A stretch of 64,000 nucleotides of DNA, from NCBI GenBank assembly GCA_903872345.1, contig CAIQKM010000200.1:1-64000 (forward strand), given 5' to 3'. Of the stretch, positions 1 through 64,000 are shown one piece after another (position 1 is the first letter of the stretch; each line of letters starts with the position of its first letter). Source of the stretch: an uncultured Verrucomicrobia subdivision 3 bacterium (GTDB taxonomy: Bacteria > Verrucomicrobiota > Verrucomicrobiia > Limisphaerales > UBA11358). The notes under the pieces were generated by a model, which was given only the letters and a program-made list of their open reading frames with translations, was not told the DNA's origin and made no database searches. The translations under genes and the position numbers were made by a program.

Positions 1-53
1 AGAAACGGCGGAATGTAATTGCAAATCTGGCGCAAGATGGTGAAATTGGAACG

Positions 54-118
54 GGCTGGAGCTTTTTTGAGTTGATTCATCCCTGCCGTGTGGCAGGTGC
101 AAACAAAAAACTCCAGCC
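54..118. other. Long imperfect hairpin upstream of the GH5-like gene
   Basis: GGCTGGAG at 54-61 pairs with CTCCAGCC at 111-118. The T6 run at 63-68 then pairs with the A6 run at 105-110, and an inner stem CCTGCC (82-87)/GGCAGG (92-97) closes on a 4-nt loop. The outer arm is followed by TTTT at 119-122. It could be the terminator of a gene to the left of the window or a structured leader of the GH5-like gene. The sequence does not decide between them. Confidence 0.45.
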
Positions 119-162
119 TTTTCCCTCAAATCCTGTGGGATGCCTGTGAATCAAAATCAACC

Positions 163-1704
163 ATGAGCCCCAGTATGAATTCCGAACCCAGCCAGTTCGC
201 TGGCAAAACCTTATCCTCCCAGCGCGGTATCCCAAGCCACCGAAACCGCTTGGTGGTCGTCGGCTTACTTTTTCTGCTTTGCTTGTTTCTAAATCCGGCT
301 GTCATGGCGGACTCCATAACCAACTTGGACATTCCCAAACCGCTAAGTTATCAAGCGGACTGGCGCTGGGTAAAAGGAGCCGTATTCGTCCCCACTAAAT
401 ATGTGAATGAAGCCCAGCAGTGGGACGAATATGATCCGGCTATCAATGATCGCGAGCTACATTATGCCTCGGTTTACGGATTCAACTGCGTCCGGGTCTA
501 TTTGCACTATTACATTTACCTGAAGAAAAAAGACCAGTTGCTCGCCCACATCGAAGATTTTTTGACCCGAGCGGACAAATATGGCATCAAGACCGAATTT
601 GTATTTTTTGATGACTGCTGGCACCAACCCAAACCGGAAATGCTTGCCTCGGATTACCAATATCCGGCCCCTGTTTTTGGCGTGCATAATAGCCGCTGGC
701 TGGTATCCCCCGGAGATGATGTGAAGCATCATTATGCGGATCACCGGGACCGGCTCAAGGCCTACGTCCAGGACATCGTCAAGGCCCACCTCGCCGACCC
801 GCGCATTACGTTCTGGGAAACCTGCAACGAGCCGAACGATTCGCCTGAGACCAAGCAATTGTTGCAAGATGCCTACGTTTGGGTTCATGAAACCGGCACC
901 AAGATACCGTTGACCACGACCGGCCGGGGCTTCTCTGGCGAGCCTTATTCAGATTTCAAGTCCTGGCATGAATACAGTGATTACAGCTACACCGGCACGC
1001 CGGACTCGCTGAACACCGAATGCATGAATCGCGAGGGACAAACCATTCCGGGAATTGTGGAACATTTCCAAGGCAAAACCGGTTTCATTATTTGGGAATT
1101 CGGCATTGGCCGCGACAATTGCCGGTTCACTTGGGGAGAGAACCGCCAGCATCCGCGTCCGGATGAAACGCCCAAACCCTTTCACGGGGCAGTCTATCCT
1201 GACGGCCATCCCTGGTCGGTTGACGATGTGAAGGCAATGCTGGGGGCGGAAGCCTTCACTAACGCGCCGCTGTTTGCCGTGGACTATTTCAAGGATGACC
1301 ACCTTGGCGTGGTCGCCAAGAAATCCGTCGCACCGATGATCGACTTCGACCTGGGGACGGAACGCGGCACAGGTTCACCGGACGCTTCGGCCGGCATCCC
1401 CGAGAAAAACTTCTCGGTGCGCTGGGTGGGAACGGTGCAACCGCCGGCCAAAGGTACCTATACCTTTTATGCAGACGGCGACAACCAAGTGAATCTCTAC
1501 GTAAACTCCCAGCCCGTGCTAAGTAAAAAAACTCCCGGCCGCGAAACGGTCTCCGCGAACGTTGATTTACCGGATAGCCGGCCGGTTCAGGTGCGCGTCG
1601 AGTATATCCATGCCAGTGGCGAACCAAGCCTGCATGTTTCCTGGGCAGGTCCCAGTTTGGCGCATCAAGTAATGATCCCGACTAACAATGCCAGCATCCC
1701 TTGA
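163..1704 (+). CDS. Secreted GH5-like glycoside hydrolase with C-terminal PA14 domain
   Basis: A predicted exported endo-acting glycosidase of the GH5-type TIM-barrel clan, about 513 aa from this ATG. A long basic N-region precedes a hydrophobic segment (VVVGLLFLLCLFLNP) ending near AVMA, which reads as a signal peptide. The barrel spans about residues 60-380. The acid/base candidate is E223 in WETCNEPND and the nucleophile candidate is E312 in IIWEFG. Residues about 400-505 form a PA14-like beta domain (GTYTFYADGDNQ) that may bind glycan. An in-frame GTG lies upstream at 88, but it sits in a hairpin loop and would add an atypical extension. A second ATG is at 175, and neither ATG has a clear Shine-Dalgarno, so the start is uncertain. 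The exact substrate (mannan or other beta-glycan) cannot be read from the sequence. Confidence 0.8.
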   Translation: MSPSMNSEPSQFAGKTLSSQRGIPSHRNRLVVVGLLFLLCLFLNPAVMADSITNLDIPKPLSYQADWRWVKGAVFVPTKYVNEAQQWDEYDPAINDRELHYASVYGFNCVRVYLHYYIYLKKKDQLLAHIEDFLTRADKYGIKTEFVFFDDCWHQPKPEMLASDYQYPAPVFGVHNSRWLVSPGDDVKHHYADHRDRLKAYVQDIVKAHLADPRITFWETCNEPNDSPETKQLLQDAYVWVHETGTKIPLTTTGRGFSGEPYSDFKSWHEYSDYSYTGTPDSLNTECMNREGQTIPGIVEHFQGKTGFIIWEFGIGRDNCRFTWGENRQHPRPDETPKPFHGAVYPDGHPWSVDDVKAMLGAEAFTNAPLFAVDYFKDDHLGVVAKKSVAPMIDFDLGTERGTGSPDASAGIPEKNFSVRWVGTVQPPAKGTYTFYADGDNQVNLYVNSQPVLSKKTPGRETVSANVDLPDSRPVQVRVEYIHASGEPSLHVSWAGPSLAHQVMIPTNNASIP

Positions 1705-1762
1705 AGCCTCGCGAGCATACAATAGCATCTTGGCCAATTCCAAATCCAGCATGGTGTCAAAA

Positions 1763-1794
1763 ACGCAAAATGGGGTGACCTCAGACGCAAAATG
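1763..1794 (+). promoter_or_regulatory. Operator site A: tandem ACGCAAAATG repeat
   Basis: ACGCAAAATG occurs at 1763-1772 and again at 1785-1794, a 22-bp period in the same orientation. It lies 52 nt before the ATG at 1847. A TATATT hexamer at 1822-1827 could be the -10 box. This is the same half-site found upstream of the other glycan operons in the window, here on the plus strand in front of a plus-strand operon. Confidence 0.7.
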
Positions 1795-1846
1795 GCAGTC
1801 GCCCGACAAAAAATGATCTTCTATATTCTTGGTTGTCGGTCCTGAC

Positions 1847-3061
1847 ATGAAAACAATATTTACCATCAAATGCGCATTAGCCGCGCTGGCACTGTGTTTT
1901 GCTGGTGCGACTGTTCGCTCCGACGCTGCGGAAGGATCACCGGAAGTTCCGGCTAAGGCGGTGACCACCGCCGACCTGCAGGCGGCCATTGGCCGCGCTA
2001 AAGACTTCCTTTTGGTGAATCAAAATTCAAATGGCTGGTGGTCCACGTCTGACCAACCGGCGGTGACAGGTCTGGTACTGACCGCTTTGAATCTCGATCC
2101 CGCCGAGTTTTCTCCCAATCGTTCTTCTGAGTTGAACCGGGCATATGATTTCATTCTGTCCTCGGCCAAGCCGGATGGCAGCATCCAGCGGAGCGGCATG
2201 GCGAACTACAATACGGCGCTCTGCTTGATCGCCTTGGTGTCGGCAAAAGACGACAGTTTCACCCCGGTGATAATGAATGCCCGCCGTTACTTGGCGTCAT
2301 CACAAATCGATATGGGGGGCAAAGGCACCAACGATACGCCGTTTGACGGCGGCATCGGCTATGGCAGCAAGTATCAGCATTCGGATATGAATAATACGCT
2401 GATGGCGGTTGAAGCCATGCGTCTGTCGGAAGGCGTCGGGCTTAAGCATGTACCGGTGTTAAAAGACCAAACCCTTCTTGCGGCACCGGGTCCTGACATC
2501 GATTGGAAGGCCGTCGCCCAGTTTGTTCAAAATTGCCAGAATCTGCCGGCGGTGAACTCCGCCGATTGGGTTTCCTCGGATCCCAAGGATCGCGGTGGTT
2601 TTGTTTATTATCCGGGGCGCAGCAATGCCGGCGGCGTCACTAATGCCGCGACCGGGCGCGTAGCCTTGCGCAGTTATGGCAGCATGAGTTATGGTGGACT
2701 TTTGAGTTATATTTATGCGCGGGTAGACCGGAATGATCCCCGCGTGATTGCCGTGCTGGATTGGCTGCGGGACAACTATACCATCTCGGAAAATCCCGGC
2801 ATGAACCAGCAAGGATATTATTACTACCTGCATCTGATGACCAAAGCCCTCACCGCCGCTGGCGTGGACCGGTTTAAAATGGCCGGCGGGCAGAAAGTTG
2901 ACTGGCGAAATGAGGTTGCTCGCCAGTTGCTCAAACTTCAAAAGCCCAACGGTTCTTGGTCGAATCCGGAACCGCGCTATTGGGAATCGGATCCGGTTCT
3001 GGTCACAACCTATGCCATGATGTCGCTGGAGATGCTGTCGGCCCATGCGCACCAAAAATAG
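1847..3061 (+). CDS. Exported prenyltransferase/squalene-oxidase-repeat protein
   Basis: A 404-aa protein with a clear signal peptide (MKTIFTIKCALAALALCFAG). It contains several alpha/alpha-barrel repeats of the prenyltransferase/squalene-cyclase superfamily: NSNGWWSTSDQPAVTGLVL, KPDGSIQRSGMANYNTALCL, a GGIGYGS segment and a C-terminal KPNGSWSNPEPRYWESDPV. The DxDD cyclase motif is not seen, so it is unlikely to be a terpene cyclase. Exported relatives of this kind are common and uncharacterised in Planctomycetes and Verrucomicrobia. It is the first gene of a plus-strand cluster running to 6930, with the next gene 36 nt downstream, and carries operator site A. The ATG at 1847 is preferred over an in-frame TTG at 1829 because it gives a compact signal peptide. 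Its function is unknown. Confidence 0.75.
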   Translation: MKTIFTIKCALAALALCFAGATVRSDAAEGSPEVPAKAVTTADLQAAIGRAKDFLLVNQNSNGWWSTSDQPAVTGLVLTALNLDPAEFSPNRSSELNRAYDFILSSAKPDGSIQRSGMANYNTALCLIALVSAKDDSFTPVIMNARRYLASSQIDMGGKGTNDTPFDGGIGYGSKYQHSDMNNTLMAVEAMRLSEGVGLKHVPVLKDQTLLAAPGPDIDWKAVAQFVQNCQNLPAVNSADWVSSDPKDRGGFVYYPGRSNAGGVTNAATGRVALRSYGSMSYGGLLSYIYARVDRNDPRVIAVLDWLRDNYTISENPGMNQQGYYYYLHLMTKALTAAGVDRFKMAGGQKVDWRNEVARQLLKLQKPNGSWSNPEPRYWESDPVLVTTYAMMSLEMLSAHAHQK

Positions 3062-3097
3062 AGGAAGGCAATTCAACTAGGCAAAGGACACGAAAAC

Positions 3098-3955
3098 ATG
3101 AAAAAATCAGGATTGTATTTGGTAGCGACGATGATGGCCTTGACGGCGTTAAACCCGGTAAGGGCGGAGGATAGCGCGGCCAAATCAACCGAAAAAGTCG
3201 ACGGCTTCACCGACTCGCCGATGGAACCGGCCGGTTGCTGGCATGTCCATGATTCCACCCGTCCGCAACCGCCGGTCGTGCCACCGGGGGCAACCTTCAG
3301 CCAAGGCGCCCCCGCTCCGGCCGACGCCGAAGTTCTGTTTGATGGCCACGGGTTGGACCAATGGCAAAGTGTCAAAGGCGCCCCCGCTTCGTGGAAGACG
3401 CGGGATGATTATGTGGAAACAGCCCCAAGCGGAGGTGGCATCCGCACGCGCGGCCGGTGGGCGGATTTCCAATTGCATGTCGAATGGGCCGCACCCAATC
3501 CGCCGGTTGGCAAGAGCCAGGGGCGCGGGAACAGTGGCATCCTCATCAACGATATGTATGAAATCCAAGTGCTGGATTCTTATGAGTCAAAAACTTACCC
3601 CGATGGACAGGCGGGAGCGGTTTACGGCCAGTCGCCGCCATTGGTGAATGCATGCAAACCGCCGGGGAAGTGGCAGACCTATGACATTTTATTCGAGTCT
3701 CCCCGCTGGAACGAAAAGGGGGAGTTAATCAAAAAAGCCGTGGTAACAGTGTTGCAGAATGGTTTGGTGGTGCAAAATCACTACGAGCTCGTCGGGTGCA
3801 CGGATGGCATCAACAACGCCGTGCCTTGGGTTGAACCCGCAAAATATCCCACGCCACATCCCCCGGAAGTTTTTGTCGAATTACAGGATCACCGAAATCC
3901 GGTCCGGTTCCGCAATATCTGGATTCGCTCAATGCATCTCGGTGGGAATTTATAA
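3098..3955 (+). CDS. Exported DUF1080 (3-keto-disaccharide hydrolase-like) protein
   Basis: A 285-aa protein with an N-terminal signal peptide (MKKSGLYLVATMMALTALNPVRA). A concanavalin-like beta-sandwich of the DUF1080 family starts near residue 80 with EVLFDGHGLDQWQS and continues through RGNSGILINDMYEIQVLDSY and a PPGKWQTYDILFE segment, all hallmarks of the family. Family members act in the cleavage of 3-keto-glycosides made by Gfo/Idh/MocA oxidoreductases. The gene directly precedes such an oxidoreductase by 35 nt, which supports a joint role in keto-intermediate glycoside breakdown in the periplasm. Specificity cannot be assigned. Confidence 0.85.
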   Translation: MKKSGLYLVATMMALTALNPVRAEDSAAKSTEKVDGFTDSPMEPAGCWHVHDSTRPQPPVVPPGATFSQGAPAPADAEVLFDGHGLDQWQSVKGAPASWKTRDDYVETAPSGGGIRTRGRWADFQLHVEWAAPNPPVGKSQGRGNSGILINDMYEIQVLDSYESKTYPDGQAGAVYGQSPPLVNACKPPGKWQTYDILFESPRWNEKGELIKKAVVTVLQNGLVVQNHYELVGCTDGINNAVPWVEPAKYPTPHPPEVFVELQDHRNPVRFRNIWIRSMHLGGNL

Positions 3956-3990
3956 TTTATCATCATAACCCGCTCAACTCATTTAAACTC

Positions 3991-5349
3991 ATGAACAAGC
4001 GCTTTCAAATCACTCGTCGTTCTTTTCTGGCCCGTTGCACCGCCACCGCCGCGGTTACAGGCTTGCCCCTCTGGTTTATCCAAGAGCAACTGGCCGGGGC
4101 GGCGGAGGCGCACTTGGTGGCGCCCCCGGCACCGAGTCCAAATGACCGGCCCGGCATCGCTCTGATTGGTTGCGGCGGGCAGGGCTGCGGTGACGCCCTC
4201 AATGCCTCCAATCACGGGGACATCGTGGCGGTTTGCGATGTCGACCAGAAGCATGCTGAGTCGGCGGCCAAACGATTCGCCAATGACGGCAAGACGCCAG
4301 CGGTCTATAATGATTTCCGCAAGGTCATGCAGCGCGATGACGTTCATGTCATTGTCCAGGGCACCCCCGATCACTGGCACACATTGGTGAATATTGCAGC
4401 GGCCAAGGCCAAGAAGGACATTTACGGCGAGAAGCCGCTCACCCTGACCATTGACGAAGGCAAGCATGTGGTCAAAGCGGTGCGTGACAACGGGGTGGTA
4501 TTCCAGACCGGCACCCAGCAGCGCAGTGACCAAAAGTTTCATCTCGCGTGCGAGTTGGTGCGTAACGGGCGCATCGGAAAATTGAAGCAGGTGAACGTGT
4601 TTGTCCCGGCGGGACTGCGCGAAGGTCCCTTCAAGCCGGTGCCAGTGCCCGACGGTTTTAATTGGGATTTCTGGCTGGGGCAGGCGCCGCAAGTGGATTA
4701 TCTCAAGGAGCGCTGCCACACCATGTTTCGCTGGTGGTTTGACTATTCCGGCGGTCCGGTTACCGACTGGGGGGCGCATCACAATGACATCGCCCGTTGG
4801 GCGATCGGGTTGGACGGGCCGGTGGCAGTGGAGGCTAAGGTGGTGACGGGTCCCATCGTCGGCGGCTATACCACGCCGAGCGAATTTGAGGCCACGCTTT
4901 CTTGGGCCAACGGGGTGAAGCAGGTCGTCAAGACCACGCCGGATGACGGTTGGGGCGGCTGGGTGATCAATGAAAACGGCCAGCGCAACGGCGTAAAATT
5001 TGAGGGCACCGATGGTTGGATCTGGGTCAACCGCGATGACATTGCGGCGAGCGACAAGGAAATCCTGCATACGCGCCTGCCGGACAATGCGATCCGCCTG
5101 GAGGTAAGTCATAACCACATGGGCAATTTTTTCAACGCGGTGCATTCGCGCAAAGACCCCATCAGCAACATCGAGGCCGGTCACCGGTCGGCTTCGGTTG
5201 GTCATCTGATTGTCATTGCGCTGCGTTCCGGTCGTAAGTTCCAGTGGGATCCCGAGCGGGAGATTTTCACCGGCGACGGGGCCAGCTTGGGCAACCAGCA
5301 GCTCGCGCGCGAAATGCGCAAGCCTTACGACTACAGCTTTGTGGATTAA
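3991..5349 (+). CDS. Tat-exported Gfo/Idh/MocA family oxidoreductase
   Basis: A 452-aa NAD(P)-dependent sugar oxidoreductase. The N-terminus carries a twin-arginine signal (ITRRSFLARCTATAAVTGLPL), so it is probably folded with its cofactor in the cytoplasm and then exported. The Rossmann fold starts near residue 55 with the dinucleotide motif GCGGQG at 60-65. GTPDHWH at 124-130 and the family EKPL motif at 147-150 follow, then a C-terminal alpha/beta substrate domain with SGGPVTDWGAHHND. It sits between a DUF1080 protein and an S10 peptidase in the operon preceded by operator site A. Likely reactions are oxidation or reduction at C3 of a glycoside or a glycosidase-like redox cleavage. The substrate is unknown. 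Confidence 0.9.
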   Translation: MNKRFQITRRSFLARCTATAAVTGLPLWFIQEQLAGAAEAHLVAPPAPSPNDRPGIALIGCGGQGCGDALNASNHGDIVAVCDVDQKHAESAAKRFANDGKTPAVYNDFRKVMQRDDVHVIVQGTPDHWHTLVNIAAAKAKKDIYGEKPLTLTIDEGKHVVKAVRDNGVVFQTGTQQRSDQKFHLACELVRNGRIGKLKQVNVFVPAGLREGPFKPVPVPDGFNWDFWLGQAPQVDYLKERCHTMFRWWFDYSGGPVTDWGAHHNDIARWAIGLDGPVAVEAKVVTGPIVGGYTTPSEFEATLSWANGVKQVVKTTPDDGWGGWVINENGQRNGVKFEGTDGWIWVNRDDIAASDKEILHTRLPDNAIRLEVSHNHMGNFFNAVHSRKDPISNIEAGHRSASVGHLIVIALRSGRKFQWDPEREIFTGDGASLGNQQLAREMRKPYDYSFVD

Positions 5350-5409
5350 GCAGCTCCAACGGCTGTCCAAACAACTTTTTAATCATTAGGTTCAGACTGG
5401 GTAATCTGC

Positions 5410-6930
5410 ATGAATAAATTTTTCTGTCTGGCTGCGCTGGTTCCGGCGCTGGCGCTGGGGGCGGCCGAGCCATTCAAGCCTTCCACGTCCATTACTAATT
5501 CTCCCGCCGAGACCAATCTACTGGGGGTTATTCCCGATGCGGGGCATCCGCCCGTAACGGTAACCAACACCGTGGAAATCAGCGGCGAACGGGTGACCTA
5601 TGTAGCGGAGACGGGCATGCTGCCGTTGCTGAAGCCGGATGGGACGTCGCGGGCTTCCATATTTTATGTGGCGTACACCCGTCTGGGACACCCGGGTAAG
5701 GCGCCGCGGCCGGTGATGTTTTGTTTTAATGGCGGGCCCGGCTCGGCTTCGCTGTGGTTGCACTTGGGTGCGCTGGGGCCGCGCCGGGTAAAAATGAACC
5801 AAGACGGCACCCTGCCACCGTCTCCGTTCAGTCTGGTGGACAACGAATATTCCCCCCTCGGTGCGAGCGATTTGGTTTTTGTTGACCCGGTGGCGACCGG
5901 TTACAGCCGGGCAACCAAGGAGGAAAAGGCCAAGCAATTCTTTGGCAACGACGGCGACGTGGATGCGATTGGGGAGTTTATCCGACTGTGGACCACGCGT
6001 CATGAACGCTGGCTCTCGCCCAAATATGTCCTCGGGGAAAGCTACGGGGGATTTCGGTCAGCGGGGCTGGCTTTAGATTTGAATGATCATTACGGGCTCT
6101 ATTTGGACGGTGTGGTGCTGGTATCGGGCGTGTTGGATTTTGCCACCTTGCGGCCCGACACGGGGAATGATTTGCCGTACGTGCTAATTTTGCCGGCGTA
6201 CACCGCCGCCGCCCATTTTCATCACAAGCTGCCGCCAGATTTGCAGGCAGACCGCACGGCGGCGCTGGCGGAAGCCCGGACCTTTGCGCACGGCGACTAT
6301 CTTTCCGCCTTGGAGGCGGGCAAGATGCTGACGCCAGAGCAGCGTTCGAAGGTGATCGCAGAGCTGGCGCGATTGACGGGGCTGAAGCCCCAGTTGATCG
6401 ACGATTACAATTTGCGGGTGGAGTCGGGCGTCTTTCAGAAACAGTTGCTGCACGACGAAGGCTTGGTTATCGGTTCGTATGACGCGCGGTTGACCGGTCG
6501 GGATGGGGAACCGGCCGTATCGTATGCAACCGTGGATCCGGCCGACACGGCCACGATGGGCCCCTTCTCAGCGGCGGTGAATTCCTATCTGCGGACCGAG
6601 TTGAAGTTTCAAAATGATTTGCCGTATGAAATCATTGGAAATGTAAGCCCATGGAATTTCGGGAGTCCGGACCATTATCCGAATGCCAGTCCGAAGTTGG
6701 CGACGGTTATGAACGAGAATCCCCAACTCCGGTTGCTCGTATGCGGGGGCCGGTCCGATCTGGTGTGTCCCATAGATACCATGCGCCACAGTCTGGAGCA
6801 CATGCCGTTGGCGGATGCTTACAGGACCAACATCACGTATGCGGAGTTCGAGGCGGGCCACATGATGTATATCAACCTGCCAGACTTGAAAAAACTGCAG
6901 CGGGACTTGGTGAAATTTGTGACACCTTGA
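5410..6930 (+). CDS. Exported S10-family serine carboxypeptidase
   Basis: A 506-aa peptidase of the S10 carboxypeptidase family with a signal peptide (MNKFFCLAALVPALALGAAE). The oxyanion-region motif FNGGPGSASLWLHLG lies at about 105-119, the nucleophile is S211 in LGESYGG, the catalytic Asp is probably in CGGRSDLVCP, and the His is in FEAGHMMY near the C-terminus. It is the last gene of the cluster and lies 60 nt after the oxidoreductase. An insertion sequence sits immediately downstream. The 9-bp target duplication includes this gene's TGA stop, so the coding sequence is intact. Its link to glycan use is unclear and could be digestion of glycoprotein-derived peptides. Confidence 0.9.
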   Translation: MNKFFCLAALVPALALGAAEPFKPSTSITNSPAETNLLGVIPDAGHPPVTVTNTVEISGERVTYVAETGMLPLLKPDGTSRASIFYVAYTRLGHPGKAPRPVMFCFNGGPGSASLWLHLGALGPRRVKMNQDGTLPPSPFSLVDNEYSPLGASDLVFVDPVATGYSRATKEEKAKQFFGNDGDVDAIGEFIRLWTTRHERWLSPKYVLGESYGGFRSAGLALDLNDHYGLYLDGVVLVSGVLDFATLRPDTGNDLPYVLILPAYTAAAHFHHKLPPDLQADRTAALAEARTFAHGDYLSALEAGKMLTPEQRSKVIAELARLTGLKPQLIDDYNLRVESGVFQKQLLHDEGLVIGSYDARLTGRDGEPAVSYATVDPADTATMGPFSAAVNSYLRTELKFQNDLPYEIIGNVSPWNFGSPDHYPNASPKLATVMNENPQLRLLVCGGRSDLVCPIDTMRHSLEHMPLADAYRTNITYAEFEAGHMMYINLPDLKKLQRDLVKFVTP

Positions 6931-6933
6931 GCC
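6925..6933 (+). repeat. Left copy of the 9-bp IS target duplication
   Basis: CCTTGAGCC here is repeated exactly at 8321-8329, directly flanking the two inverted repeats. The match can be read as 10 bp because the neighbouring G is ambiguous with the repeat end. The duplicated target contains the TGA stop of the S10 peptidase. Confidence 0.9.
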
Positions 6934-6952
6934 GGGCGCACCTTGACACAGT
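6934..6952 (+). repeat. IS left terminal inverted repeat
   Basis: GGGCGCACCTTGACACAGT matches the reverse complement of the right end at 18 of 19 positions. Confidence 0.9.
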
Positions 6953-7018
6953 GATTAGGATTGGGGTGTAATCGGTTCCTCATCCAACCAAGCACAACCA
7001 TCAACCTTGGGAGGAGAC

Positions 7019-8300
7019 ATGAAAGAGCAGCCCAGCGAACTGTCGTTGAAAGAACTGGAAGCGGAAGTATTGGCCGAAGGCCGGGAATGGACGCGCCAGC
7101 GTTTGCAGCAACGGCTGCAAGCCCAAGCCGAACAGGCGGGCGCGGTTTCCCCCCCTCCGGCTATCGCAGCAGCGACCCCTGACCCTGCGGACGGTCGTGG
7201 GCAAAATCACCCTGTCCGTCACCTGCGGGCGCGACCGGCAAAGCGGTAAATGGCGCTGCCCGGCGCGGGAGCGCTGGGGTTTGGGGCCGCATGCGAAGAT
7301 GATGCCGGAGTTGGAAGACCGGGTGTGCCTGACGGCCACCTTGACGGGTTCCTATGCGGCGACGGCACAAGTAACGGCCAAATGGGGCAGCGCGGTGGAT
7401 GCCGAGACCATTCGCCTCCACGTGCGGCGGGTGGGGCAGCGGGCCGAGGCGCAGGTGCAGACCCGTTTGACCGGGAAGGGTTGGGAGCAGCCAGCCGTGC
7501 AAGTGCCGGGAACCAAGCCAACCCCGTTTTCCCTGGTTATCATGATGGACGGGTGTCTGGCCCGCCAGCGGGGCACGGATTGGGGCGAATCGGCCGACCG
7601 GCCCGGCTTGGAGCGGGTGGCGTGGCGCGAAATCAAGGGGGCGGTGATTTACCGGTTGGAACAGGCCGGGCAGACGGCCGGGGGACGCGGGGTGATTGCA
7701 CAGAAGCAGGTGGTGGCCTGGCAGGGAGATCCGCAGGCATTTGGCCGGCGGGTGCAAACGGAAGCGCGGCGGCGCGGCCTGGCCAGTGCGCGGGAGGTTT
7801 TTGTGGTGGCCGACGGGGGGGGCTGGATTTGGCATATCCAGCAAGACCGGTTTGGCCAGGCCAGGGGAATGCTGGATTTTTATCATGCCAGCGAGCATTT
7901 ATGGGCGGTGGCGCGCAGTCTGCATCCGGCGGATGAAACGGCGGCCCGGGCGTGGGTGGAACCGTTGTTAAGCCAGTTGAAACACGGGCAGGAAGCGGGG
8001 GTGTTGCAAACCCTCGATAATTTGCCGGCCTGGTGCGTCGCGCAGAACCGGGTGCCGCCGCCGGAAGTGGCACGCGAACGCGCCTATTTTCAAAATCATC
8101 GGGAGCATCTTCACTATGAAGCCATGGCCGCCTTGGGTTGTCCCAATGGCAGCGGAATGATGGAATCGTTTTGCGCCCAGTTGCAAGGCCGGTTCAAACG
8201 GTGCGGCCAATTTTGGAGCCAACCCGGCATGGCGGACCTGTTGGCGTTGGAGGTGGCACGCCGCAATTTTGATTGGGACGCGCTTTGGTCCCAAAATTAA
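7019..8300 (+). CDS. ISKra4-like DDE transposase, two frames joined by a shift at C7
   Basis: The N-terminal part starts at ATG 7019 behind a strong Shine-Dalgarno (GGAGGAGA at about 7010-7017). It reads MKEQPSELSLKELEAEVLAE and stops at 7249. The catalytic part is in the +1 frame, open upstream of 7197 and ending at 8300. The conserved segment LTLRTVVGKITLSV is in the second frame, so the switch must occur around TTTCCCCCCC at 7146-7155. Candidate catalytic residues are D in IMMDGCLAR, D in VVADGGGWIW and E in SGMMESFCAQ. LDFYHASEHLW is typical of the ISKra4 group. The joined product would be about 427 aa. Either programmed frameshifting or slippage makes the full protein, or a one-base indel inactivated it. 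Confidence 0.8.
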
Positions 8301-8301
8301 T

Positions 8302-8320
8302 ACTGTGTCAAGGTACGCCC
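8302..8320 (-). repeat. IS right terminal inverted repeat
   Basis: ACTGTGTCAAGGTACGCCC is the inverted partner of 6934-6952. Confidence 0.9.
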
Positions 8321-8329
8321 CCTTGAGCC
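8321..8329 (+). repeat. Right copy of the 9-bp IS target duplication
   Basis: CCTTGAGCC is identical to 6925-6933. The remaining sequence to 8647 holds no convincing gene, only a small hairpin GGTTGC/GCAACC at 8332-8347 without a T run. Confidence 0.9.
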
Positions 8330-8647
8330 GTGGTTGCGATTGCAACCTTGCGCGTCGCGAATTAATCCTTAAACAATTCATTGAAGATTTGCCTGTGTTT
8401 ACAAAGGCCGGTTTTGATTTTTCCATTCTTCTGGAGAAAGGCCGTGGGCCCGCTGGAACGTCCATAAAGTTCAAAAATTATGGGTAGCTGCTTGTCAATG
8501 GGAGTTGGATACGAGGGGCAGAATTGCTGCGGAAATACATTAGCAAAAATCTTCTGAATATTTGGCGACAAGTTGGCGTCCAAACGAACAGATCGTGCTT
8601 ACGGATGCGTTGCGAAAGAATAAAAACACAACAAACATAGGAAAATG

Positions 8648-8724
8648 GGGTGGGGCGAACAACTTGAACTCACGGCCGGCTCATAACTTGAAGGCCGCAG
8701 GTTCGAATCCTGCCCCCGCAACCA
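8648..8724 (+). pseudogene. Degenerate initiator tRNA (tRNA-fMet) remnant
   Basis: The 3' half is well preserved: anticodon loop CTCATAA, the T arm GCAGG-TTCGAAT-CCTGC at 8697-8713, and CCCCGCA plus ACCA ending at 8724, as in initiator tRNAs. The 5' half only loosely matches (GGGGTGG, then a changed and lengthened D-arm region). The acceptor 5' strand cannot pair properly, and the anticodon stem (GCCGG against CTTGA) does not pair. It is therefore read as a pseudogene or an attachment-site relic and not as a functional tRNA. Confidence 0.65.
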
Positions 8725-8734
8725 CTTAGGTTCC

Positions 8735-8772
8735 CAAGAACCCCGTGAATATTCAGGGGGTTCTTGCTTTTT
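8735..8772 (+). terminator. Intrinsic terminator after the tRNA remnant
   Basis: CAAGAACCCC (8735-8744) pairs with GGGGTTCTTG (8757-8766). The loop is itself the perfect palindrome TGAATATTCA, and five T follow at 8768-8772. The 75 nt from here to 8848 show no further feature. Confidence 0.8.
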
Positions 8773-8848
8773 ATCCCCAGGGGAATTATTCGTCAATTTC
8801 GCTGTGTAATGGCAGTCCTCATATGTCAACACGCTACGCAGTTGTCCG

Positions 8849-10576
8849 TTATTGCTTCTGGATTTGAAAGGTTTGGCGGACTATTTGCGCGGTTTTCACT
8901 TTGGGGTCGCCAGCTTGGCCCCATTGCCAGGCGCCCACGGTGACCTTCACCGGGAAGCGGGTGCGAGGCGGGATTTTCGTGAAGACCAGTTTGTCTCCCA
9001 CGACGATGGCCGGGCCGGCAACTATAAAGAAATGTACGGGCAGTCCGGCGTCGCTGCGGGCAAGGAGAGGAACGGAGGCGGTAGTGGCGGGGACATCGGC
9101 TATTTTCTCAAATGTAATATTCTGGGCGATGCCTTCGTCATGGCCGTCGCGACTGATCTGGCCGGGTTGTACGACAGCACGAATAGTGGACGTACCAGGA
9201 TGGCGGACGGCCAGGTAGATGGGGGACGGCCAGGTGCGATCCAAGGCCAGGCGGAACCGGTGGTGGCCGAGGGGTTCCACGCAGCCGCAAAGCCATTCGA
9301 TGTCCGGATCGCCAGAGGCCCGGGCCAGCGGTTCGGCCGCCCCGACAAAATTCGCGGGCAGCCGATCCAACAGCCGGCCTTGCAAGGTAAAGGTGATACC
9401 GTCCGGTTCCGTTTTGAGCGTCGGGGTGACCAGGCCATTGGTCAGCGGAGCGGGGGTTTTATTAAGGGGTATCCAGGTGATGCCATTGAATGTATAGGGA
9501 AAAGTCTGGCCGTATTCGTCGGCAAAGGCGGGGAGTTGGGTGGCGGCGTGCCAGTTGATGCGGGCGATGGCCTGGGCTTCCTCGGCGGCGGCGTGGTCAA
9601 AATACCAAGGGAGTGCGCGATCCTCCGGCGCGGCCTGGGCATAGGCGAGGACAGGCCGGTTTTCATGGCCGGGAACGGGCAGGTCGGCCAGAAAGCCGGC
9701 GGTTAGGGGGACGGACTTGAGCGGGGCGGTGGCATTGTCCGGCAGGCGGGTTTGGGCGATGAATTGGATATAGCGGGCAAAGTATTGAACCAAGCGTTCG
9801 GAGCAATCAAAGTGGCCGCTGCCACCGTCAATGACATAGGTCAGGGGCCAGTCGGGGTTCAGTTTGCGCTGATTGAGGATACCTTCGTAAGCCGCGTGGA
9901 CATTATTCCAATTGGTGCGGATGTCGGATTTTTCCTGGGACCATTCCTGCGCGGTGCCATAGGCGATCAAGGCGGGAACCTGACGGTTATGCGGCGGTAG
10001 ATGGTTGTTCTTAATCCAAATGCCGGCGAGGCAGCGCGCCGGCGCGGTTTCCACGAGCGCGTCCACCATGAGCAAATGGCCGGACTCGCCCATGGGCAGC
10101 CAGGGGACGGTGGCGACTTCCGAGTAACCGGAAACGCGGGCGAGGCCGTCGAGAATCTGCTGCAGAAATGCGACTTGGGTGGCGTTTTCGTTTTTGGCCT
10201 TGAAGTTATAGAACGAGGGCGTGCCCCAGAAAATTCCCAGGTCATTGGCGGCGCAGACTTCGCGGATGGCGGGATGGCCGACGAGCATGTGTTCGGGAAC
10301 ATTGGCGCAGAGAATGAGCAAGCCGCGCAGATGCCGGCAGTTTTCCGGGATCCAGAGGTAACCGGTGGCGGTGGTCGGTTGGCCGTTGGTCCACGCGGAG
10401 TTGGTGGCGCTTTGCATGAATTGAAACACCTGATTCACCGGAGAGCGGCGGGCTTCCGGCGATTCGGCGAGTCCAATAGCGGTGCCGGCGCACAGCAGCA
10501 ACCAGCCCAAATAAATGGGCAGCCAGCCGGAGGCTTGGCACCGGGCGGAAAGTGTGGTCTGCGAATTTAGCTTCAT
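8849..10576 (-). CDS. Exported alpha/beta-hydrolase-like protein with C-terminal beta domain
   Basis: A 575-aa protein starting at the ATG at 10576, which gives a signal peptide (GWLPIYLGWLLLCAGTAIGLA). Longer in-frame starts add unlikely sequence. Residues about 80-290 look like an alpha/beta hydrolase with a nucleophile elbow at MGESGHLLM and a possible catalytic His in GGSGHFDC. The C-terminal 80 residues form an Ig-like domain (RSDAGLPVHFFIVAGPA, then FPVKVTVGAWQWG). It is a paralogue of the protein at 38477-40081, with the same domain order and the same C-terminal motif. An esterase acting on acetylated or feruloylated glycans is a reasonable guess but unproven. Confidence 0.7.
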   Translation of the reverse strand: MKLNSQTTLSARCQASGWLPIYLGWLLLCAGTAIGLAESPEARRSPVNQVFQFMQSATNSAWTNGQPTTATGYLWIPENCRHLRGLLILCANVPEHMLVGHPAIREVCAANDLGIFWGTPSFYNFKAKNENATQVAFLQQILDGLARVSGYSEVATVPWLPMGESGHLLMVDALVETAPARCLAGIWIKNNHLPPHNRQVPALIAYGTAQEWSQEKSDIRTNWNNVHAAYEGILNQRKLNPDWPLTYVIDGGSGHFDCSERLVQYFARYIQFIAQTRLPDNATAPLKSVPLTAGFLADLPVPGHENRPVLAYAQAAPEDRALPWYFDHAAAEEAQAIARINWHAATQLPAFADEYGQTFPYTFNGITWIPLNKTPAPLTNGLVTPTLKTEPDGITFTLQGRLLDRLPANFVGAAEPLARASGDPDIEWLCGCVEPLGHHRFRLALDRTWPSPIYLAVRHPGTSTIRAVVQPGQISRDGHDEGIAQNITFEKIADVPATTASVPLLARSDAGLPVHFFIVAGPAIVVGDKLVFTKIPPRTRFPVKVTVGAWQWGQAGDPKVKTAQIVRQTFQIQKQ

Positions 10577-10595
10577 AGTGTGGCCATCGGCGGCT

Positions 10596-10624
10596 GTTTT
10601 GGGGCATTGACCGGGAGTTGCATC
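10596..10624 (-). promoter_or_regulatory. Weak operator-like site J
   Basis: On the minus strand the distal half-site GATGCAACT (plus-strand TTGCATC at 10618-10624) is good. The proximal half-site (TTGGGGC at 10599-10605) is poor and the spacing is 19 bp. It ends about 20 nt before the ATG at 10576. It resembles the other sites but is the least certain of the set. Confidence 0.3.
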
Positions 10625-10703
10625 CTCAATCAGTAGGTTCATGTGATAACCAAGATGCCGTTGAGGCGGGAGGATTCCCATCCGATTCGATTGGTTCAGG
10701 GCG

Positions 10704-10734
10704 CAAAAAAGGAGGGCGTCTTGCGACGCCCTCC
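10704..10734 (-). terminator. Intrinsic terminator of the giant repeat-protein gene
   Basis: On the minus strand GGAGGGCGTC, loop GCAA, GACGCCCTCC (stem arms 10711-10720 and 10725-10734) is followed by TTTTTT (plus-strand A run 10705-10710). It lies 19 nt past the stop codon at 10753. Confidence 0.92.
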
Positions 10735-10752
10735 GAGGTTCAGACGCCAGGT

Positions 10753-13700
10753 TCAGGGATTGACGAGCCGGTAAAAGACCGTGCCTTTGGAGGCGTCAAT
10801 GGTGGCCGAATAAGGACTAACCGCCGCCGGCAGGCGAACCCAGTTCGTGGTGAGCCCGGTATTCAGGCTGTTGGTCTGGGCTTGGAGGACCCAACCCTGC
10901 CCGGAGGGCCAGGAAAGGGTCAACTGATTACCCGAGACGGTCCTGGTGATGCTGGCCGGGGAGGGGCCGGAGCCGCCCGCCTGATAGTTGGTCAGGATGA
11001 CACTGGTGGCGGTGTAAATCACTTGATAACTGGCGGTGGCGGAGTTGGCGACCGCCACACGACCGCTGGTGACGTTGGTAAAGGTGCCGGAGACAGTGCC
11101 CGCCGTGAGGATTGTGAAGCCGCTGCCCGCCGCCGGGGTGAAGTTATTGCTGACGATCAGGCTACCATTCAGGGTGGCGGCACCGCTAACAGCAACGTTG
11201 TCATAGTAGGCGCCACTGTTGGTGAAGGCCGTGGCGGGAGCCGCGCCATTGAGGTCAATGGCGAGGGCGGAGCCGCCTTCAGCGGTATAGTTGCCCGTGA
11301 TGACGGTACGGCCGGCCATGCCCAGATCGCCCGGGGCGAGGGTGCCGCCATAGTTCACCAGTGTACCGGCCGGATTGCCGGGCAGGTCGCTTAGGTAGGT
11401 GGCGTTGATATTGCTGGCCACCAGCGTGCCGCCCAAGAAGGAGAACACTTCGGAGCCGGGGAGGCCGTTGGCGTAGCCGCTGACGGTGCCGCAGGCGTAT
11501 AGTTTGCCGGTATTGGTGAGCACAAACGTGGCGGTGCTGGCACCGTCGGAACTGCCGCCCAAATGGACATTTCCGCTATTGGTGCCACCCAAGAGGGCAA
11601 GGGTGCCGCCAGCGAGCGTATAGCTGGAAGTTTTGTTGGTGGCGGCGTTGTTGGGACAACCCATATCCAAGTTGTTGTTCTGGGAGCCGGCCACGATCAG
11701 TTGGCCGCCGTTCTGAACGACGGCGGCGTTGCCGTAGTAGCCCTTGGAATTGGTGGCAAAATCATGGTTGCCCACGAGCAGACCGTAGAAGGTGGTGGCC
11801 GCCGTGGCGCCGGGGGTGGTGCCGGTGTCATCCACCAGCACTTTGCCGCCATTCAACGTGAAGTTTTGGACGGGATTGGCGGTGCCGCTATCCGTGAAGG
11901 CCAGGCCCCAAGCGGTGACATGGAGCAGGCCGCCATTGACCTGCAGGTTGCAGCGAACGAACCGGCCGCCACCATCGGCGGAATTGGCGGCTCCGTAGAA
12001 CGAGGACACCAGCGTGCCGTTATTCAAGACGAGATAAGCCGGGGCCACGCCGCCGCCAATCTGTCCGTAGAGGGGGTTGTTGGTCACATTGTAATAGCCG
12101 CCGTTGATGATGAGCGACGAATCAACCCCGGTGCCGCCGATGCCAAAGGTTCCGCCGCCGGTGCCGCCGGGACCGCCAATGATGTTGGTGGAATTGGCCG
12201 AAGCGTTGAGTACGAGGGCGCCCGGAGCGAGGTTTTCAATCGCGCTCAGCAGGTTGTACCCATCAGCCAGGGTGACGGTGTTGGAATTACCGTCGCTGGT
12301 GCCGTAGTTGAGCACGGCACTGGTGAGCGAGGCGGCGCTGATGACGCCGGGTTGGACATACTGGTCATAGCGACTGTAAGCCAGACTGGCCCCGTTGAGC
12401 ACAACGTTGGTGGGTAGCGTGACCGAGGCGCCGGTATTGTCAATTTGCAAAGTGCCAGTGCCTCCCAGGGTGACGGTGGCATTTCCAACCGGCGGATTTT
12501 GCAGGACTAACGTGCCATTGAGGTTCAGGGTGTCATTGGTGCCATCCAAGGTCAGGGTCTGGTTCAGAGTGCCGCCGGAATTGACCTGCACGGTAGCGTT
12601 GCTGATTTCCAGGCTGACGCCGGAAGGCCCATTGTTGAGGCTGGCCAGGGCAAGGGTGCCGCCGTCCACCGCGATGGGGCCGGTGAAACTGGCGCTGTTA
12701 TCGGCGCTCATAATCAAGGTGCCCGTACCCTGTTTGGTCAGCGAGCCGTTGCCGTTGAGGGTGGCTCCCAGGCTGTGGGTATTAGACTGGTTAAAAACGA
12801 GCGCGCCGTAGTCGGTGATGGCAGAAGCGCCATCAATAGAACCCGAGACGGTGCCGTTGCCGATTTGCAATTGGCCCGAGTTAATGATGACGGAGCCGGT
12901 GAATGAATTGGTGGTCAGCAAAGTGACTTGGCCTCCGCCAGAGAGGGTGATGCCCGTACCCCCGGCAATCTGACCGGAACCGCCAATGGTATAGTTTTTC
13001 GAATAGTTATAAAAGGTAACCGTGGATGGTTGCACAATGGAATTGAGGGCGATGGCGGGGGAAGCGGAGCCAGTGTCGTCAAAAGTGACATAATCCGGGT
13101 CGGCATAGGTTGCGGTGGCGGCACCGTCGAACCAGTTCAACGTGCTGGCATCCCAAGTATTGCCATTGAGTCCACCCTGCCAGGTAAGGCTGACGGCGGC
13201 CGCCGTGGCGTGCACCACGCCGGTGGCGGAGCTGGAGTTGCCAAAGATATCCGTGACGGTGAGAACATTGGTATAAACACCAATCGAATTATACACATAG
13301 GCTACGGAAGTGGCGGTTGTATTGGTGGTGCCGCCATCGCCAAAGACCCAGTAACGGTTGGTGATGATGCCGGTGGAACTATCAATGAAGGTGGAGGAAA
13401 CGGGCGCCACGCCGACGGTGTTGGTGGGGCTGAATTTCGCTGCCAAGACGGGCGGCGTCACGCCATAATTGGTCAGGATCAGGTTGTTGCCGGCCACGAT
13501 TACCTGAAAATATTTGCCGCCGGCGACCACGCCATTCGTGGACACAGGAATGTAGCCAGCATATCCGAGGTTGGCGGGATTGGCGACCAGGCCGCCGCTG
13601 GCCGTAAGGATGGTGAAGGCGGTGGTGGCGGCGGGGGTATAACCGTTGAGGAGGTTGGCGGTGATCAAACCGGCCACGCTGCCGCTGCCGGTGGCCGAGA

Positions 13701-15996
13701 CGGTGTCATAGTAGGCACCTTGATTGGTGAAACTATTCGCGATGGTGGCACCGCCGATGTCCACGGCCAGGGTGCCGCCGATGGTTTGGGCGTAACCGCC
13801 ATTGATGATCGTTTTGCCGGGTGTGCCGCTACCGCCGGGAGCCAGGGTGCCAGCCGTGTTGCTCACGGTCAGGCTGCCGATGGCGCTGGCGGGATCATTA
13901 AATCCGGCGGACGTGGTGATGGTGGCGGCGGCCAATTGCCCGCCGGTCCAGTTGAAGAGGCGATCCTGGGCACCGGCGGCGGTGGCGGCGCCGATGGTAC
14001 CGTTGACGACCAACTGGCCGCCGGTAAGAGTGATGGAATTGGTTTCGGCATTACCTTGGGCGACAGTGGAGCCGAGGGTCAGGTTGCCTTTGATATAAGC
14101 ATAGCCGCCGTTGCTGACAGTCAACGAATTGTTCTCGGGCAGGCCGTTGGCCTGGGCCAATCCGAGAGCCATGCCACCGTTGGTAACAATGAGCGAACCG
14201 GTACCACCGCCGCTGTTATTGACGGTAAAGTTCAGACCAAAGTTGTTCGCCGTGTGGTTTTCGGCGATCTGGCTCAAAAAGGTCATGGAACCGTTGAGGA
14301 TGTTCCAAGTGCCATGAATATAATTGGCATTGTTGGTAACGGTGACGTTGGCGCCGCCGGTAATGTTGGCCACGCCGACATAATGGCAGCCCGAATTGTT
14401 CTGGCCGATGTAGCCAAAGGTCCAAGTGCCGCCATTTAGGGTGTTGGTGTAAGGAATCAGGCCGGCGGCGTCGTTGTATCCGAAAAACTTGATGTAAGCC
14501 GAGCCGTTGCCGGCAATTTGCAGGGTGGAGGTGGCGGCGGCCCCGGGTTGGAAATAGGACAGGGCGGTGCCGCTGGAGAAGGTGAACGTCTTGCCGTTGC
14601 TGTTGGTATTGCGATCTTGAATACCGCCGAGACCGTTGGGGGAGATGATCGTGCCAAAGGTGACGGCGTTAGAACCTTGCAAGACGAGCGCGCCGTTATT
14701 GGTGATATATCCGGCGGCACTCAAGGAACCGCCGCCATTGACCACCACCCAGCCGACGGGAACCGAGGGGGTGGCGCTGGCATTGGGGCTGGCCGGGCCG
14801 CTCCCGGCCGTGATGTTGATATTGCCCGCCACGGTGCCGTTGACCGTGCAGTTGGCGCTGGTGTTGGTGGCATTGTCCAGAACCAACCCGTTGACCGTGC
14901 CGCCAGCGGCGACGGTGAGGGCGCAGTTCGTGTTGATTATAACCGTGGAACCGGCATTCAGCACACCATTGGAACCCACAGTGAGCGAACCACCGCTAAT
15001 GATGGTGGGGCCGGTATAGGTGTTGGTGCCGAACAGACTCAGCGTGCCGGCACCTAGTTTGCCCAAGGTATAGGCGCCGCCACCGTCGGAGATCGGGCCG
15101 TACAGATTTTCCGTGCCTGCAATAACCGTGTTGGTCTGGCCCGGACTACGCAACGAGACGCTGGAACCCAAAATCAGCAAGCCGCTGCCGCTCTTGGTGA
15201 TGTCCAAAGCGTTGAGTGAGCCGGGCCCGGAAACGAGGCCGTTGGCAGTGAACGTATTGGTGATGGCAAGGTTGCGGGCGGCGGACAGGGTGACCGCGCC
15301 ATTGCCGAGAGTCAGGTACTGGCTGCCAGCGAAACCGAAGTCGGCGTTCCAATATTGGGGATTGTTGTTGGCCAGGGTGACGCCGCCGGCGGAGCTGTTG
15401 TTGAGCAAGCCACCGTTGATGACCAGCGGGCCGGTGCCGGGGGCGCTGGCACTGTTCAGATTGAGGACGCCGGAGTTCAAGGTGATGCCGCCACTAAAAG
15501 TGTTGGCCCCAGCCAGTACCAGTGCGCCTGCACCGCTGTTGGTGATGCCGAAGCCGGTGCCCGAAACGGCGCCATTTACTCTCAGCGTCTGACCGGCGGC
15601 GACGGGCCAAGGTTGCGAGGCCGCCAGGGCCACGGCATTGCTGAGCGTCAAGCCCACGGTGGCGGCGGAGAGATCAATACCGGCGGTGCCCAAGGTAAGC
15701 GTATTGCCATCGCTCTGGATGGTGAGGGCATTGGTCGGGGATAACACTTGGATGCCGTTCCAGGCAGTGGCGGCCCCCAAGGGCCAAGCGTTGGTGGTGC
15801 CGTAGGCGGTGGCGCCGGTGAACTGGGCGATGTCACCGCTGCCGGGCGCAATGCCACCCGTCCAACTCAAGGGATCGTTGAGCAGATTGGCATTGTCCAG
15901 CTTGGTAATGGTACTGGCGTGGCCGGTTAACCCGACCATCAGAGAGGTCGCGGTCGCCAGCAGCAGGAAACGGGGCTTTATCGGGGTCGCTTTCAT
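10753..15996 (-). CDS. Giant autotransporter-associated beta-strand-repeat protein with PKD domain
   Basis: A 1747-aa exported protein with a signal peptide (FLLLATATSLMVGLTGHAS). It consists of two repeat-rich units joined by a PKD domain at about 850-940 (YWVFGDGGTTN). Each unit carries autotransporter-associated beta-strand repeats such as GAGTLSLFGTNTYTGPTIIS and GTGTLIMSADN, and closes with a module of the pattern LAPG...YYD.v...F.IL.A (two copies). The last 70 residues form a C-terminal domain ending in VFYRLVNP, a tail often seen in Verrucomicrobiota. No C-terminal beta-barrel of a classical type V autotransporter is seen, so the secretion route is unknown. It is probably a long surface or extracellular beta-solenoid. 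Operator site F lies 114 nt upstream and a strong terminator follows it. Confidence 0.85.
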   Translation of the reverse strand: MKATPIKPRFLLLATATSLMVGLTGHASTITKLDNANLLNDPLSWTGGIAPGSGDIAQFTGATAYGTTNAWPLGAATAWNGIQVLSPTNALTIQSDGNTLTLGTAGIDLSAATVGLTLSNAVALAASQPWPVAAGQTLRVNGAVSGTGFGITNSGAGALVLAGANTFSGGITLNSGVLNLNSASAPGTGPLVINGGLLNNSSAGGVTLANNNPQYWNADFGFAGSQYLTLGNGAVTLSAARNLAITNTFTANGLVSGPGSLNALDITKSGSGLLILGSSVSLRSPGQTNTVIAGTENLYGPISDGGGAYTLGKLGAGTLSLFGTNTYTGPTIISGGSLTVGSNGVLNAGSTVIINTNCALTVAAGGTVNGLVLDNATNTSANCTVNGTVAGNINITAGSGPASPNASATPSVPVGWVVVNGGGSLSAAGYITNNGALVLQGSNAVTFGTIISPNGLGGIQDRNTNSNGKTFTFSSGTALSYFQPGAAATSTLQIAGNGSAYIKFFGYNDAAGLIPYTNTLNGGTWTFGYIGQNNSGCHYVGVANITGGANVTVTNNANYIHGTWNILNGSMTFLSQIAENHTANNFGLNFTVNNSGGGTGSLIVTNGGMALGLAQANGLPENNSLTVSNGGYAYIKGNLTLGSTVAQGNAETNSITLTGGQLVVNGTIGAATAAGAQDRLFNWTGGQLAAATITTSAGFNDPASAIGSLTVSNTAGTLAPGGSGTPGKTIINGGYAQTIGGTLAVDIGGATIANSFTNQGAYYDTVSATGSGSVAGLITANLLNGYTPAATTAFTILTASGGLVANPANLGYAGYIPVSTNGVVAGGKYFQVIVAGNNLILTNYGVTPPVLAAKFSPTNTVGVAPVSSTFIDSSTGIITNRYWVFGDGGTTNTTATSVAYVYNSIGVYTNVLTVTDIFGNSSSATGVVHATAAAVSLTWQGGLNGNTWDASTLNWFDGAATATYADPDYVTFDDTGSASPAIALNSIVQPSTVTFYNYSKNYTIGGSGQIAGGTGITLSGGGQVTLLTTNSFTGSVIINSGQLQIGNGTVSGSIDGASAITDYGALVFNQSNTHSLGATLNGNGSLTKQGTGTLIMSADNSASFTGPIAVDGGTLALASLNNGPSGVSLEISNATVQVNSGGTLNQTLTLDGTNDTLNLNGTLVLQNPPVGNATVTLGGTGTLQIDNTGASVTLPTNVVLNGASLAYSRYDQYVQPGVISAASLTSAVLNYGTSDGNSNTVTLADGYNLLSAIENLAPGALVLNASANSTNIIGGPGGTGGGTFGIGGTGVDSSLIINGGYYNVTNNPLYGQIGGGVAPAYLVLNNGTLVSSFYGAANSADGGGRFVRCNLQVNGGLLHVTAWGLAFTDSGTANPVQNFTLNGGKVLVDDTGTTPGATAATTFYGLLVGNHDFATNSKGYYGNAAVVQNGGQLIVAGSQNNNLDMGCPNNAATNKTSSYTLAGGTLALLGGTNSGNVHLGGSSDGASTATFVLTNTGKLYACGTVSGYANGLPGSEVFSFLGGTLVASNINATYLSDLPGNPAGTLVNYGGTLAPGDLGMAGRTVITGNYTAEGGSALAIDLNGAAPATAFTNSGAYYDNVAVSGAATLNGSLIVSNNFTPAAGSGFTILTAGTVSGTFTNVTSGRVAVANSATASYQVIYTATSVILTNYQAGGSGPSPASITRTVSGNQLTLSWPSGQGWVLQAQTNSLNTGLTTNWVRLPAAVSPYSATIDASKGTVFYRLVNP

Positions 15997-16109
15997 GTTT
16001 CAAGGTTTCAGGTTGTAATGTATGGATTAGAATGGGAACAACGGTTCGCGTTTTTTTTAACGTGGAATTGAGTCCACATTAAAACCGGGTGAAAAATACG
16101 GTAGAGTCT

Positions 16110-16140
16110 ATTTTGCGGCGCGGAGGGGTAAAATTGCGTC
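16110..16140 (-). promoter_or_regulatory. Operator site F
   Basis: Plus-strand ATTTTGCGGC at 16110-16119 and AAATTGCGTC at 16131-16140 give direct GACGCAAT.. and GCCGCAAAAT copies 21 bp apart on the coding strand. A TTTAAT -10-like hexamer follows 26 nt after the proximal copy (16083-16078). The flank AGACTCTACCG after the proximal repeat is identical to the flank of site B near 59826. Confidence 0.75.
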
Positions 16141-16176
16141 GCTTTTCACCATCCGGTCGTTGTCGGTCCACGGATT

Positions 16177-18570
16177 TTATCGTTGGGCATCGGTGCCCAA
16201 CAGGGATACCTGTTCCGGCCGGGCGAGGAGGTGGGGAGCGGCGACATCGTCATAGAGATTGGCGGAGAGTACCACGTTGCGGGCCGCCGGGCCGATTTGA
16301 ATTCCCGCCGCCGAGTGCTCCACCCGGTTGCCATCCACCACCACGTCCACAAACCGCACCTTGCCATCATCGTGCGGCCGGGGCTCCGCACTGGGCGGAA
16401 AGGCAATGCGCTGGTTGTAGCGGAGCACGTTGCCTTTGACCAGCACCGCCCGGCCACCGGGCACCGGCTGCGGCACGACGTCATTGACGAACACCAATTT
16501 GCGGCCGTATTGGGCGGAACCGAACTTGGTGATGCGCAGGTTGCCATCGGTGAGGCCGACGAAACTGAATGGGAGATTACCTTCCGGGTTGTTGCCGTGC
16601 GGCCCGATGCCAGGGTGGTAGCTGTTGGCGAAGGCCACGTCGTTGTAGCAAAAACGGACGAACCAGCCGCTCTGGCCCCACAGCCCCTGGTTGCGCTCCA
16701 CCCGGCAACTATCAATGGTGAAATCATAAAAGCTGCCATAGAGCTGGGAGAACGCGCTGCAATCCGTGCCGGTGCACTGATACACGATCATGTGCCGCAT
16801 GAGCGACCAGAGGCCGATGGTGCTGGCGGTGGTGGGCGGCACATCCCAGGGCCGGTCCACGGTGAAGTCGGCGGGTGTATTTTGAGTGATTACACGGTAC
16901 TGCCCGGCCCCCGGGCCGTCCAGAATCATTACGGCCAGGCCGGCGAATTCGTCCGGCTTGGCCTTGATGCCGTTCAAGGTCAGGGTTTGCCCGTTCACGC
17001 GCGTCGGCAGACCGAACCAGGCGATGTTGCTTTGGGCGATGGCGGTGGGCAGGGCGCTAATGTCCAGAGTCATGGCTTCGCGCTCGCCCCGGACAAAATT
17101 ATAGCTGCGGTTGTGGGCGGAATAAACGTACTGCATGCCGATGTTACCGTAGCCCCAGGAGGAAGAGGCGCGGATTTCGTTGCCGGCGCAAACGCAATAA
17201 TGGGAGCCTCCGCCGAGTTCCACCCAGCAGTATCCCATTTCGTTGCCAAACTGATTGCCGGTTTCCCGGGCGTTGCGCAGGTTGCGCAAGTGAACCTGCC
17301 CGCCTTGGGCCTGGCAATCGGACAATTCAAAATTCTCCACTCCGTTGATCCGGAGAACATGGGCGCCATCGCCATCGAATTTGCCGGACTGCACAATTTT
17401 ACCGGCCGCATTCGTGACGACATTCCAGAGTGCGGGTTCACGGTCGGGGTGGCTGCACATGAGCCAGTGCTGGAAGTTGACCCGGCGGAAAAACACATCA
17501 CGAGAAAGTGCGGGACGCAAGACTTTCAACTCCGGTGGCAGCCCGGCGGGAGAGCCCAGATCGCTGAAGAGGGTGTCCACTTTGCGCACGATGAGGGTCA
17601 AATCCTCGACGGCATATCGGGAGCTGCCATAGAGCGCAGCCGACGTGAAATCGGCCGGTGATTTGGGTTCATCCACGGGCCATTGCAGGACGGTGCTATT
17701 CCGGCCTTCGCCGCGCAAAATGGTGCGCTCGGGCAGGACGAAATAGTTGGTCAAGCGGTAGGTGCCCCAAGGCAGATACACGATGCCGCCGCCATTGGTG
17801 CGGGCGGCGGCCAGGGCGGCGCGGAGCGCGGCGGAGTCGTTCGCCACGCCATCGCCTTGCGCCCCGAATTGTTTGACGTTAAAAATCTGGTTCGGCCAGG
17901 CATCCGGCGTTTTGATGTCCACTCGGAGCGGTCCACCCCAGCCGGCGGGTCCGCCAAAGCCGTTATGTATCCATAGGTCACCGCGGCCGGGTGAAAGAGT
18001 CTCCGGCAACTGAGCGAGGAAGGAGAAGCGCTCCGCGTTTGTTACTTCAAGGTCAAGCCATTGTCCGGCGGCCGTATGAAGCAAGGCCCGGGTGTTGCCG
18101 AGGTCATGGGGGAGCAAAAAGTTTTTGCCAATGACTTGCACCCAGGCGCCGGCGGCGGTCTGGTTTTCCACCAGACCGGGTGCGAGTTTTACCGGTTGCA
18201 TGAACCATGGCTCGGGCCGGTTGATGATTACGGGTTGGCTGTTGAGTCCGCCGGCGCTGACGATCGCTTGATATAAACCGGGACGCACCGTTTCCGGAAC
18301 TTGAAATTTGACGGAGTTTTCCGAAGGTTGAATCACGGGGCAGGGGTTGGCCGGATGGGCGATGGAATCGTTCTCGCCCGGATGTGCCGCCGGAGCATCG
18401 GTCAACCGGTTGAGGGCGATCTGACTGGCGTCGGCCAGACCGCCACCGTAAAGCAGCACGATATTTCCGGGTTCAATGCTGTCCGGTGACCAAAAAACCA
18501 CGGGATTTGCGGTCGAAGGCAAGGTGCCAACCAACCAGAGCACGGCCGACGCGGCGAGGAATTTGATCAT
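16177..18570 (-). CDS. Exported pectate-lyase-3-type beta-helix protein
   Basis: A 797-aa secreted protein with a signal peptide (KFLAASAVLWLVGTLPSTANP). Residues about 20-220 are beta-rich Ig/IPT-like (FWSPDSIEPGNIVLLYGG). Around residue 228 a Pectate_lyase_3 domain begins with NVKQFGAQGDGVANDSAALR and GGGIVYLPWGTYRL, followed by right-handed parallel beta-helix coils to about 700. This domain occurs in GH28, GH55 and polysaccharide lyases, so the reaction may be a hydrolase or a lyase. It follows the sialate-O-acetylesterase-like gene by 3 nt and shares its operator site E. Joint action on an acetylated uronic-acid polymer is likely. Confidence 0.8.
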   Translation of the reverse strand: MIKFLAASAVLWLVGTLPSTANPVVFWSPDSIEPGNIVLLYGGGLADASQIALNRLTDAPAAHPGENDSIAHPANPCPVIQPSENSVKFQVPETVRPGLYQAIVSAGGLNSQPVIINRPEPWFMQPVKLAPGLVENQTAAGAWVQVIGKNFLLPHDLGNTRALLHTAAGQWLDLEVTNAERFSFLAQLPETLSPGRGDLWIHNGFGGPAGWGGPLRVDIKTPDAWPNQIFNVKQFGAQGDGVANDSAALRAALAAARTNGGGIVYLPWGTYRLTNYFVLPERTILRGEGRNSTVLQWPVDEPKSPADFTSAALYGSSRYAVEDLTLIVRKVDTLFSDLGSPAGLPPELKVLRPALSRDVFFRRVNFQHWLMCSHPDREPALWNVVTNAAGKIVQSGKFDGDGAHVLRINGVENFELSDCQAQGGQVHLRNLRNARETGNQFGNEMGYCWVELGGGSHYCVCAGNEIRASSSWGYGNIGMQYVYSAHNRSYNFVRGEREAMTLDISALPTAIAQSNIAWFGLPTRVNGQTLTLNGIKAKPDEFAGLAVMILDGPGAGQYRVITQNTPADFTVDRPWDVPPTTASTIGLWSLMRHMIVYQCTGTDCSAFSQLYGSFYDFTIDSCRVERNQGLWGQSGWFVRFCYNDVAFANSYHPGIGPHGNNPEGNLPFSFVGLTDGNLRITKFGSAQYGRKLVFVNDVVPQPVPGGRAVLVKGNVLRYNQRIAFPPSAEPRPHDDGKVRFVDVVVDGNRVEHSAAGIQIGPAARNVVLSANLYDDVAAPHLLARPEQVSLLGTDAQR

Positions 18571-18573
18571 AAG

Positions 18574-20250
18574 TTACCAATTATCGGTGCGGAAGGGCGA
18601 GGCGGGGAGACCTTCTTTGTTATAGAGATTGCCGGCCGGGGAGTTGGCCCAGCCATAGCGAACGGCCACTGGTTGGGCAACCTGCGGGCTGGAAACGAGC
18701 ACGGTATGGCCGTCAATCCGGGCTTCGGCCGCCACCCAATTCCGGTCGGCTCCGGCCACGAAAAAGCCGGTCAGCCGGTCTTTGGAAAACGGTTTCACCC
18801 CCGGCGCATACCAGGGTGACTGGCCGATGGTGAGGCCGCCGCCGGTCTCCCGGAACGTCAGTCGGACCTGGCCGCCAGCCTCCGGATGGAAACTTTGATA
18901 GAGCGGTCCCGAAGCGACGAGCTTTTCCCGGTAAACCAGTTTTTTGGCCGCGAGCGCCAGGCGCCGGCCAACGTCCAGTTTATCCGCGGGATGAACGTCG
19001 TTGGGATTGCCGACATCAATGGTAATGGCCATGGCGGTGTTGGTGACGGCGAGCGTCATTAATTGGGCCTCGCGGAGCCAGGGCCAGCCGCTTTTGGCGA
19101 CGGGCACGGGATCAGCGCCATTGCAGGGAAGCTGGACGAAGAGAAACGGTAAGCCGGCGGCGGAAGCAAAGCCGGCGCTTTGCCATTGCCCGCGCCAGTC
19201 TTGGATCAGGCGGGGGAACAGGGTGCGGTATTCCAGGCCGGCGCTGCCATTATTTTCACCCTGATACCAGAGGATGCCGCGCAGGGCGAACGGGCGCAAC
19301 GGAGCAATCATGGCATTGTAATTGACGGTGGGCGTGGCCGGTCGGCGCGAAGGACTGGGGACGCCCATGGGATCGGGGTTGGTTGGTTCGGGGCGGCTGG
19401 GTTGGGGCTTGGCCCCGACGGGTTTGCCCGCCGCTTTGTCCGCGTTGTATTGTTTTGTGGCGGCGTTAAAGGCGGGGGCCACTTCGGCTTGCCACTTTTT
19501 AAGATCGGCCAGGTAGTTGGCTGCCAACTCGGGGTGCAGCCGGACTGCTTGCGATTGTTCGACCGCTTTATGCCAACGGTCGAGGACTTTGGTTAATGGC
19601 GGATTTTGGCTCAAGCCATCCAGACTGATCCACGTTTCGATGTCAGTGCCGCCCCAGGGCGCTTGAAGAACGGCGATGGGACAATGTTGGTCCAGCCGGA
19701 TTTCCCGGGCAAAAAAGTAGGCGACGCCGGAGAAGTTTTTCGCCGTGGCCGGGGTGCTGAGATCCCATTGGCCGTTGCAGTCTTCCGCCGGGGCGGCGGC
19801 GGTGAGGCGGGCAACCGAGAAAAAGCGCAACTCCGGGTCGAGCGCCTGCGGGATGACCTCGGCGGCATTGTGGGCCGAATTCAAGGGAAACCCCATGTTG
19901 GATTGACCGCCGGCGAGCCAGACATCACCCACAAGAACGTCGCTCAACTCCACGCGGTTTGTTTGTCCGGTTACCACCATAGTCCGCGATTCGGCGCTGG
20001 CCGGGAGGGCGTCCAATTGAACCCGCCAACGACCGCCGGCATCGGCGGTGGCGGTGCGATGCTGCCCCGCGAAATCCACGGTTACCGGCTCGCCAGGGTC
20101 GGCCCAGCCCCACACTGGGACGGTGGTTTCACGCTGGAGCACCATGTGGCTGGCGAACAGATGCGGTAATTTTACCGCCGCTTGGCTGCTTTGAACGGCC
20201 CAGGCGAGCGTGGCGCAGAGAGATGTTGTTTTCAATGTGTTCAGCATCAT
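18574..20250 (-). CDS. Exported sialate-O-acetylesterase-like (SASA) acetylesterase
   Basis: A 558-aa SGNH-fold acetylesterase. It has an N-terminal signal peptide (LCATLAWAVQSSQAAV), a beta domain (SHMVLQRETTVPVWGWADPG), and the SASA catalytic domain with nucleophile S117 in LAGGQSNMG. Further motifs are LWYQGENNGS and the D/H pair in PNDVHPADK. An insertion rich in Lys, Pro and Ala interrupts the domain around residues 260-310. In polysaccharide loci such enzymes usually deacetylate xylan, pectin or similar glycans and not sialic acid. It is the first gene of a two-gene operon with the beta-helix enzyme at 16177-18570. Confidence 0.88.
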   Translation of the reverse strand: MMLNTLKTTSLCATLAWAVQSSQAAVKLPHLFASHMVLQRETTVPVWGWADPGEPVTVDFAGQHRTATADAGGRWRVQLDALPASAESRTMVVTGQTNRVELSDVLVGDVWLAGGQSNMGFPLNSAHNAAEVIPQALDPELRFFSVARLTAAAPAEDCNGQWDLSTPATAKNFSGVAYFFAREIRLDQHCPIAVLQAPWGGTDIETWISLDGLSQNPPLTKVLDRWHKAVEQSQAVRLHPELAANYLADLKKWQAEVAPAFNAATKQYNADKAAGKPVGAKPQPSRPEPTNPDPMGVPSPSRRPATPTVNYNAMIAPLRPFALRGILWYQGENNGSAGLEYRTLFPRLIQDWRGQWQSAGFASAAGLPFLFVQLPCNGADPVPVAKSGWPWLREAQLMTLAVTNTAMAITIDVGNPNDVHPADKLDVGRRLALAAKKLVYREKLVASGPLYQSFHPEAGGQVRLTFRETGGGLTIGQSPWYAPGVKPFSKDRLTGFFVAGADRNWVAAEARIDGHTVLVSSPQVAQPVAVRYGWANSPAGNLYNKEGLPASPFRTDNW

Positions 20251-20337
20251 AGGATCAGTGCATTGGCCAGCCAGTGGCTGGCGCGGTTACAGGTAATTAG
20301 CAGGAAAGACGCCGGAACTTCACAAAGGTAAGCGACC

Positions 20338-20368
20338 ATTTTGCGTCGCGGGGGGTGTAAGTTGCGTC
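20338..20368 (-). promoter_or_regulatory. Operator site E
   Basis: Plus-strand ATTTTGCGTC at 20338-20347 and AAGTTGCGTC at 20359-20368 (TTGCGTC cores exactly 21 bp apart) read as direct GACGCAA repeats on the coding strand. The spacer on that strand is C-rich. The site is 88 nt upstream of the acetylesterase start. A GCTAAT hexamer at 20301-20296 may be the -10, farther away than at the other sites. Confidence 0.75.
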
Positions 20369-20378
20369 ATTGGCTCGC

Positions 20379-23300
20379 TTAAGGATACCGCAGACGGAAA
20401 AACCATGGCAGCGAGCCTGGAATCATGGGGTTGGTGAGGTTCAACTTGCCACCGGCGTCAAATTGATTGGTGGCCAGCACCGTCCAGTTGACGGCCGGTA
20501 ACGTCAAGTTGGTGGCGGCCAGTAGCAGGATATTTTCCCCTGCCAAGCCGTTCGCGCCGGTGAGAATCAGATTGGGGGCGGACCATTGAACGCCGGTAAA
20601 AACAGGCGCGGGGGGCGTCATGGTCACCTGCACGGTCAAATTGGTGGAACTCACGCCGGCGGAGCCATTGACCGTCAGAAGCACTTGGTAGCTGCCGGGA
20701 TTGGCAAAGAGGTGGGAGACGGCGAGGGCGGCGGTGTTGGTGGTCGAACCGTCGCCAAAATTCCAGGCGCGGTTGGTGATGCTACCCAACGACGTGTCGG
20801 TGAAGTTGGCGGTAAAGGGAGCCGGGCCATTCGTGGCGGCAGCGGTAAAGCCGGCGGCCACGAATTGAAAATTGGTGAGCAGCACGCTGGTGGCGGTGGT
20901 AACGACCAGGAAACTCGCGCCCGGCGCATTGACCACCGGCACGCGGCCGCCGGTGATGTTGGTGAAACCGCCACTCAAACCGGCGGCGGCAAGAATGGTA
21001 AAGCTATTGGTGGCGGCCGGTTGGAAATGATTAATCAGGCTGACATTCAGGCCGCCATTCAAAGCGGCCGCTCCAGAGATGGCGACGAAATCGTAATTGC
21101 TGACCGGGCTTTGAAAGGCGCTGGCTTGGGTAGATCCGCCGAGGTCAATGGCCAGCGCGCTGCCGGGGTAGTTGGTCAGGTTGCCGGTAATGGTGGTTTT
21201 GCCGGGCACGCCGAGGTCGCCGGGAGCGAGGGTGCCGCCATTGTTGTAAAGCGTGCCGTAAGTGCCGGGGGCATTCGATGATTGCAAAGCCGCCAGGCTG
21301 ATGGCGAAGGACGCGAGCGTTCCGCCGGAAAAGTTGAAGATTTGCCGGGCCCCGCTGGCGGCGGATTGTCCGCCTTTAACATTATAAGCCAGAACTTTGC
21401 CGGTGCCACATAAGGTGAACGTAGTGGTGGCCAGTTGATTGGAGTCGGCCCCCAGCCAGATGCCGTCGCCGTTGCCCGGTCCGTAGGGCACGATAATGGA
21501 ACCGCCGGAAAGCGTGTAATTGACGCTCTGTGGGGTGGCGACCGGGCCGTAGCCACCGAGGGAAAATGAACCTTCCGCCGTGTTGCTGACGATGACGATA
21601 TTGCCGCCGGTTTGGGTGCCGTTAAAGGCCAGATAGCCGGACTGCTGGGCGTTGTTGGCCCCGCTATTGCCGAAGCGGAACCCGTACGCAGTGTTGGAAA
21701 TGATGAGGTTGCCGCCGGTCAGGGAGAAAGTGGCATTGGCCAGGGATTCCGAGCAACGCTGGCCGCCGCTGACCAGCAGGGTGCCTGCTTGGATGACAAG
21801 GTTGGTGGCCGGAAACCCATACATACCGCCGCCGGCGATGACCGTGGCACCATTGAGCACGAGGCTCGCACCGCCGGGCTGCCAGTTGGCCGACAGGAAC
21901 CAAGACCCTCCGTTCAAGGCGAGGGAGCCGGCGGGGTTGGAAAGATTGACCGCAACCACGTTGGTTGACGCCGCCGAACCGTTAAGCGCCAGGGTGCCGC
22001 TGGCACTGTTGTTGACCACGTTGAAGGAATTACTGCCATCGGCAAAGTAAAGGGAGTTGGTCGCGCCGGGCAGCGTGCCGAAATTGGTAATGCAATCGAG
22101 CGAACTCAGGGACGTGATCGCCCCGGCGGGAGTGGCGGAATTAGTGCGGTTACAAAGCAAACTGCCGGCGGATAGCACGATGCCACCATTGAGAGAGCCG
22201 TTGGCACCGCCGTTGCCAAGCTGCAACAGCGAAGCGTTGACGGTGGTAAGACCGCCGCAGGTGTTGGAAGCCGCCAGGATCAGCGTGCCACCGCCGTTCA
22301 AGGCCAGGCTGCCGGGGCCGGTGATGCCATTGGTCACGGTCAGAGTATTGGCGAGGCTGAGCGTGCCGCCACCGGCGTTCAGCGTGAGGGTCCGGTTGTT
22401 AAAGGTGAGCAGTCCGCCGGCGGTGATTTGCAGGGAGCCGCCCGCGAGCACCACAGAATTACCCGGCGAACCGAGATTAGAGTCGGTGCCAATGGCCACG
22501 GTGCCACCGTTGACCGTGAGCGGGCCGGTGAAAGAGTTGTTGGCCGCGAGGGACAGCGTGCCGCCGCCGGTTTTGATGAGGTTGCCCGGGCCGCTGATAA
22601 CGCTGCTCACAGCGGTGTTGTCCGGTTGATTGAATTGGAGGGTGGCGTTATTGGTTACGGGTCCGCTTCCCAACGTGCCGGAAACGGTGCCGTTGCCAAC
22701 GGTGAGGAGGCCCTGATTGACGACGGTGGCACCGGTATAATCATTGGTGGTTAGCATCGTCAGGCTGCCGCCGCCATCCTTTTGCAACCCGGTGTTGCCG
22801 GAGATTTTCCCGGATCCGCTCAAGGTGTAATTTTGCGTGGCATTCACATCGACAAATGCCGGGGAATTGGTGGCGGTGAGATTTATTGACGGGTTATCGG
22901 AACCGGTATCGCCGAACGTGACCGAGTCCCCATCCCAGAAGGCGACCGGGGCATTGGAAGCCAGCCAGACTGGGTTGTTGGTGTTTTTATTCCACAGGTT
23001 GGCGATGCCATCCCCCTGCCAGATGATATTGGCGGGGGTATGACCGGGGGCAAAGGGAGTGAAGGTCACGGTGGCGGGCGACCAAGCCTGGCCCCATACA
23101 TTGGTGGCGAAAAAGCGGTAATAATAAGTCGCGCCAGCCAGACTGGTAAGATTAGTGGCGAGCGGGCCGGCATTTTGCAGGCCGAGCGACGCGGTGTTCT
23201 GCCAGGCGGCCAGGCTGGAGCCACCGTCGTTGGTGCCCCAGCAGACAAAGACGGTGGTGTTGGAATCGAACTGCGGATAAACCAGCGAGCCATTGAGGGT

Positions 23301-25823
23301 GGCGGAACCGGAGCCGAGGGCGGTCGTCGGACCGCTGGTTACATAAGGACTGAAACCCGGTGCATTGGTGCGGCTTTCGTCACTATAAAGCCCGATCATT
23401 TCAAACGGAATGGGACTGAACGCAGGCACGTCCGTATAGACTGTGGACGTGGGCAGCAGGCGGCAGTCGTTACCGGGCAAATTGATAAACCCGGGGTCGC
23501 CGGCATAGTTCAGGTTCGGACCGGATTGCATGGCGCTTTGGCTGGACGTGACGAATGAATTAGCCGGCGAGCCTGGCACCACCTGTTTCCAAAGATAGGC
23601 GGTGGGGCAGAGGACGGCGGCATTTTCTTCAATGGTGGCAGGCAGCAGGGCTTCAAATTGGGCCCCATAATGACTGTTGCAAAACAGGTTGTTGTAACAT
23701 TCTACCGACTGTTGGTTGCCATTGGTGACCTGGGTGCCGTCGTGGTAGATGACGCCATATCCTTGCGACTCGGCGGCGCTGGTTTTGAGGCTCGTGACAT
23801 TGCCGTAGATGTGCATGCCGAAGTGATCCTGATCGAAGTCAATGCCATTGCCGAGGGGCGTGTCGTGCATGAAATTGTACCGGAAGGTGTGGTTGCCATG
23901 GCGCCAGAGATAATCGTAACTGTAGAACGCGCCCAGATCATCGGAAACCGTCTGGTATTCGCCGATGTCATTGTACTCGAAGAGGCTGTCCCAACTGCCG
24001 TGCAGGACGGCGGAATGCGGCGAGCCGGCGATGAGATTGTGGGCTACGCGCATGCCCACGGCGGGCTCGTGATTGCCGAGCAAGGCGCCGCCGTAACCGG
24101 CTTCCACGGCGGCGGCGTAAACGCGGGCCACGCGGGAAAAATTGGTGATCAGATTGTTGACCACATAATCGTGCGCGGGAATTCGCAAGGCGGCGTTGTT
24201 GGTCTCATAACCGCCACGGAGCAGGACGCCGCCGCCGGCGAGGTCGTGCAGGTTGCAATCCACCACGCCATTGGTGCCGCCATTCAGGATATCCGCCGCA
24301 TAATTTCCCAAGTTGTAAAACGTACAGCCCACAATCAAATCCTGCACCCCGTTGGTGAGGTAAATGCCTTGGGCCAGCCCGGCGGTAAACGTGAGCGATT
24401 GAAAAACGATATTGCTGCCGCCGCCAACCTGTACCAGAGGAACGGCCAAATCGGAGATCACCACACTGCCGTTCGTCAGCGGGCCGGGGGCGTAGAAATA
24501 AATTTTGTGGCGGTTGAAATCCATGGCCCATTCCCCGGGTTGATCCATTTCTTCCAGCAGGTTCAGCGCCCAGAAGGGTTCCTGATAACTGCCCTTGGGA
24601 CGAATAAAAGCACTGCCAAAACCGCCCTGCGGCGTGGCGTTGGTGGCCATTTCAAATACCAGGGCGTTGGTGTCTATGCCCCGGACTTTGGCGCCGTTAA
24701 CGGCCCAGGCAACCAGCCAGTAGCCTTGCAGCCAGAGGCCGCCGTTGGTGAGGGCGGTCTGCCAGCGCGCCACATGCGCGGCGTCGTTGGTCCCATAGTG
24801 AAACGCGCCCCCCACGGGGATGAGGTTTTGGTTGCTGTCGGTATAAGTGCCGGCGGCGTTCAAATAATTGGTGCCGCTGGCATCGGTGGCGACCCCGTTC
24901 ATCAGCATGTTGGGGGTCAGCAGATCGTCGTTGGTAGGATTATGATTCGGATACCGCGACAAAAACATCCGCTGACCGTTGTAAATGAGTTCGCACAGGT
25001 TGCCGGAGTAGGCCGGGTTGTAAGGATCCACAATGGTCCAAGTATTGAAACTGGCCGGCAGGGAAGTGTGGGTGATACCGGCGGAGGCCAGGTCGAGTTC
25101 CCAAAGGTTGGTGGGATTCAGGCCGGGAGCAACGCGGTTGGTCTGGCTGGAATTGAGCGGCACAAAACTGGCGGCGGGAATGGCTTTGCCACCGGAGATG
25201 ACGGCCGTTTCGTTTGGGTAACCACGATACACCACCGGCGCGGCCACGGTTCCGGAATCGTTGGCATTGGTCAGCATCAGGGTATTCGTGCGAAAATATG
25301 TGCCGCCCCGGAGCCACACGGTGACGCCACCCGCCGGCAGGGGCCGGGGCAGGGTGCGCACCGTATTGCGGGCCTGCTCCAAGGTGAGAAACGGCGCGGT
25401 CAGCGTGCCCGGATTGGTGTCCGCGCCGTTGGGGGCGACATAAAAGTTGGTGCCGCTCACCGGTTGCGGCAGGCGCACCCGCACTTGCCAGCCGGCGTTG
25501 CTGGACACGCCGCCGGCAAATGTCTGGCCACAGGTCAGCAAATGGGTGCCGACATCAAAGACCGCCGGAAAGTAAGTAAACGAGTTGCTATTGGAGCCAA
25601 CCTGACCACTGGTGGCGGACAAGGTGCCGTCCAGCCGCCAGGTGTAATTGGTGGCGGCGGCTGGAAGCGAGAAAATGGCGCTGGAACCCGCATCCACCAC
25701 GGTCTGGCTGGCGCGGCCGGCTGGGCCCAAAAAACCGGTTGAAGCGAAGAAAATGAGCAGGAAAACGCGCCACCAGATGATCCCGGAGCGGAATGACGCG
25801 ATCCGGACGGAGAGTGCGCACAT
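20379..25823 (-). CDS. Giant beta-helix plus autotransporter-repeat plus PKD protein (copy 1)
   Basis: About 1814 aa from the ATG at 25823, chosen because it follows the pseudopilin stop by 14 nt and gives a signal peptide (WWRVFLLIFFASTGFLGP). Order: an Ig-like domain, a DUF1565-type start of a right-handed beta-helix (FYVAPNGADTNPGTL, LRGGTYFRTNTLML), helix coils to about residue 760, a fibronectin-like segment (TVFVCWGTNDGG), autotransporter-associated repeats at about 930-1400 (GGGTLSLAANNSFTGPLTV), the LAPG...YYD-like closing module, a PKD domain (AWNFGDGSTTN), and a C-terminus ending FFRLRYP. It is closely related to the protein at 29012-34420. Likely an extracellular glycan-binding or degrading protein co-transcribed with a pseudopilin. 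Confidence 0.85.
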   Translation of the reverse strand: MCALSVRIASFRSGIIWWRVFLLIFFASTGFLGPAGRASQTVVDAGSSAIFSLPAAATNYTWRLDGTLSATSGQVGSNSNSFTYFPAVFDVGTHLLTCGQTFAGGVSSNAGWQVRVRLPQPVSGTNFYVAPNGADTNPGTLTAPFLTLEQARNTVRTLPRPLPAGGVTVWLRGGTYFRTNTLMLTNANDSGTVAAPVVYRGYPNETAVISGGKAIPAASFVPLNSSQTNRVAPGLNPTNLWELDLASAGITHTSLPASFNTWTIVDPYNPAYSGNLCELIYNGQRMFLSRYPNHNPTNDDLLTPNMLMNGVATDASGTNYLNAAGTYTDSNQNLIPVGGAFHYGTNDAAHVARWQTALTNGGLWLQGYWLVAWAVNGAKVRGIDTNALVFEMATNATPQGGFGSAFIRPKGSYQEPFWALNLLEEMDQPGEWAMDFNRHKIYFYAPGPLTNGSVVISDLAVPLVQVGGGSNIVFQSLTFTAGLAQGIYLTNGVQDLIVGCTFYNLGNYAADILNGGTNGVVDCNLHDLAGGGVLLRGGYETNNAALRIPAHDYVVNNLITNFSRVARVYAAAVEAGYGGALLGNHEPAVGMRVAHNLIAGSPHSAVLHGSWDSLFEYNDIGEYQTVSDDLGAFYSYDYLWRHGNHTFRYNFMHDTPLGNGIDFDQDHFGMHIYGNVTSLKTSAAESQGYGVIYHDGTQVTNGNQQSVECYNNLFCNSHYGAQFEALLPATIEENAAVLCPTAYLWKQVVPGSPANSFVTSSQSAMQSGPNLNYAGDPGFINLPGNDCRLLPTSTVYTDVPAFSPIPFEMIGLYSDESRTNAPGFSPYVTSGPTTALGSGSATLNGSLVYPQFDSNTTVFVCWGTNDGGSSLAAWQNTASLGLQNAGPLATNLTSLAGATYYYRFFATNVWGQAWSPATVTFTPFAPGHTPANIIWQGDGIANLWNKNTNNPVWLASNAPVAFWDGDSVTFGDTGSDNPSINLTATNSPAFVDVNATQNYTLSGSGKISGNTGLQKDGGGSLTMLTTNDYTGATVVNQGLLTVGNGTVSGTLGSGPVTNNATLQFNQPDNTAVSSVISGPGNLIKTGGGTLSLAANNSFTGPLTVNGGTVAIGTDSNLGSPGNSVVLAGGSLQITAGGLLTFNNRTLTLNAGGGTLSLANTLTVTNGITGPGSLALNGGGTLILAASNTCGGLTTVNASLLQLGNGGANGSLNGGIVLSAGSLLCNRTNSATPAGAITSLSSLDCITNFGTLPGATNSLYFADGSNSFNVVNNSASGTLALNGSAASTNVVAVNLSNPAGSLALNGGSWFLSANWQPGGASLVLNGATVIAGGGMYGFPATNLVIQAGTLLVSGGQRCSESLANATFSLTGGNLIISNTAYGFRFGNSGANNAQQSGYLAFNGTQTGGNIVIVSNTAEGSFSLGGYGPVATPQSVNYTLSGGSIIVPYGPGNGDGIWLGADSNQLATTTFTLCGTGKVLAYNVKGGQSAASGARQIFNFSGGTLASFAISLAALQSSNAPGTYGTLYNNGGTLAPGDLGVPGKTTITGNLTNYPGSALAIDLGGSTQASAFQSPVSNYDFVAISGAAALNGGLNVSLINHFQPAATNSFTILAAAGLSGGFTNITGGRVPVVNAPGASFLVVTTATSVLLTNFQFVAAGFTAAATNGPAPFTANFTDTSLGSITNRAWNFGDGSTTNTAALAVSHLFANPGSYQVLLTVNGSAGVSSTNLTVQVTMTPPAPVFTGVQWSAPNLILTGANGLAGENILLLAATNLTLPAVNWTVLATNQFDAGGKLNLTNPMIPGSLPWFFRLRYP

Positions 25824-25837
25824 GCGAGGATGGTGGC

Positions 25838-26680
25838 TTAATGACCGCCCAAGCCGCCGCACCAAAACCGGTTCCACGGGGTGGGGGCATCGTGCGAAGC
25901 CGGCCGAACCAGGGGAATGTAACCCTCCTTCTCCCCGGTGGAATCAGGTTTGCGGGCCTCGGAGTGGCCGTCGAAAAAGACGATCACGCCGCTGCCATCA
26001 TTGTAGTAATTGCCTTGATCGGCGGCAAAGCCGCCGGCAATGGTGGTGAGATGCTTGCCACTATGCGGGCAGAGCGGATAATAACCGGCGTTGAATCCGT
26101 CCACAAATTCCGCAAACGACCAGCCGCCGTTGTTCCAAACGGCGCCCGCACAGGTCATCAGGCAGGTATCAGTGGGTTTGGTGGAGGTGGACAGTTTTAC
26201 CAAAAATTCATTGATCCCGGCCTCGGTATCGGTGGGGAACCAGGGGATGTTGCGATTGCCGGCATAGGAAGGCATATTGGTGGAGATGCCACTGAGGCTC
26301 ATCATCCGTTGATAAGCGGCCGGGCATTCCACCAAGCCCGCCAAATTGGCTGTTTTCCATCCGATGTAGTTTTTCCAGGAGTCGGAGCAGGTGAAGTTGG
26401 GGTCATAGGTGGTGTTGGCGCGACCCGCCATGCAAAAGATCGGACAGATGTAATCATGAAAATCATCGGCGTACATGTTTGCGGCAATGCCCATCTGCCG
26501 CAGGGTGCTGGTGCATTTGATGCGCAGAGCTTTCTCCTTGGCCTTCGCCAGCGCGGGCAGGAGCATGGCGGCCAGAATGGCGATAATGGCAATGACCACC
26601 AGCAGTTCGATGAGGGTGAATCCGGCGGCGGCGGAAGGACGGTGTTGCCGGCGCGGCCAGTGGATGGAACTGAGATTCAT
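25838..26680 (-). CDS. Type II secretion pseudopilin-like protein (copy 1)
   Basis: A 280-aa protein with a class III prepilin signal: cleavage is predicted after G20 in [17 protein letters not shown], with the conserved E at mature position 5 and one N-terminal membrane helix. The large C-terminal domain has the family H-X9-DG-like ending [13 protein letters not shown]. It is first in an operon with the giant beta-helix protein at 20379-25823. It is not part of a T2SS gene set, and its paralogue at 44228-45040 also heads a glycan operon. Operator site D lies 54 nt upstream. Possible roles are a substrate-binding surface filament subunit or a cargo-specific minor pseudopilin. Confidence 0.9.
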
Positions 26681-26733
26681 AATCGGGTTATTGATGATTA
26701 CTTTAATTCGCCTGCTCCTCCAGCCAAGGGGTT

Positions 26734-26764
26734 ATTTTGCAACAGGGACGGGGTGTTTTGCGGC
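26734..26764 (-). promoter_or_regulatory. Operator site D
   Basis: Plus-strand ATTTTGCAAC at 26734-26743 and GTTTTGCGGC at 26755-26764, exactly 21 bp apart. The spacer (AGGGACGGGGT) is almost the same as that of site C. A TTAAAG -10-like hexamer lies 27 nt after the proximal half (26706-26701). Confidence 0.75.
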
Positions 26765-26769
26765 ACAAC

Positions 26770-28923
26770 TTAAGTGCCGAAATTCCGGTTGCCATCCTGG
26801 TCCGGCGTCTTGGTAGAGCGGTGCCGACCGGTTTCCGTGTCCGGGGGCAGTGTCCGTCGGTAAGCATCGGTATGCAGGCCGATTTTGCCGAAGGGGACGG
26901 GTTCGAACCCGGGAATTTTTTGAAAGACAACCGAGTCAGGTTTCAGCGTGTAATCCCCTTGGGCGGCATTCACGAAACCCGGATCGGCGGCGGTCACAAA
27001 ATTGTCCGCCGTGTGCAGCAGGCCGGGGTTGGCCTGCCGTTCGCGGGCCAGCTTTGATTGAATGGGTTCGCCGGATTGCATCACCACCAGGTTGCGTTCA
27101 AATTTGGTCCGCAAAGGCAGTTCCGGATGATTGGCGAGCAGATTGGTCATTTCCGGAAACTGCACCGACCAGGGCGGGCGGGTTGGCTGGATGGCCAGTA
27201 CGGCCGAATGTAAACGCGAATTGGTGGCATAGCCGCGCGCCACGCCGCGATCGTCCAAGCCAAACACAGGGCCCTGGTCTTTGACGAATATATTATTGAT
27301 GACCTGATGGTCGGGGCCCGAGGCAATCCAGACACCAGTGCGGGAGCCGGCAAAGACGTTGCCAAAAACCAGATTTCCGGACGCGCCGTCATCCGGGTTC
27401 ACGCCGCCGACGGTGTCATGGATATAATTATAACGGATGACGACTCCGCGAATGGTCCAGTCCAGCCAGGAGTAAAATGCGCCGACGTCGCCGGAACCAA
27501 AGCCGCAGTTGAAAATTTCGTTGTATTCAAAGACGTTGTTCTGGCCGGATACGAGCACGGCATCGCGCGGGGCGTCATGGATCAGATTGTTGGCGACGCG
27601 GATACCGACGGCGTCGGTAAAACCGCCGCCATTGGGCAGCCCGCCAAAGCCGACGTCCACCGCCGGGGAGTACATTGCCTTGAGCACGGCGTAGTCATGC
27701 AGATGGTTGTTGAGGACAACATTTTCCGAGGGAATGAGTTTTTGTTTGTCACCGCCGGAAACATAAATGCAACCTTCACCCACCCGGTAAATATCACAGC
27801 TCTGGACGCCACTGTGCCGACCGTTCAGCACCACGCCCCGGCGGGCGAGGTTGCGGAGCGTGCAGCCGGCAATGAGGACGGACTCCCCATTTTTTACGAC
27901 GATGCCGTCCCCCAGCGAGGCTTCGAGGGTGAGGCCAATAATTTGAACATGGGCGGCTCCCTGCACCGAAATCAAGGGTTGATCCAGTTGGGAAATCATT
28001 AATTCGCCGGGGCCGGCCGGCGGCCAGAGGAACAGCGTTTGGGTGGCAAAATCCACCGCCCATTCGCCGGGCTGGTCAATTTCCTCCAGGAGGTTCACGG
28101 CGCACCACGGCTCCTGGCCGTTCCCGGCCGGGCGGGTGTATTTGTTGCCAATCCCAGCCGGGATGCCGGCTTGAAAAGTAATGGTGTGGCCGGCGGTATT
28201 AATTTCCGCGACCCGGATGGCGGGGTCTTCCCAAGGCACGCGCCATTGGCCTTTGAGCCAAACCTCCGGGTTGCTTGCCCAGCGGGCCGGTCGTTCGTCA
28301 CGATATTCGAACGTTCCGGGTGTTTTGGCATCGCCATTGACGATGGCACGTTTCATGGTCGTCCAGCCGGTATTCGGCCAGCGGGAAAGCGGGAGTCGCT
28401 TGCCGTTCCAAAACAATTCAAACAGTCCGCCGCTGTCACTGAACACCGGGGGAAACGGACCGGCGTGTTGCAAGCCAAGCGCGCGAATGGAGGCGCACAC
28501 GATATGGTCGCGGGCGGAGGCATCCAACCGGGCGGCGACTTTGGGATCGGTCACCGGCTGGAACTCGGCGAGTTTCAGCACCCGGCCGCCCAGAATTTCA
28601 ACCGGCTGGTCACCGGCGGCCTGATAAATGACGGGCGCTGCACCGGTGCCGGAATCTTCCGCCGTGAGGCTGAGGAAGTTGGTGAAACAATATTTGCCTG
28701 GCCGTATTTCCACGGTGATGCCGCCGGGTGGCAGAGCACCGCCCGCCTTGATGCTCCGGATTTCATCGCGGGCGCGGGTGATGGTAGCAAAAGCCGAGGT
28801 GATGGTTTTGCCGTCGTGACGGTCATCGCCGTCCGGGGCGACAAACAATTCAGCGGCGGCCCAGGGTTTGCTCAGGCTGAGCAGCAGGGCCGCGGCGGTG
28901 GCCAAGGTTTTGGAAACATGCAT
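26770..28923 (-). CDS. Exported right-handed beta-helix protein (possible lyase/hydrolase)
   Basis: 717 aa from the ATG at 28923, which gives a tight signal peptide (ATAAALLLSLSKPWAAAE). It starts with the same DUF1565-like module as the two giant proteins (ELFVAPDGDDRHDGKTITSA, GGITVEIRPGKY). A right-handed beta-helix follows with coil motifs such as HVQIIGLTLEASLGDGIVV and NNLIHDAPRDAVLVSGQNN. It lacks the autotransporter repeats and PKD domain, so it looks like the catalytic half alone. Relatives include polysaccharide lyases and GH families of the beta-helix fold. Catalytic residues cannot be picked from one sequence. It has its own operator, site C. Confidence 0.8.
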   Translation of the reverse strand: MHVSKTLATAAALLLSLSKPWAAAELFVAPDGDDRHDGKTITSAFATITRARDEIRSIKAGGALPPGGITVEIRPGKYCFTNFLSLTAEDSGTGAAPVIYQAAGDQPVEILGGRVLKLAEFQPVTDPKVAARLDASARDHIVCASIRALGLQHAGPFPPVFSDSGGLFELFWNGKRLPLSRWPNTGWTTMKRAIVNGDAKTPGTFEYRDERPARWASNPEVWLKGQWRVPWEDPAIRVAEINTAGHTITFQAGIPAGIGNKYTRPAGNGQEPWCAVNLLEEIDQPGEWAVDFATQTLFLWPPAGPGELMISQLDQPLISVQGAAHVQIIGLTLEASLGDGIVVKNGESVLIAGCTLRNLARRGVVLNGRHSGVQSCDIYRVGEGCIYVSGGDKQKLIPSENVVLNNHLHDYAVLKAMYSPAVDVGFGGLPNGGGFTDAVGIRVANNLIHDAPRDAVLVSGQNNVFEYNEIFNCGFGSGDVGAFYSWLDWTIRGVVIRYNYIHDTVGGVNPDDGASGNLVFGNVFAGSRTGVWIASGPDHQVINNIFVKDQGPVFGLDDRGVARGYATNSRLHSAVLAIQPTRPPWSVQFPEMTNLLANHPELPLRTKFERNLVVMQSGEPIQSKLARERQANPGLLHTADNFVTAADPGFVNAAQGDYTLKPDSVVFQKIPGFEPVPFGKIGLHTDAYRRTLPPDTETGRHRSTKTPDQDGNRNFGT

Positions 28924-28970
28924 GGTAATGGCGGCATTAAACGGCAAACAGCCGCCGGCCGTCAGATGTT

Positions 28971-29001
28971 ATTTTGCGTCGGGGACGGGGCGTTTTGCGT
29001 C
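28971..29001 (-). promoter_or_regulatory. Operator site C (best-conserved copy)
   Basis: Plus-strand ATTTTGCGTC at 28971-28980 and GTTTTGCGTC at 28992-29001 are near-perfect repeats 21 bp apart. On the coding strand they read GACGCAAAAC, a C-rich spacer (GCCCCGTCCCC), then GACGCAAAAT. The site is 48 nt before the ATG at 28923. TTTAAT at 28941-28936 is a -10 candidate, 29 nt after the proximal copy. Confidence 0.85.
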
Positions 29002-29011
29002 AGCGGTACGT

Positions 29012-32000
29012 TCACGGGACCGACAACAGAAAGAACGCCGGCCCATTGGTCCAGGGCAAAGTATTGGTAAGATTAAAGCCGCCGCCGTTGCTGAATTGGT
29101 TGGTGGCGAGGGTGGTCCAATTCGTGAGCGGAAGGGCGGGGTTGGAGCTGGCCAGCACCCGGTAATTGCCCCCCGCCGGTCCATTGGTTCCGCTCAGGAC
29201 CAGCAGTCCGCCGCCGACCTGCACATGGTTGATTACCGGAGCGGTCACGACCTTCAAGGGCGCACTCGCCGCATTGGTGCCGGCCATGCCGCTTACCGTA
29301 AGGGTTACCACATAAGTGCCGGGGCTGGCAAAGGTATGGGGCACGGTGGTTCCGTTCGTATTCACGATCTGTCCATCGCCAAAATTCCAGTTGCGGTTGG
29401 TGATGGCACCCACCGAGGAGTCGGTGAACACCACGGTAAACGGCGCCGCCCCGTTGGTGGAGCCTGTCGAAAAGCCGGCCAATAATATTTGGAAGTTGGT
29501 TAATGCCACACTGCTCGCCGTGGTCACCACCTCAAAGCTGGCCCCGTTGACGCCCGCCGCCGGCACCCGATGGTTGACCACGTTGGTGAAGCTGCCATTT
29601 AACGTTCCCCCGGCCGTGAGCAGGGTAAAACTGTTGGTGGCCGCTGGCACCCAATTGTTGATCAGCGTGACGACCAGGCTGCCGTTCACCGTGACGTTGC
29701 CACTCACCGCCAAAGTATCATAGTAATTTGCCGGATTCGTAAACGTGGTAGCCGCATTTAGTCCGCCCAGGTCAATGGCCAGCGAGGTGGTGTTGCTGCA
29801 AAAGTAATTGCCTTGAATCAAGGTGCGACCCGGAATGCCTTGACCACCGGGAGCCAAGCACCCGCCCGTGTTGATCAGGGTATTGGTGGGCTGTCCCCAG
29901 AGATTGGTTGGGTTGAAGGTATTCACCGTCAAGGTCCCACCGGTAAAGGCGAAGAGATTCGTGCCGCCCGCCGCCGCCGGATTGGCGGACACGGTTCCGG
30001 CTATTTTGAGTGCGCCAGCGTTCAGAAAATACCCGGTAAGTCCATTGGTTCCCGCCGCGTTGAACAGGAGGTTTTGATTGCCTGAACCGCCATTCACGCC
30101 CACGAACGCGGTGCCACCGTTTTGCCAGATGGTCGCGGTGCCGCCCCCGATATTTTGGCCCAAGGCCAGGCCGTCGTATTGCAAGGCCCAGATATCCAGC
30201 GTGCCACCGGGGAAGATGGTGATGCTCGCGGTTTCGCCGGCGCTCATTCCGCCATTGCCGAAGTCGAACCGGTTTTCGTTGATCGCACCGGCGTAGCGGG
30301 TGGAGTTCAACCGGAGCGTCCCGCCATTTTGAATTTGCCAGATACCTTTCACGCCGCGCGCCCCGCTGGTTTCCAAAGTGGCGCTGGCGATGATATTGGT
30401 GCCCAGCATGTAGGGTCCGCCATTGCCGCCGATTCGCGGGGCAAACCAATAGCCGTTGGTGAGCAACAATGTTTGGTTGGCACCCAGATTACGCAAGTCG
30501 GTGCCGAGGTTGGGCAGAACGGTGGCGCCACCAGCCAAGGTTAGGACGTTGCTGGCGGAATTGAAAATGGTGTTGAAGTAATTGGTGCCGCCGCCCGCGG
30601 CAAACGTGAGGGTCAATCGGCCACTGCCGCCGGTATTATTGATGGCGCTGTTGGTACCATTTCCGGCAATGACCCCGGCGGGCGCGTACGCGTCCGGACG
30701 GGCGAACAGGAGGCTGCCACCGGCCAGAACGATATTGCCGGGAATGGATCCGGACCCGGTGCCATCATCCACCTGCAACACCCCGCCATTCACAAGCGTG
30801 GTGCCCGCGTATTGATGGTTTGCCGCCAGCACCAGAGTACCGTTATTCAAGGTCAGCGAGCCCGGTCCGGTAATGGGGTTGGTAATGGTCAAAGTGTTGG
30901 CCAGGGTGAAGGTCCCACCATTCGTGCTCAAGTTTACTGGCCGGTTATTGAGGGTGAAGAGGCCGCCGGACGTGATTTGCAACGTTCCGCCATCCAACAC
31001 CAGGCCGCCACCGGGGGCGCCGAGATTGGCATCCGCCGCGATGGCCACCGCGCCGCCGGAAATGATGGTGCCGCCGGTGTAGGTGTTATTGGCACCCAGC
31101 GTCAGCGTGCCGCTACCGGCATTCACCACCGTGCCGGTGCCGGCGATGATCCCGCTGACCGTGACATTGCCGGATTGGTTAAAGCGGAGAAGGGAATTGT
31201 TGGTGATCGCGCCAGTGCCCAGGTTGCCGGATATGCCACCGTTGCCCAGTTGCAGGGTGCCTTGATTAATCCACGTTGAACCAGTGTAGTCGTTGGTGGT
31301 CAGGATTATTAGCGTGCCCGGCCCGGCTTTCGCCAGGCTGGTAACCCCGGAGATTTTTCCGGAACCACCCAACGTGTAGGTTTGCGCAGCATTACATACC
31401 AGCGCCGACGGTTGGACCGTGGTGGATAAATTGACAGCCGGCCCGGTGGATCCAGAATCGTCAAAAGTCACGGCGTCACCATCCCAAAAAGCGGCGGCCT
31501 GACCGGCGGCCAACCACAGCGGACGGTTCGTGTCCTGCGCATCCCAAACATTGTTCGTACCGTCACCCCGCCAAACAAGGCTGGCGGGGATGTGGCCCGG
31601 GGAGTACGGGGTAAAACTGGCGGCGGCGACCGCCCATACCTGACCATACTGGTTTGTGGCAAAAAAACGGTAGTAATAGGGCCGGTTAGCCAGGCCGCTT
31701 AAATTGGTGCTCAAAGCGCCGGCTCCCCGCAGACCCAAGGGGGTGAGGTTTGACCAGGCCGACATGTTGGTTCCGCCATCATTGGTTCCCCAACCCAGGA
31801 AAACGAATGTGTTGAGGTCAAACTGAGGAAAGACCAGGGTGCCATTGACCGTGGCGGTGCCCGGTCCCAAGGCGGTGGCGGGTTCGGTGGTCACGTAGGG
31901 ACCGTAACCGGACGCGTTGGTGCGGATTTCGTCGTTGTAAAGGCCCATCATCTCGACCGGGAGTGGCGTGAAATGAGGCATGTCCGAATAGATCGGTGAA

Positions 32001-34420
32001 TTGGGCGCCAATCGCAAATCGGCGGCCGCCAGATTCAGAAACCCGGGATCGTTGGTGTAGGCCAGATTTGGACCCGACTGCAAGGTCGCGGCAGTCGCGG
32101 CGGTGAAGGTATTACTGGCGACGCCAATGACGACCTGCTGCCAGGTATAGGCCGTGGTGCAATTAAACATCGCATTTTCCTCAATTGTCGAACCAACCGG
32201 CGAGACCACCACCAACCCTTCATTGGAGTTCAGGCCAATATTATTGTAATGGTCGAGATATTGCTGTTCCCCCGCCGTCGCCTGGGAGCCGGTTTCGGTG
32301 GCGAAACACTGTTGTTCGCCCGTTCTGGGAACGGTGAGGTTCACCAGATTGCAATAGACATGAGCCTGGCGATGATCCTGGTCGAAGGTGATGCCGTCCT
32401 CCAGCGGACTGTCGTGAACATAATTATAACGGAAATAATTATTCCCGCTGCTGGCAAAATAAGTGTAGCCGTAAATGCCGCCAATCCCGCTGGAAATCTG
32501 GCCGAAGTTGGCCAGTTCATTGTATTCAATGCGCGCATCCCACGTGGTGCCATGCAGAATTCCCAAATGCGGCATCGCGGTGAGCAGGTTGTGGGCCACG
32601 CGCATGCCCGCCACATTCGTGCCCGAACTGCCGGCCCCGTTGCCGCCCAGGTCCACCGGGGTGTTATACACCCGGGCAATGACGCCGGAATTGGTGATGA
32701 TATTATTCACCACAAAATTTCCGGCCGCCACCCGGGGAGAACTTGAGGCGTTGCCGCCATGCAACAAGACTCCGCCCCCGCCCAAATTTTGCAGGAGACA
32801 GTCCAAAACCCCGTTGGTGTAGCCGCCGTTCAGGTCAACCGGGTAGTTGTTCATATTCTGCAAGGTGCAACCCAGGATGAGATTATTGACCCCGTTGGTC
32901 ACCAGAATTCCCTGCGCCAGTCCGTCCTCGATGGTGAGTGATTGCAGCACCACATTGGTGGTTTGGGTGAGTTGCACCAGCGGCGCGGCAAAATCGGCAA
33001 TCACCACACTGCCATCGGCCAGGGCGCCCGGTGCGTAAAAATAAATTTTCCCGCGTTTGAAATCGATGGCCCACTCGCCTGGTTGATCCATATCTTCCAG
33101 CAGGTTCATGACCCAGTAGCGTTCCGCGAGACTGCCCAGCGGTTGGTTGTATTTGTAGCCGATGCCACCCTGAACCGACAAAGTATTGGTGATTTCGATC
33201 ACTTGGTTGGTCGGGTCAATCCCCAGCACCTGCACGGCGTCGTTTTGCCAGTCCACCCGCCAGAAACCCGAGACCCAAACGCCGCCATTCGTGAGCGCCG
33301 ACTGCCAGCGGGCCACTTCGGTGGCGTTGGAGGCATAATAGTGAAAGGCGCAGCCCACCGGGACGGCTACCCCGGCGCTGTTGGTGTAGATTCCCGGATT
33401 ATTAAGGTAGTTGGTGCTGCCCGGCCCCGTGGTGGGCACGCCATCCATCAAGCTATACGTCGTGCCCAAGTTGTCATTGGTCAGGCTGTGGTTGGGATAG
33501 CGGGAGAGCCACATGCGCTGGTTGTTATAGAATAAATCGCAAATGCCGCCCGAGGCACCCGGCGAATACGCGTTCATGGTCACCCAGGTGCCAAAATGAG
33601 CGGGAAACGGTCCCCGATGCGCAATGCCGGCCGCCGCCAGGTCCAATTCCCAAACGTTGGCGGGACTCACCCCGGCGGGCAGGCGATTGGTTTGGCTGCT
33701 GTTCAAAGGCACCAACGTGGTGGCACGAATTGGCGTGCCGGCGGAAATCACCACTGTTTCCCCGGGGTAACCGGCGTAAACGATCGGTGATGTCATGGTG
33801 CCGGAATCCTGGCTGGTGAGCACAAAGGTGTTGGTCCGCCAGTACGTTCCGCCGCGCAACCAGACCGTCACTCCCCCCGCCGGCAACGGGCGGGGCAGGG
33901 TGCGCACCGTATTGCGGGCCTGTTCCAAAGTCAGAAAAGGCGCCGCCAGCGTGCCGGGATTGGTGTCCGCACCATTCGTCGCCACATAATAAAAGGCCGC
34001 GCTCGCGGGCTGGGGGATGCGCACGCGCACCTGCCAGAAAACGTTGGAGGCAACGCCATTGGACAGGGTTTGGTAGCAGGCCAGTTCGTGCGTCCCCACG
34101 TCCGCCCAACCGGGCGCATACGTGAAGGCCGGCCCGTTCGTGCCCACGATGCCATTGGTGCTTACCAACGTGCCCTCCATCCGCCAGGCATAATTGGCGG
34201 CTTGCGCGGGCACGGTGAAGGTGAACGCACTGCCGGCATCCACCACGGTCTGGCCGGCCCGCAGGGCGGGGCAATACAGGCTCAACAGCACGCCAAACAG
34301 GACGCGCCAACGGATCCGCGTCCGCCGGGCCGGGCCGCTGGCGGTGGATTTTAACAGCGGGGGTGAAATACGTCCGTCAGGTTGGCATGGTTGCATGGCA
34401 GGACAGGCTGGTTGTTTCAT
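29012..34420 (-). CDS. Giant beta-helix plus autotransporter-repeat plus PKD protein (copy 2)
   Basis: An 1802-aa protein with the same architecture as the one at 20379-25823. It has an N-terminal signal/transmembrane stretch (RVLFGVLLSLYCPALRAG), an Ig-like domain, a DUF1565-like module (FYYVATNGADTNPGTLAAPF), a right-handed beta-helix to about residue 760, a fibronectin-like segment, autotransporter-associated repeats (GSGTLTLGANNTYTGGTII), the closing LAPG...YYD module, a PKD domain (NWNFGDGQIVN) and a C-terminus ending FFLLSVP. The basic, Pro-rich N-region before the hydrophobic segment is unusually long. A second ATG at 34396 is possible. It carries its own operator (site G) and is probably extracellular. 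Confidence 0.85.
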   Translation of the reverse strand: MKQPACPAMQPCQPDGRISPPLLKSTASGPARRTRIRWRVLFGVLLSLYCPALRAGQTVVDAGSAFTFTVPAQAANYAWRMEGTLVSTNGIVGTNGPAFTYAPGWADVGTHELACYQTLSNGVASNVFWQVRVRIPQPASAAFYYVATNGADTNPGTLAAPFLTLEQARNTVRTLPRPLPAGGVTVWLRGGTYWRTNTFVLTSQDSGTMTSPIVYAGYPGETVVISAGTPIRATTLVPLNSSQTNRLPAGVSPANVWELDLAAAGIAHRGPFPAHFGTWVTMNAYSPGASGGICDLFYNNQRMWLSRYPNHSLTNDNLGTTYSLMDGVPTTGPGSTNYLNNPGIYTNSAGVAVPVGCAFHYYASNATEVARWQSALTNGGVWVSGFWRVDWQNDAVQVLGIDPTNQVIEITNTLSVQGGIGYKYNQPLGSLAERYWVMNLLEDMDQPGEWAIDFKRGKIYFYAPGALADGSVVIADFAAPLVQLTQTTNVVLQSLTIEDGLAQGILVTNGVNNLILGCTLQNMNNYPVDLNGGYTNGVLDCLLQNLGGGGVLLHGGNASSSPRVAAGNFVVNNIITNSGVIARVYNTPVDLGGNGAGSSGTNVAGMRVAHNLLTAMPHLGILHGTTWDARIEYNELANFGQISSGIGGIYGYTYFASSGNNYFRYNYVHDSPLEDGITFDQDHRQAHVYCNLVNLTVPRTGEQQCFATETGSQATAGEQQYLDHYNNIGLNSNEGLVVVSPVGSTIEENAMFNCTTAYTWQQVVIGVASNTFTAATAATLQSGPNLAYTNDPGFLNLAAADLRLAPNSPIYSDMPHFTPLPVEMMGLYNDEIRTNASGYGPYVTTEPATALGPGTATVNGTLVFPQFDLNTFVFLGWGTNDGGTNMSAWSNLTPLGLRGAGALSTNLSGLANRPYYYRFFATNQYGQVWAVAAASFTPYSPGHIPASLVWRGDGTNNVWDAQDTNRPLWLAAGQAAAFWDGDAVTFDDSGSTGPAVNLSTTVQPSALVCNAAQTYTLGGSGKISGVTSLAKAGPGTLIILTTNDYTGSTWINQGTLQLGNGGISGNLGTGAITNNSLLRFNQSGNVTVSGIIAGTGTVVNAGSGTLTLGANNTYTGGTIISGGAVAIAADANLGAPGGGLVLDGGTLQITSGGLFTLNNRPVNLSTNGGTFTLANTLTITNPITGPGSLTLNNGTLVLAANHQYAGTTLVNGGVLQVDDGTGSGSIPGNIVLAGGSLLFARPDAYAPAGVIAGNGTNSAINNTGGSGRLTLTFAAGGGTNYFNTIFNSASNVLTLAGGATVLPNLGTDLRNLGANQTLLLTNGYWFAPRIGGNGGPYMLGTNIIASATLETSGARGVKGIWQIQNGGTLRLNSTRYAGAINENRFDFGNGGMSAGETASITIFPGGTLDIWALQYDGLALGQNIGGGTATIWQNGGTAFVGVNGGSGNQNLLFNAAGTNGLTGYFLNAGALKIAGTVSANPAAAGGTNLFAFTGGTLTVNTFNPTNLWGQPTNTLINTGGCLAPGGQGIPGRTLIQGNYFCSNTTSLAIDLGGLNAATTFTNPANYYDTLAVSGNVTVNGSLVVTLINNWVPAATNSFTLLTAGGTLNGSFTNVVNHRVPAAGVNGASFEVVTTASSVALTNFQILLAGFSTGSTNGAAPFTVVFTDSSVGAITNRNWNFGDGQIVNTNGTTVPHTFASPGTYVVTLTVSGMAGTNAASAPLKVVTAPVINHVQVGGGLLVLSGTNGPAGGNYRVLASSNPALPLTNWTTLATNQFSNGGGFNLTNTLPWTNGPAFFLLSVP

Positions 34421-34466
34421 GGTAGTGAGGAAACCATAGCCCGGATTTAGTCCGGCAAAAGGGGTT

Positions 34467-34497
34467 GAATTACGGCGGGGGGGGCTAATGTTACTTC
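34467..34497 (-). promoter_or_regulatory. Operator site G (divergent copy)
   Basis: Plus-strand GAATTACGGC at 34467-34476 and ATGTTACTTC at 34488-34497 keep the 21-bp period and the G/C-rich spacer, but both halves have A for G in the TTGCGTC core. It lies 47 nt upstream of the giant-protein start at 34420 and just past the end of the regulator gene. Confidence 0.55.
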
Positions 34498-34537
34498 ACC
34501 CGGCCGGGGGACGGTGCGACCGGATTGTCCGTGCCGG

Positions 34538-35722
34538 TCAGGCGCTCTTGCCGCGTTTGTTCAACATGCGTTCGCGCCAGGCGGTGGGGGAAATGCCCGT
34601 GGCTTGGCGAAAGACTTGATTGAGCCGGCGGCGGTCAAGCAGGCCGCATTGGCGGCCGACGACTTGCAAACTCGGCGGTGGCTCCTGCAGGAGCAATTCC
34701 TGGGCCCGGCGGATGCGCTGCTGAATGAGATAGGCATGGGGGGTTTCCCCGATGACCTGGCGAAAGCGCCGCTCCAGGGTGACGCGGGAGATATTCACCC
34801 GGGCCAGCACGTCGGCAATGTTAATGGGTTCGAAGCCGTGGGCCCGAATAAATTCCACCGCGTGCGCCACCTCGCGATCTTCAATCGCCATGGTGGCTGT
34901 GGAAACCCGTTCGACCACGCCCAGGGGCGGTACGGTGACGGTGAAATTATCCAGGGATTTGCCGGACATGAGGTCGTCCAGACAGGCCACGGCGAGGCGG
35001 CCGAGCAATTCCTGGTTTTCCTGCGCCGCGCTGAGCGGCACCGGACAGAGTGGCAATACTTCGCTATGACAGCCGGTGGTGATCATCACCACGTCCCGCG
35101 GGATTTCCAGCCCCGCCTCGCGACAGGCGGTCATGAGGGCCGGGGCATCCCAGTCATCCATCAGGACGATGGCCGCCGGGGGTTGCAGCGTCCGCACCCA
35201 GTCAGCAAACCGGCGTTTTTCCTCGGGAGCAACGGGCTGGGGCAGGAAGGGTTGCTCGGTGCGGAGGTGAAACAATTGCGGCTTGCAGCCCTGGGCCCGG
35301 ACGGTTTCCAGAAACGAAGCACAACGGTCCTGAATGAAACTGCCGCCGGGAACGATCACACAGCCAAAGCGCCGGAAGCCCTTTTCCAGGAGATGCTCCG
35401 CCGCCTGCCGGCCAATGGCCCGGAAATCATGCCGCACGGTGGGCACACCGGGATCGGCCAGCCAGGAGGAAATGTTAACCACGGGAAACTTGATTTTTTT
35501 GGCCTCCCGCCGCATGGCCTCGGACATGATGCGGACGATGGCGCCATCACAATCCAGGGTGCGTAAAAACTGAAACGCCTTCACCGAGGCCTCGGCCGAA
35601 AAGACAAACCGCCAACGACCCGTCTCTTCCGCGTGGCGGGCCACCGCCACGCTGCTCAGGTTGTTGATGGATTGAAAAACCGGCAGGCCGATCAGGGCAA
35701 TGCGTTTCTGCTTGGCTTTCAA
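34538..35722 (-). CDS. XylR-type transcriptional regulator (LacI-like sensor, AraC HTH)
   Basis: A 394-aa regulator. Residues about 8-265 resemble a periplasmic-binding/LacI-type sugar sensor (KRIALIGLPVFQ, then AIVLMDDWDAPALM and VVMITTGCHSEVLPL). Residues about 287-394 form a C-terminal AraC-family double helix-turn-helix (INIADVLARVNISRVTLERR, ISPTAWRERM). Length and order match E. coli XylR. The start is TTG at 35722, overlapping the GH105 stop as TTGA. It is the last gene of the 45040-34538 operon. It is the only AraC-type factor in the window and thus the best candidate to bind the tandem GACGCAAAAT operators. The ligand is probably a sugar or uronate from the target glycan. Confidence 0.9.
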   Translation of the reverse strand: MKAKQKRIALIGLPVFQSINNLSSVAVARHAEETGRWRFVFSAEASVKAFQFLRTLDCDGAIVRIMSEAMRREAKKIKFPVVNISSWLADPGVPTVRHDFRAIGRQAAEHLLEKGFRRFGCVIVPGGSFIQDRCASFLETVRAQGCKPQLFHLRTEQPFLPQPVAPEEKRRFADWVRTLQPPAAIVLMDDWDAPALMTACREAGLEIPRDVVMITTGCHSEVLPLCPVPLSAAQENQELLGRLAVACLDDLMSGKSLDNFTVTVPPLGVVERVSTATMAIEDREVAHAVEFIRAHGFEPINIADVLARVNISRVTLERRFRQVIGETPHAYLIQQRIRRAQELLLQEPPPSLQVVGRQCGLLDRRRLNQVFRQATGISPTAWRERMLNKRGKSA

Positions 35723-37554
35723 GGTTTCACCAGGTTGGCCGCCGCCCGCGCCGGCGAATTCGCTTCGGCATAATGCGGCTGGCTGACTTCGGAGTTTGCC
35801 CCGTTCAGCCCGGAATATCGATGGTTATTTTTGACGAGCCGGTCCATTTCGATGGCCGCGAACAGCACCGCGAACAGCCCGTGGGTGTCGTCATCATAAA
35901 AAGGCCGGCGGACATAGTATTCCTCATCCTCGGTACACATCGTTCCGGCGCAGATGTCATGCACCGTGCCGTCGGCCTCAATCCGGGAGTTTAGCGCCTG
36001 CCAGCCTTTGGCCGCCACGGGCTGGTAGGTTTTTTCGGGCAGCCAGCCGTGCTGGACGCCGCGCGCCAGGGCCATCACAAAAATGGCGGTACCGGAAACC
36101 TCCTTGGGGGAATCGGGCCGGTCGAGCACATTGAACCAGAAACCATCTTTCGCTTGCAGGCCGGCCAGCGAGGCGGCAATGGCTTGAAACTGGGCCAGAA
36201 TTTCGGGCCGTTTGGGATGATCTGCCGGCAGGTGCAGCAGGACTTCACTCATCGCCCAAATTGCCCAGCCGTTGCAACGAGACCAGTGCGGCAGTTTGAC
36301 GGGCCGGTCGGCATAACGGGCGTGCATGTACAGGCCGGCGGTCTCATCCCAGACTTGCGAATTGAACGCCACCGTCTGGTCGGCCGCATCATCCAGGAAT
36401 GCCTGCCGCAACGATTCATCTGCGATGTGACCCGCCGCATGCATCAGGAACGGAATTCCCATAAACATGTCATCCGTCCAAGTGGTGTATTTCACCGGAG
36501 TCGTGCGGGTGTAGATGCCGCAGCCCGGTAGCCGGATTTGCTCCGTCCGGGCATAGTCCAGCATCCGGGCAAACCATTGTTCGTACAACGCCCGGTTGGG
36601 AAATTCCTTTTCCTTCTCCAGCCGGTGAATGAAGGGCAGGGAGGGGGCCAGGGTGAAATCCAGCAGCGGAGCGTCAATGATCCAGTGGTTGGCGGATTCG
36701 ACCGCATTCAAGGTTTTGACCTGATGCTCCACGAAGGGAATACCTTCCAGGTGAAAGTCGCAAAAGCGGCTGGCATAATCCCAGTAAGCCTGTTTGCCCG
36801 TGGCTTCCGCGAGCCGTTGCATGGCCCAGGCGGTGCCGCCATTGTGGTAGTTCCAATGGTAATTGGTGCCCCAGGGACGGGGATCAATCAAATTGCCCAA
36901 TACTTCCACTTTTGGAATCGTCCAAGTAACGGGGCCGTCCAGTCCGGCGTACATTTTGCCGAAAACGAATTGCCGGCGGGCCGGTAGCACGGCGTCCAAC
37001 TCCGTGAACGTGCGCGGAAACGGTCCCAGCAGCAGCCAGTTGGTGAGGGTGGTGATTTTTTCATCCACTTGGGGAACACCGTGCAAACCGATGGCCGGGT
37101 GCGAGGCGCCATTGACGACGGCGCCCTTTTCACTCGGCGGCTGCAGATATACCCGCCATTCCCCGCCGGCCGTCTCGGAGCGGACCAGCAGAGTATTTGG
37201 GCCGGGCTGCAAGGTGACTTCAAATTCGTGCGTCAGTTCCAGACTGCGTTCATCCCGGCGCAGGTTCAGTTTTCGATCGCCGCCCAGGGCGTATACTTCC
37301 CGGCCATTCAGCCAGATGGCGCAGGCATCGCTGTGTTCCACCTGGATTGTCATATGCCGTTCGGCTGCGACCGTCAGGCGCGTCCAAGCATATGCCATGG
37401 CCGGCCGGCCGGTGCCCAGACTCCGGCCGAAATCCACGAAATGCATTCGGTCAAACATAGTCTGGGCGCGTGGCACCTCGAGCCGGTAGGCGAACGGAGT
37501 CTCACGAATCAACTTACCGGCGATCAGCTCGGCGGTTGCCAAAGGTTCTCTCAT
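35719..37554 (-). CDS. GH105 unsaturated uronyl hydrolase
   Basis: A 611-aa protein without a signal peptide, so probably cytoplasmic. Residues 1-165 form a beta-sandwich domain (HSDACAIWLNGREVYALGGD). The rest is an (alpha/alpha)6 barrel of the GH105/GH88 type with TTWTDDMFMGIPFLMHAAG, carrying the candidate catalytic Asp, and the family motif WSRCNGWAIWAMSEVL. The reaction is hydration-driven removal of the delta-4,5-unsaturated uronic acid from oligosaccharides made by polysaccharide lyases. This matches the two heparinase-like lyases in the neighbouring operons. Its ATG overlaps the stop of the upstream isomerase gene by 4 nt. Confidence 0.9.
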   Translation of the reverse strand: MREPLATAELIAGKLIRETPFAYRLEVPRAQTMFDRMHFVDFGRSLGTGRPAMAYAWTRLTVAAERHMTIQVEHSDACAIWLNGREVYALGGDRKLNLRRDERSLELTHEFEVTLQPGPNTLLVRSETAGGEWRVYLQPPSEKGAVVNGASHPAIGLHGVPQVDEKITTLTNWLLLGPFPRTFTELDAVLPARRQFVFGKMYAGLDGPVTWTIPKVEVLGNLIDPRPWGTNYHWNYHNGGTAWAMQRLAEATGKQAYWDYASRFCDFHLEGIPFVEHQVKTLNAVESANHWIIDAPLLDFTLAPSLPFIHRLEKEKEFPNRALYEQWFARMLDYARTEQIRLPGCGIYTRTTPVKYTTWTDDMFMGIPFLMHAAGHIADESLRQAFLDDAADQTVAFNSQVWDETAGLYMHARYADRPVKLPHWSRCNGWAIWAMSEVLLHLPADHPKRPEILAQFQAIAASLAGLQAKDGFWFNVLDRPDSPKEVSGTAIFVMALARGVQHGWLPEKTYQPVAAKGWQALNSRIEADGTVHDICAGTMCTEDEEYYVRRPFYDDDTHGLFAVLFAAIEMDRLVKNNHRYSGLNGANSEVSQPHYAEANSPARAAANLVKP

Positions 37555-38480
37555 AGGTTTGTCTCCTCAAATTTCAGTTTTAAATATCGGGCGCTCGCGG
37601 GCGCGGCGAAGGCATCCGCCTCCTCCAATAAAATCGGGATGCCCGGCCTTACTGACCGGATCCATTGCAGCACCGGGGCATAGCTGAGTTGCCCGCTGCC
37701 GGCGGGGACGGTTTTCAGTCCGCCCCGCTCCTGGATGAAATCTTTCGCATGTAACACGGCCACCTCCGGCCCGAGTTGATCGAACGCCTCCGCCACGAGC
37801 CGCCGCTGGTGCGACACATTTCCCGTGTCCAGCAGGTTCACCGGGTCCAGCACCACTTTCAGGTGCCGCGAACGGAGTGTGTCCAGGACGCGGCGCATTT
37901 TGGCGGTGGATGAAACGGTGTGGCTGGTGACCGCCTCCAGGCCGACGCAGACATCCAGTTCCTCGGCGAGGGCAACCAGCGGTTCCAGACTGGTCAGCAG
38001 GGTTTGAAACGCGGATTCATCATGGTTGGCCGGATGCGGCGAATAGTCGGGGTTGACGGAACCGCTTTCCAGGGCCACCAGGCGGCACCCGAAATCGCGC
38101 GCCACTCGCAGGTGGTCGCAGAAGAATTGCAACAGACCGCTACGCGTTCGGAGATCCGGGTGCAAGGGATTGATATAACACCCCAGCACGGCGATCTCCA
38201 CGCCCTGCCAGCGAAAGGCCTGACCGATATCCCGGGCGAACTCTGAGGTTAGATCGCCGGGTGCCAGGTTCAGTCCGGCAATTGCCTTGTTGAGTGCGAG
38301 TTGCACGCCCCCAAAGCCGGCGGCGGCGATGCTGGTCGCCAACGTTTGCACCGGTTGGCGGCCAAAGTCGTGAGCCCGTACCCCCAGATTAAGACGTGGG
38401 GCACAGGTCGGTCGGACATTAGCCATGGCGATTTGCGGTGACCGTTGCCGGTCCACTTGGCTGGAGGTTGAAAGGTTCAT
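37551..38480 (-). CDS. Xylose-isomerase-like TIM-barrel sugar isomerase/epimerase
   Basis: A 309-aa AP-endonuclease-2/xylose-isomerase-like TIM barrel starting at ATG 38480, with an ATGA overlap to the upstream gene. Metal-binding candidates are E in VALESGSVNPD, E in VCVGLEAVTSH, D in KVVLDPVNLLDTGN and E in PILLEEADAF. There is no signal peptide. It could interconvert uronates or keto-sugars released in the cytoplasm. Some members of this fold act as lyases on 3-keto-glycosides, which is of interest given the DUF1080 and oxidoreductase pair at 3098-5349. Confidence 0.8.
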   Translation of the reverse strand: MNLSTSSQVDRQRSPQIAMANVRPTCAPRLNLGVRAHDFGRQPVQTLATSIAAAGFGGVQLALNKAIAGLNLAPGDLTSEFARDIGQAFRWQGVEIAVLGCYINPLHPDLRTRSGLLQFFCDHLRVARDFGCRLVALESGSVNPDYSPHPANHDESAFQTLLTSLEPLVALAEELDVCVGLEAVTSHTVSSTAKMRRVLDTLRSRHLKVVLDPVNLLDTGNVSHQRRLVAEAFDQLGPEVAVLHAKDFIQERGGLKTVPAGSGQLSYAPVLQWIRSVRPGIPILLEEADAFAAPASARYLKLKFEETNL

Positions 38481-40081
38481 GGCTGGAGGCAAAAGGTTTG
38501 TTCCACCGGCGCGGCGGATTGCACCGGGTTTACGCCACCGTGGCCATATTGCCAGGCAATGACGGTGACTTTGACCGGGAATTTTGCGCGCGGAGGCAGG
38601 GGGGAGAAGTTCAGCCGGTCGCCTTTGATCTCACCCGGACCTTGACACACTAAAAAATCCACCGGTAGACCGGCATCCGAGCGGGCTTGCAAAGAGAGCG
38701 ATTTGATTCCGCGGGGTTGGTCGGGAATGGGGTCGAAAACCAGCTTTTGCGGATGACCGTTGGTTAACGCTATGGGAAAGACAATCTGCGCGGGTTGTTC
38801 GGCATACTTGTATTCCCGGTCGCCCGCCTGAAAGGCCATGAGCATGAGATTGCCGGCCCGCTGGTTGATGCCGAAGGTGTCGAAGCGAATTCGGAACACA
38901 TCGGGCGCCGTTTGTTCTCCGCCGCCCCCCCAGCCGCCGATCAATCGAAATTGGATGGGAGCATTGGCATGACCCAGCGGTTGCCCGGCTCCCAATACTC
39001 CGGCGGGCGTTTCCCGCAGAAAATCAGCGGCCACCTTGAGGCTGACGCCATCCGCCGCCGGTTCAAATTTCAAGGTGGGCAGCCAAGCCGGGGTGACCGG
39101 TATGTCATCCTGAACAAAGGTGAGCCGTTGATCCGCCTTGCCCGGACTGTAATCGCCATAATGATCCGCCGCCACGGCGAGTTCCCGGTCCAGATGCCAG
39201 AACATCAGCGTGGGGTCGCCCTTAAAATCCCGGGCGGCCACCGGAGGAATCCGGCCCGGGGCGATGAGCGTGAGATCCGTGAGCCAGCCGGATTCAGGAG
39301 ACACACGTTTCAGGCCGGCGTTAGAATTTGCCGGCAAGCGGGCCGCCGCCACCTTTTCAATGAACTGCGCGACGTATCTGGCCAATGGCGCATCCCACGA
39401 AAAATGGGAGCCTCCGGGCTGGACGATTTCACTGACCAGCGCCTCGCTGTATTGTCCGCGCAGACCGAGCAAGCCACCCCGCAGCCAACGCCAATGCTTG
39501 TCCAAAGGCTCGTTGGGGTTGCCCCACGATTCATATTCGCCACTCACCGTTAATACCGGGATTCCATTCGGCGTGGCCTTGCTGTCCCAGACCGGCGGCG
39601 GAATGGCGGCGGCGTGCAAGGTGACGATGCCCAGGGTGCGGGCCGGGTTCCAGTAGCCGATATTCCAGGCAAAAATCGCGTTGCCGGAATGGCCGATGGG
39701 CAGCAGCGGGGCGCCGGCAATTTCGGCGTAACCGGATTCGGCGGCCAGGTGGTCGAGCGTGGTCTGGAGCGCTTTGTCCGCCCCCTGACTGTAATCAAAA
39801 TAGCCAAAAGGCGTGTCGTAACCGATAACGATGGCCAACCCGGCCCGGGCGCAGGCGGCCCGGATGATAGGGTCGTCGCAGACGTTTTTTTCCAGAATCA
39901 CCTGCTGGGCCAGCAGCACTCCGCGCACCCGCTCGCAGGTCGGAGGTATCCACAGGAAGGCCCGGGCATCCGCATGGCCGCCGCCGACCGGAACGGAGAA
40001 CTGATACTCCGCCGCCCAAGCGGTCAGCTGGCCCGTCAGCCAGACAACCAGACAAATGAATGGTACGTGAAATAAATTCAT
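38477..40081 (-). CDS. Exported alpha/beta-hydrolase-like protein, paralogue of 8849-10576
   Basis: 534 aa from the ATG at 40081, which overlaps the upstream stop as ATGA. It has a signal peptide (FICLVVWLTGQLTAWAAE). An alpha/beta hydrolase core carries the nucleophile elbow LPIGHSGNAIFAW and a likely catalytic His in QPGGSHFSWDAP. The middle part (LTLIAPGRIPPVAARDFKGD) and the C-terminal Ig-like domain (ARSDAGLPVDFLVCQGPGE, FPVKVTVIAWQYG) match the 8849-10576 protein. An esterase role on the shared glycan substrate is plausible. The exact reaction is unknown. Confidence 0.7.
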   Translation of the reverse strand: MNLFHVPFICLVVWLTGQLTAWAAEYQFSVPVGGGHADARAFLWIPPTCERVRGVLLAQQVILEKNVCDDPIIRAACARAGLAIVIGYDTPFGYFDYSQGADKALQTTLDHLAAESGYAEIAGAPLLPIGHSGNAIFAWNIGYWNPARTLGIVTLHAAAIPPPVWDSKATPNGIPVLTVSGEYESWGNPNEPLDKHWRWLRGGLLGLRGQYSEALVSEIVQPGGSHFSWDAPLARYVAQFIEKVAAARLPANSNAGLKRVSPESGWLTDLTLIAPGRIPPVAARDFKGDPTLMFWHLDRELAVAADHYGDYSPGKADQRLTFVQDDIPVTPAWLPTLKFEPAADGVSLKVAADFLRETPAGVLGAGQPLGHANAPIQFRLIGGWGGGGEQTAPDVFRIRFDTFGINQRAGNLMLMAFQAGDREYKYAEQPAQIVFPIALTNGHPQKLVFDPIPDQPRGIKSLSLQARSDAGLPVDFLVCQGPGEIKGDRLNFSPLPPRAKFPVKVTVIAWQYGHGGVNPVQSAAPVEQTFCLQP

Positions 40082-43000
40082 TTGGAGGTCAGGACTTCCC
40101 GGTCGGCGCGCAGCACCTGCACGTGCGTCTGTTCGCCTGTGCCGGCTGCGAAATGAATGTCGTCCGCCTGCTGCGGCCACTTCAAAGAAGCATCATTCGC
40201 GCCCGCTTCGGCAACGATGGCGGGTAACGGTTCGCCGGCGTGAAACGGGAGCAGCAGAACCCGGAAGTGAACCGCTTCCGAGCGCTGATTGATGACCAAC
40301 CGGTCATAATATTGGGGCTTGCCATTACGATCCGCCGGGCCGGTGCTCCGCTGCACTTGGATCAAGGGCTGAGCCGGATCGTGGCTGGCTTGGAGACCGA
40401 GGCCGCACACTAGCAATAACGGTTCCCCCGCCACCGGCGTGATGGCCGGGCGGGCGGTTCCGTTGGCAAGATCCGGATCCCCCGAACGATATGCCAATAT
40501 TATCTGGTTGTTGGCCAGGCCTGGCACGTCTGCTTGCCAGACGCCGCCGTTGAGCATACCCGTCCATTGGTAGAGATGTGTGGCCGAATCTTTGCGGACA
40601 TCATCCACCACCAGCCCGTAGGGATGTCGCCCGCGCACCAGACCCACGGTGCGGAAAACGTGTTGCATGGGATTGAACGGCGCCCGGCAGGTGGGCAGGT
40701 AATTGGCGTAATTGGCCGTGAGCCACCATGGCCGCATTTTGTAACGGGCCGTGCCGGCGAAGATTTTCAGGATGTCCGGCGATGGTTCCACCTCCCAGCC
40801 CAAGCCTTTCAAATGGTCGGTCCATTCCTGGGGCGGCTGCGTGAGCCAGCGATAACTGTAGGCGTAGGTTAATTCTGCGCTCCCGGCCGCGCCCTCGCGC
40901 TGGCTGGTTGCGCCCAGATATTTGGCGGCGGCGTTCCAGCCGAGAATGTGATCCGCTGGCAGCGACACCGGTTCCGAAATGCCATCCACCTGCACCAGAT
41001 TGTAGTAGTTGCCGTCGTAAACCTGGTCAAACGGACTCTGCGTAAACCAGTCCACGCCCAGGCCGGAAAAATGGAACATGCCGGCATCGGCGTGGTGGTG
41101 ACCCGCGCCCAAATAATGGTTGGGGCGGACCATCATATTGATCCATACCGCGTTGGTGGTGCGGTCGCTGTAACTGGAAAATACGCCTTGTACCGGCGCG
41201 TCGAAATCCAGCGGCAGGTTGAGCTCCGAACGGCGGGTGGGGGTAAAATCTGAGTCGTACAATACGCCGGGCACAAAGCCGGGATAGGTCGGGCTGGGCA
41301 GGCGCAGACGTTGGATGCCGGCAACGTTGCGCTGATAAGCGTTGGCGTTAAAATTCTGAATTACCCAGCCCCGGTTATATTCATTCACTGCTTGGTCGGC
41401 CGGTTCCGTGGCCTTGGTGAGCAGATAATCGGCAAGTCGCTCTCGGGGATAGAACGTTTTGAGTTCATCCGTGAGTTGCAGCGAGAGAAACTGGCGGCTG
41501 TAGGGGTCGTACTGCGTGCCGCTATTCACGGTCACCCGGCCGTCGGGCGAGGTCATTTGCGCCTGGCCGACGAGCAATTTGCGCCAATGGGGATGACCAA
41601 ACAGGTTGTCCCCGCGCCGGGCCATCGAAACCATGGAAAGGGTGATGAATTGGAAACTGCCGGGGGTTTTGCCGTTGCTTTCAAAGACTACGCCGGCATC
41701 ATCAATGCCCCATTCACAGAAGGCGCGCACCGTGTCGCGGCCGCATTCCCAAGCTTCCCGGTCAAAGCCCGGCAGGCCTTCAATGGCGGTCAACGCGAGG
41801 AATTGCGGCAGATCCCAGCCGACCCAATTGACATCACGGAAACGGATGGTGGTATCCTCGCCGTAGGCACGCCGGCCGTAGGTGGCCTTGGCAATCACGC
41901 GCCGCATGAGGTCTTTCTCTGCGGCCGTCATCCATTTGCCGCCAAAATCCAGCGCCAGCCCCAGATTCATGTGCGCCACCAAACCGTGCATCCCCCGCCA
42001 GGCGGTGCTGGAACCGTTGCCATCCAGCGGGTCGCTGCCAAACTCGGAATCGCTCAGGGCGTTCCATTGATCTAAGAGCGGTTCGCGCAACCGGTAATAG
42101 CTGGCAATGGCGGCGGCCGTTTGCCGGCCGTGGACATCGTCGTCCGTGAGCAGGCAGTAGAGCGCCATGTCCGTGAGGCATTCCGGTACGTAAGCGATGT
42201 GCGTGTTGAAAATACCCGGCTTCTCGCCCCGGAACATTTGGGCGGTGTTGATGGTGGCGACCTGCTGGGGCGCCACATCATCCGGCCAGGCCAGGCCGGT
42301 CAGATTTCCCGAGGCCAGCTTCTGAAAGACCTGGCCATCGCTCGTGTTGGTGTTCCACCAGCTTTGCGCGAACAGATACTGCATTTCGATCAGGGATTTA
42401 TGCCCTAGTTTGCTCTGCCGGACGCGGGCCGCCAGCGCTGGCACATCCTGCGGGCTGAAGAGCACGCGCGGATATACTCCCGGCGGCGGCACGGCTGACC
42501 CCAGAAGTTTTTTATCGAAGCCCGAAAAGTCATACGCGGACTTGGGCGTGGCCGGCCAGACTGTCTCCGGTCCCGTGAGCGTCTGCCATTGCTCCGGGGT
42601 AACCTTCACATAATTCGTCCAGATTCCCTGGTGGCGCAAAGTGGGAATCCAGCGCGCGGCAATATCCGGATCGGCAAATTTTTCCGGGGAGTCAAAGAGG
42701 GTGATGACGTTGTCCAAGCGATTGGAATCGGACTTGTCCAAGGAGGGTTCCGATGAGCTAATTAGCAGCAAGCCGCGCGGGAGCAGGCTGGTTTTGAGCC
42801 TTTTCGTCCGGGCGCTGGCTGCCAAATCAATGTAGGGTTTGCCCGCCAAGGTGATCACCGGCGGGGCCGTGGGGGGTAAATCTAAAGTGTAAACCCAGCG
42901 GTCGGCGAGACCTGCGGGCGCGGGTGCCGGATTTACAGATTGCAGTTCCAGTACCCCGGCAAAGGCGGCGGGTACCAAGACTTTGCCGTCATGCCAAACG

Positions 43001-43248
43001 GCTTCGGCGCGCCAGTCCGTTTCGTTAAGGCGTACTTTAAAACCTTTAACCCAACCGTAGCGGCTGCCGGGGAATACCGCGATGGCATTTTTGATTTGGG
43101 CGATGGCGAAGGTCTGCGCCGAGCGAGTGTATGGCAAACCCTGATCCTGCGGCGGCACCGGCAAAGCGTTGGTTTGGGAGAATCCCGGGTGTCCGGCCAG
43201 GGTTGCCAACATGCCCAGAACGGGCAGGATTTTTTTGCGGGGTATCAT
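40078..43248 (-). CDS. Exported heparinase II/III-like polysaccharide lyase (large form)
   Basis: A 1056-aa secreted protein with a signal peptide (KKILPVLGMLATLAGHPGFS). The N-terminal ~100 residues look like a copper-amine-oxidase-N-like or beta domain (WVKGFKVRLNETDW). An (alpha/alpha) toroid follows from about 240 (GVYPRVLFSPQDVPALAARV), then a heparinase II/III beta-sandwich with the signature GAGHHHADAGMFHFSGLGVD carrying a likely catalytic His. Lyases of this fold cleave uronic-acid glycans by beta-elimination, leaving unsaturated ends for GH105. It is distantly related to the lyase at 45201-47783. It is 3 nt downstream of the esterase gene. Confidence 0.82.
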   Translation of the reverse strand: MIPRKKILPVLGMLATLAGHPGFSQTNALPVPPQDQGLPYTRSAQTFAIAQIKNAIAVFPGSRYGWVKGFKVRLNETDWRAEAVWHDGKVLVPAAFAGVLELQSVNPAPAPAGLADRWVYTLDLPPTAPPVITLAGKPYIDLAASARTKRLKTSLLPRGLLLISSSEPSLDKSDSNRLDNVITLFDSPEKFADPDIAARWIPTLRHQGIWTNYVKVTPEQWQTLTGPETVWPATPKSAYDFSGFDKKLLGSAVPPPGVYPRVLFSPQDVPALAARVRQSKLGHKSLIEMQYLFAQSWWNTNTSDGQVFQKLASGNLTGLAWPDDVAPQQVATINTAQMFRGEKPGIFNTHIAYVPECLTDMALYCLLTDDDVHGRQTAAAIASYYRLREPLLDQWNALSDSEFGSDPLDGNGSSTAWRGMHGLVAHMNLGLALDFGGKWMTAAEKDLMRRVIAKATYGRRAYGEDTTIRFRDVNWVGWDLPQFLALTAIEGLPGFDREAWECGRDTVRAFCEWGIDDAGVVFESNGKTPGSFQFITLSMVSMARRGDNLFGHPHWRKLLVGQAQMTSPDGRVTVNSGTQYDPYSRQFLSLQLTDELKTFYPRERLADYLLTKATEPADQAVNEYNRGWVIQNFNANAYQRNVAGIQRLRLPSPTYPGFVPGVLYDSDFTPTRRSELNLPLDFDAPVQGVFSSYSDRTTNAVWINMMVRPNHYLGAGHHHADAGMFHFSGLGVDWFTQSPFDQVYDGNYYNLVQVDGISEPVSLPADHILGWNAAAKYLGATSQREGAAGSAELTYAYSYRWLTQPPQEWTDHLKGLGWEVEPSPDILKIFAGTARYKMRPWWLTANYANYLPTCRAPFNPMQHVFRTVGLVRGRHPYGLVVDDVRKDSATHLYQWTGMLNGGVWQADVPGLANNQIILAYRSGDPDLANGTARPAITPVAGEPLLLVCGLGLQASHDPAQPLIQVQRSTGPADRNGKPQYYDRLVINQRSEAVHFRVLLLPFHAGEPLPAIVAEAGANDASLKWPQQADDIHFAAGTGEQTHVQVLRADREVLTSK

Positions 43249-43251
43249 GCT

Positions 43252-44202
43252 TCAATGCGAGGGGTTTGGGGCCGGCGGCCATTTGGCCTTCCACGCGGGC
43301 GGGTCGGATATGGTGAGGTTGGATTCGCCGGAGAAATATCCGAGGGAGGTTAAAAAAGCGTCCCCCCGGCGCAGGGCATCCACCACCACCTGTTCGGAGC
43401 ATTTGTAATTGGGAATAAGGAAGGCATGCGGCAAGCCCGGTAGCAAAGCCAGATCGCAGCGGTTGCCCGCCTGTGTCATGGCGTCCGCAAATTGGCGCGA
43501 TTGCTCCGGGGAAATAACGGTGTCGGCCAATCCATGGATACAGAGAGTTGGCGGTAAACCGGGACGGACATGGGCCAGGGGAGAATAGTCATCGGCCAGT
43601 GCTTGCCGGCGCGCGGGGGTTGCCCCGGTGAATCCCGGCACCAAATGGCTGAACTGGCTGTGTCCCAAATCCAGGCACGGATTATACAAAACCAAGGCAT
43701 CCGGGCGCGCGCTGATGCTTCGGTCATCCGCCGGAAAATCAAAGCCGTCCAATGTTGCCACAGCGGCGGCGAGATGCCCGCCGGCGGATTCGCCCACGAG
43801 GGCAAGGCGGTGCGGATCCAGTTTCAATTCGGCAGCGTGGCCTCGTAGATACCGCAGGGCGGATTTGCAGTCGGCAATGCTGTCGGCCATGGTGGGACCG
43901 CCCGGTTTCACCAACCGGTATTCCACCACAAAACTCGCGGCACCCCGCGCCGCCGTATACCGGGCCAGGGGAAAAAACGATTCGCAATTACCGCCGGTCC
44001 AGCCGCCGCCATGAATCCACACCACGGCGGGCACGGCGGTGTCCGTCCGTCCCGCTGCTGGAAACTCATAAATCTTTAAATTGCCGGTCGCCGCGTGACG
44101 GTAAACCAATTCCACGGGCGGCGGCTGTTGTAACAAGCAGCCGAAGGGCAGGGCGGCGGCCAAAGTCAGCGTCATCGGCAATTGTTGTAGTCCAGACTTC
44201 AT
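43252..44202 (-). CDS. Exported alpha/beta-hydrolase esterase
   Basis: A 316-aa esterase of the BD-FAE/HSL-like alpha/beta-hydrolase group. ATG 44202 gives a signal peptide, possibly a lipoprotein (LAAALPFGCLL). The oxyanion HGGG sits at 64-67 in VVWIHGGGWTGG, the nucleophile is S139 in VGESAGGHLAA, the Asp is probably in HGLADTVISPEQS and the His in PGLPHAF. It likely removes acetyl or other acyl groups from the target polysaccharide. The gene lies 25 nt after the pseudopilin stop and 3 nt before the lyase gene. Confidence 0.85.
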   Translation of the reverse strand: MKSGLQQLPMTLTLAAALPFGCLLQQPPPVELVYRHAATGNLKIYEFPAAGRTDTAVPAVVWIHGGGWTGGNCESFFPLARYTAARGAASFVVEYRLVKPGGPTMADSIADCKSALRYLRGHAAELKLDPHRLALVGESAGGHLAAAVATLDGFDFPADDRSISARPDALVLYNPCLDLGHSQFSHLVPGFTGATPARRQALADDYSPLAHVRPGLPPTLCIHGLADTVISPEQSRQFADAMTQAGNRCDLALLPGLPHAFLIPNYKCSEQVVVDALRRGDAFLTSLGYFSGESNLTISDPPAWKAKWPPAPNPSH

Positions 44203-44227
44203 GGGGCGGAAAATCAGCGCTCTGCCG

Positions 44228-45040
44228 TCAATTGGGGCTATCCGTGCCATTCCAATAGGAGTTCCAATTCGAACGCTGGCCCTGGGCCGGCCGACCCACC
44301 GGTATGCGACCCGAGGCCTGGCCGGACGGGTCGGGTTTGCGGGCATCGGCGTGCCCGTCGAAATACAGCGTGACGGCCAGTCCATCCACGAAACAATAAT
44401 AGTTGTTCAGCGACCAGCTTGGCACTTGGATGGATTTGCCGTTATGGCCGAAAAGTGGCGGATAATAACACATGCCGTCCACATCCGTCCAAAAGCCGGT
44501 GATGGGGCCACCGGGGGGAGTGGGCGCATTGTTTAGGTCCGCTACCGAACTGTCTATGATCAGCGAGGTGTCGGAGGGCTTTAATGTGCTGCTTAACTTG
44601 TACAAACCGACATTGGGCGTCTGGGTCGGATCCCACGGGATATTCCGGTTGGCCACATACGTGGGATAATCCTTGCCCCCGGCGAACTGCCGGGCGGCGG
44701 GGCAGGTGGTGAAGCCATTGGTGAAGGCGGTGCTGTTGGTGTTCATGCCGAAGCAGTTGAGCCAAGCGTCTACGTACGGTCCCACGCCGTTGTAATTGCC
44801 CATGCGTCCCGACATCACGAAGGCGTACGGCAGCATATCGCGGTTTTCGCCGGTGTACATTTGCACCGCGATGCCGCATTGTTTTAATCCATTGATACAC
44901 CGCACCCGCAGGGCGGTTTGCTTGGCGGCGGACAAGGCGGGCAGCAGCATGGCCGCCAGGATGGCGATAATGGCAATGACCACGAGCAGTTCAATCAGGG
45001 TAAATCCGCCGGGCCGGCGTGAAAATTTTTTGGCGTTCAT
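44228..45040 (-). CDS. Type II secretion pseudopilin-like protein (copy 2)
   Basis: 270 aa from the ATG at 45040 (an in-frame GTG at 45064 is less likely). The class III signal [20 protein letters not shown] has cleavage after the second G and E at mature position 5. The body ends with the H-X9-DG-like [17 protein letters not shown], matching the C-terminus of the 25838-26680 paralogue. It heads the operon that ends with the regulator and is preceded by operator site H. No T2SS machinery genes are nearby. Confidence 0.9.
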
Positions 45041-45147
45041 TTCAGGGTTTTTTGATGGCGGCACGGCCTTTGCCCGCCAGTGGGTAAAAGTCGAACCGGA
45101 TTTATTGCGGATATTCTGACGCGGACACGACCCGGCTACTAGGGGCT

Positions 45148-45178
45148 ATGTTGCATCAGCAGGGGGTGGATTTGCGTC
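45148..45178 (-). promoter_or_regulatory. Operator site H
   Basis: Plus-strand ATGTTGCATC at 45148-45157 and GATTTGCGTC at 45169-45178 are direct repeats 21 bp apart. The coding-strand spacer contains CCCCC. A GAATAT -10-like hexamer lies 30 nt after the proximal half (45117-45112). It controls the operon encoding the regulator itself. Confidence 0.75.
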
Positions 45179-45200
45179 ACCCGGTCGGACGCAGGCAAGC

Positions 45201-47783
45201 TCAACGGACGGTCACCGGGTTCTGGCCCGGGCTCTCAACGGTGATTTGCGTGCGGCCACTGGAGGTGATATGCAGGTCAATGCAGTTGGTCTGACCGGCA
45301 GCGGTAACCGTCACCTTGGTGGGGCCATCACTCCACTGGGTATCGGGTAACGGATCACCTTCCCGCAACGGCCAGAGCAGAATTTTAAACTGTGGCGCCA
45401 CTGAGCGGCTGCCAATGACCAGTCGTCGGTCCAAGCCAAACGAGCGTGCTCCGGCCAGGACGGTGGCGGGGGCTTCGGGCACGAGCGTATCGCGCCGTTC
45501 AAAGGTTTCGAGGCGGAAGGAGGGGCGGGACTGATAATCATGGGGCCGGGCGGGAGTGCCGCAATCCAATACCCGCACGAGTAGTTCGCGGTCGCCGCGG
45601 CGCGGTTTGGGCAGGCCGGTATCATCCAATGGCACGGTCGCATCACAGAGGATCAGATCATTTCCGGCCGCGCGGGCCAACGCCGTGTCCGGTCCGGTTT
45701 GCATCAGCCATTCGTATAAGCGTTCCTGGGCATCTTTTTGGATGTCGTCCACCACCACCAGCCAGGGGTGAGGTGACCGCACAAACGCGACGGTGCGAAA
45801 CGCGCGCTGAACCGGATTATGCGGCAGCCGCACCGGCCAGGAATCTTCATCCCACATGCGCGGATCATGGGCTTGAAAGCCCTGCCAATGGGCCACCACG
45901 GCCGGGCGCTGATCTTTTTCCGGCACTTGCCCCGCCAACTCCCGTTGAAACTGCCGGGCATCGCTCAAGTAACTTTCCCAGCGTGAAAATTTAAACCGTG
46001 CGAACGTACCGGCTGGTTCGGTGCGGATCTGCTTCGGCCACCACCAGTCATAGGCGGATTTTGCATCGCAGGCCGCCACCAGCGCCCAACCGGCGTCCTG
46101 ATAGCCCAGCCACTGGCCGGGTCCCGGCCAGAAACCCTGGCCCAGTCCGTCAATCAAAACGCCGTTGTGATGCCGGGTTTCAACCGAGCGAAAGTTGTCC
46201 TTGGCCCATAGCCGTCCCAGAGCGGAAAAAGTGAAGGCACCGCGATCGGCATGTTCATGGCTGCTGCCGACGGAGTCCGTGCGGCATTCGAATTGCAGCA
46301 CGGCCGCCTCAGGATTCCAACCGCTGTGCGCGATGAGCGAACTGCGTTGCGAATCAAACAGCGCCAGCGGCAGGTGCAATTTGGGGGCAGCCGTCGGATC
46401 CAGCGTGATGGGCGCGTCGTTCGCCCATAAGAGTGCTTCCAGCAAATGAAAATTACCGCTAAATGGCTGACCGCGTCCCCCGTTGACCACCACCCGCCAG
46501 AGCAGGTCAATCTTGGGATCGTCCGGGTAAAAATATTTCCACATCGCCATGGTCCAGATGGCCGGGCCTTCATCGCCGCCATCCCCGTGACTGGTCCAGG
46601 ACTGGGGCAGACTGCGTTGAAGTTGTTCGACATCCGCAGTGCCAGTCAGTTGTCCGGGTGCCATGGCGGAAGGTTCCATGGTATGCAGATACCAGTCGAT
46701 CATCCCGCGCAGATGGTTCTGCGTGAGCAGGTTTTCCCCCCGGCGGGCGGCCGCGACGACAAACGGATTGGCCCACACCAGGCCAAACTGGGTGTAACCG
46801 ACCGCCTCCGTGGAAAATCCCCGCTCGGAAATCCCGTAGCTGAAATAATCCCGGGCAATGTCCACGCCCATGCGGAAAACGCGCGGGTCATAGCCCTCCT
46901 CGCCTTCGATGGCCAGCGCCAATAGCGGCTGACTCAGCCCCACCGCCACCCAGTTCCAATTGCGGAAATGATGCGGCAGTCGCGCGCCCAGCCAGAGTTC
47001 GCCATGGGTGACTTTGGCGATGACGCGCCGCACTTGGGCGCGTTGCGGGTCGGTCATGAAATTGAACGCAAAGTCGTACGTGTATCCCAGAATTTGATAG
47101 CCCACCAGATCGCGGATTCCCTGGTCGCTGCTCCAGTCGCCGGTCACCGGGCCGTTGACTTTTACCCGCCAAACATCATCGCCCAAGGGTTGCGCCAGGG
47201 TTTGGTCCACCGCCGGTTCAGCCAGGGCGGCGTAATTGGCCAAGGCGGTGCCGACTTTTTGGCCGCGAGCCACGTCATTCGCAATCAAAGCATCCAAAGC
47301 TTCCATGGCGAACGCCTCGATGAAGGGTTGGTAATGACCGATGCCCGGTGGCTTGCCGTTCTTTTCCGCCAGCAAGAGTTTGGCGGCGGGCATGTCGCCG
47401 CCGGCCAGCGCTTCGTAAAATCGGGTGCCCCAGGCGCCGGGCGTTTTGATCGCCTCCGTCACCCGTGCACGTAAATTCAGCAGGAGTTGGCGGCCCATTT
47501 CCGTTTCCGCAACTCGACGGCGCAAGTCTGGCAGTTCGGCCGGACTGATCAGGATGCGCGGATGAACTCCCGGCGGGGGAACGGCAACCAGCCGCGACGA
47601 CGCAAAACCTTCGGCGTTCGTGGATACCTGTACCGCCGGTGAAGCCGGCCAGGGATAGGCACCATTGAGCACCGCGTCCGCGTCCAACTCGTCTGGCAAG
47701 TGTCGCGGTGTTTCCGCTGCGAGGCCAAGGCTGGCGGCGAACAGAATACTAAGTGCGGCCGGGATGCAGTTGAAGTATTTCAT
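45201..47783 (-). CDS. Exported heparinase II/III-like polysaccharide lyase
   Basis: An 860-aa protein with a signal peptide (IPAALSILFAASLGLAAE). An N-terminal linker precedes an alpha toroid starting at about residue 70 (GVHPRILISPAELPDLRRRV). A heparinase II/III-type beta-sandwich carries SSHEHADRGAFTFSALGRLW and ETRHHNGVLIDG, with His residues in the places expected for catalysis and metal binding. It is the last gene of the operon starting at 59568, one nt after the GH67-like gene. Uronan lyase activity fits with GH105 in the next operon. The exact substrate (pectic, glycosaminoglycan-like or algal) is undecided. Confidence 0.85.
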   Translation of the reverse strand: MKYFNCIPAALSILFAASLGLAAETPRHLPDELDADAVLNGAYPWPASPAVQVSTNAEGFASSRLVAVPPPGVHPRILISPAELPDLRRRVAETEMGRQLLLNLRARVTEAIKTPGAWGTRFYEALAGGDMPAAKLLLAEKNGKPPGIGHYQPFIEAFAMEALDALIANDVARGQKVGTALANYAALAEPAVDQTLAQPLGDDVWRVKVNGPVTGDWSSDQGIRDLVGYQILGYTYDFAFNFMTDPQRAQVRRVIAKVTHGELWLGARLPHHFRNWNWVAVGLSQPLLALAIEGEEGYDPRVFRMGVDIARDYFSYGISERGFSTEAVGYTQFGLVWANPFVVAAARRGENLLTQNHLRGMIDWYLHTMEPSAMAPGQLTGTADVEQLQRSLPQSWTSHGDGGDEGPAIWTMAMWKYFYPDDPKIDLLWRVVVNGGRGQPFSGNFHLLEALLWANDAPITLDPTAAPKLHLPLALFDSQRSSLIAHSGWNPEAAVLQFECRTDSVGSSHEHADRGAFTFSALGRLWAKDNFRSVETRHHNGVLIDGLGQGFWPGPGQWLGYQDAGWALVAACDAKSAYDWWWPKQIRTEPAGTFARFKFSRWESYLSDARQFQRELAGQVPEKDQRPAVVAHWQGFQAHDPRMWDEDSWPVRLPHNPVQRAFRTVAFVRSPHPWLVVVDDIQKDAQERLYEWLMQTGPDTALARAAGNDLILCDATVPLDDTGLPKPRRGDRELLVRVLDCGTPARPHDYQSRPSFRLETFERRDTLVPEAPATVLAGARSFGLDRRLVIGSRSVAPQFKILLWPLREGDPLPDTQWSDGPTKVTVTAAGQTNCIDLHITSSGRTQITVESPGQNPVTVR

Positions 47784-47784
47784 T

Positions 47785-49509
47785 TTATATATTCAATTTT
47801 TCCGGTTGGGCAAACTGCTGCCGGTACCCCTCGATGGAGGCGTCCAGTCCTGGGACGACCGGAGTTCCGGGCAGGTTAAAATAGCGGCCCTCGTAAAGCG
47901 AGGCACACCCGGGCAAGTGTTGCAGGGCGCGATATTCGTGCCAATAATGCTCATATTGCGCGGCGGCCGCCCCAAATTCCGTCCGGTCGCCCTTGGCACC
48001 GGCAATTAAGGCGCGCCATCCCTCATGGATGATGCTGAAGAGCAGCCGGCCATAGGCGACGGAAACCGTTACCACTTCCCCGAGTTGCCGGTCCGGCCAG
48101 GCCAATTGCTCCGCCAAATTTTGAATCTGCTCCCATAGCCGCACGGCGTGCAACTTTTCCGCCAGCGCTTCGGCTTCGAGTCCGCGGGTCCGCAAATAGT
48201 CCAAAACAAATTTCAGTTGAACTTCTCCGCCCAGCCGGTCATCCCGCATCCAGCAAACCGTGGGCAACACCGATTCAGCCAGTGCGGCATCAAATACCGC
48301 GCAATGGCGGCCCAGTAGAACTGCCTGCGCGGAAAGCAGGCATAGTTGGCGAAACTCCTCCACCGCCTCATCTGGCAAACTCAGCCGCTCCCGGGCATAT
48401 TCCCGGAAATAAGCCGATTCCGGGCGGTTCGGATTCTTGACAAATCCGGCCAGCACATAGGCGTTCAAGTCCGGCCACAATTCATTTTGGAGGTAGGGGC
48501 CGTACCAGCCGCCGCCGCGTGACCAGGAATAAACCCCCACGATTTTCGGATTTGCCAGCCAGTCTTTCAAACCCGCGGGGCGGAGGTTTTCCTCAAACCC
48601 ATTGATCACACCGTCCATCACATAATTCGGGTACGCGCCCTTGCCTTCATATTCGCGCTGGCACTGGACTTCAATGATCTGCGGGTGCTCGCCCTGGCCG
48701 AGGCATTCATTTACTTTGACCCGCCGCCAAAAATCCAGCGCGGTGTGCTTGATGGAAAACGCCAGCCGGGGGTGAGGTTCAACTTCATTGACCACCTCCA
48801 AATAATGATCCGGCCGGGCGTGCAATTTGTCCGGGAAAATATCCCAAGTGCGGAAAAACACCTGTTGGCCATGGCGAACACAGATTTCCTCCCGCAGGAA
48901 CCGCAACAATTTTACGTAGGCATCCACTTGTTGCCGACTCCAGCGAGGTTCGGCCGGTTCCTCTCCCGCCAAGGTTTCGGCGTACAAATAATCCGGCGTC
49001 CAGGCCGGACCGAGGCGCGGAATCGGGCTGTTGCCAACATGGTGCGGCGTGTCGAACAGATAGGTTTCGCCCACCCGGATGATATAGCCATCCACCTGAG
49101 GAAAACGCTTGTAGAGTTCCGCAAACAGAATGGCGTGCAGTTCGAGGGTGCGCGGATGATCCAGCCGGATGCGCCCGGTGGCGGGGTCGCAAATTTCTTC
49201 TTGGAAATGCTCAACCAGCCGCCGGGGGAGCACAAACAGATCCAGATGATAAAAAACTTTCAACCCCTGCGCTTTCGCCCGGGCGATTTCCCGTTCAATG
49301 CCCGGCGTGAAGGCGTCCAGCCACGCGCGTTCCGGCGAACCCGGCGGAAAACAATCCACGCCGGTTGCGGCGAACGTGGCAATGCAGTTGATATGTTTGA
49401 AGACCTGGCCGTTGAAGCCATAATCAACCAAATGCGCCGGATCACTGAACCGGGTCTGGAACGGCGGTTCACCCGGGTTGTGGTGCACCATGTCGAGAAT
49501 GTATCTCAT
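47785..49509 (-). CDS. Putative GH67-like TIM-barrel glycosidase
   Basis: A 574-aa cytoplasmic protein without a signal peptide. The segment SIKHTALDFWRRVKVNE followed by IIEVQCQREYEGKGAYPNY recalls the conserved core of GH67 alpha-glucuronidases (QIKNGPMDF, then MEFQI..EY.G). Upstream, VDGYIIRVGETYLFDTPHHV and VNEVEPHPRLAFSI supply acidic candidates. Overall similarity appears low and the usual GH67 N-terminal domain is missing, so it may be a separate family of the same fold. A role in removing a glucuronic or galacturonic acid side chain fits the locus. It sits between GH43 and a lyase gene. Confidence 0.55.
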   Translation of the reverse strand: MRYILDMVHHNPGEPPFQTRFSDPAHLVDYGFNGQVFKHINCIATFAATGVDCFPPGSPERAWLDAFTPGIEREIARAKAQGLKVFYHLDLFVLPRRLVEHFQEEICDPATGRIRLDHPRTLELHAILFAELYKRFPQVDGYIIRVGETYLFDTPHHVGNSPIPRLGPAWTPDYLYAETLAGEEPAEPRWSRQQVDAYVKLLRFLREEICVRHGQQVFFRTWDIFPDKLHARPDHYLEVVNEVEPHPRLAFSIKHTALDFWRRVKVNECLGQGEHPQIIEVQCQREYEGKGAYPNYVMDGVINGFEENLRPAGLKDWLANPKIVGVYSWSRGGGWYGPYLQNELWPDLNAYVLAGFVKNPNRPESAYFREYARERLSLPDEAVEEFRQLCLLSAQAVLLGRHCAVFDAALAESVLPTVCWMRDDRLGGEVQLKFVLDYLRTRGLEAEALAEKLHAVRLWEQIQNLAEQLAWPDRQLGEVVTVSVAYGRLLFSIIHEGWRALIAGAKGDRTEFGAAAAQYEHYWHEYRALQHLPGCASLYEGRYFNLPGTPVVPGLDASIEGYRQQFAQPEKLNI

Positions 49510-49526
49510 GTATGAAAACGGATTTT

Positions 49527-51146
49527 TCAGTCCAGCGGCTGATAATCAAAATAATCGAATTCCGCCCAAATGGAGCGGTCCAATAAATCCTGGCAACAGA
49601 GCCCCCAGAAGGTGCCGGTGAAATTACTATGTGGGGAAACCCAGTCACCCAGCATGGTCGCCTCGAACACGCGGTCAACCCATTCCCATTTTTGCCCGTC
49701 GAGCGACCAAGCGAAACGGAGTTCGGCGCAGTGATTCTCCATACGCAGAAACAGCTTACCGCCGGCCGCGAGCGGTAATTCGGCCACTTCCAGCCGGCTG
49801 CCCTTGGTGTTTTCGGAGGAGATTACCCCCAGTTTGATTTTTCCCGACCCCGCCGCCGTGACCCGGAAATAGTGGTAATGGAAGCGGTCGTAGTAGGCGA
49901 TGAGGCCGGCCGCCTGTTTAAAATGGGTCGGTTGAAAGCTCAGGCAAGTTTCGGCCCGCGCATGAAACTGTTGCAACCGGCGGGCGAGCAGACTCTGGTC
50001 AAACGTGGACGCCAGCGAATCGCGTCCTCGCAAACTCAGCCAACCCGGCCGGCGGATCAGGGAGCACCAGCTTTCATCGGCCGGCTCCCGCAAAGTTTGG
50101 AAATGAAGGTTGGGGGTGGCCTCGGCAAAATCATCCCTTAGTTTTTCCGCCGGCCAAGGATGCGCTGGTAGCGCCACCGGCACGGTTTCCGCCGGCGAGT
50201 TTCCGCCGTCCGCCAGCCGGGGCCAGGCGTCCGTGTCCCAGCGGAGCTTTTGGAGGCAGGTTTCCCGGCCCAACGGGGCCGATTTGTTTTCCTCCCGATC
50301 CATTACCAGCCGCCCGGGACGTTGCAGCGGCCGGTGGCAAAGATGCACTGTGAACCATTCACCCGCTGAAGTTTCAACGAAACAACCGTGACCGGCGGAT
50401 TGGAGGGCGAGCCCGTCTTTTTGAAAGGACGTCAGCAGGGGATTTTGCGGGTGCAATTCATAGGGGCCGTGAATGGTTTTGCTGCGGCAGACACTGATCG
50501 CATGACGCAGGGCGGTGCCGCCTTCGGCGGTGATGAGATAATACCAGCCGTCCTTTTTCAACAGGTGCGGGCCCTCGGTGATGCCAATGGCGCTGCCTTC
50601 CCAGATCTTTATGGCATCCCCGGTCAGCCGCTGGTTGGCGGCATCATATTCTTGCAAGATGATCCCGTCAAAACGGCGGGGGGTGAATGCTTCGCCCATC
50701 TGCATTTGAACGATGTACTTCCGGCCATCGTCGTCGTGAAACAAACTGGGATCAAACCCGATGGAGTTCAGATAAACCGGTTCGCTCCAGGGACCCGTAA
50801 TCGTCTCCGCCGTCACCAGATAATTCGGTGTGTCAATCACCACCCCGGCGGCATGGTGACGGACATTCGTGTACACCAGCCAGAATTTGCCGTCGGCATG
50901 AGTCAGGCACGGCGCCCAAACGCCGCCGGAATTGGGGCAGCCTTTCATGTCGAGTTGGGAAACCCGGTCCAGCGCCCGGCCCAGCAACCGCCAGTGAGCC
51001 AGATCCCGCGAATGGTGAATTTGCACCCCCGGGAACCATTCAAATGTGGAGGTGGCAATGTAATAGTCGTCCCCAACCCGGCAGATGGAGGGGTCGGGAT
51101 TGAAGCCGGTGAGCACCGGGTTTTTGATTAATAGCGGTGAATTCAT
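49527..51146 (-). CDS. GH43 beta-xylosidase/alpha-L-arabinofuranosidase
   Basis: A 539-aa GH43 enzyme with no signal peptide. The five-bladed propeller has the catalytic triad D18 (GFNPDPSICRVG), D132 (GFDPSLFHDDDG) and E191 (ITEGPHLLKKDG). A C-terminal concanavalin-like domain at about 330-535 (DESWCSLIRRPGWLSLRGRD) is typical of subfamily 11/12-type enzymes that act on xylo- or arabino-oligosaccharides. It starts within the ATGA overlap with the transporter gene. It is related to the second GH43 at 53713-55245 but has diverged, so the two may act on different linkages. Confidence 0.92.
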   Translation of the reverse strand: MNSPLLIKNPVLTGFNPDPSICRVGDDYYIATSTFEWFPGVQIHHSRDLAHWRLLGRALDRVSQLDMKGCPNSGGVWAPCLTHADGKFWLVYTNVRHHAAGVVIDTPNYLVTAETITGPWSEPVYLNSIGFDPSLFHDDDGRKYIVQMQMGEAFTPRRFDGIILQEYDAANQRLTGDAIKIWEGSAIGITEGPHLLKKDGWYYLITAEGGTALRHAISVCRSKTIHGPYELHPQNPLLTSFQKDGLALQSAGHGCFVETSAGEWFTVHLCHRPLQRPGRLVMDREENKSAPLGRETCLQKLRWDTDAWPRLADGGNSPAETVPVALPAHPWPAEKLRDDFAEATPNLHFQTLREPADESWCSLIRRPGWLSLRGRDSLASTFDQSLLARRLQQFHARAETCLSFQPTHFKQAAGLIAYYDRFHYHYFRVTAAGSGKIKLGVISSENTKGSRLEVAELPLAAGGKLFLRMENHCAELRFAWSLDGQKWEWVDRVFEATMLGDWVSPHSNFTGTFWGLCCQDLLDRSIWAEFDYFDYQPLD

Positions 51147-53716
51147 TTGGAGGCGGCCTCCCGCCCGGAAGGTTTGGTGTCATACACGGTCAACCCCGCG
51201 AGACTGTGCTTGGGCGGGGGCGTACACAGGCTGACCAGGTAGCCGATGCCAACGCAGGCGATGACGGCGCCGGGCGTGTAAAAATACCAGTGCACGGTCG
51301 TGTCGTATTTTAACCAGACTGCCACCGCGATGCTGGAGATGGCGCCGCTGAAAGCACCGATGGCATTGGCACGTCGCGTGTAGGTGCCCAGAATGTAAAC
51401 GCCGAGAAAGCCGCCCCCGAGCATGGCAAAGAGTTCGTTCCAGGTTTGAAACAACGAGCGCTGGTTCATGGTGGCCATGTACAGGGCGCATAGCGTGGCC
51501 GCCGTGCCCGCCACCAACGAAGCAATCCGCATCACGCGCAGCCGTTCACGATCCGCCACATTCTTCTTCAGTTTGCGATAAAAATCCTCCGTAAACAAAA
51601 TGGCCACGCTGTTCATACTGCCCGCGAGCGCCGACATGGCGGCCGCGAACAGCGACGCGATAATTAAACCCGCAATGCCCACAGGCAGCCGTTGCACAAT
51701 GTAGAGCGGGATGATCTGGTCATTCGTCATTGCGGGATCCAATTCGCCCGGATGCTGATGAAAATAGGCGAAAACGGAGATGCCCGCGAAATTCACGGCG
51801 AAGGAGATGAAAACGCTGAAACACAAAAACATCAGCGCCAGCTTGCGCACATCCTTCAAAGGGGTGGCGAAAACGCGTTGCACGGTGGGCTGGTCGGCGG
51901 AAAACGCCAGTTTGTTGAACAGTGGGGTCAGAATGAGAATCCAGACTACGGGCATGGTATAATCGAGCGACCAGATGCCGAGATCCAGTTTGTGAAAGTG
52001 CGTGTTGACCTCCATAAAGCTGCTCCAGCCATGCGGCAACCCGGTGATGGCCAGGATGACGATCAGGCTGATGCCCAGCACCATCGTGATGCCTTGGATT
52101 ACTTCCGTGAGCACCACGGCTTTCATGCCGCCCTTTGAAGAGTAGATAGTCGTCACCAAGCCCATGAGTAGCACGCTCGCAAAAACGCTCAGGCCGGTGA
52201 CCGCCGCAATCGCGAGGGCGGGGAGCAGCAGCACCATGTTCATGCGCCCGAACGTTTGCAGGGCAATCGCCTGGGCGCTGGCGATGAAGCGCAGCGAAGG
52301 ATGAAACCGGCGTTCCAGATATTCAAAGGTGGAGGTGATCTCCAGTTTGCGGATAAGCGGATACAGGACAAACGCCTCTAGGAAAAATAGGGGGATCAGC
52401 ATCAGTGCCGGCAGCGCCCAGATCATGCTGGTACGGAAAGCCAGCGCCGGAATGGCCATGAAGCTGATGCTGCTGGCCGCGCTGGCGAACATGCTAATGC
52501 CCGCCATCCACCAAGGAATTTTTCGGTCGCCCAAGGCAAATCCTTCGCTGCCCGTTTGCTCGCGAGTAAAATACAGGCCCACAAACGCCACCACGCCAAA
52601 ATAGATAAAAAGCCCCGCATAATCGGCCCAGCGCAGGCTTTTGACCGTGCGTTTAATGACCACATCGTAGGCGGATTCCGTCCCGGACGCACTCTGGCCC
52701 AGCAAGGTCAATCGGCCATGGTTGATCGCCACGCAAACTGCGAGCGGTTCCGGCAATTGCCCCTTTTGCACCCAGGTATCCGTCACATTATGATAAATCT
52801 GGATGCTCCGGGCGCCGGGGCCACTTTCCAGCGGCCATGGGCTCCCGGTAACGGTACTGGTAATCCCGCCCGCCACCCCGGCATGTACTTGGCCGGTCAT
52901 AAAAACCGCCGGGGCTGCCACGGCTTCCAGCAGCGGCGTCAAATCACGCCACCCGGAAGAGGTCGTGCCGTCAATCACATGCCAGCGATAGGCCTGCGCC
53001 GAAGCCACCGGTGTATAAATATTTTTGCCGCCGGCTTGGGACAGGGTAAAACCGCCAAACACATGAACGTCATTGTAAAAACAAATCACGCCCGGGAGTA
53101 ACCGGCCTTCGCCGGGCATCGGGGGCAATTCCTCCCACCCGGCATTCGTGGTCGCGCCAAAGTCGTAACGATACAGCTTTCGCGAAGCGGAGCGATCCTC
53201 GGCGGAGGTGAGCCCGCCGATAACATATAGCTGCTTTTTTGCCTGATCTTCAAAAAACCCCGCGCTCGCCAGGGCGACCGGTTGGGGTAGGGCGGGCAAT
53301 TTGTTTTCGCGCAAATGGCCGTCCCGCCAGTCCAGCGAGATCACTTTGTCGGTCAGCCCGGTTTTCGTCAGACCGCCGGCGAGAAACAGGCGCGTTCGAA
53401 CGCTGCCGGCGTCCGTCAGCGTGCCGCTCACACAGGCGGCATAAGCCAGGCCCCCGGTCAACGCGGTTTTCTGCCAGCCTGCCTCCGTTTGCACAAACAC
53501 CTCGGCGCTCGGTTCGCCATCGGTTGTCAGCCCGCCGCCGACAATGAGGGTGCCGCCCGCTTGGCCGGCAAACATGCCCGGCCGGTTCACCGGCGGAGCC
53601 GCCGTCTGTTTGGTGAAGGCAAAACTGTCCTGGTTGGTTTGGGCCAAAGCCGCGCGGGCCGCCAGCAAGAGCGTGGTTAGCGCGTAAAAAAAGTTTCGAA
53701 CAAAGTCACGGTTCAT
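51143..53716 (-). CDS. Kelch-domain/sodium:solute symporter fusion transporter
   Basis: An 857-aa fusion. A signal peptide (YALTTLLLAARAALAQ) is followed by a kelch beta-propeller at about 40-350 (GTLIVGGGLTTDGEPSAEVF, KKQLYVIGGLTS, NDVHVFGGFTLSQAG) resembling the N-acetylneuraminate epimerase/mutarotase group. Then comes an SSS-family symporter with about 13 membrane helices from residue 375 (GLFIYFGVVAFVGLYF, GDRKIPWWMAGISMFASAAS). The propeller would lie on the outside (periplasmic) face and may mutarotate or bind the sugar before uptake. It is the only importer in the window. Its 4-nt overlaps with the two GH43 genes indicate a dedicated uptake system for their substrates. Confidence 0.9.
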   Translation of the reverse strand: MNRDFVRNFFYALTTLLLAARAALAQTNQDSFAFTKQTAAPPVNRPGMFAGQAGGTLIVGGGLTTDGEPSAEVFVQTEAGWQKTALTGGLAYAACVSGTLTDAGSVRTRLFLAGGLTKTGLTDKVISLDWRDGHLRENKLPALPQPVALASAGFFEDQAKKQLYVIGGLTSAEDRSASRKLYRYDFGATTNAGWEELPPMPGEGRLLPGVICFYNDVHVFGGFTLSQAGGKNIYTPVASAQAYRWHVIDGTTSSGWRDLTPLLEAVAAPAVFMTGQVHAGVAGGITSTVTGSPWPLESGPGARSIQIYHNVTDTWVQKGQLPEPLAVCVAINHGRLTLLGQSASGTESAYDVVIKRTVKSLRWADYAGLFIYFGVVAFVGLYFTREQTGSEGFALGDRKIPWWMAGISMFASAASSISFMAIPALAFRTSMIWALPALMLIPLFFLEAFVLYPLIRKLEITSTFEYLERRFHPSLRFIASAQAIALQTFGRMNMVLLLPALAIAAVTGLSVFASVLLMGLVTTIYSSKGGMKAVVLTEVIQGITMVLGISLIVILAITGLPHGWSSFMEVNTHFHKLDLGIWSLDYTMPVVWILILTPLFNKLAFSADQPTVQRVFATPLKDVRKLALMFLCFSVFISFAVNFAGISVFAYFHQHPGELDPAMTNDQIIPLYIVQRLPVGIAGLIIASLFAAAMSALAGSMNSVAILFTEDFYRKLKKNVADRERLRVMRIASLVAGTAATLCALYMATMNQRSLFQTWNELFAMLGGGFLGVYILGTYTRRANAIGAFSGAISSIAVAVWLKYDTTVHWYFYTPGAVIACVGIGYLVSLCTPPPKHSLAGLTVYDTKPSGREAASK

Positions 53717-55245
53717 GAGTGGGCTTCCTGCGGTTGATAGTCAAACCAGTCATAATCGGCGGGTCCGGCGCAGGGCTGCCCGTTGCCGGAGGCATACAAT
53801 CCGATCATGACGCCATTATATCCGCCTGTGACCTCCGTACCGAGATAACGGGTGTTAACCCGGGCGATCTCTTGAAACGGTTCGCCATGGTGGGAATAGC
53901 CAAAGGCATAATGCATCCGCGTGCCGATGATGCGCAATTCCACCGGCCCGGGCGGCAGAGGTATGACGGCCGCCGTTTGCTGAATTAACTCCAAGTGGTA
54001 GCGCACGACCAGCACCCGCCGGCCCGCGCGGTTGGTCACGCAAAAGTCGTAGTGATGCTCATTCGTCATCAGCAGGGTCATACCCGCCTCTTCATTTGGT
54101 TCCAGTGGGATGAATTGCATTCGCGTGGCGGCGATGAAATTAAAATGTTGCTGACGCCGCGCCACCAGGGTCGGCGAGGCCAATTCGCTCAGGCCGGCCG
54201 CCATCCCCCGCAGACGCAGAAATCCCGGCCGCTCGGTCAACGAATAATCGGCGGCATCCGGATTGCGCAAATGCACCCAGGACAAACCCAATTGCTCCGC
54301 CGCAAAATCATCGCGATTAGCAGTTGCCGACCATGGATGAGGCGGTAGTGTCTGGGCAACCACGGTTTCCGATACCGTGCCCGACCCATTCACCACCGGC
54401 CAGCCATCTCGCCACGTCACCGGGGTCAGGCAGGTTTCGCGGCCGAGCGTGTGAATGTCGCCCACCGTTTTCCGAAACGCCAGATGTACCATCCACCAGG
54501 AGCCGTCGGCCGCCTCCACCAGGTCGGCATGGCCCGTGCCGTGGATCGCTTCATAGGCATGGCGATTGGACAGGATGGGATTATGCGGGCACGATTCATA
54601 TTCGCCCCAAATATCACGGCTGCGGGCAATCGCCACCATGTGTCCATAACTAGTGCCGCCTTCCGCCGTCAGCAGATAATACCAGCCGTCGCGCTTGTAA
54701 ATGTGCGGTCCCTCGACATAGCTGCCCCCGCTGCCACGCCAGAGCATTTTGGGTTCGGTCAGCCGGCGGCCGGTTTGAATCTCCAGTTCGCTCTGATAAA
54801 TCGCCCGCTCCATCTTGAACGTCAGTCCGCGATTGGACTGAAAATAAACCCGCCCATTATTGTCAAAGAATAGCGAGGGATCAATTCCGTTTTGATCGTA
54901 CCAAACTGGATCGCTCCACGGCCCGGCGGGGTCAGTGGCGGTGACATAAAAATTGCGGTAAGAACCCGCGTTCACCAGAGTTGTAATCAGGTAGAAAACG
55001 CCCTGATGATGGCGTAGTGTGGGCGCATAAATGCCATCCGAACAACGCACGCCCCCCAAGTCCAACTGTGAGCGGCGGGTCAGCACATGCCCCAACTGCC
55101 GCCAGTGAATCAAATCCCGGCTGTGCCAGAAGGGGATCCCGGGAAAATATTCAAAACTGCTGTTCACCAGGTAGTAATCATGGCCCACCCGGCAAATGCT
55201 GGGGTCGGGATAAAAACCGGGGATGACTGGGTTTTTATAGTTCAT
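53713..55245 (-). CDS. GH43 alpha-L-arabinofuranosidase/beta-xylosidase (second copy)
   Basis: A 510-aa enzyme starting at ATG 55245 (an ATG at 55254 would add three residues). The propeller motifs give catalytic candidates D14 (GFYPDPSICRVG), D123 (GIDPSLFFDNNG) and E178 (YVEGPHIYKRDG). A C-terminal concanavalin-like domain includes SWVHLRNPDAADYSLTERPG. No signal peptide is seen. Its start lies inside the 3' end of the GH42 gene and its stop overlaps the transporter start, so translation is probably coupled. Confidence 0.92.
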   Translation of the reverse strand: MNYKNPVIPGFYPDPSICRVGHDYYLVNSSFEYFPGIPFWHSRDLIHWRQLGHVLTRRSQLDLGGVRCSDGIYAPTLRHHQGVFYLITTLVNAGSYRNFYVTATDPAGPWSDPVWYDQNGIDPSLFFDNNGRVYFQSNRGLTFKMERAIYQSELEIQTGRRLTEPKMLWRGSGGSYVEGPHIYKRDGWYYLLTAEGGTSYGHMVAIARSRDIWGEYESCPHNPILSNRHAYEAIHGTGHADLVEAADGSWWMVHLAFRKTVGDIHTLGRETCLTPVTWRDGWPVVNGSGTVSETVVAQTLPPHPWSATANRDDFAAEQLGLSWVHLRNPDAADYSLTERPGFLRLRGMAAGLSELASPTLVARRQQHFNFIAATRMQFIPLEPNEEAGMTLLMTNEHHYDFCVTNRAGRRVLVVRYHLELIQQTAAVIPLPPGPVELRIIGTRMHYAFGYSHHGEPFQEIARVNTRYLGTEVTGGYNGVMIGLYASGNGQPCAGPADYDWFDYQPQEAHS

Positions 55246-57265
55246 AGGAGACACGTTGTAGCATGGCCGTGCCGAAGGGTTTCAACTCCACCGTGCTGGC
55301 GAAGGTTTCACTCCCATTGAGCGACTCGTAACGTTCCGCCAGCCGGGCGGTTTGAGTTTCGCGCGTGTAATTGATCAGGTGCAAATATTCCTTTCCCTCT
55401 TTGAAAGTTTTTATCGATTCTACATGGGGTGAGCTGCTGGCGGTCAAATTCGGTAAAACCTTGGCGTTCGTCAGAATGCGAGTGAATAATTCCCGGAGAA
55501 GTTCGACCGACGGGACCGTGGCAATGTAATAGGCGGTTCCTTTGCCAAACCGGTTTGCCGTGATGGCTGGTGTGCCCTCAAACCAGAGATCTGTGTATTG
55601 AAATAGTGGCTGGGCCGTCGTCAGTTTCACCAGCTCAAATAACAGGGATGCCTCATAGCGCCCTTGGGCAAAACCGCCGTCCAACGGTGCCAAGCCGGTG
55701 GTATCCTTGAATTTTAAGGCGTTTTGCTCCTCAATTTCGAGGCCGCACAATTCGGTCAAACCGGCCGGCAGCGTGGTTCGGTGAAACCCATTGTCAAAAT
55801 TACGCAACCCGGATTGCACGGTAACGACCAGCGTTCCGCCGGCCTGTACGAATTGGTGCAAATGGGTGGCCCGCGTTTCATCCATCAGCACCAACGCGGG
55901 AGCGATGACTACTTTATAGCGTTGCAGGTCGGCGAGCGGTTGAATGATGTCGGCGTTTACATGCTGCTCAAATAACGCCCGGTAATAAAGGTAGAGATGC
56001 CGCAGATACCGGAAATCCGGGTGGGTTCGACCGTCGTCCAAGGCCCAGTCGCAGTCGAAGTCCCGGATGATCGCCACGTCCGGGCAGGGCAGGGCGGCGG
56101 CCAGTTTGGGCGCGACCGCTTGCAGGTCGCGGATCGTTTGCTGGATTTCAAAGTAACGCCGCCGCGGTTTGCCGTCACATTCCAGCACCGCCTGGAGTAA
56201 ATGTTCACCTCCTGTGGAAAACTGGCGCCAGTGAAACCAAAGCACGGCTTCCGCGCCATGGGCGATTTCCTGCTGCGTCCAAACCCGGATCATGCCCGGC
56301 TCCGGGAGCTGACGGGGACGAAAAGTTCGGCCGGTTTGCGCCTCGGTCACCCAGAAGGGCGCGTGCCGGAGACCGCGTATGATGGACAGCGCCAGACTGG
56401 CCATGGCCGGGTGATAAGGAACGTCGTCCCGGTTCCCGTATTCATTTTCCAGCGTCCATGACAACGGATAATTATCCACCGCCACGACGTCCAATTGCGC
56501 CCCCAGCAGGTGCAAATCGAGCAGGTAGAGAAAGCCGCTCGAACAAATGTTATGGGTCACGATTTTCTCCGGCGAGACGGCTTTGAGGCAGCCGGTTTGC
56601 AGCCGGGCATAGTCCAAAAAGGCGTCTGAGAAAAACCGGTGAAGATCCAGCATGGCGGAAGGATTGTGTCCGGGCCTGGGCAAAACCACTTGCTCAAACC
56701 GCTGATAACTCTGGCTCCAAAAGGCCGTACCCCAGCGCCGGTTTAATGCTTCCACCGTGCCAAATTTCGCCAGGAGCCAAGCCTGAAAGGCCCGCCGGCA
56801 GGTCTCACAATAACAATGGGGCTGTTCGGCCATGAATTCATTGTCGAGTTGGTAGCCAATCACGTTGACATTGTCCTTGAAGCGTTCCGCGAGCGCCGTG
56901 ACAATTCGCCGGGTGTGTCCGTGATATTCCACGTTGTTCACGCAATAGTGACGGCGCATGCCAAATTCCCGCCGCCGGCCATCCACGCCCACCGGATAAA
57001 TCTCCTGACACTGGTCCATGAGCCATTTGGGCGGAGCCGCCGTGGGGGTGCACAACAGGGAACGGATGCCATGATCGGCCATGATGGCGACCGCTGATTC
57101 GAGCCAGTCAAATTCAAATCGTCCCTCCTCCGGTTCCAGCCGGCTCCAGGCAAATTCGCCCAAGCGCACCAGGTTAAAACCGGCCTCCTGCATCAGCCGC
57201 GCATCGGGTCTGATTTCGGCCGGATCGAGCTGTTCCGGATAATAGGATGCGCCAAAGTATTTCAT
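55235..57265 (-). CDS. GH42 beta-galactosidase
   Basis: A 676-aa GH42 enzyme beginning MKYFGASYYPEQLDPAEI. Acid/base E143 is in GYQLDNEFMAEQ and nucleophile E308 in FWVTEAQTG. A zinc-type cysteine cluster is present (C108, C151, C153, C156 in CYCETC). The A-domain barrel is followed by a trimerisation-type B domain and a short beta C domain. No signal peptide is present, so it acts on imported galacto-oligosaccharides, for example beta-1,4-galactan side chains. It overlaps the upstream unknown gene by 4 nt. Confidence 0.93.
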   Translation of the reverse strand: MKYFGASYYPEQLDPAEIRPDARLMQEAGFNLVRLGEFAWSRLEPEEGRFEFDWLESAVAIMADHGIRSLLCTPTAAPPKWLMDQCQEIYPVGVDGRRREFGMRRHYCVNNVEYHGHTRRIVTALAERFKDNVNVIGYQLDNEFMAEQPHCYCETCRRAFQAWLLAKFGTVEALNRRWGTAFWSQSYQRFEQVVLPRPGHNPSAMLDLHRFFSDAFLDYARLQTGCLKAVSPEKIVTHNICSSGFLYLLDLHLLGAQLDVVAVDNYPLSWTLENEYGNRDDVPYHPAMASLALSIIRGLRHAPFWVTEAQTGRTFRPRQLPEPGMIRVWTQQEIAHGAEAVLWFHWRQFSTGGEHLLQAVLECDGKPRRRYFEIQQTIRDLQAVAPKLAAALPCPDVAIIRDFDCDWALDDGRTHPDFRYLRHLYLYYRALFEQHVNADIIQPLADLQRYKVVIAPALVLMDETRATHLHQFVQAGGTLVVTVQSGLRNFDNGFHRTTLPAGLTELCGLEIEEQNALKFKDTTGLAPLDGGFAQGRYEASLLFELVKLTTAQPLFQYTDLWFEGTPAITANRFGKGTAYYIATVPSVELLRELFTRILTNAKVLPNLTASSSPHVESIKTFKEGKEYLHLINYTRETQTARLAERYESLNGSETFASTVELKPFGTAMLQRVSYEL

Positions 57266-59568
57266 TTTTTCGGAAATCGGAGGATCTTGGTTGCCCCGGC
57301 GGTGATGGTTTCCGTCCGTCCCCCCAACAGATAATTTTCCGGCAAAGCTTGGCGAGCCGCCCGGCGGTTCTCTGCAAAAATCCGTACCGTGGCGTCCACC
57401 GGGGTAGGATTGCGCAGTTGCACAATCAGTTCGTTGGCCGTATTTCCGGTGATTTCCGCCAATATATTGTCAAACGCCACCACCAATGATTGATCCGGTT
57501 GCACATACAGCCCCGGTATTTCGATGGCGGTGAGCATGAGGGATGTTTCCGCCCACGTCGTCATTTGTAGCGTTTCGCCGATGCGTTCGGCGCCCTCCCA
57601 GTCCGTGAGGTTTACCCGTTCGCACATCCAGCCCGGTTTGGCCGTGCCCAGCGGTCGCCGAGGGTGCGGCAGGTATTGCGGCAGGCCAAAGGCGATATCC
57701 CGGAGCAAATCGAGGTGAAAACGGTCGCCCGTCGCGCGAAACAGTTTTAACAAACCCAGCCCGGAAAAAGTGCAGAGACCCGGCGCGGAATGTTTGTTTT
57801 GCGTGTTGGCATAGACGGAACCGGTGGTGCGGATGCCGGCCTGCGCGAAGGTGGATTGCGGCGGGAATTGAAAATCATACGCGACCACCCAGGTGGAAAA
57901 CTGGCGGACGGTCTCCGCCGCCCGCCGCAGCCAGACCCGCCGGCCGGTGCTTTCATAGAGGGCCACATAACTTTCAATGAGGGCATACCAAGATTCCGAA
58001 TCTGGATTTTGCAGCGCATCACCTGGACCACCGCAACTGAGGCCTTTGACCGTGTATTCCTGGTAAAACCGCTCGCCAGCCTCGGCGGCAACCTGCGCAT
58101 ATTTCGGTTCGCCATAATAATCCGCCGCCAGCAACAGCGCTGCCGGTATGATCGCGCCGCTGGTCGAGCCCCCCACGCAAATTTCCCCGGTGATCGAATG
58201 GACAAACTGACCAAATTGACCGTGGGTTCGCCACAGTTTCACAAGCGCATCCACGACGCGTTTAAGCCCCCGGTGCCAGGCCGGTTTCACCGGCAGGCCG
58301 AGTTGTTCCATCAAATGGAACTGTTTAAGAATGAAATAAACCCCGTCGCCGCTCTTGCGGATGAGGTGCCAGTTACCCGTGTGGGGCTTGCGAATATCCC
58401 CGCCGATCCACTCGGTCCCGTTGCGCCCGGCATCCCAGAAAAAACCGGCGGGCGCGAGGCCGTTTGGAAACAGCCAGTCGAAATTTCGTACCACTCGCTG
58501 GCGGGTTTCCACCCCGCCGGCAAACAGCAGCGGATAGGTGCTGATCATCCCGCCCGTCCAGCCGATCTGCCAGTCCTGTAAAAAATTCTGGCGCGGGCCG
58601 ATGGAATAATACCCGTGCTGGGGCACAAAATTATCCCGGTTGAACTTTTCCTCCTGCAAGTCCAAGCACGCAGAATAGGGGAGTACGGGATGCGCTGCTG
58701 CCGGGGTGGTCAGTAATTTGCGTTGACCGGCAAATCGGTCAAACAAGGACTGAAGTTTAGGTGCCGAGAAAAAATCCAGCCGGAAGCTGAGTTCCACTGT
58801 TTCACCGGTCTTAAAGTCATGCGGCCGGTCTTGGGAGGGGAATTCCGCATCGCAAATGCGGTAATGATGCAGTTCCCGCACTACCGGCGTCATCAGCCGG
58901 ATCACCGCCTGTTCCCGGTTCCGCGATTCCTCAATGCCCAGCCCATAGTCGCCCAGGGAATTTCCCTGCCGGGTAAAAAGGAGAAATCCGCGCCGGGCGG
59001 TTGCATCGTGAAAACCAATCGCCGGCACCGCCATGCTGCCGCTGCGTTCCTGAATCCGTGACACCCCTTCGCCAATGTTTAACCGCGGGACATCCGTGAT
59101 GATGACCGGTTTGTCTGGGCCAATATCCTGGACAAAGTACAGCTTGGGCGAGTAGGGGATTTTACGCGCAAGAAACCGGTTGCCGTTGTACACCGCCGCC
59201 GGCATGAGGACATAATTGGCCGGCGACCAATGATTGAAAACCAATTCCACGCCAATGGCCGCCTGTGGCAATTGGCCGGACCGGCATTGTAAACGAATCG
59301 TGATGTCCAGCGCTTTGCTCCCAGACACCGGCACAACTTTGGTGCTGATGGCCCACCGGGAGCCTGACAGCTTGACGGACGCAGGTTTGCTCCCAAGAGG
59401 GAATTCCGCCCGGCTTACCGGCGAGTTATGCCGGTCATAGTCATACTGGTTGAAAACCAGTCGCCCGTGGCAGTCCCATTGGTCCATCTGGCGGGCCATT
59501 TCCGCCCCGCCTTGCAATAAAGCATACGGTTGGGCGGATGAGGCGGGCGCTGCCGGATCAAACCGCAT
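57262..59568 (-). CDS. Unknown (alpha/alpha)6-type putative glycosidase
   Basis: A 768-aa protein starting at ATG 59568, behind a GGAGG Shine-Dalgarno with 7-nt spacing. An in-frame TTG at 59592 is rejected for that reason. No signal peptide. Residues about 1-290 are beta-rich, and 300-690 look like a six-hairpin toroid (GWTGGMISTYPLLFAGGVE, GGSTSGAIIPAALLLAADYY). A short C-terminal beta domain resembles the C-terminus of catalytic toroids (GNTANELIVQLRNPTPVDAT). It fits no family that can be named with confidence. Aspartates and glutamates in FFWDAGRNGTEW and WYALIESYVALYES are active-site candidates. It is the first gene of the operon that includes GH42, GH43 and the transporter. Confidence 0.65.
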   Translation of the reverse strand: MRFDPAAPASSAQPYALLQGGAEMARQMDQWDCHGRLVFNQYDYDRHNSPVSRAEFPLGSKPASVKLSGSRWAISTKVVPVSGSKALDITIRLQCRSGQLPQAAIGVELVFNHWSPANYVLMPAAVYNGNRFLARKIPYSPKLYFVQDIGPDKPVIITDVPRLNIGEGVSRIQERSGSMAVPAIGFHDATARRGFLLFTRQGNSLGDYGLGIEESRNREQAVIRLMTPVVRELHHYRICDAEFPSQDRPHDFKTGETVELSFRLDFFSAPKLQSLFDRFAGQRKLLTTPAAAHPVLPYSACLDLQEEKFNRDNFVPQHGYYSIGPRQNFLQDWQIGWTGGMISTYPLLFAGGVETRQRVVRNFDWLFPNGLAPAGFFWDAGRNGTEWIGGDIRKPHTGNWHLIRKSGDGVYFILKQFHLMEQLGLPVKPAWHRGLKRVVDALVKLWRTHGQFGQFVHSITGEICVGGSTSGAIIPAALLLAADYYGEPKYAQVAAEAGERFYQEYTVKGLSCGGPGDALQNPDSESWYALIESYVALYESTGRRVWLRRAAETVRQFSTWVVAYDFQFPPQSTFAQAGIRTTGSVYANTQNKHSAPGLCTFSGLGLLKLFRATGDRFHLDLLRDIAFGLPQYLPHPRRPLGTAKPGWMCERVNLTDWEGAERIGETLQMTTWAETSLMLTAIEIPGLYVQPDQSLVVAFDNILAEITGNTANELIVQLRNPTPVDATVRIFAENRRAARQALPENYLLGGRTETITAGATKILRFPKK

Positions 59569-59649
59569 CGGCGAGCCTCCAGTCAATGCCAAAAGACAAA
59601 GGGTTACAGGTGAGAGCGGTCATGATTTCTGGCAAGCATAGTCGGAAAA

Positions 59650-59678
59650 TATTTACCGGGGAGGGTATAAATTGCATC
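59650..59678 (-). promoter_or_regulatory. Operator-like site I (one good half)
   Basis: The plus-strand core TTGCATC at 59672-59678 is a good half-site. The partner near 59651-59659 (TTTACCG) is weak, with a spacing of 19-21 bp depending on alignment. The G-rich spacer GGGGAGGGT resembles site F. It lies about 80 nt upstream of the 59568 start and would serve the seven-gene operon to 45201. Confidence 0.45.
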
Positions 59679-59794
59679 AGCCCGGGGCAATTAAACATCA
59701 ATGCGCACTCCCGGAAATAACGAATCCGCTTTTCAAGGTGCCGACCCCGGATGGTTGCGATGACCGAAAATCAATTTTTTTGAGTTTTGGTATG

Positions 59795-59825
59795 ACGCAA
59801 AATGACCCCCTGCTTACGCAAAAAA
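59795..59825 (+). promoter_or_regulatory. Operator site B
   Basis: ACGCAAAATG at 59795-59804 and ACGCAAAAAA at 59816-59825, 21 bp apart, with a CCCCC-containing spacer. The flank AGACTCTACCG matches that of site F. It reads rightward. The next intact gene starts 268 nt away at 60094, with a gene remnant in between. Confidence 0.75.
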
Positions 59826-59940
59826 GACTCTACCGCCCATTCCGGGACAACTGTTAGCTTGGCGTCATCCAACTTGTGAACCAACCGGTTTTGTCGGGTG
59901 TCGCTGTGGGCGGCAACCGCAGCGAACATTCGCCCGCTCC

Positions 59941-60060
59941 CGTGCAAATCGGGCTTTGGCTCGCAATGGGGCCATCGCCAACACGCATTGGAACAATGTG
60001 GCGGCGGCGTATCGGCTGGCGAAACCGGATGATGTGCCCATGCTGGAGCCGGAAAAGTAA
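59941..60060 (+). pseudogene. Possible C-terminal remnant of a lost gene
   Basis: In the frame ending with TAA at 60058-60060 the translation gives a protein-like tail ANTHWNNVAAAYRLAKPDD followed by VPMLEPEK. Upstream sequence in this frame is open to 59764 but has no ATG and looks low-quality (PTGFVGCRCGRQPQ). It may be the end of a deleted gene once driven by site B. The rest of 59593-60093 contains only sites I and B. Confidence 0.35.
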
Positions 60061-60093
60061 TCGCGATACTACACCGATCACTTTTAATTTAAA

Positions 60094-61221
60094 ATGAACT
60101 TGCGCGTCCAAATACAAATGGTGGATTGCAGCCAGGCCACCGCCTTGGTCGGCGTGCGGGTGGAACTGGGAAACTCCGGCGCGACGATCGCGGAGGTAAG
60201 CGTCAAAACGGAAGTGTTTGAAGTTGGGTTTGACGGTGGCCAGCCGGATTCGCCGGTGGCGGTGACAGAAATTGTCAAAATAAAAATTTCCGCCAGCGAA
60301 ATTACGATGACGGATTCACGCCTGAGCATCGGTACGCCGTTTTTCTCAACAAAATCTGTGCCGCAGCCTTACGCGGCAGTCACGACTTTGGAGTTTGCCA
60401 GCGGACAAGTAGATTCCAGCGAAACTCGGTTCATTTTGCTCGCACCGGAATCCGGCGGGGGATTGCTAATCTGCCGCGAAACAACAAGGGTTCCCCCGCG
60501 GGTCAGTCGCATCAATCCACAATTGCCGTTGCTATTTATCGTCAGCGACTCGACGGCGTTCAGCAACGGCCAGAACCAGTTGGGCTGGGGAGACCGGCTG
60601 GCACGTTTTTTTGACGCGGGAAAAATCAACGTGCTGAACCGCGCTCGCCCCGGCCGTAGTGCCAGGTCGTTTCGCAGCGAAGGTTTGTGGCGGCGACTGC
60701 TGGCGGAAATGAAGGCGGGCGATTTCGTTTTAATTCAATTCGGTCACAATGACGCCGACAAATTGGCCGAAGGCCGTTGCCGTGGCGTCTTGCCCGGTGT
60801 TCATGAGCAGACGCAGGAGGTCGTCATGCCTGAGGGGACGTGCGAAATCGTCCGCACTTATGGCTGGTATCTGCGGCAATTCATCGCGGAGGCGAAAGCC
60901 AAAGGTGCCACGCCGGTCCTGCTTTCGCTGACGGTGAAAAATGTCTGGGAGAACGGCCGGTTGCTACGCAATCAAAGCCAATATGGCCATTGGGCGGCGC
61001 AGGTGGCGCAGGCATCGGGCGTTGATTTCATTGACCTTAACCAAATGATTGCCGAGCGCTACCATGCGCTTGGGCAGGAAAAAGTCCAGCTGCTGTTTTG
61101 CAGCGCCAGTGATAATGTCCACACCAGCCCGGCCGGCGCGGAACTGAATGCCGCCTGCGTGGTTGACGGTTTGAAAAGACTTTCCGGCCGCCCATTGGAA
61201 TTATGTTTCCGAACCGAATAG
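60094..61221 (+). CDS. CE12-like SGNH rhamnogalacturonan acetylesterase
   Basis: A 375-aa protein. Residues 1-140 form a beta-rich N-terminal domain of unknown type. The SGNH hydrolase starts at LFIVSDSTAFSNG with nucleophile S153 (a variant GDS block with S-D-S), then the block III motif QFGHNDADK (N219) and block V SASDNVHTSPAGAE with D340 and H343. Block spacing and the DxxH ending match rhamnogalacturonan acetylesterases (CE12). No signal peptide is detected, which is unusual for a polymer deacetylase and suggests action on imported oligosaccharides or a missing upstream part. The GH2 gene follows 10 nt downstream. Confidence 0.82.
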   Translation: MNLRVQIQMVDCSQATALVGVRVELGNSGATIAEVSVKTEVFEVGFDGGQPDSPVAVTEIVKIKISASEITMTDSRLSIGTPFFSTKSVPQPYAAVTTLEFASGQVDSSETRFILLAPESGGGLLICRETTRVPPRVSRINPQLPLLFIVSDSTAFSNGQNQLGWGDRLARFFDAGKINVLNRARPGRSARSFRSEGLWRRLLAEMKAGDFVLIQFGHNDADKLAEGRCRGVLPGVHEQTQEVVMPEGTCEIVRTYGWYLRQFIAEAKAKGATPVLLSLTVKNVWENGRLLRNQSQYGHWAAQVAQASGVDFIDLNQMIAERYHALGQEKVQLLFCSASDNVHTSPAGAELNAACVVDGLKRLSGRPLELCFRTE

Positions 61222-61231
61222 TAATCACCAG

Positions 61232-64000
61232 ATGAAACAAAAGAGACAAAACCCATTCGTACAAACATTTTCACACGTCGTGTTGGGCGTAATCGCCGCC
61301 GCAATTTGCGTTGGCGGAAATTTATTTGCGGCTTCCGGCTCGAAGGCCGGCGCGGAAGAGCGGCTCTCGCTGGATCGCGCGTGGCGGTTTCATCTCGGCG
61401 ACATCCCGATGCCGGTGATCAAGGGGCACGGCAGTTCCTACAGCAACGCCAAGGCCGGCAAGGCATGGGGCGCAGCGGCCCCGGACTACGACGACAACGG
61501 CTGGCGGGTGCTGGATTTGCCGCACGACTGGGCCGTGGAAGGGCCATTTGATCCGGACGCCAATATTTCGCAGGGCTATCGTCCGCGCGGGGTGGCGTGG
61601 TATCGGCGCTGTCTGCGGCTGGAGCCGGCGGATCGAGGGCGGGCACTGGAGCTGCAATTCGATGGCGTCGCCACGCATTGCACGGTATGGCTCAACGGCA
61701 CGGTGGTGCAGCGCAACTGGTGCGGCTACACGGGGTTTTCCATTGATTTGACGCCGTTTGCGACCTATGGCGACCAGTTGAACAATATCGCGATTCGCGT
61801 GGACGCCGAGCCGATGGAAGGCTGGTGGTACGAAGGCGCCGGGATTTACCGCCACACGTGGCTCAGCAAACGCAGCCCGGTTCACATCGTGACCGACGGT
61901 GTTTATGCCAACCCGGTGAAAAAGGAAAATGGCCGGTGGGAACTGCCGGTGGAAGCGACGCTGGACAACATTGGCAAGGAATCCGCGCCGGTGGAGGTTG
62001 GCGTCGAACTGCTCGATCCGCAGGGCAAGGTCGTTGCGCAAGCCAGCACTAAGGCGGAGGTGAAACCGTTTGAGGATGCGGTCGCAAGCGTTATTCTGAA
62101 TGTCGCGCAACCGCAGTTGTGGTCGGTGGACGCGCCGGTGCTGTATAAAGTGAGGACGTTTCTCAAGTGCGACGGCACGCAGGTGGACGAGCGCGTGACA
62201 CATTGCGGCTTCCGCACGATCCGTTTTGACGCGGACAAGGGGTTTTTTTTGAACGACCAGCCGTTGAAAATCAAGGGCACCTGTAATCATCAGGACGCGG
62301 CGGGCGTCGGCGTGGCCGTGCCGGATTCGATCTGGGATTTTCGCATCCGACGGCTGAAGGCGATGGGTAGCAACGCGTATCGCTGCGCGCACAATCCGCC
62401 GGCCCCGGAATTTTTGGAGGCTTGCGACCGGCTGGGAATGCTGGTGATGGACGAGAACCGGAATTTCAATTCCTCGCCGGAATACGTGCGCCAGCTCGAA
62501 TGGATGGTACGGCGCGACCGCAATCATCCGAGCGTGATTCTCTGGTCGGTCTTCAACGAAGAGCCGATGCAGGGCACGGAGCAGGGCTACGAGATGGTGC
62601 GGCGCATGGCGGCGGCGGTGAAACGGCTGGACACCACGCGCCCCGTCACGGCGGCAATGAGCGGCGGCTCCGGCTCGCCCATCAATGTTTCGCTGGCGGT
62701 GGACGTGGTCGGGTTTAACTACCAGCAGGGCAGTTATGACGGGTTTCATAAAGCTCACCCGCACCAGCCGATCACGAGTTCCGAGGACACTTCCTCCTAC
62801 ATGACCCGCGGGGTTTATGAGGAAGATAAAAAATCGAGCATGGCGGATTCCTACGACGTCGGGGCGGCGCCGTGGGGGGCAACGCATCGCAATGCCTGGA
62901 AGGCGATCGCGTCGCGGCCGTTCGTCGCCGGCGGTTTTGTCTGGACGGGATTTGACTATCGCGGCGAGCCGCAGAAATTTTCCTGGCCGTCGGTCAGCTC
63001 GGTTTTCGGCTGCATGGACACCTGCGGTTTTCCGAAGGCGGCATATTATATGCACCAGGCGGCGTGGATTGAAAACCGTCCCGTACTACAAATTGTTCCG
63101 CACTGGAATTGGCCGGGCAGGGAAGGCCAGCCCATCAAGGTCATGGTTTTGAGCAACGTTGAGAAAGTGGAATTGTTCCTCAACGGAAAATCGCTCGGCG
63201 AAAAGATCGTGGACAAACTGGAGGGCGGCGAATGGGAAGTACCTTATGCGCCCGGCAAACTCGAAGCCGTCGCGAGTAACGACGGCAAGGAAACCGTCCG
63301 CAGCACCGTTGAGACTACCGGCGAACCGGTTGCGCTGAAGCTCGTGCCCGACCGAGATTCGCTGGCGGGCGACGGCGCGGATGCGCAGCCGGTCACCGTT
63401 TGTGCCGTGGATGCGCAAGGCCGGGAAGTGCCGACGGCCAGCTTGCCGGTCACGTTTGCTATCTCCGGGCCGGGCGCGATCATCGGCCAGGGCAACGGCG
63501 ACAACACGTCGCACGAGCCGGAAAAGGGCAACCACCGCCGCCTGTTCAACGGCCTTGCGCAGGTCACCGTGCAAGCGCAGCGTGACCAAGCGGGAACCAT
63601 CGTGTTGACCGCGCAGGCTGAGGGCCTGAAACCGGCCGAGATCCGCATCGCCTCCCGCGCGGTGGCTGCACTGCCGGCGGTGCCGCCGACGGATCCGATT
63701 TTCGCGCTGGCCAAGTGGCGGATGTCGCCGTTGTCCGCCGCGAAGCCGAATCCGAACCAGCCGATTGGCGAATCCGACATGAACAGTTGGCCGCCGGTCA
63801 CAGCCGGTTCGCCGCAAAAGTTTGAAGGCGGCAACTGGGCGACTTTTCGGGTGATGTTCACGCCCGTCGCCAGCGTGCAAACCAGTGGCGGCGAGATTCA
63901 GTTTAAGGAAATCACCGGGGCGGCGGAAGTCTGGATGGACGGCAAGCTGCTGGCGGAGAAAAGCGCCACGGCGCGCGGCGCGCTAAAAGTTGCTCTGCCG
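61232..64000 (+). CDS. Exported GH2 beta-galactosidase (incomplete at window end)
   Basis: Open from ATG 61232 to the end of the window (923 codons seen, no stop). A signal peptide (GVIAAAICVGGNLFAASG) precedes a GH2 sugar-binding domain (WRVLDLPHDWAVEGPFDPD, GVAWYRRCL), an Ig-like domain and the TIM barrel. The acid/base is E443 in SVFNEEPMQG and the nucleophile candidate is E518 in ITSSEDTSS. It continues into a DUF4982-like domain (KVMVLSNVEKVELFLNGKSL) and an Ig-like C-terminal domain (GPGAIIGQGNGDNTSHEP). It probably releases galactose outside the cytoplasm from galactan or arabinogalactan side chains, complementing the cytoplasmic GH42. It is cotranscribed with the acetylesterase. Confidence 0.92.
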   Translation, partial: MKQKRQNPFVQTFSHVVLGVIAAAICVGGNLFAASGSKAGAEERLSLDRAWRFHLGDIPMPVIKGHGSSYSNAKAGKAWGAAAPDYDDNGWRVLDLPHDWAVEGPFDPDANISQGYRPRGVAWYRRCLRLEPADRGRALELQFDGVATHCTVWLNGTVVQRNWCGYTGFSIDLTPFATYGDQLNNIAIRVDAEPMEGWWYEGAGIYRHTWLSKRSPVHIVTDGVYANPVKKENGRWELPVEATLDNIGKESAPVEVGVELLDPQGKVVAQASTKAEVKPFEDAVASVILNVAQPQLWSVDAPVLYKVRTFLKCDGTQVDERVTHCGFRTIRFDADKGFFLNDQPLKIKGTCNHQDAAGVGVAVPDSIWDFRIRRLKAMGSNAYRCAHNPPAPEFLEACDRLGMLVMDENRNFNSSPEYVRQLEWMVRRDRNHPSVILWSVFNEEPMQGTEQGYEMVRRMAAAVKRLDTTRPVTAAMSGGSGSPINVSLAVDVVGFNYQQGSYDGFHKAHPHQPITSSEDTSSYMTRGVYEEDKKSSMADSYDVGAAPWGATHRNAWKAIASRPFVAGGFVWTGFDYRGEPQKFSWPSVSSVFGCMDTCGFPKAAYYMHQAAWIENRPVLQIVPHWNWPGREGQPIKVMVLSNVEKVELFLNGKSLGEKIVDKLEGGEWEVPYAPGKLEAVASNDGKETVRSTVETTGEPVALKLVPDRDSLAGDGADAQPVTVCAVDAQGREVPTASLPVTFAISGPGAIIGQGNGDNTSHEPEKGNHRRLFNGLAQVTVQAQRDQAGTIVLTAQAEGLKPAEIRIASRAVAALPAVPPTDPIFALAKWRMSPLSAAKPNPNQPIGESDMNSWPPVTAGSPQKFEGGNWATFRVMFTPVASVQTSGGEIQFKEITGAAEVWMDGKLLAEKSATARGALKVALP

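Follow-up and report, generated by a model that had tools for sequence, protein, structure and literature searches.

A putative GH67-related glycosidase family, mostly from Verrucomicrobiota, with active-site residues of GH67

Introduction

We begin by asking to which enzymes a single protein of the window (the whole 64,000-nucleotide stretch of DNA that was analysed) is related. The first-pass annotation had described this 574-residue protein of a polysaccharide operon as a candidate for a distant GH67-like family, possibly a new uronidase or other glycosidase: it carries two short motifs that recall the GH67 alpha-glucuronidases, misses their typical N-terminal domain and has no clear overall similarity to them. 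The question is whether the likeness of the motifs goes beyond chance and, if so, which reaction the protein may carry out. To our knowledge, few enzymes are known for alpha-linked uronic acids, and they belong to GH4, GH67, GH115 and GH138.

Results

The open reading frame is real. It is located at 47785..49509 on the minus strand (the strand had not been given before), starts with ATG and encodes 574 residues that are predicted to form a (beta/alpha)8 barrel and a C-terminal helical region; as read from the sequence, it has no signal peptide. Both motifs are present, IKHTALDF as part of SIKHTALDF (residues 252-260) and VQCQREYEGKG (residues 281-291). The typical N-terminal domain is indeed missing: the barrel opens with a strand at residue 3, and the GH67 chains enter the fold alignment from residue 142-152 onwards. 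The remark on overall similarity is right at the level of a single sequence, where the protein has no match in Pfam at E<=1 (and so none to PF07488, PF03648 or PF07477), in NCBIfam at E<=10 or, by phmmer, in the PDB at E<=10. A search of the PDB sequences with a profile of the family returns chance matches only.

Seven genes, closely packed or overlapping, run on the minus strand from 59592 down to 45201, and this gene is the sixth of them; their products agree with the proposed polysaccharide operon. The operon opens with a 776-residue protein (57262..59592) for which Pfam, NCBIfam and the PDB give no match and which recurs beside the family in seven other loci. It is followed by a member of the GH42 beta-galactosidase family (55235..57265), a GH43 with a GH43_C2 domain (53713..55254), a kelch propeller fused to a sodium:solute symporter (SSF, 51143..53716), another GH43 with a GH43_C2 domain that is beta-xylosidase/arabinosidase-like (49527..51146), the GH67-related gene and, next downstream, a heparinase II/III-like protein of 860 residues (45201..47783), all on the minus strand. 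This last protein has an apparent signal peptide and is a putative exported polysaccharide lyase with weak matches only (NCBIfam HepB at 17.4 bits, where the cut-off is 600, and PDB 8khv at E 0.0027); in several loci it is a conserved neighbour of the family. The same cluster continues downstream in the same orientation with a BD-FAE-type esterase (43252..44385, minus strand), and it includes a GH88/GH105-type unsaturated uronyl hydrolase family protein (35725..37566, minus strand) whose homologues recur near the family.

Several other proteins of the cluster deserve mention in their own right. The kelch propeller at 51143-53716 resembles the N-acetylneuraminate epimerase (NanM) family, and together with the SSF part it is a possible mutarotase-transporter fusion. 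Two large heparinase II/III-like proteins, at 45201-47783 and 40078-43248 on the minus strand, have no Pfam match, and their homologues recur beside the GH67-related gene; they may represent an uncatalogued polysaccharide lyase family. A protein of 1747 residues (10756-15999, minus strand) contains PATR autotransporter-associated repeats and a PKD domain.

The next question is whether the family as a whole is related to GH67. One scan of 84,980 GTDB species genomes provides 22 relatives at 40-76% identity. When the family is compared with 19 full-length GH67 sequences by hhalign, the probability is 91.9% (E 7e-7), and it is 96.6% (E 6e-10) with four intermediates added to the family; the alignment of the two profiles is colinear across about 450 columns, with an identity to GH67 of about 19%. 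None of the controls reaches 1% probability, whether GH115, GH20, the GH67 profile in reverse or any of eight GH67 profiles with shuffled columns. GH115 and GH20 had been named as families to check: at 0.1% and 0.2-0.5% respectively they have no support from the sequence, even though the new family shares the core fold of GH115, and membership in either is rejected at the profile level.

The same relationship is seen from two other directions. When the Pfam model of the GH67 middle domain (PF07488) is run over the phylum, L066 exceeds its cut-off and L067 falls just short of it; each of the two matches the 574-residue protein at E<1e-101. The model matches only 4 of the 26 family members. A profile built from the new family alone, searched against 915 ORFs, ranks the canonical GH67s directly behind the members of the family; unrelated ORFs set in at E 0.58, with two of the GH67s (L071 and L062) level with the first of them or below, and the GH20 decoys at E 4.7 or worse. 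Combined with the fold search described below, these comparisons bear out the distant GH67-like family that had been proposed, and we regard it as almost certain that the family is homologous to GH67. The likeness of the motifs exceeds chance, since the motif residues are invariant in the family, the profile-profile alignment is colinear over its whole length and the controls fail.

We turn to the fold. The AlphaFold model used here was made from the 22-sequence alignment (pLDDT 87.4, pTM 0.89); a model made from the single sequence (pLDDT 39.5) was discarded. The best Foldseek match of the model is the GH67 structure 1gql at E 1.9e-10, and superposition on GH67 structures by VIA-align gives Z 19.6-19.9 with an rmsd of 3.9 A over about 410 residues (for 1k9d, Z 19.9 over 408 residues), so the model has the (beta/alpha)8 fold of the GH67 type. 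GH138 comes second in the fold search: the structure of BP0997 of B. paurosaccharolyticus (PDB 6hzg), compared by fold only, shares the overall fold at Z 18.7 across 470 residues, a longer alignment than that of GH67, with 10% identity. Because this score is so close behind, the modelled fold alone does not separate GH67 from GH138. GH115 (PDB 4c91) has the core fold in common at Z 15.5, and the GH84 and GH20 hexosaminidases have a distant barrel likeness with Z up to 15.9, GH84 superposing, in this comparison of folds, with an rmsd of about 9 A. The GH115 and GH67 families share the core fold, but not the active-site residues (PMC3879575). The new family, unlike GH115, has both the fold and the active-site residues of GH67.

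How far does the likeness extend in the active site? The numbering of GH67 was fixed by PDB sequences and mutant entries of C. japonicus GlcA67A (PDB 1gqi and 1h41) and G. stearothermophilus AguA (PDB 1k9d and 1mqr), where 1h41 carries the C. japonicus mutation E292A, and 1k9e and 1mqr carry the G. stearothermophilus mutations E285N and E386Q, respectively. The roles of these residues as acid, base pair and carboxylate-binding groups we take from general knowledge of GH67 and from the titles of the mutant entries. In a joint alignment, each of R220, K254, D259, E280 and E286 falls in a column that shows no variation across the 19 GH67s and the 31 sequences from the new family plus its intermediates. 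R220 (codon at 48850..48852, this and the following on the minus strand) is at the position of C. japonicus R325, K254 (48748..48750) at that of K360, and E280 (48670..48672) at that of G. stearothermophilus E386, the residue changed to Q in 1mqr. D259 (48733..48735), within IKHTALDF, and E286 (48652..48654), within QREYEGKG, are at the positions of C. japonicus D365 and E393 and are the putative partners of the catalytic base. Since these five residues fall in active-site columns of GH67, the two quoted motifs are the counterparts of the GH67 catalytic-base motifs. The K-x4-D and E-x5-E motifs have near-identical spacing in the two families, the distance from D to E of the base pair being 27 in the new family vs 28 in GH67, and the arginine of the R-T-W/R-A-F strand is found in both.

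The catalytic acid requires more care. Both families have a glutamate after a strand that ends in YIIR in the new family and in FLVK in GH67; these strand ends align, placing R145 (49075..49077, minus strand), R in the new family, at the position of C. japonicus K288, K in GH67. The glutamate follows four residues on in GH67 and three in the new family, where it is E148 (49066..49068, minus strand) in the motif R-x-G-E, invariant in 31 of 31 sequences. An indel blocks a direct column alignment with the GH67 acid, so the correspondence with C. japonicus E292 and G. stearothermophilus E285 is one of position, by which E148 is likely the equivalent catalytic acid. The invariant residues of the family alignment include R145, G147, E148, R220, K254, D259, E280, R285, E286 and G289-G291.

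The two families also differ. The barrel is common to them, and so is much of the helical region at the C-terminus, but GH67 has an N-terminal domain ahead of the barrel that the new family is without; the acid loop reads R-x-G-E-T-Y in the new family vs K-x-x-S-E-G-Q-P-G-P in GH67, and WSRGGGWxGP is found where GH67 has GxDRNWTGH. For these reasons, together with R145 in place of K288 and the few members that PF07488 matches, we label the family GH67-related and do not file it as GH67. The missing domain and the exchange at R145 may have changed the pocket.

The 22 relatives are mostly from Verrucomicrobiota, the rest from Lentisphaerae, Chitinivibrionales, Planctomycetes, Bacteroidota, one MAG labelled Acidobacteriia and one Oscillospiraceae MAG (Firmicutes). 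Of 289 genomes sampled from the phylum, 63 (about a fifth) match the family profile at E<=0.001, a count made up mostly of more distant branches or partial matches. The genome of the window itself contains three copies of the family and two GH115 genes, and no canonical GH67 was found in it. A literature search, beyond whose reach lay most subscription papers, found no description of the family and no paper using terms such as GH67-like or GH67-related. The family is a widespread putative glycosidase family that is uncatalogued as judged by Pfam, NCBIfam and the PDB.

The neighbours in other genomes are varied. In one Bacteroidota locus (L019) the family gene is beside SusC/SusD and a heparinase-like protein, and another Bacteroidota member (L020) carries a signal sequence; the Bacteroidota members are for these reasons likely periplasmic. 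On the Oscillospiraceae contig the family gene is preceded by a GH88 gene and also by a binding-protein-dependent permease. In one genome some 4 kb separate it from a true GH67 gene, and a protein with a glucuronoyl esterase domain is encoded next. The other neighbours, which differ by locus, include GH29, GH78-type, GH31 and GH127 enzymes and sulfatases. Such varied enzymes indicate no single substrate, and the sugar that carries the uronic acid probably differs between members.

Two further observations concern these loci. A homologue of a 380-residue EamA-like transporter is encoded directly upstream of the family gene in L003, L005, L011 and L021, and in L007, L008 and L013 a protein of 364-380 residues from another cluster, with no Pfam match, is found there or one gene away. 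One family member (L029:640-3303, minus strand) has a C-terminal extension with what appears, by eye only, to be a ThuA-type domain.

Beyond the REYEGKG family of the 574-residue protein, taken here as the first branch, more distant branches were noted. A second (L068, L115-L117) has the motifs RIGE(S/A)DG, FRTW, MKYG-x-SDF and REYEG(F/C)G, a conserved C-terminus and an occurrence in many genomes of the phylum. A third (L120:2519-4495 and L121:15037-16686) has (V/L)KNT-x-GDF and WREFSGWNG motifs, and in both genomes a canonical GH67 gene lies some 13-15 kb away from its gene. An 853-residue distant relative (L036:562-3120, minus strand) has a core like the 574-residue protein without the R-x-G-E motif and an N-terminal region with a weak resemblance to the N-terminal part of GH67 (PDB 1k9d, E 0.35). 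This type, the fourth of the branches grouped in the Discussion, is a possible architectural link.

Discussion

What reaction does this active site carry out? We consider it fairly probable that the 574-residue protein is a cytoplasmic, inverting exo-alpha-uronidase that follows the GH67 mechanism and acts on imported oligosaccharides. E148 would protonate the glycosidic oxygen and the pair of D259 and E286 would activate the attacking water, with the carboxylate of the uronic acid held in a basic pocket formed by R220, K254 and R145. The simplest pathway, given a protein without a signal peptide, an exported-looking heparinase-like neighbour and a symporter in the operon, is depolymerisation outside, import and trimming inside the cell. 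Exported lyase- or esterase-like enzymes would release oligosaccharides from plant or algal material, the SSF symporter would import them, the GH67-related protein would remove the terminal alpha-linked uronic acid by the single-displacement route of GH67, and the GH43, GH42 and GH88-type enzymes would then finish the chain.

The closeness of GH138 in the fold search raises another reading, in which the protein is closer to GH138 than to GH67 and is a retaining alpha-galacturonidase acting on pectic side chains. The longer GH138 alignment fits with this, as do pectin-type neighbours at some loci, e.g., the GH78-type rhamnosidase in L122. Yet the fold score of GH67 is the higher one, and the K-x4-D and E-x5-E motifs are kept at nearly the GH67 spacing, whereas GH138 enzymes are retaining and have their nucleophile at a different position; we find this reading unlikely. 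The same low probability is given to a protein that keeps the GH67 catalytic apparatus and accepts a non-uronic substrate in a rebuilt pocket. The change from K288 to R145, the different loops, the loss of the N-terminal domain and the diversity of the neighbour enzymes would all suit such a protein. Against it, the basic residues R220, K254 and R145 are kept without exception in loci that differ widely from one another, and enzymes of acidic polysaccharides (heparinase-like, GH88) recur beside the family.

It could also be argued that this is an ordinary divergent GH67, which any curated database would already hold as GH67, because GH67 is the closest homologous family and two relatives touch the Pfam cut-off. 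A protein that draws no Pfam or NCBIfam match, whose relatives are mostly passed over by the GH67 middle-domain model, that is only about one-fifth identical to GH67 and is without the N-terminal domain makes this quite improbable. The exo-alpha-uronidase reading is the one that we carry forward.

On a wider scale, we propose tentatively, at somewhat under even chances, that the branches form a large GH67-related superfamily of at least four uncatalogued branches with a common catalytic base pair and different alpha-uronides as substrates, i.e., a new uronidase clan. Such a superfamily would bring new uronidase specificities. For the family of the 574-residue protein, the clear prediction of the catalytic residues makes direct assays possible. 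If the exo-alpha-uronidase reading is true, GH67 chemistry is present without the GH67 label, and missed by current annotation, in about a fifth of the sampled genomes of the phylum, distant branches included. This would then account for how uronic acid side groups could be dealt with by some of the polysaccharide-degrading Verrucomicrobiota that have no GH67 gene.
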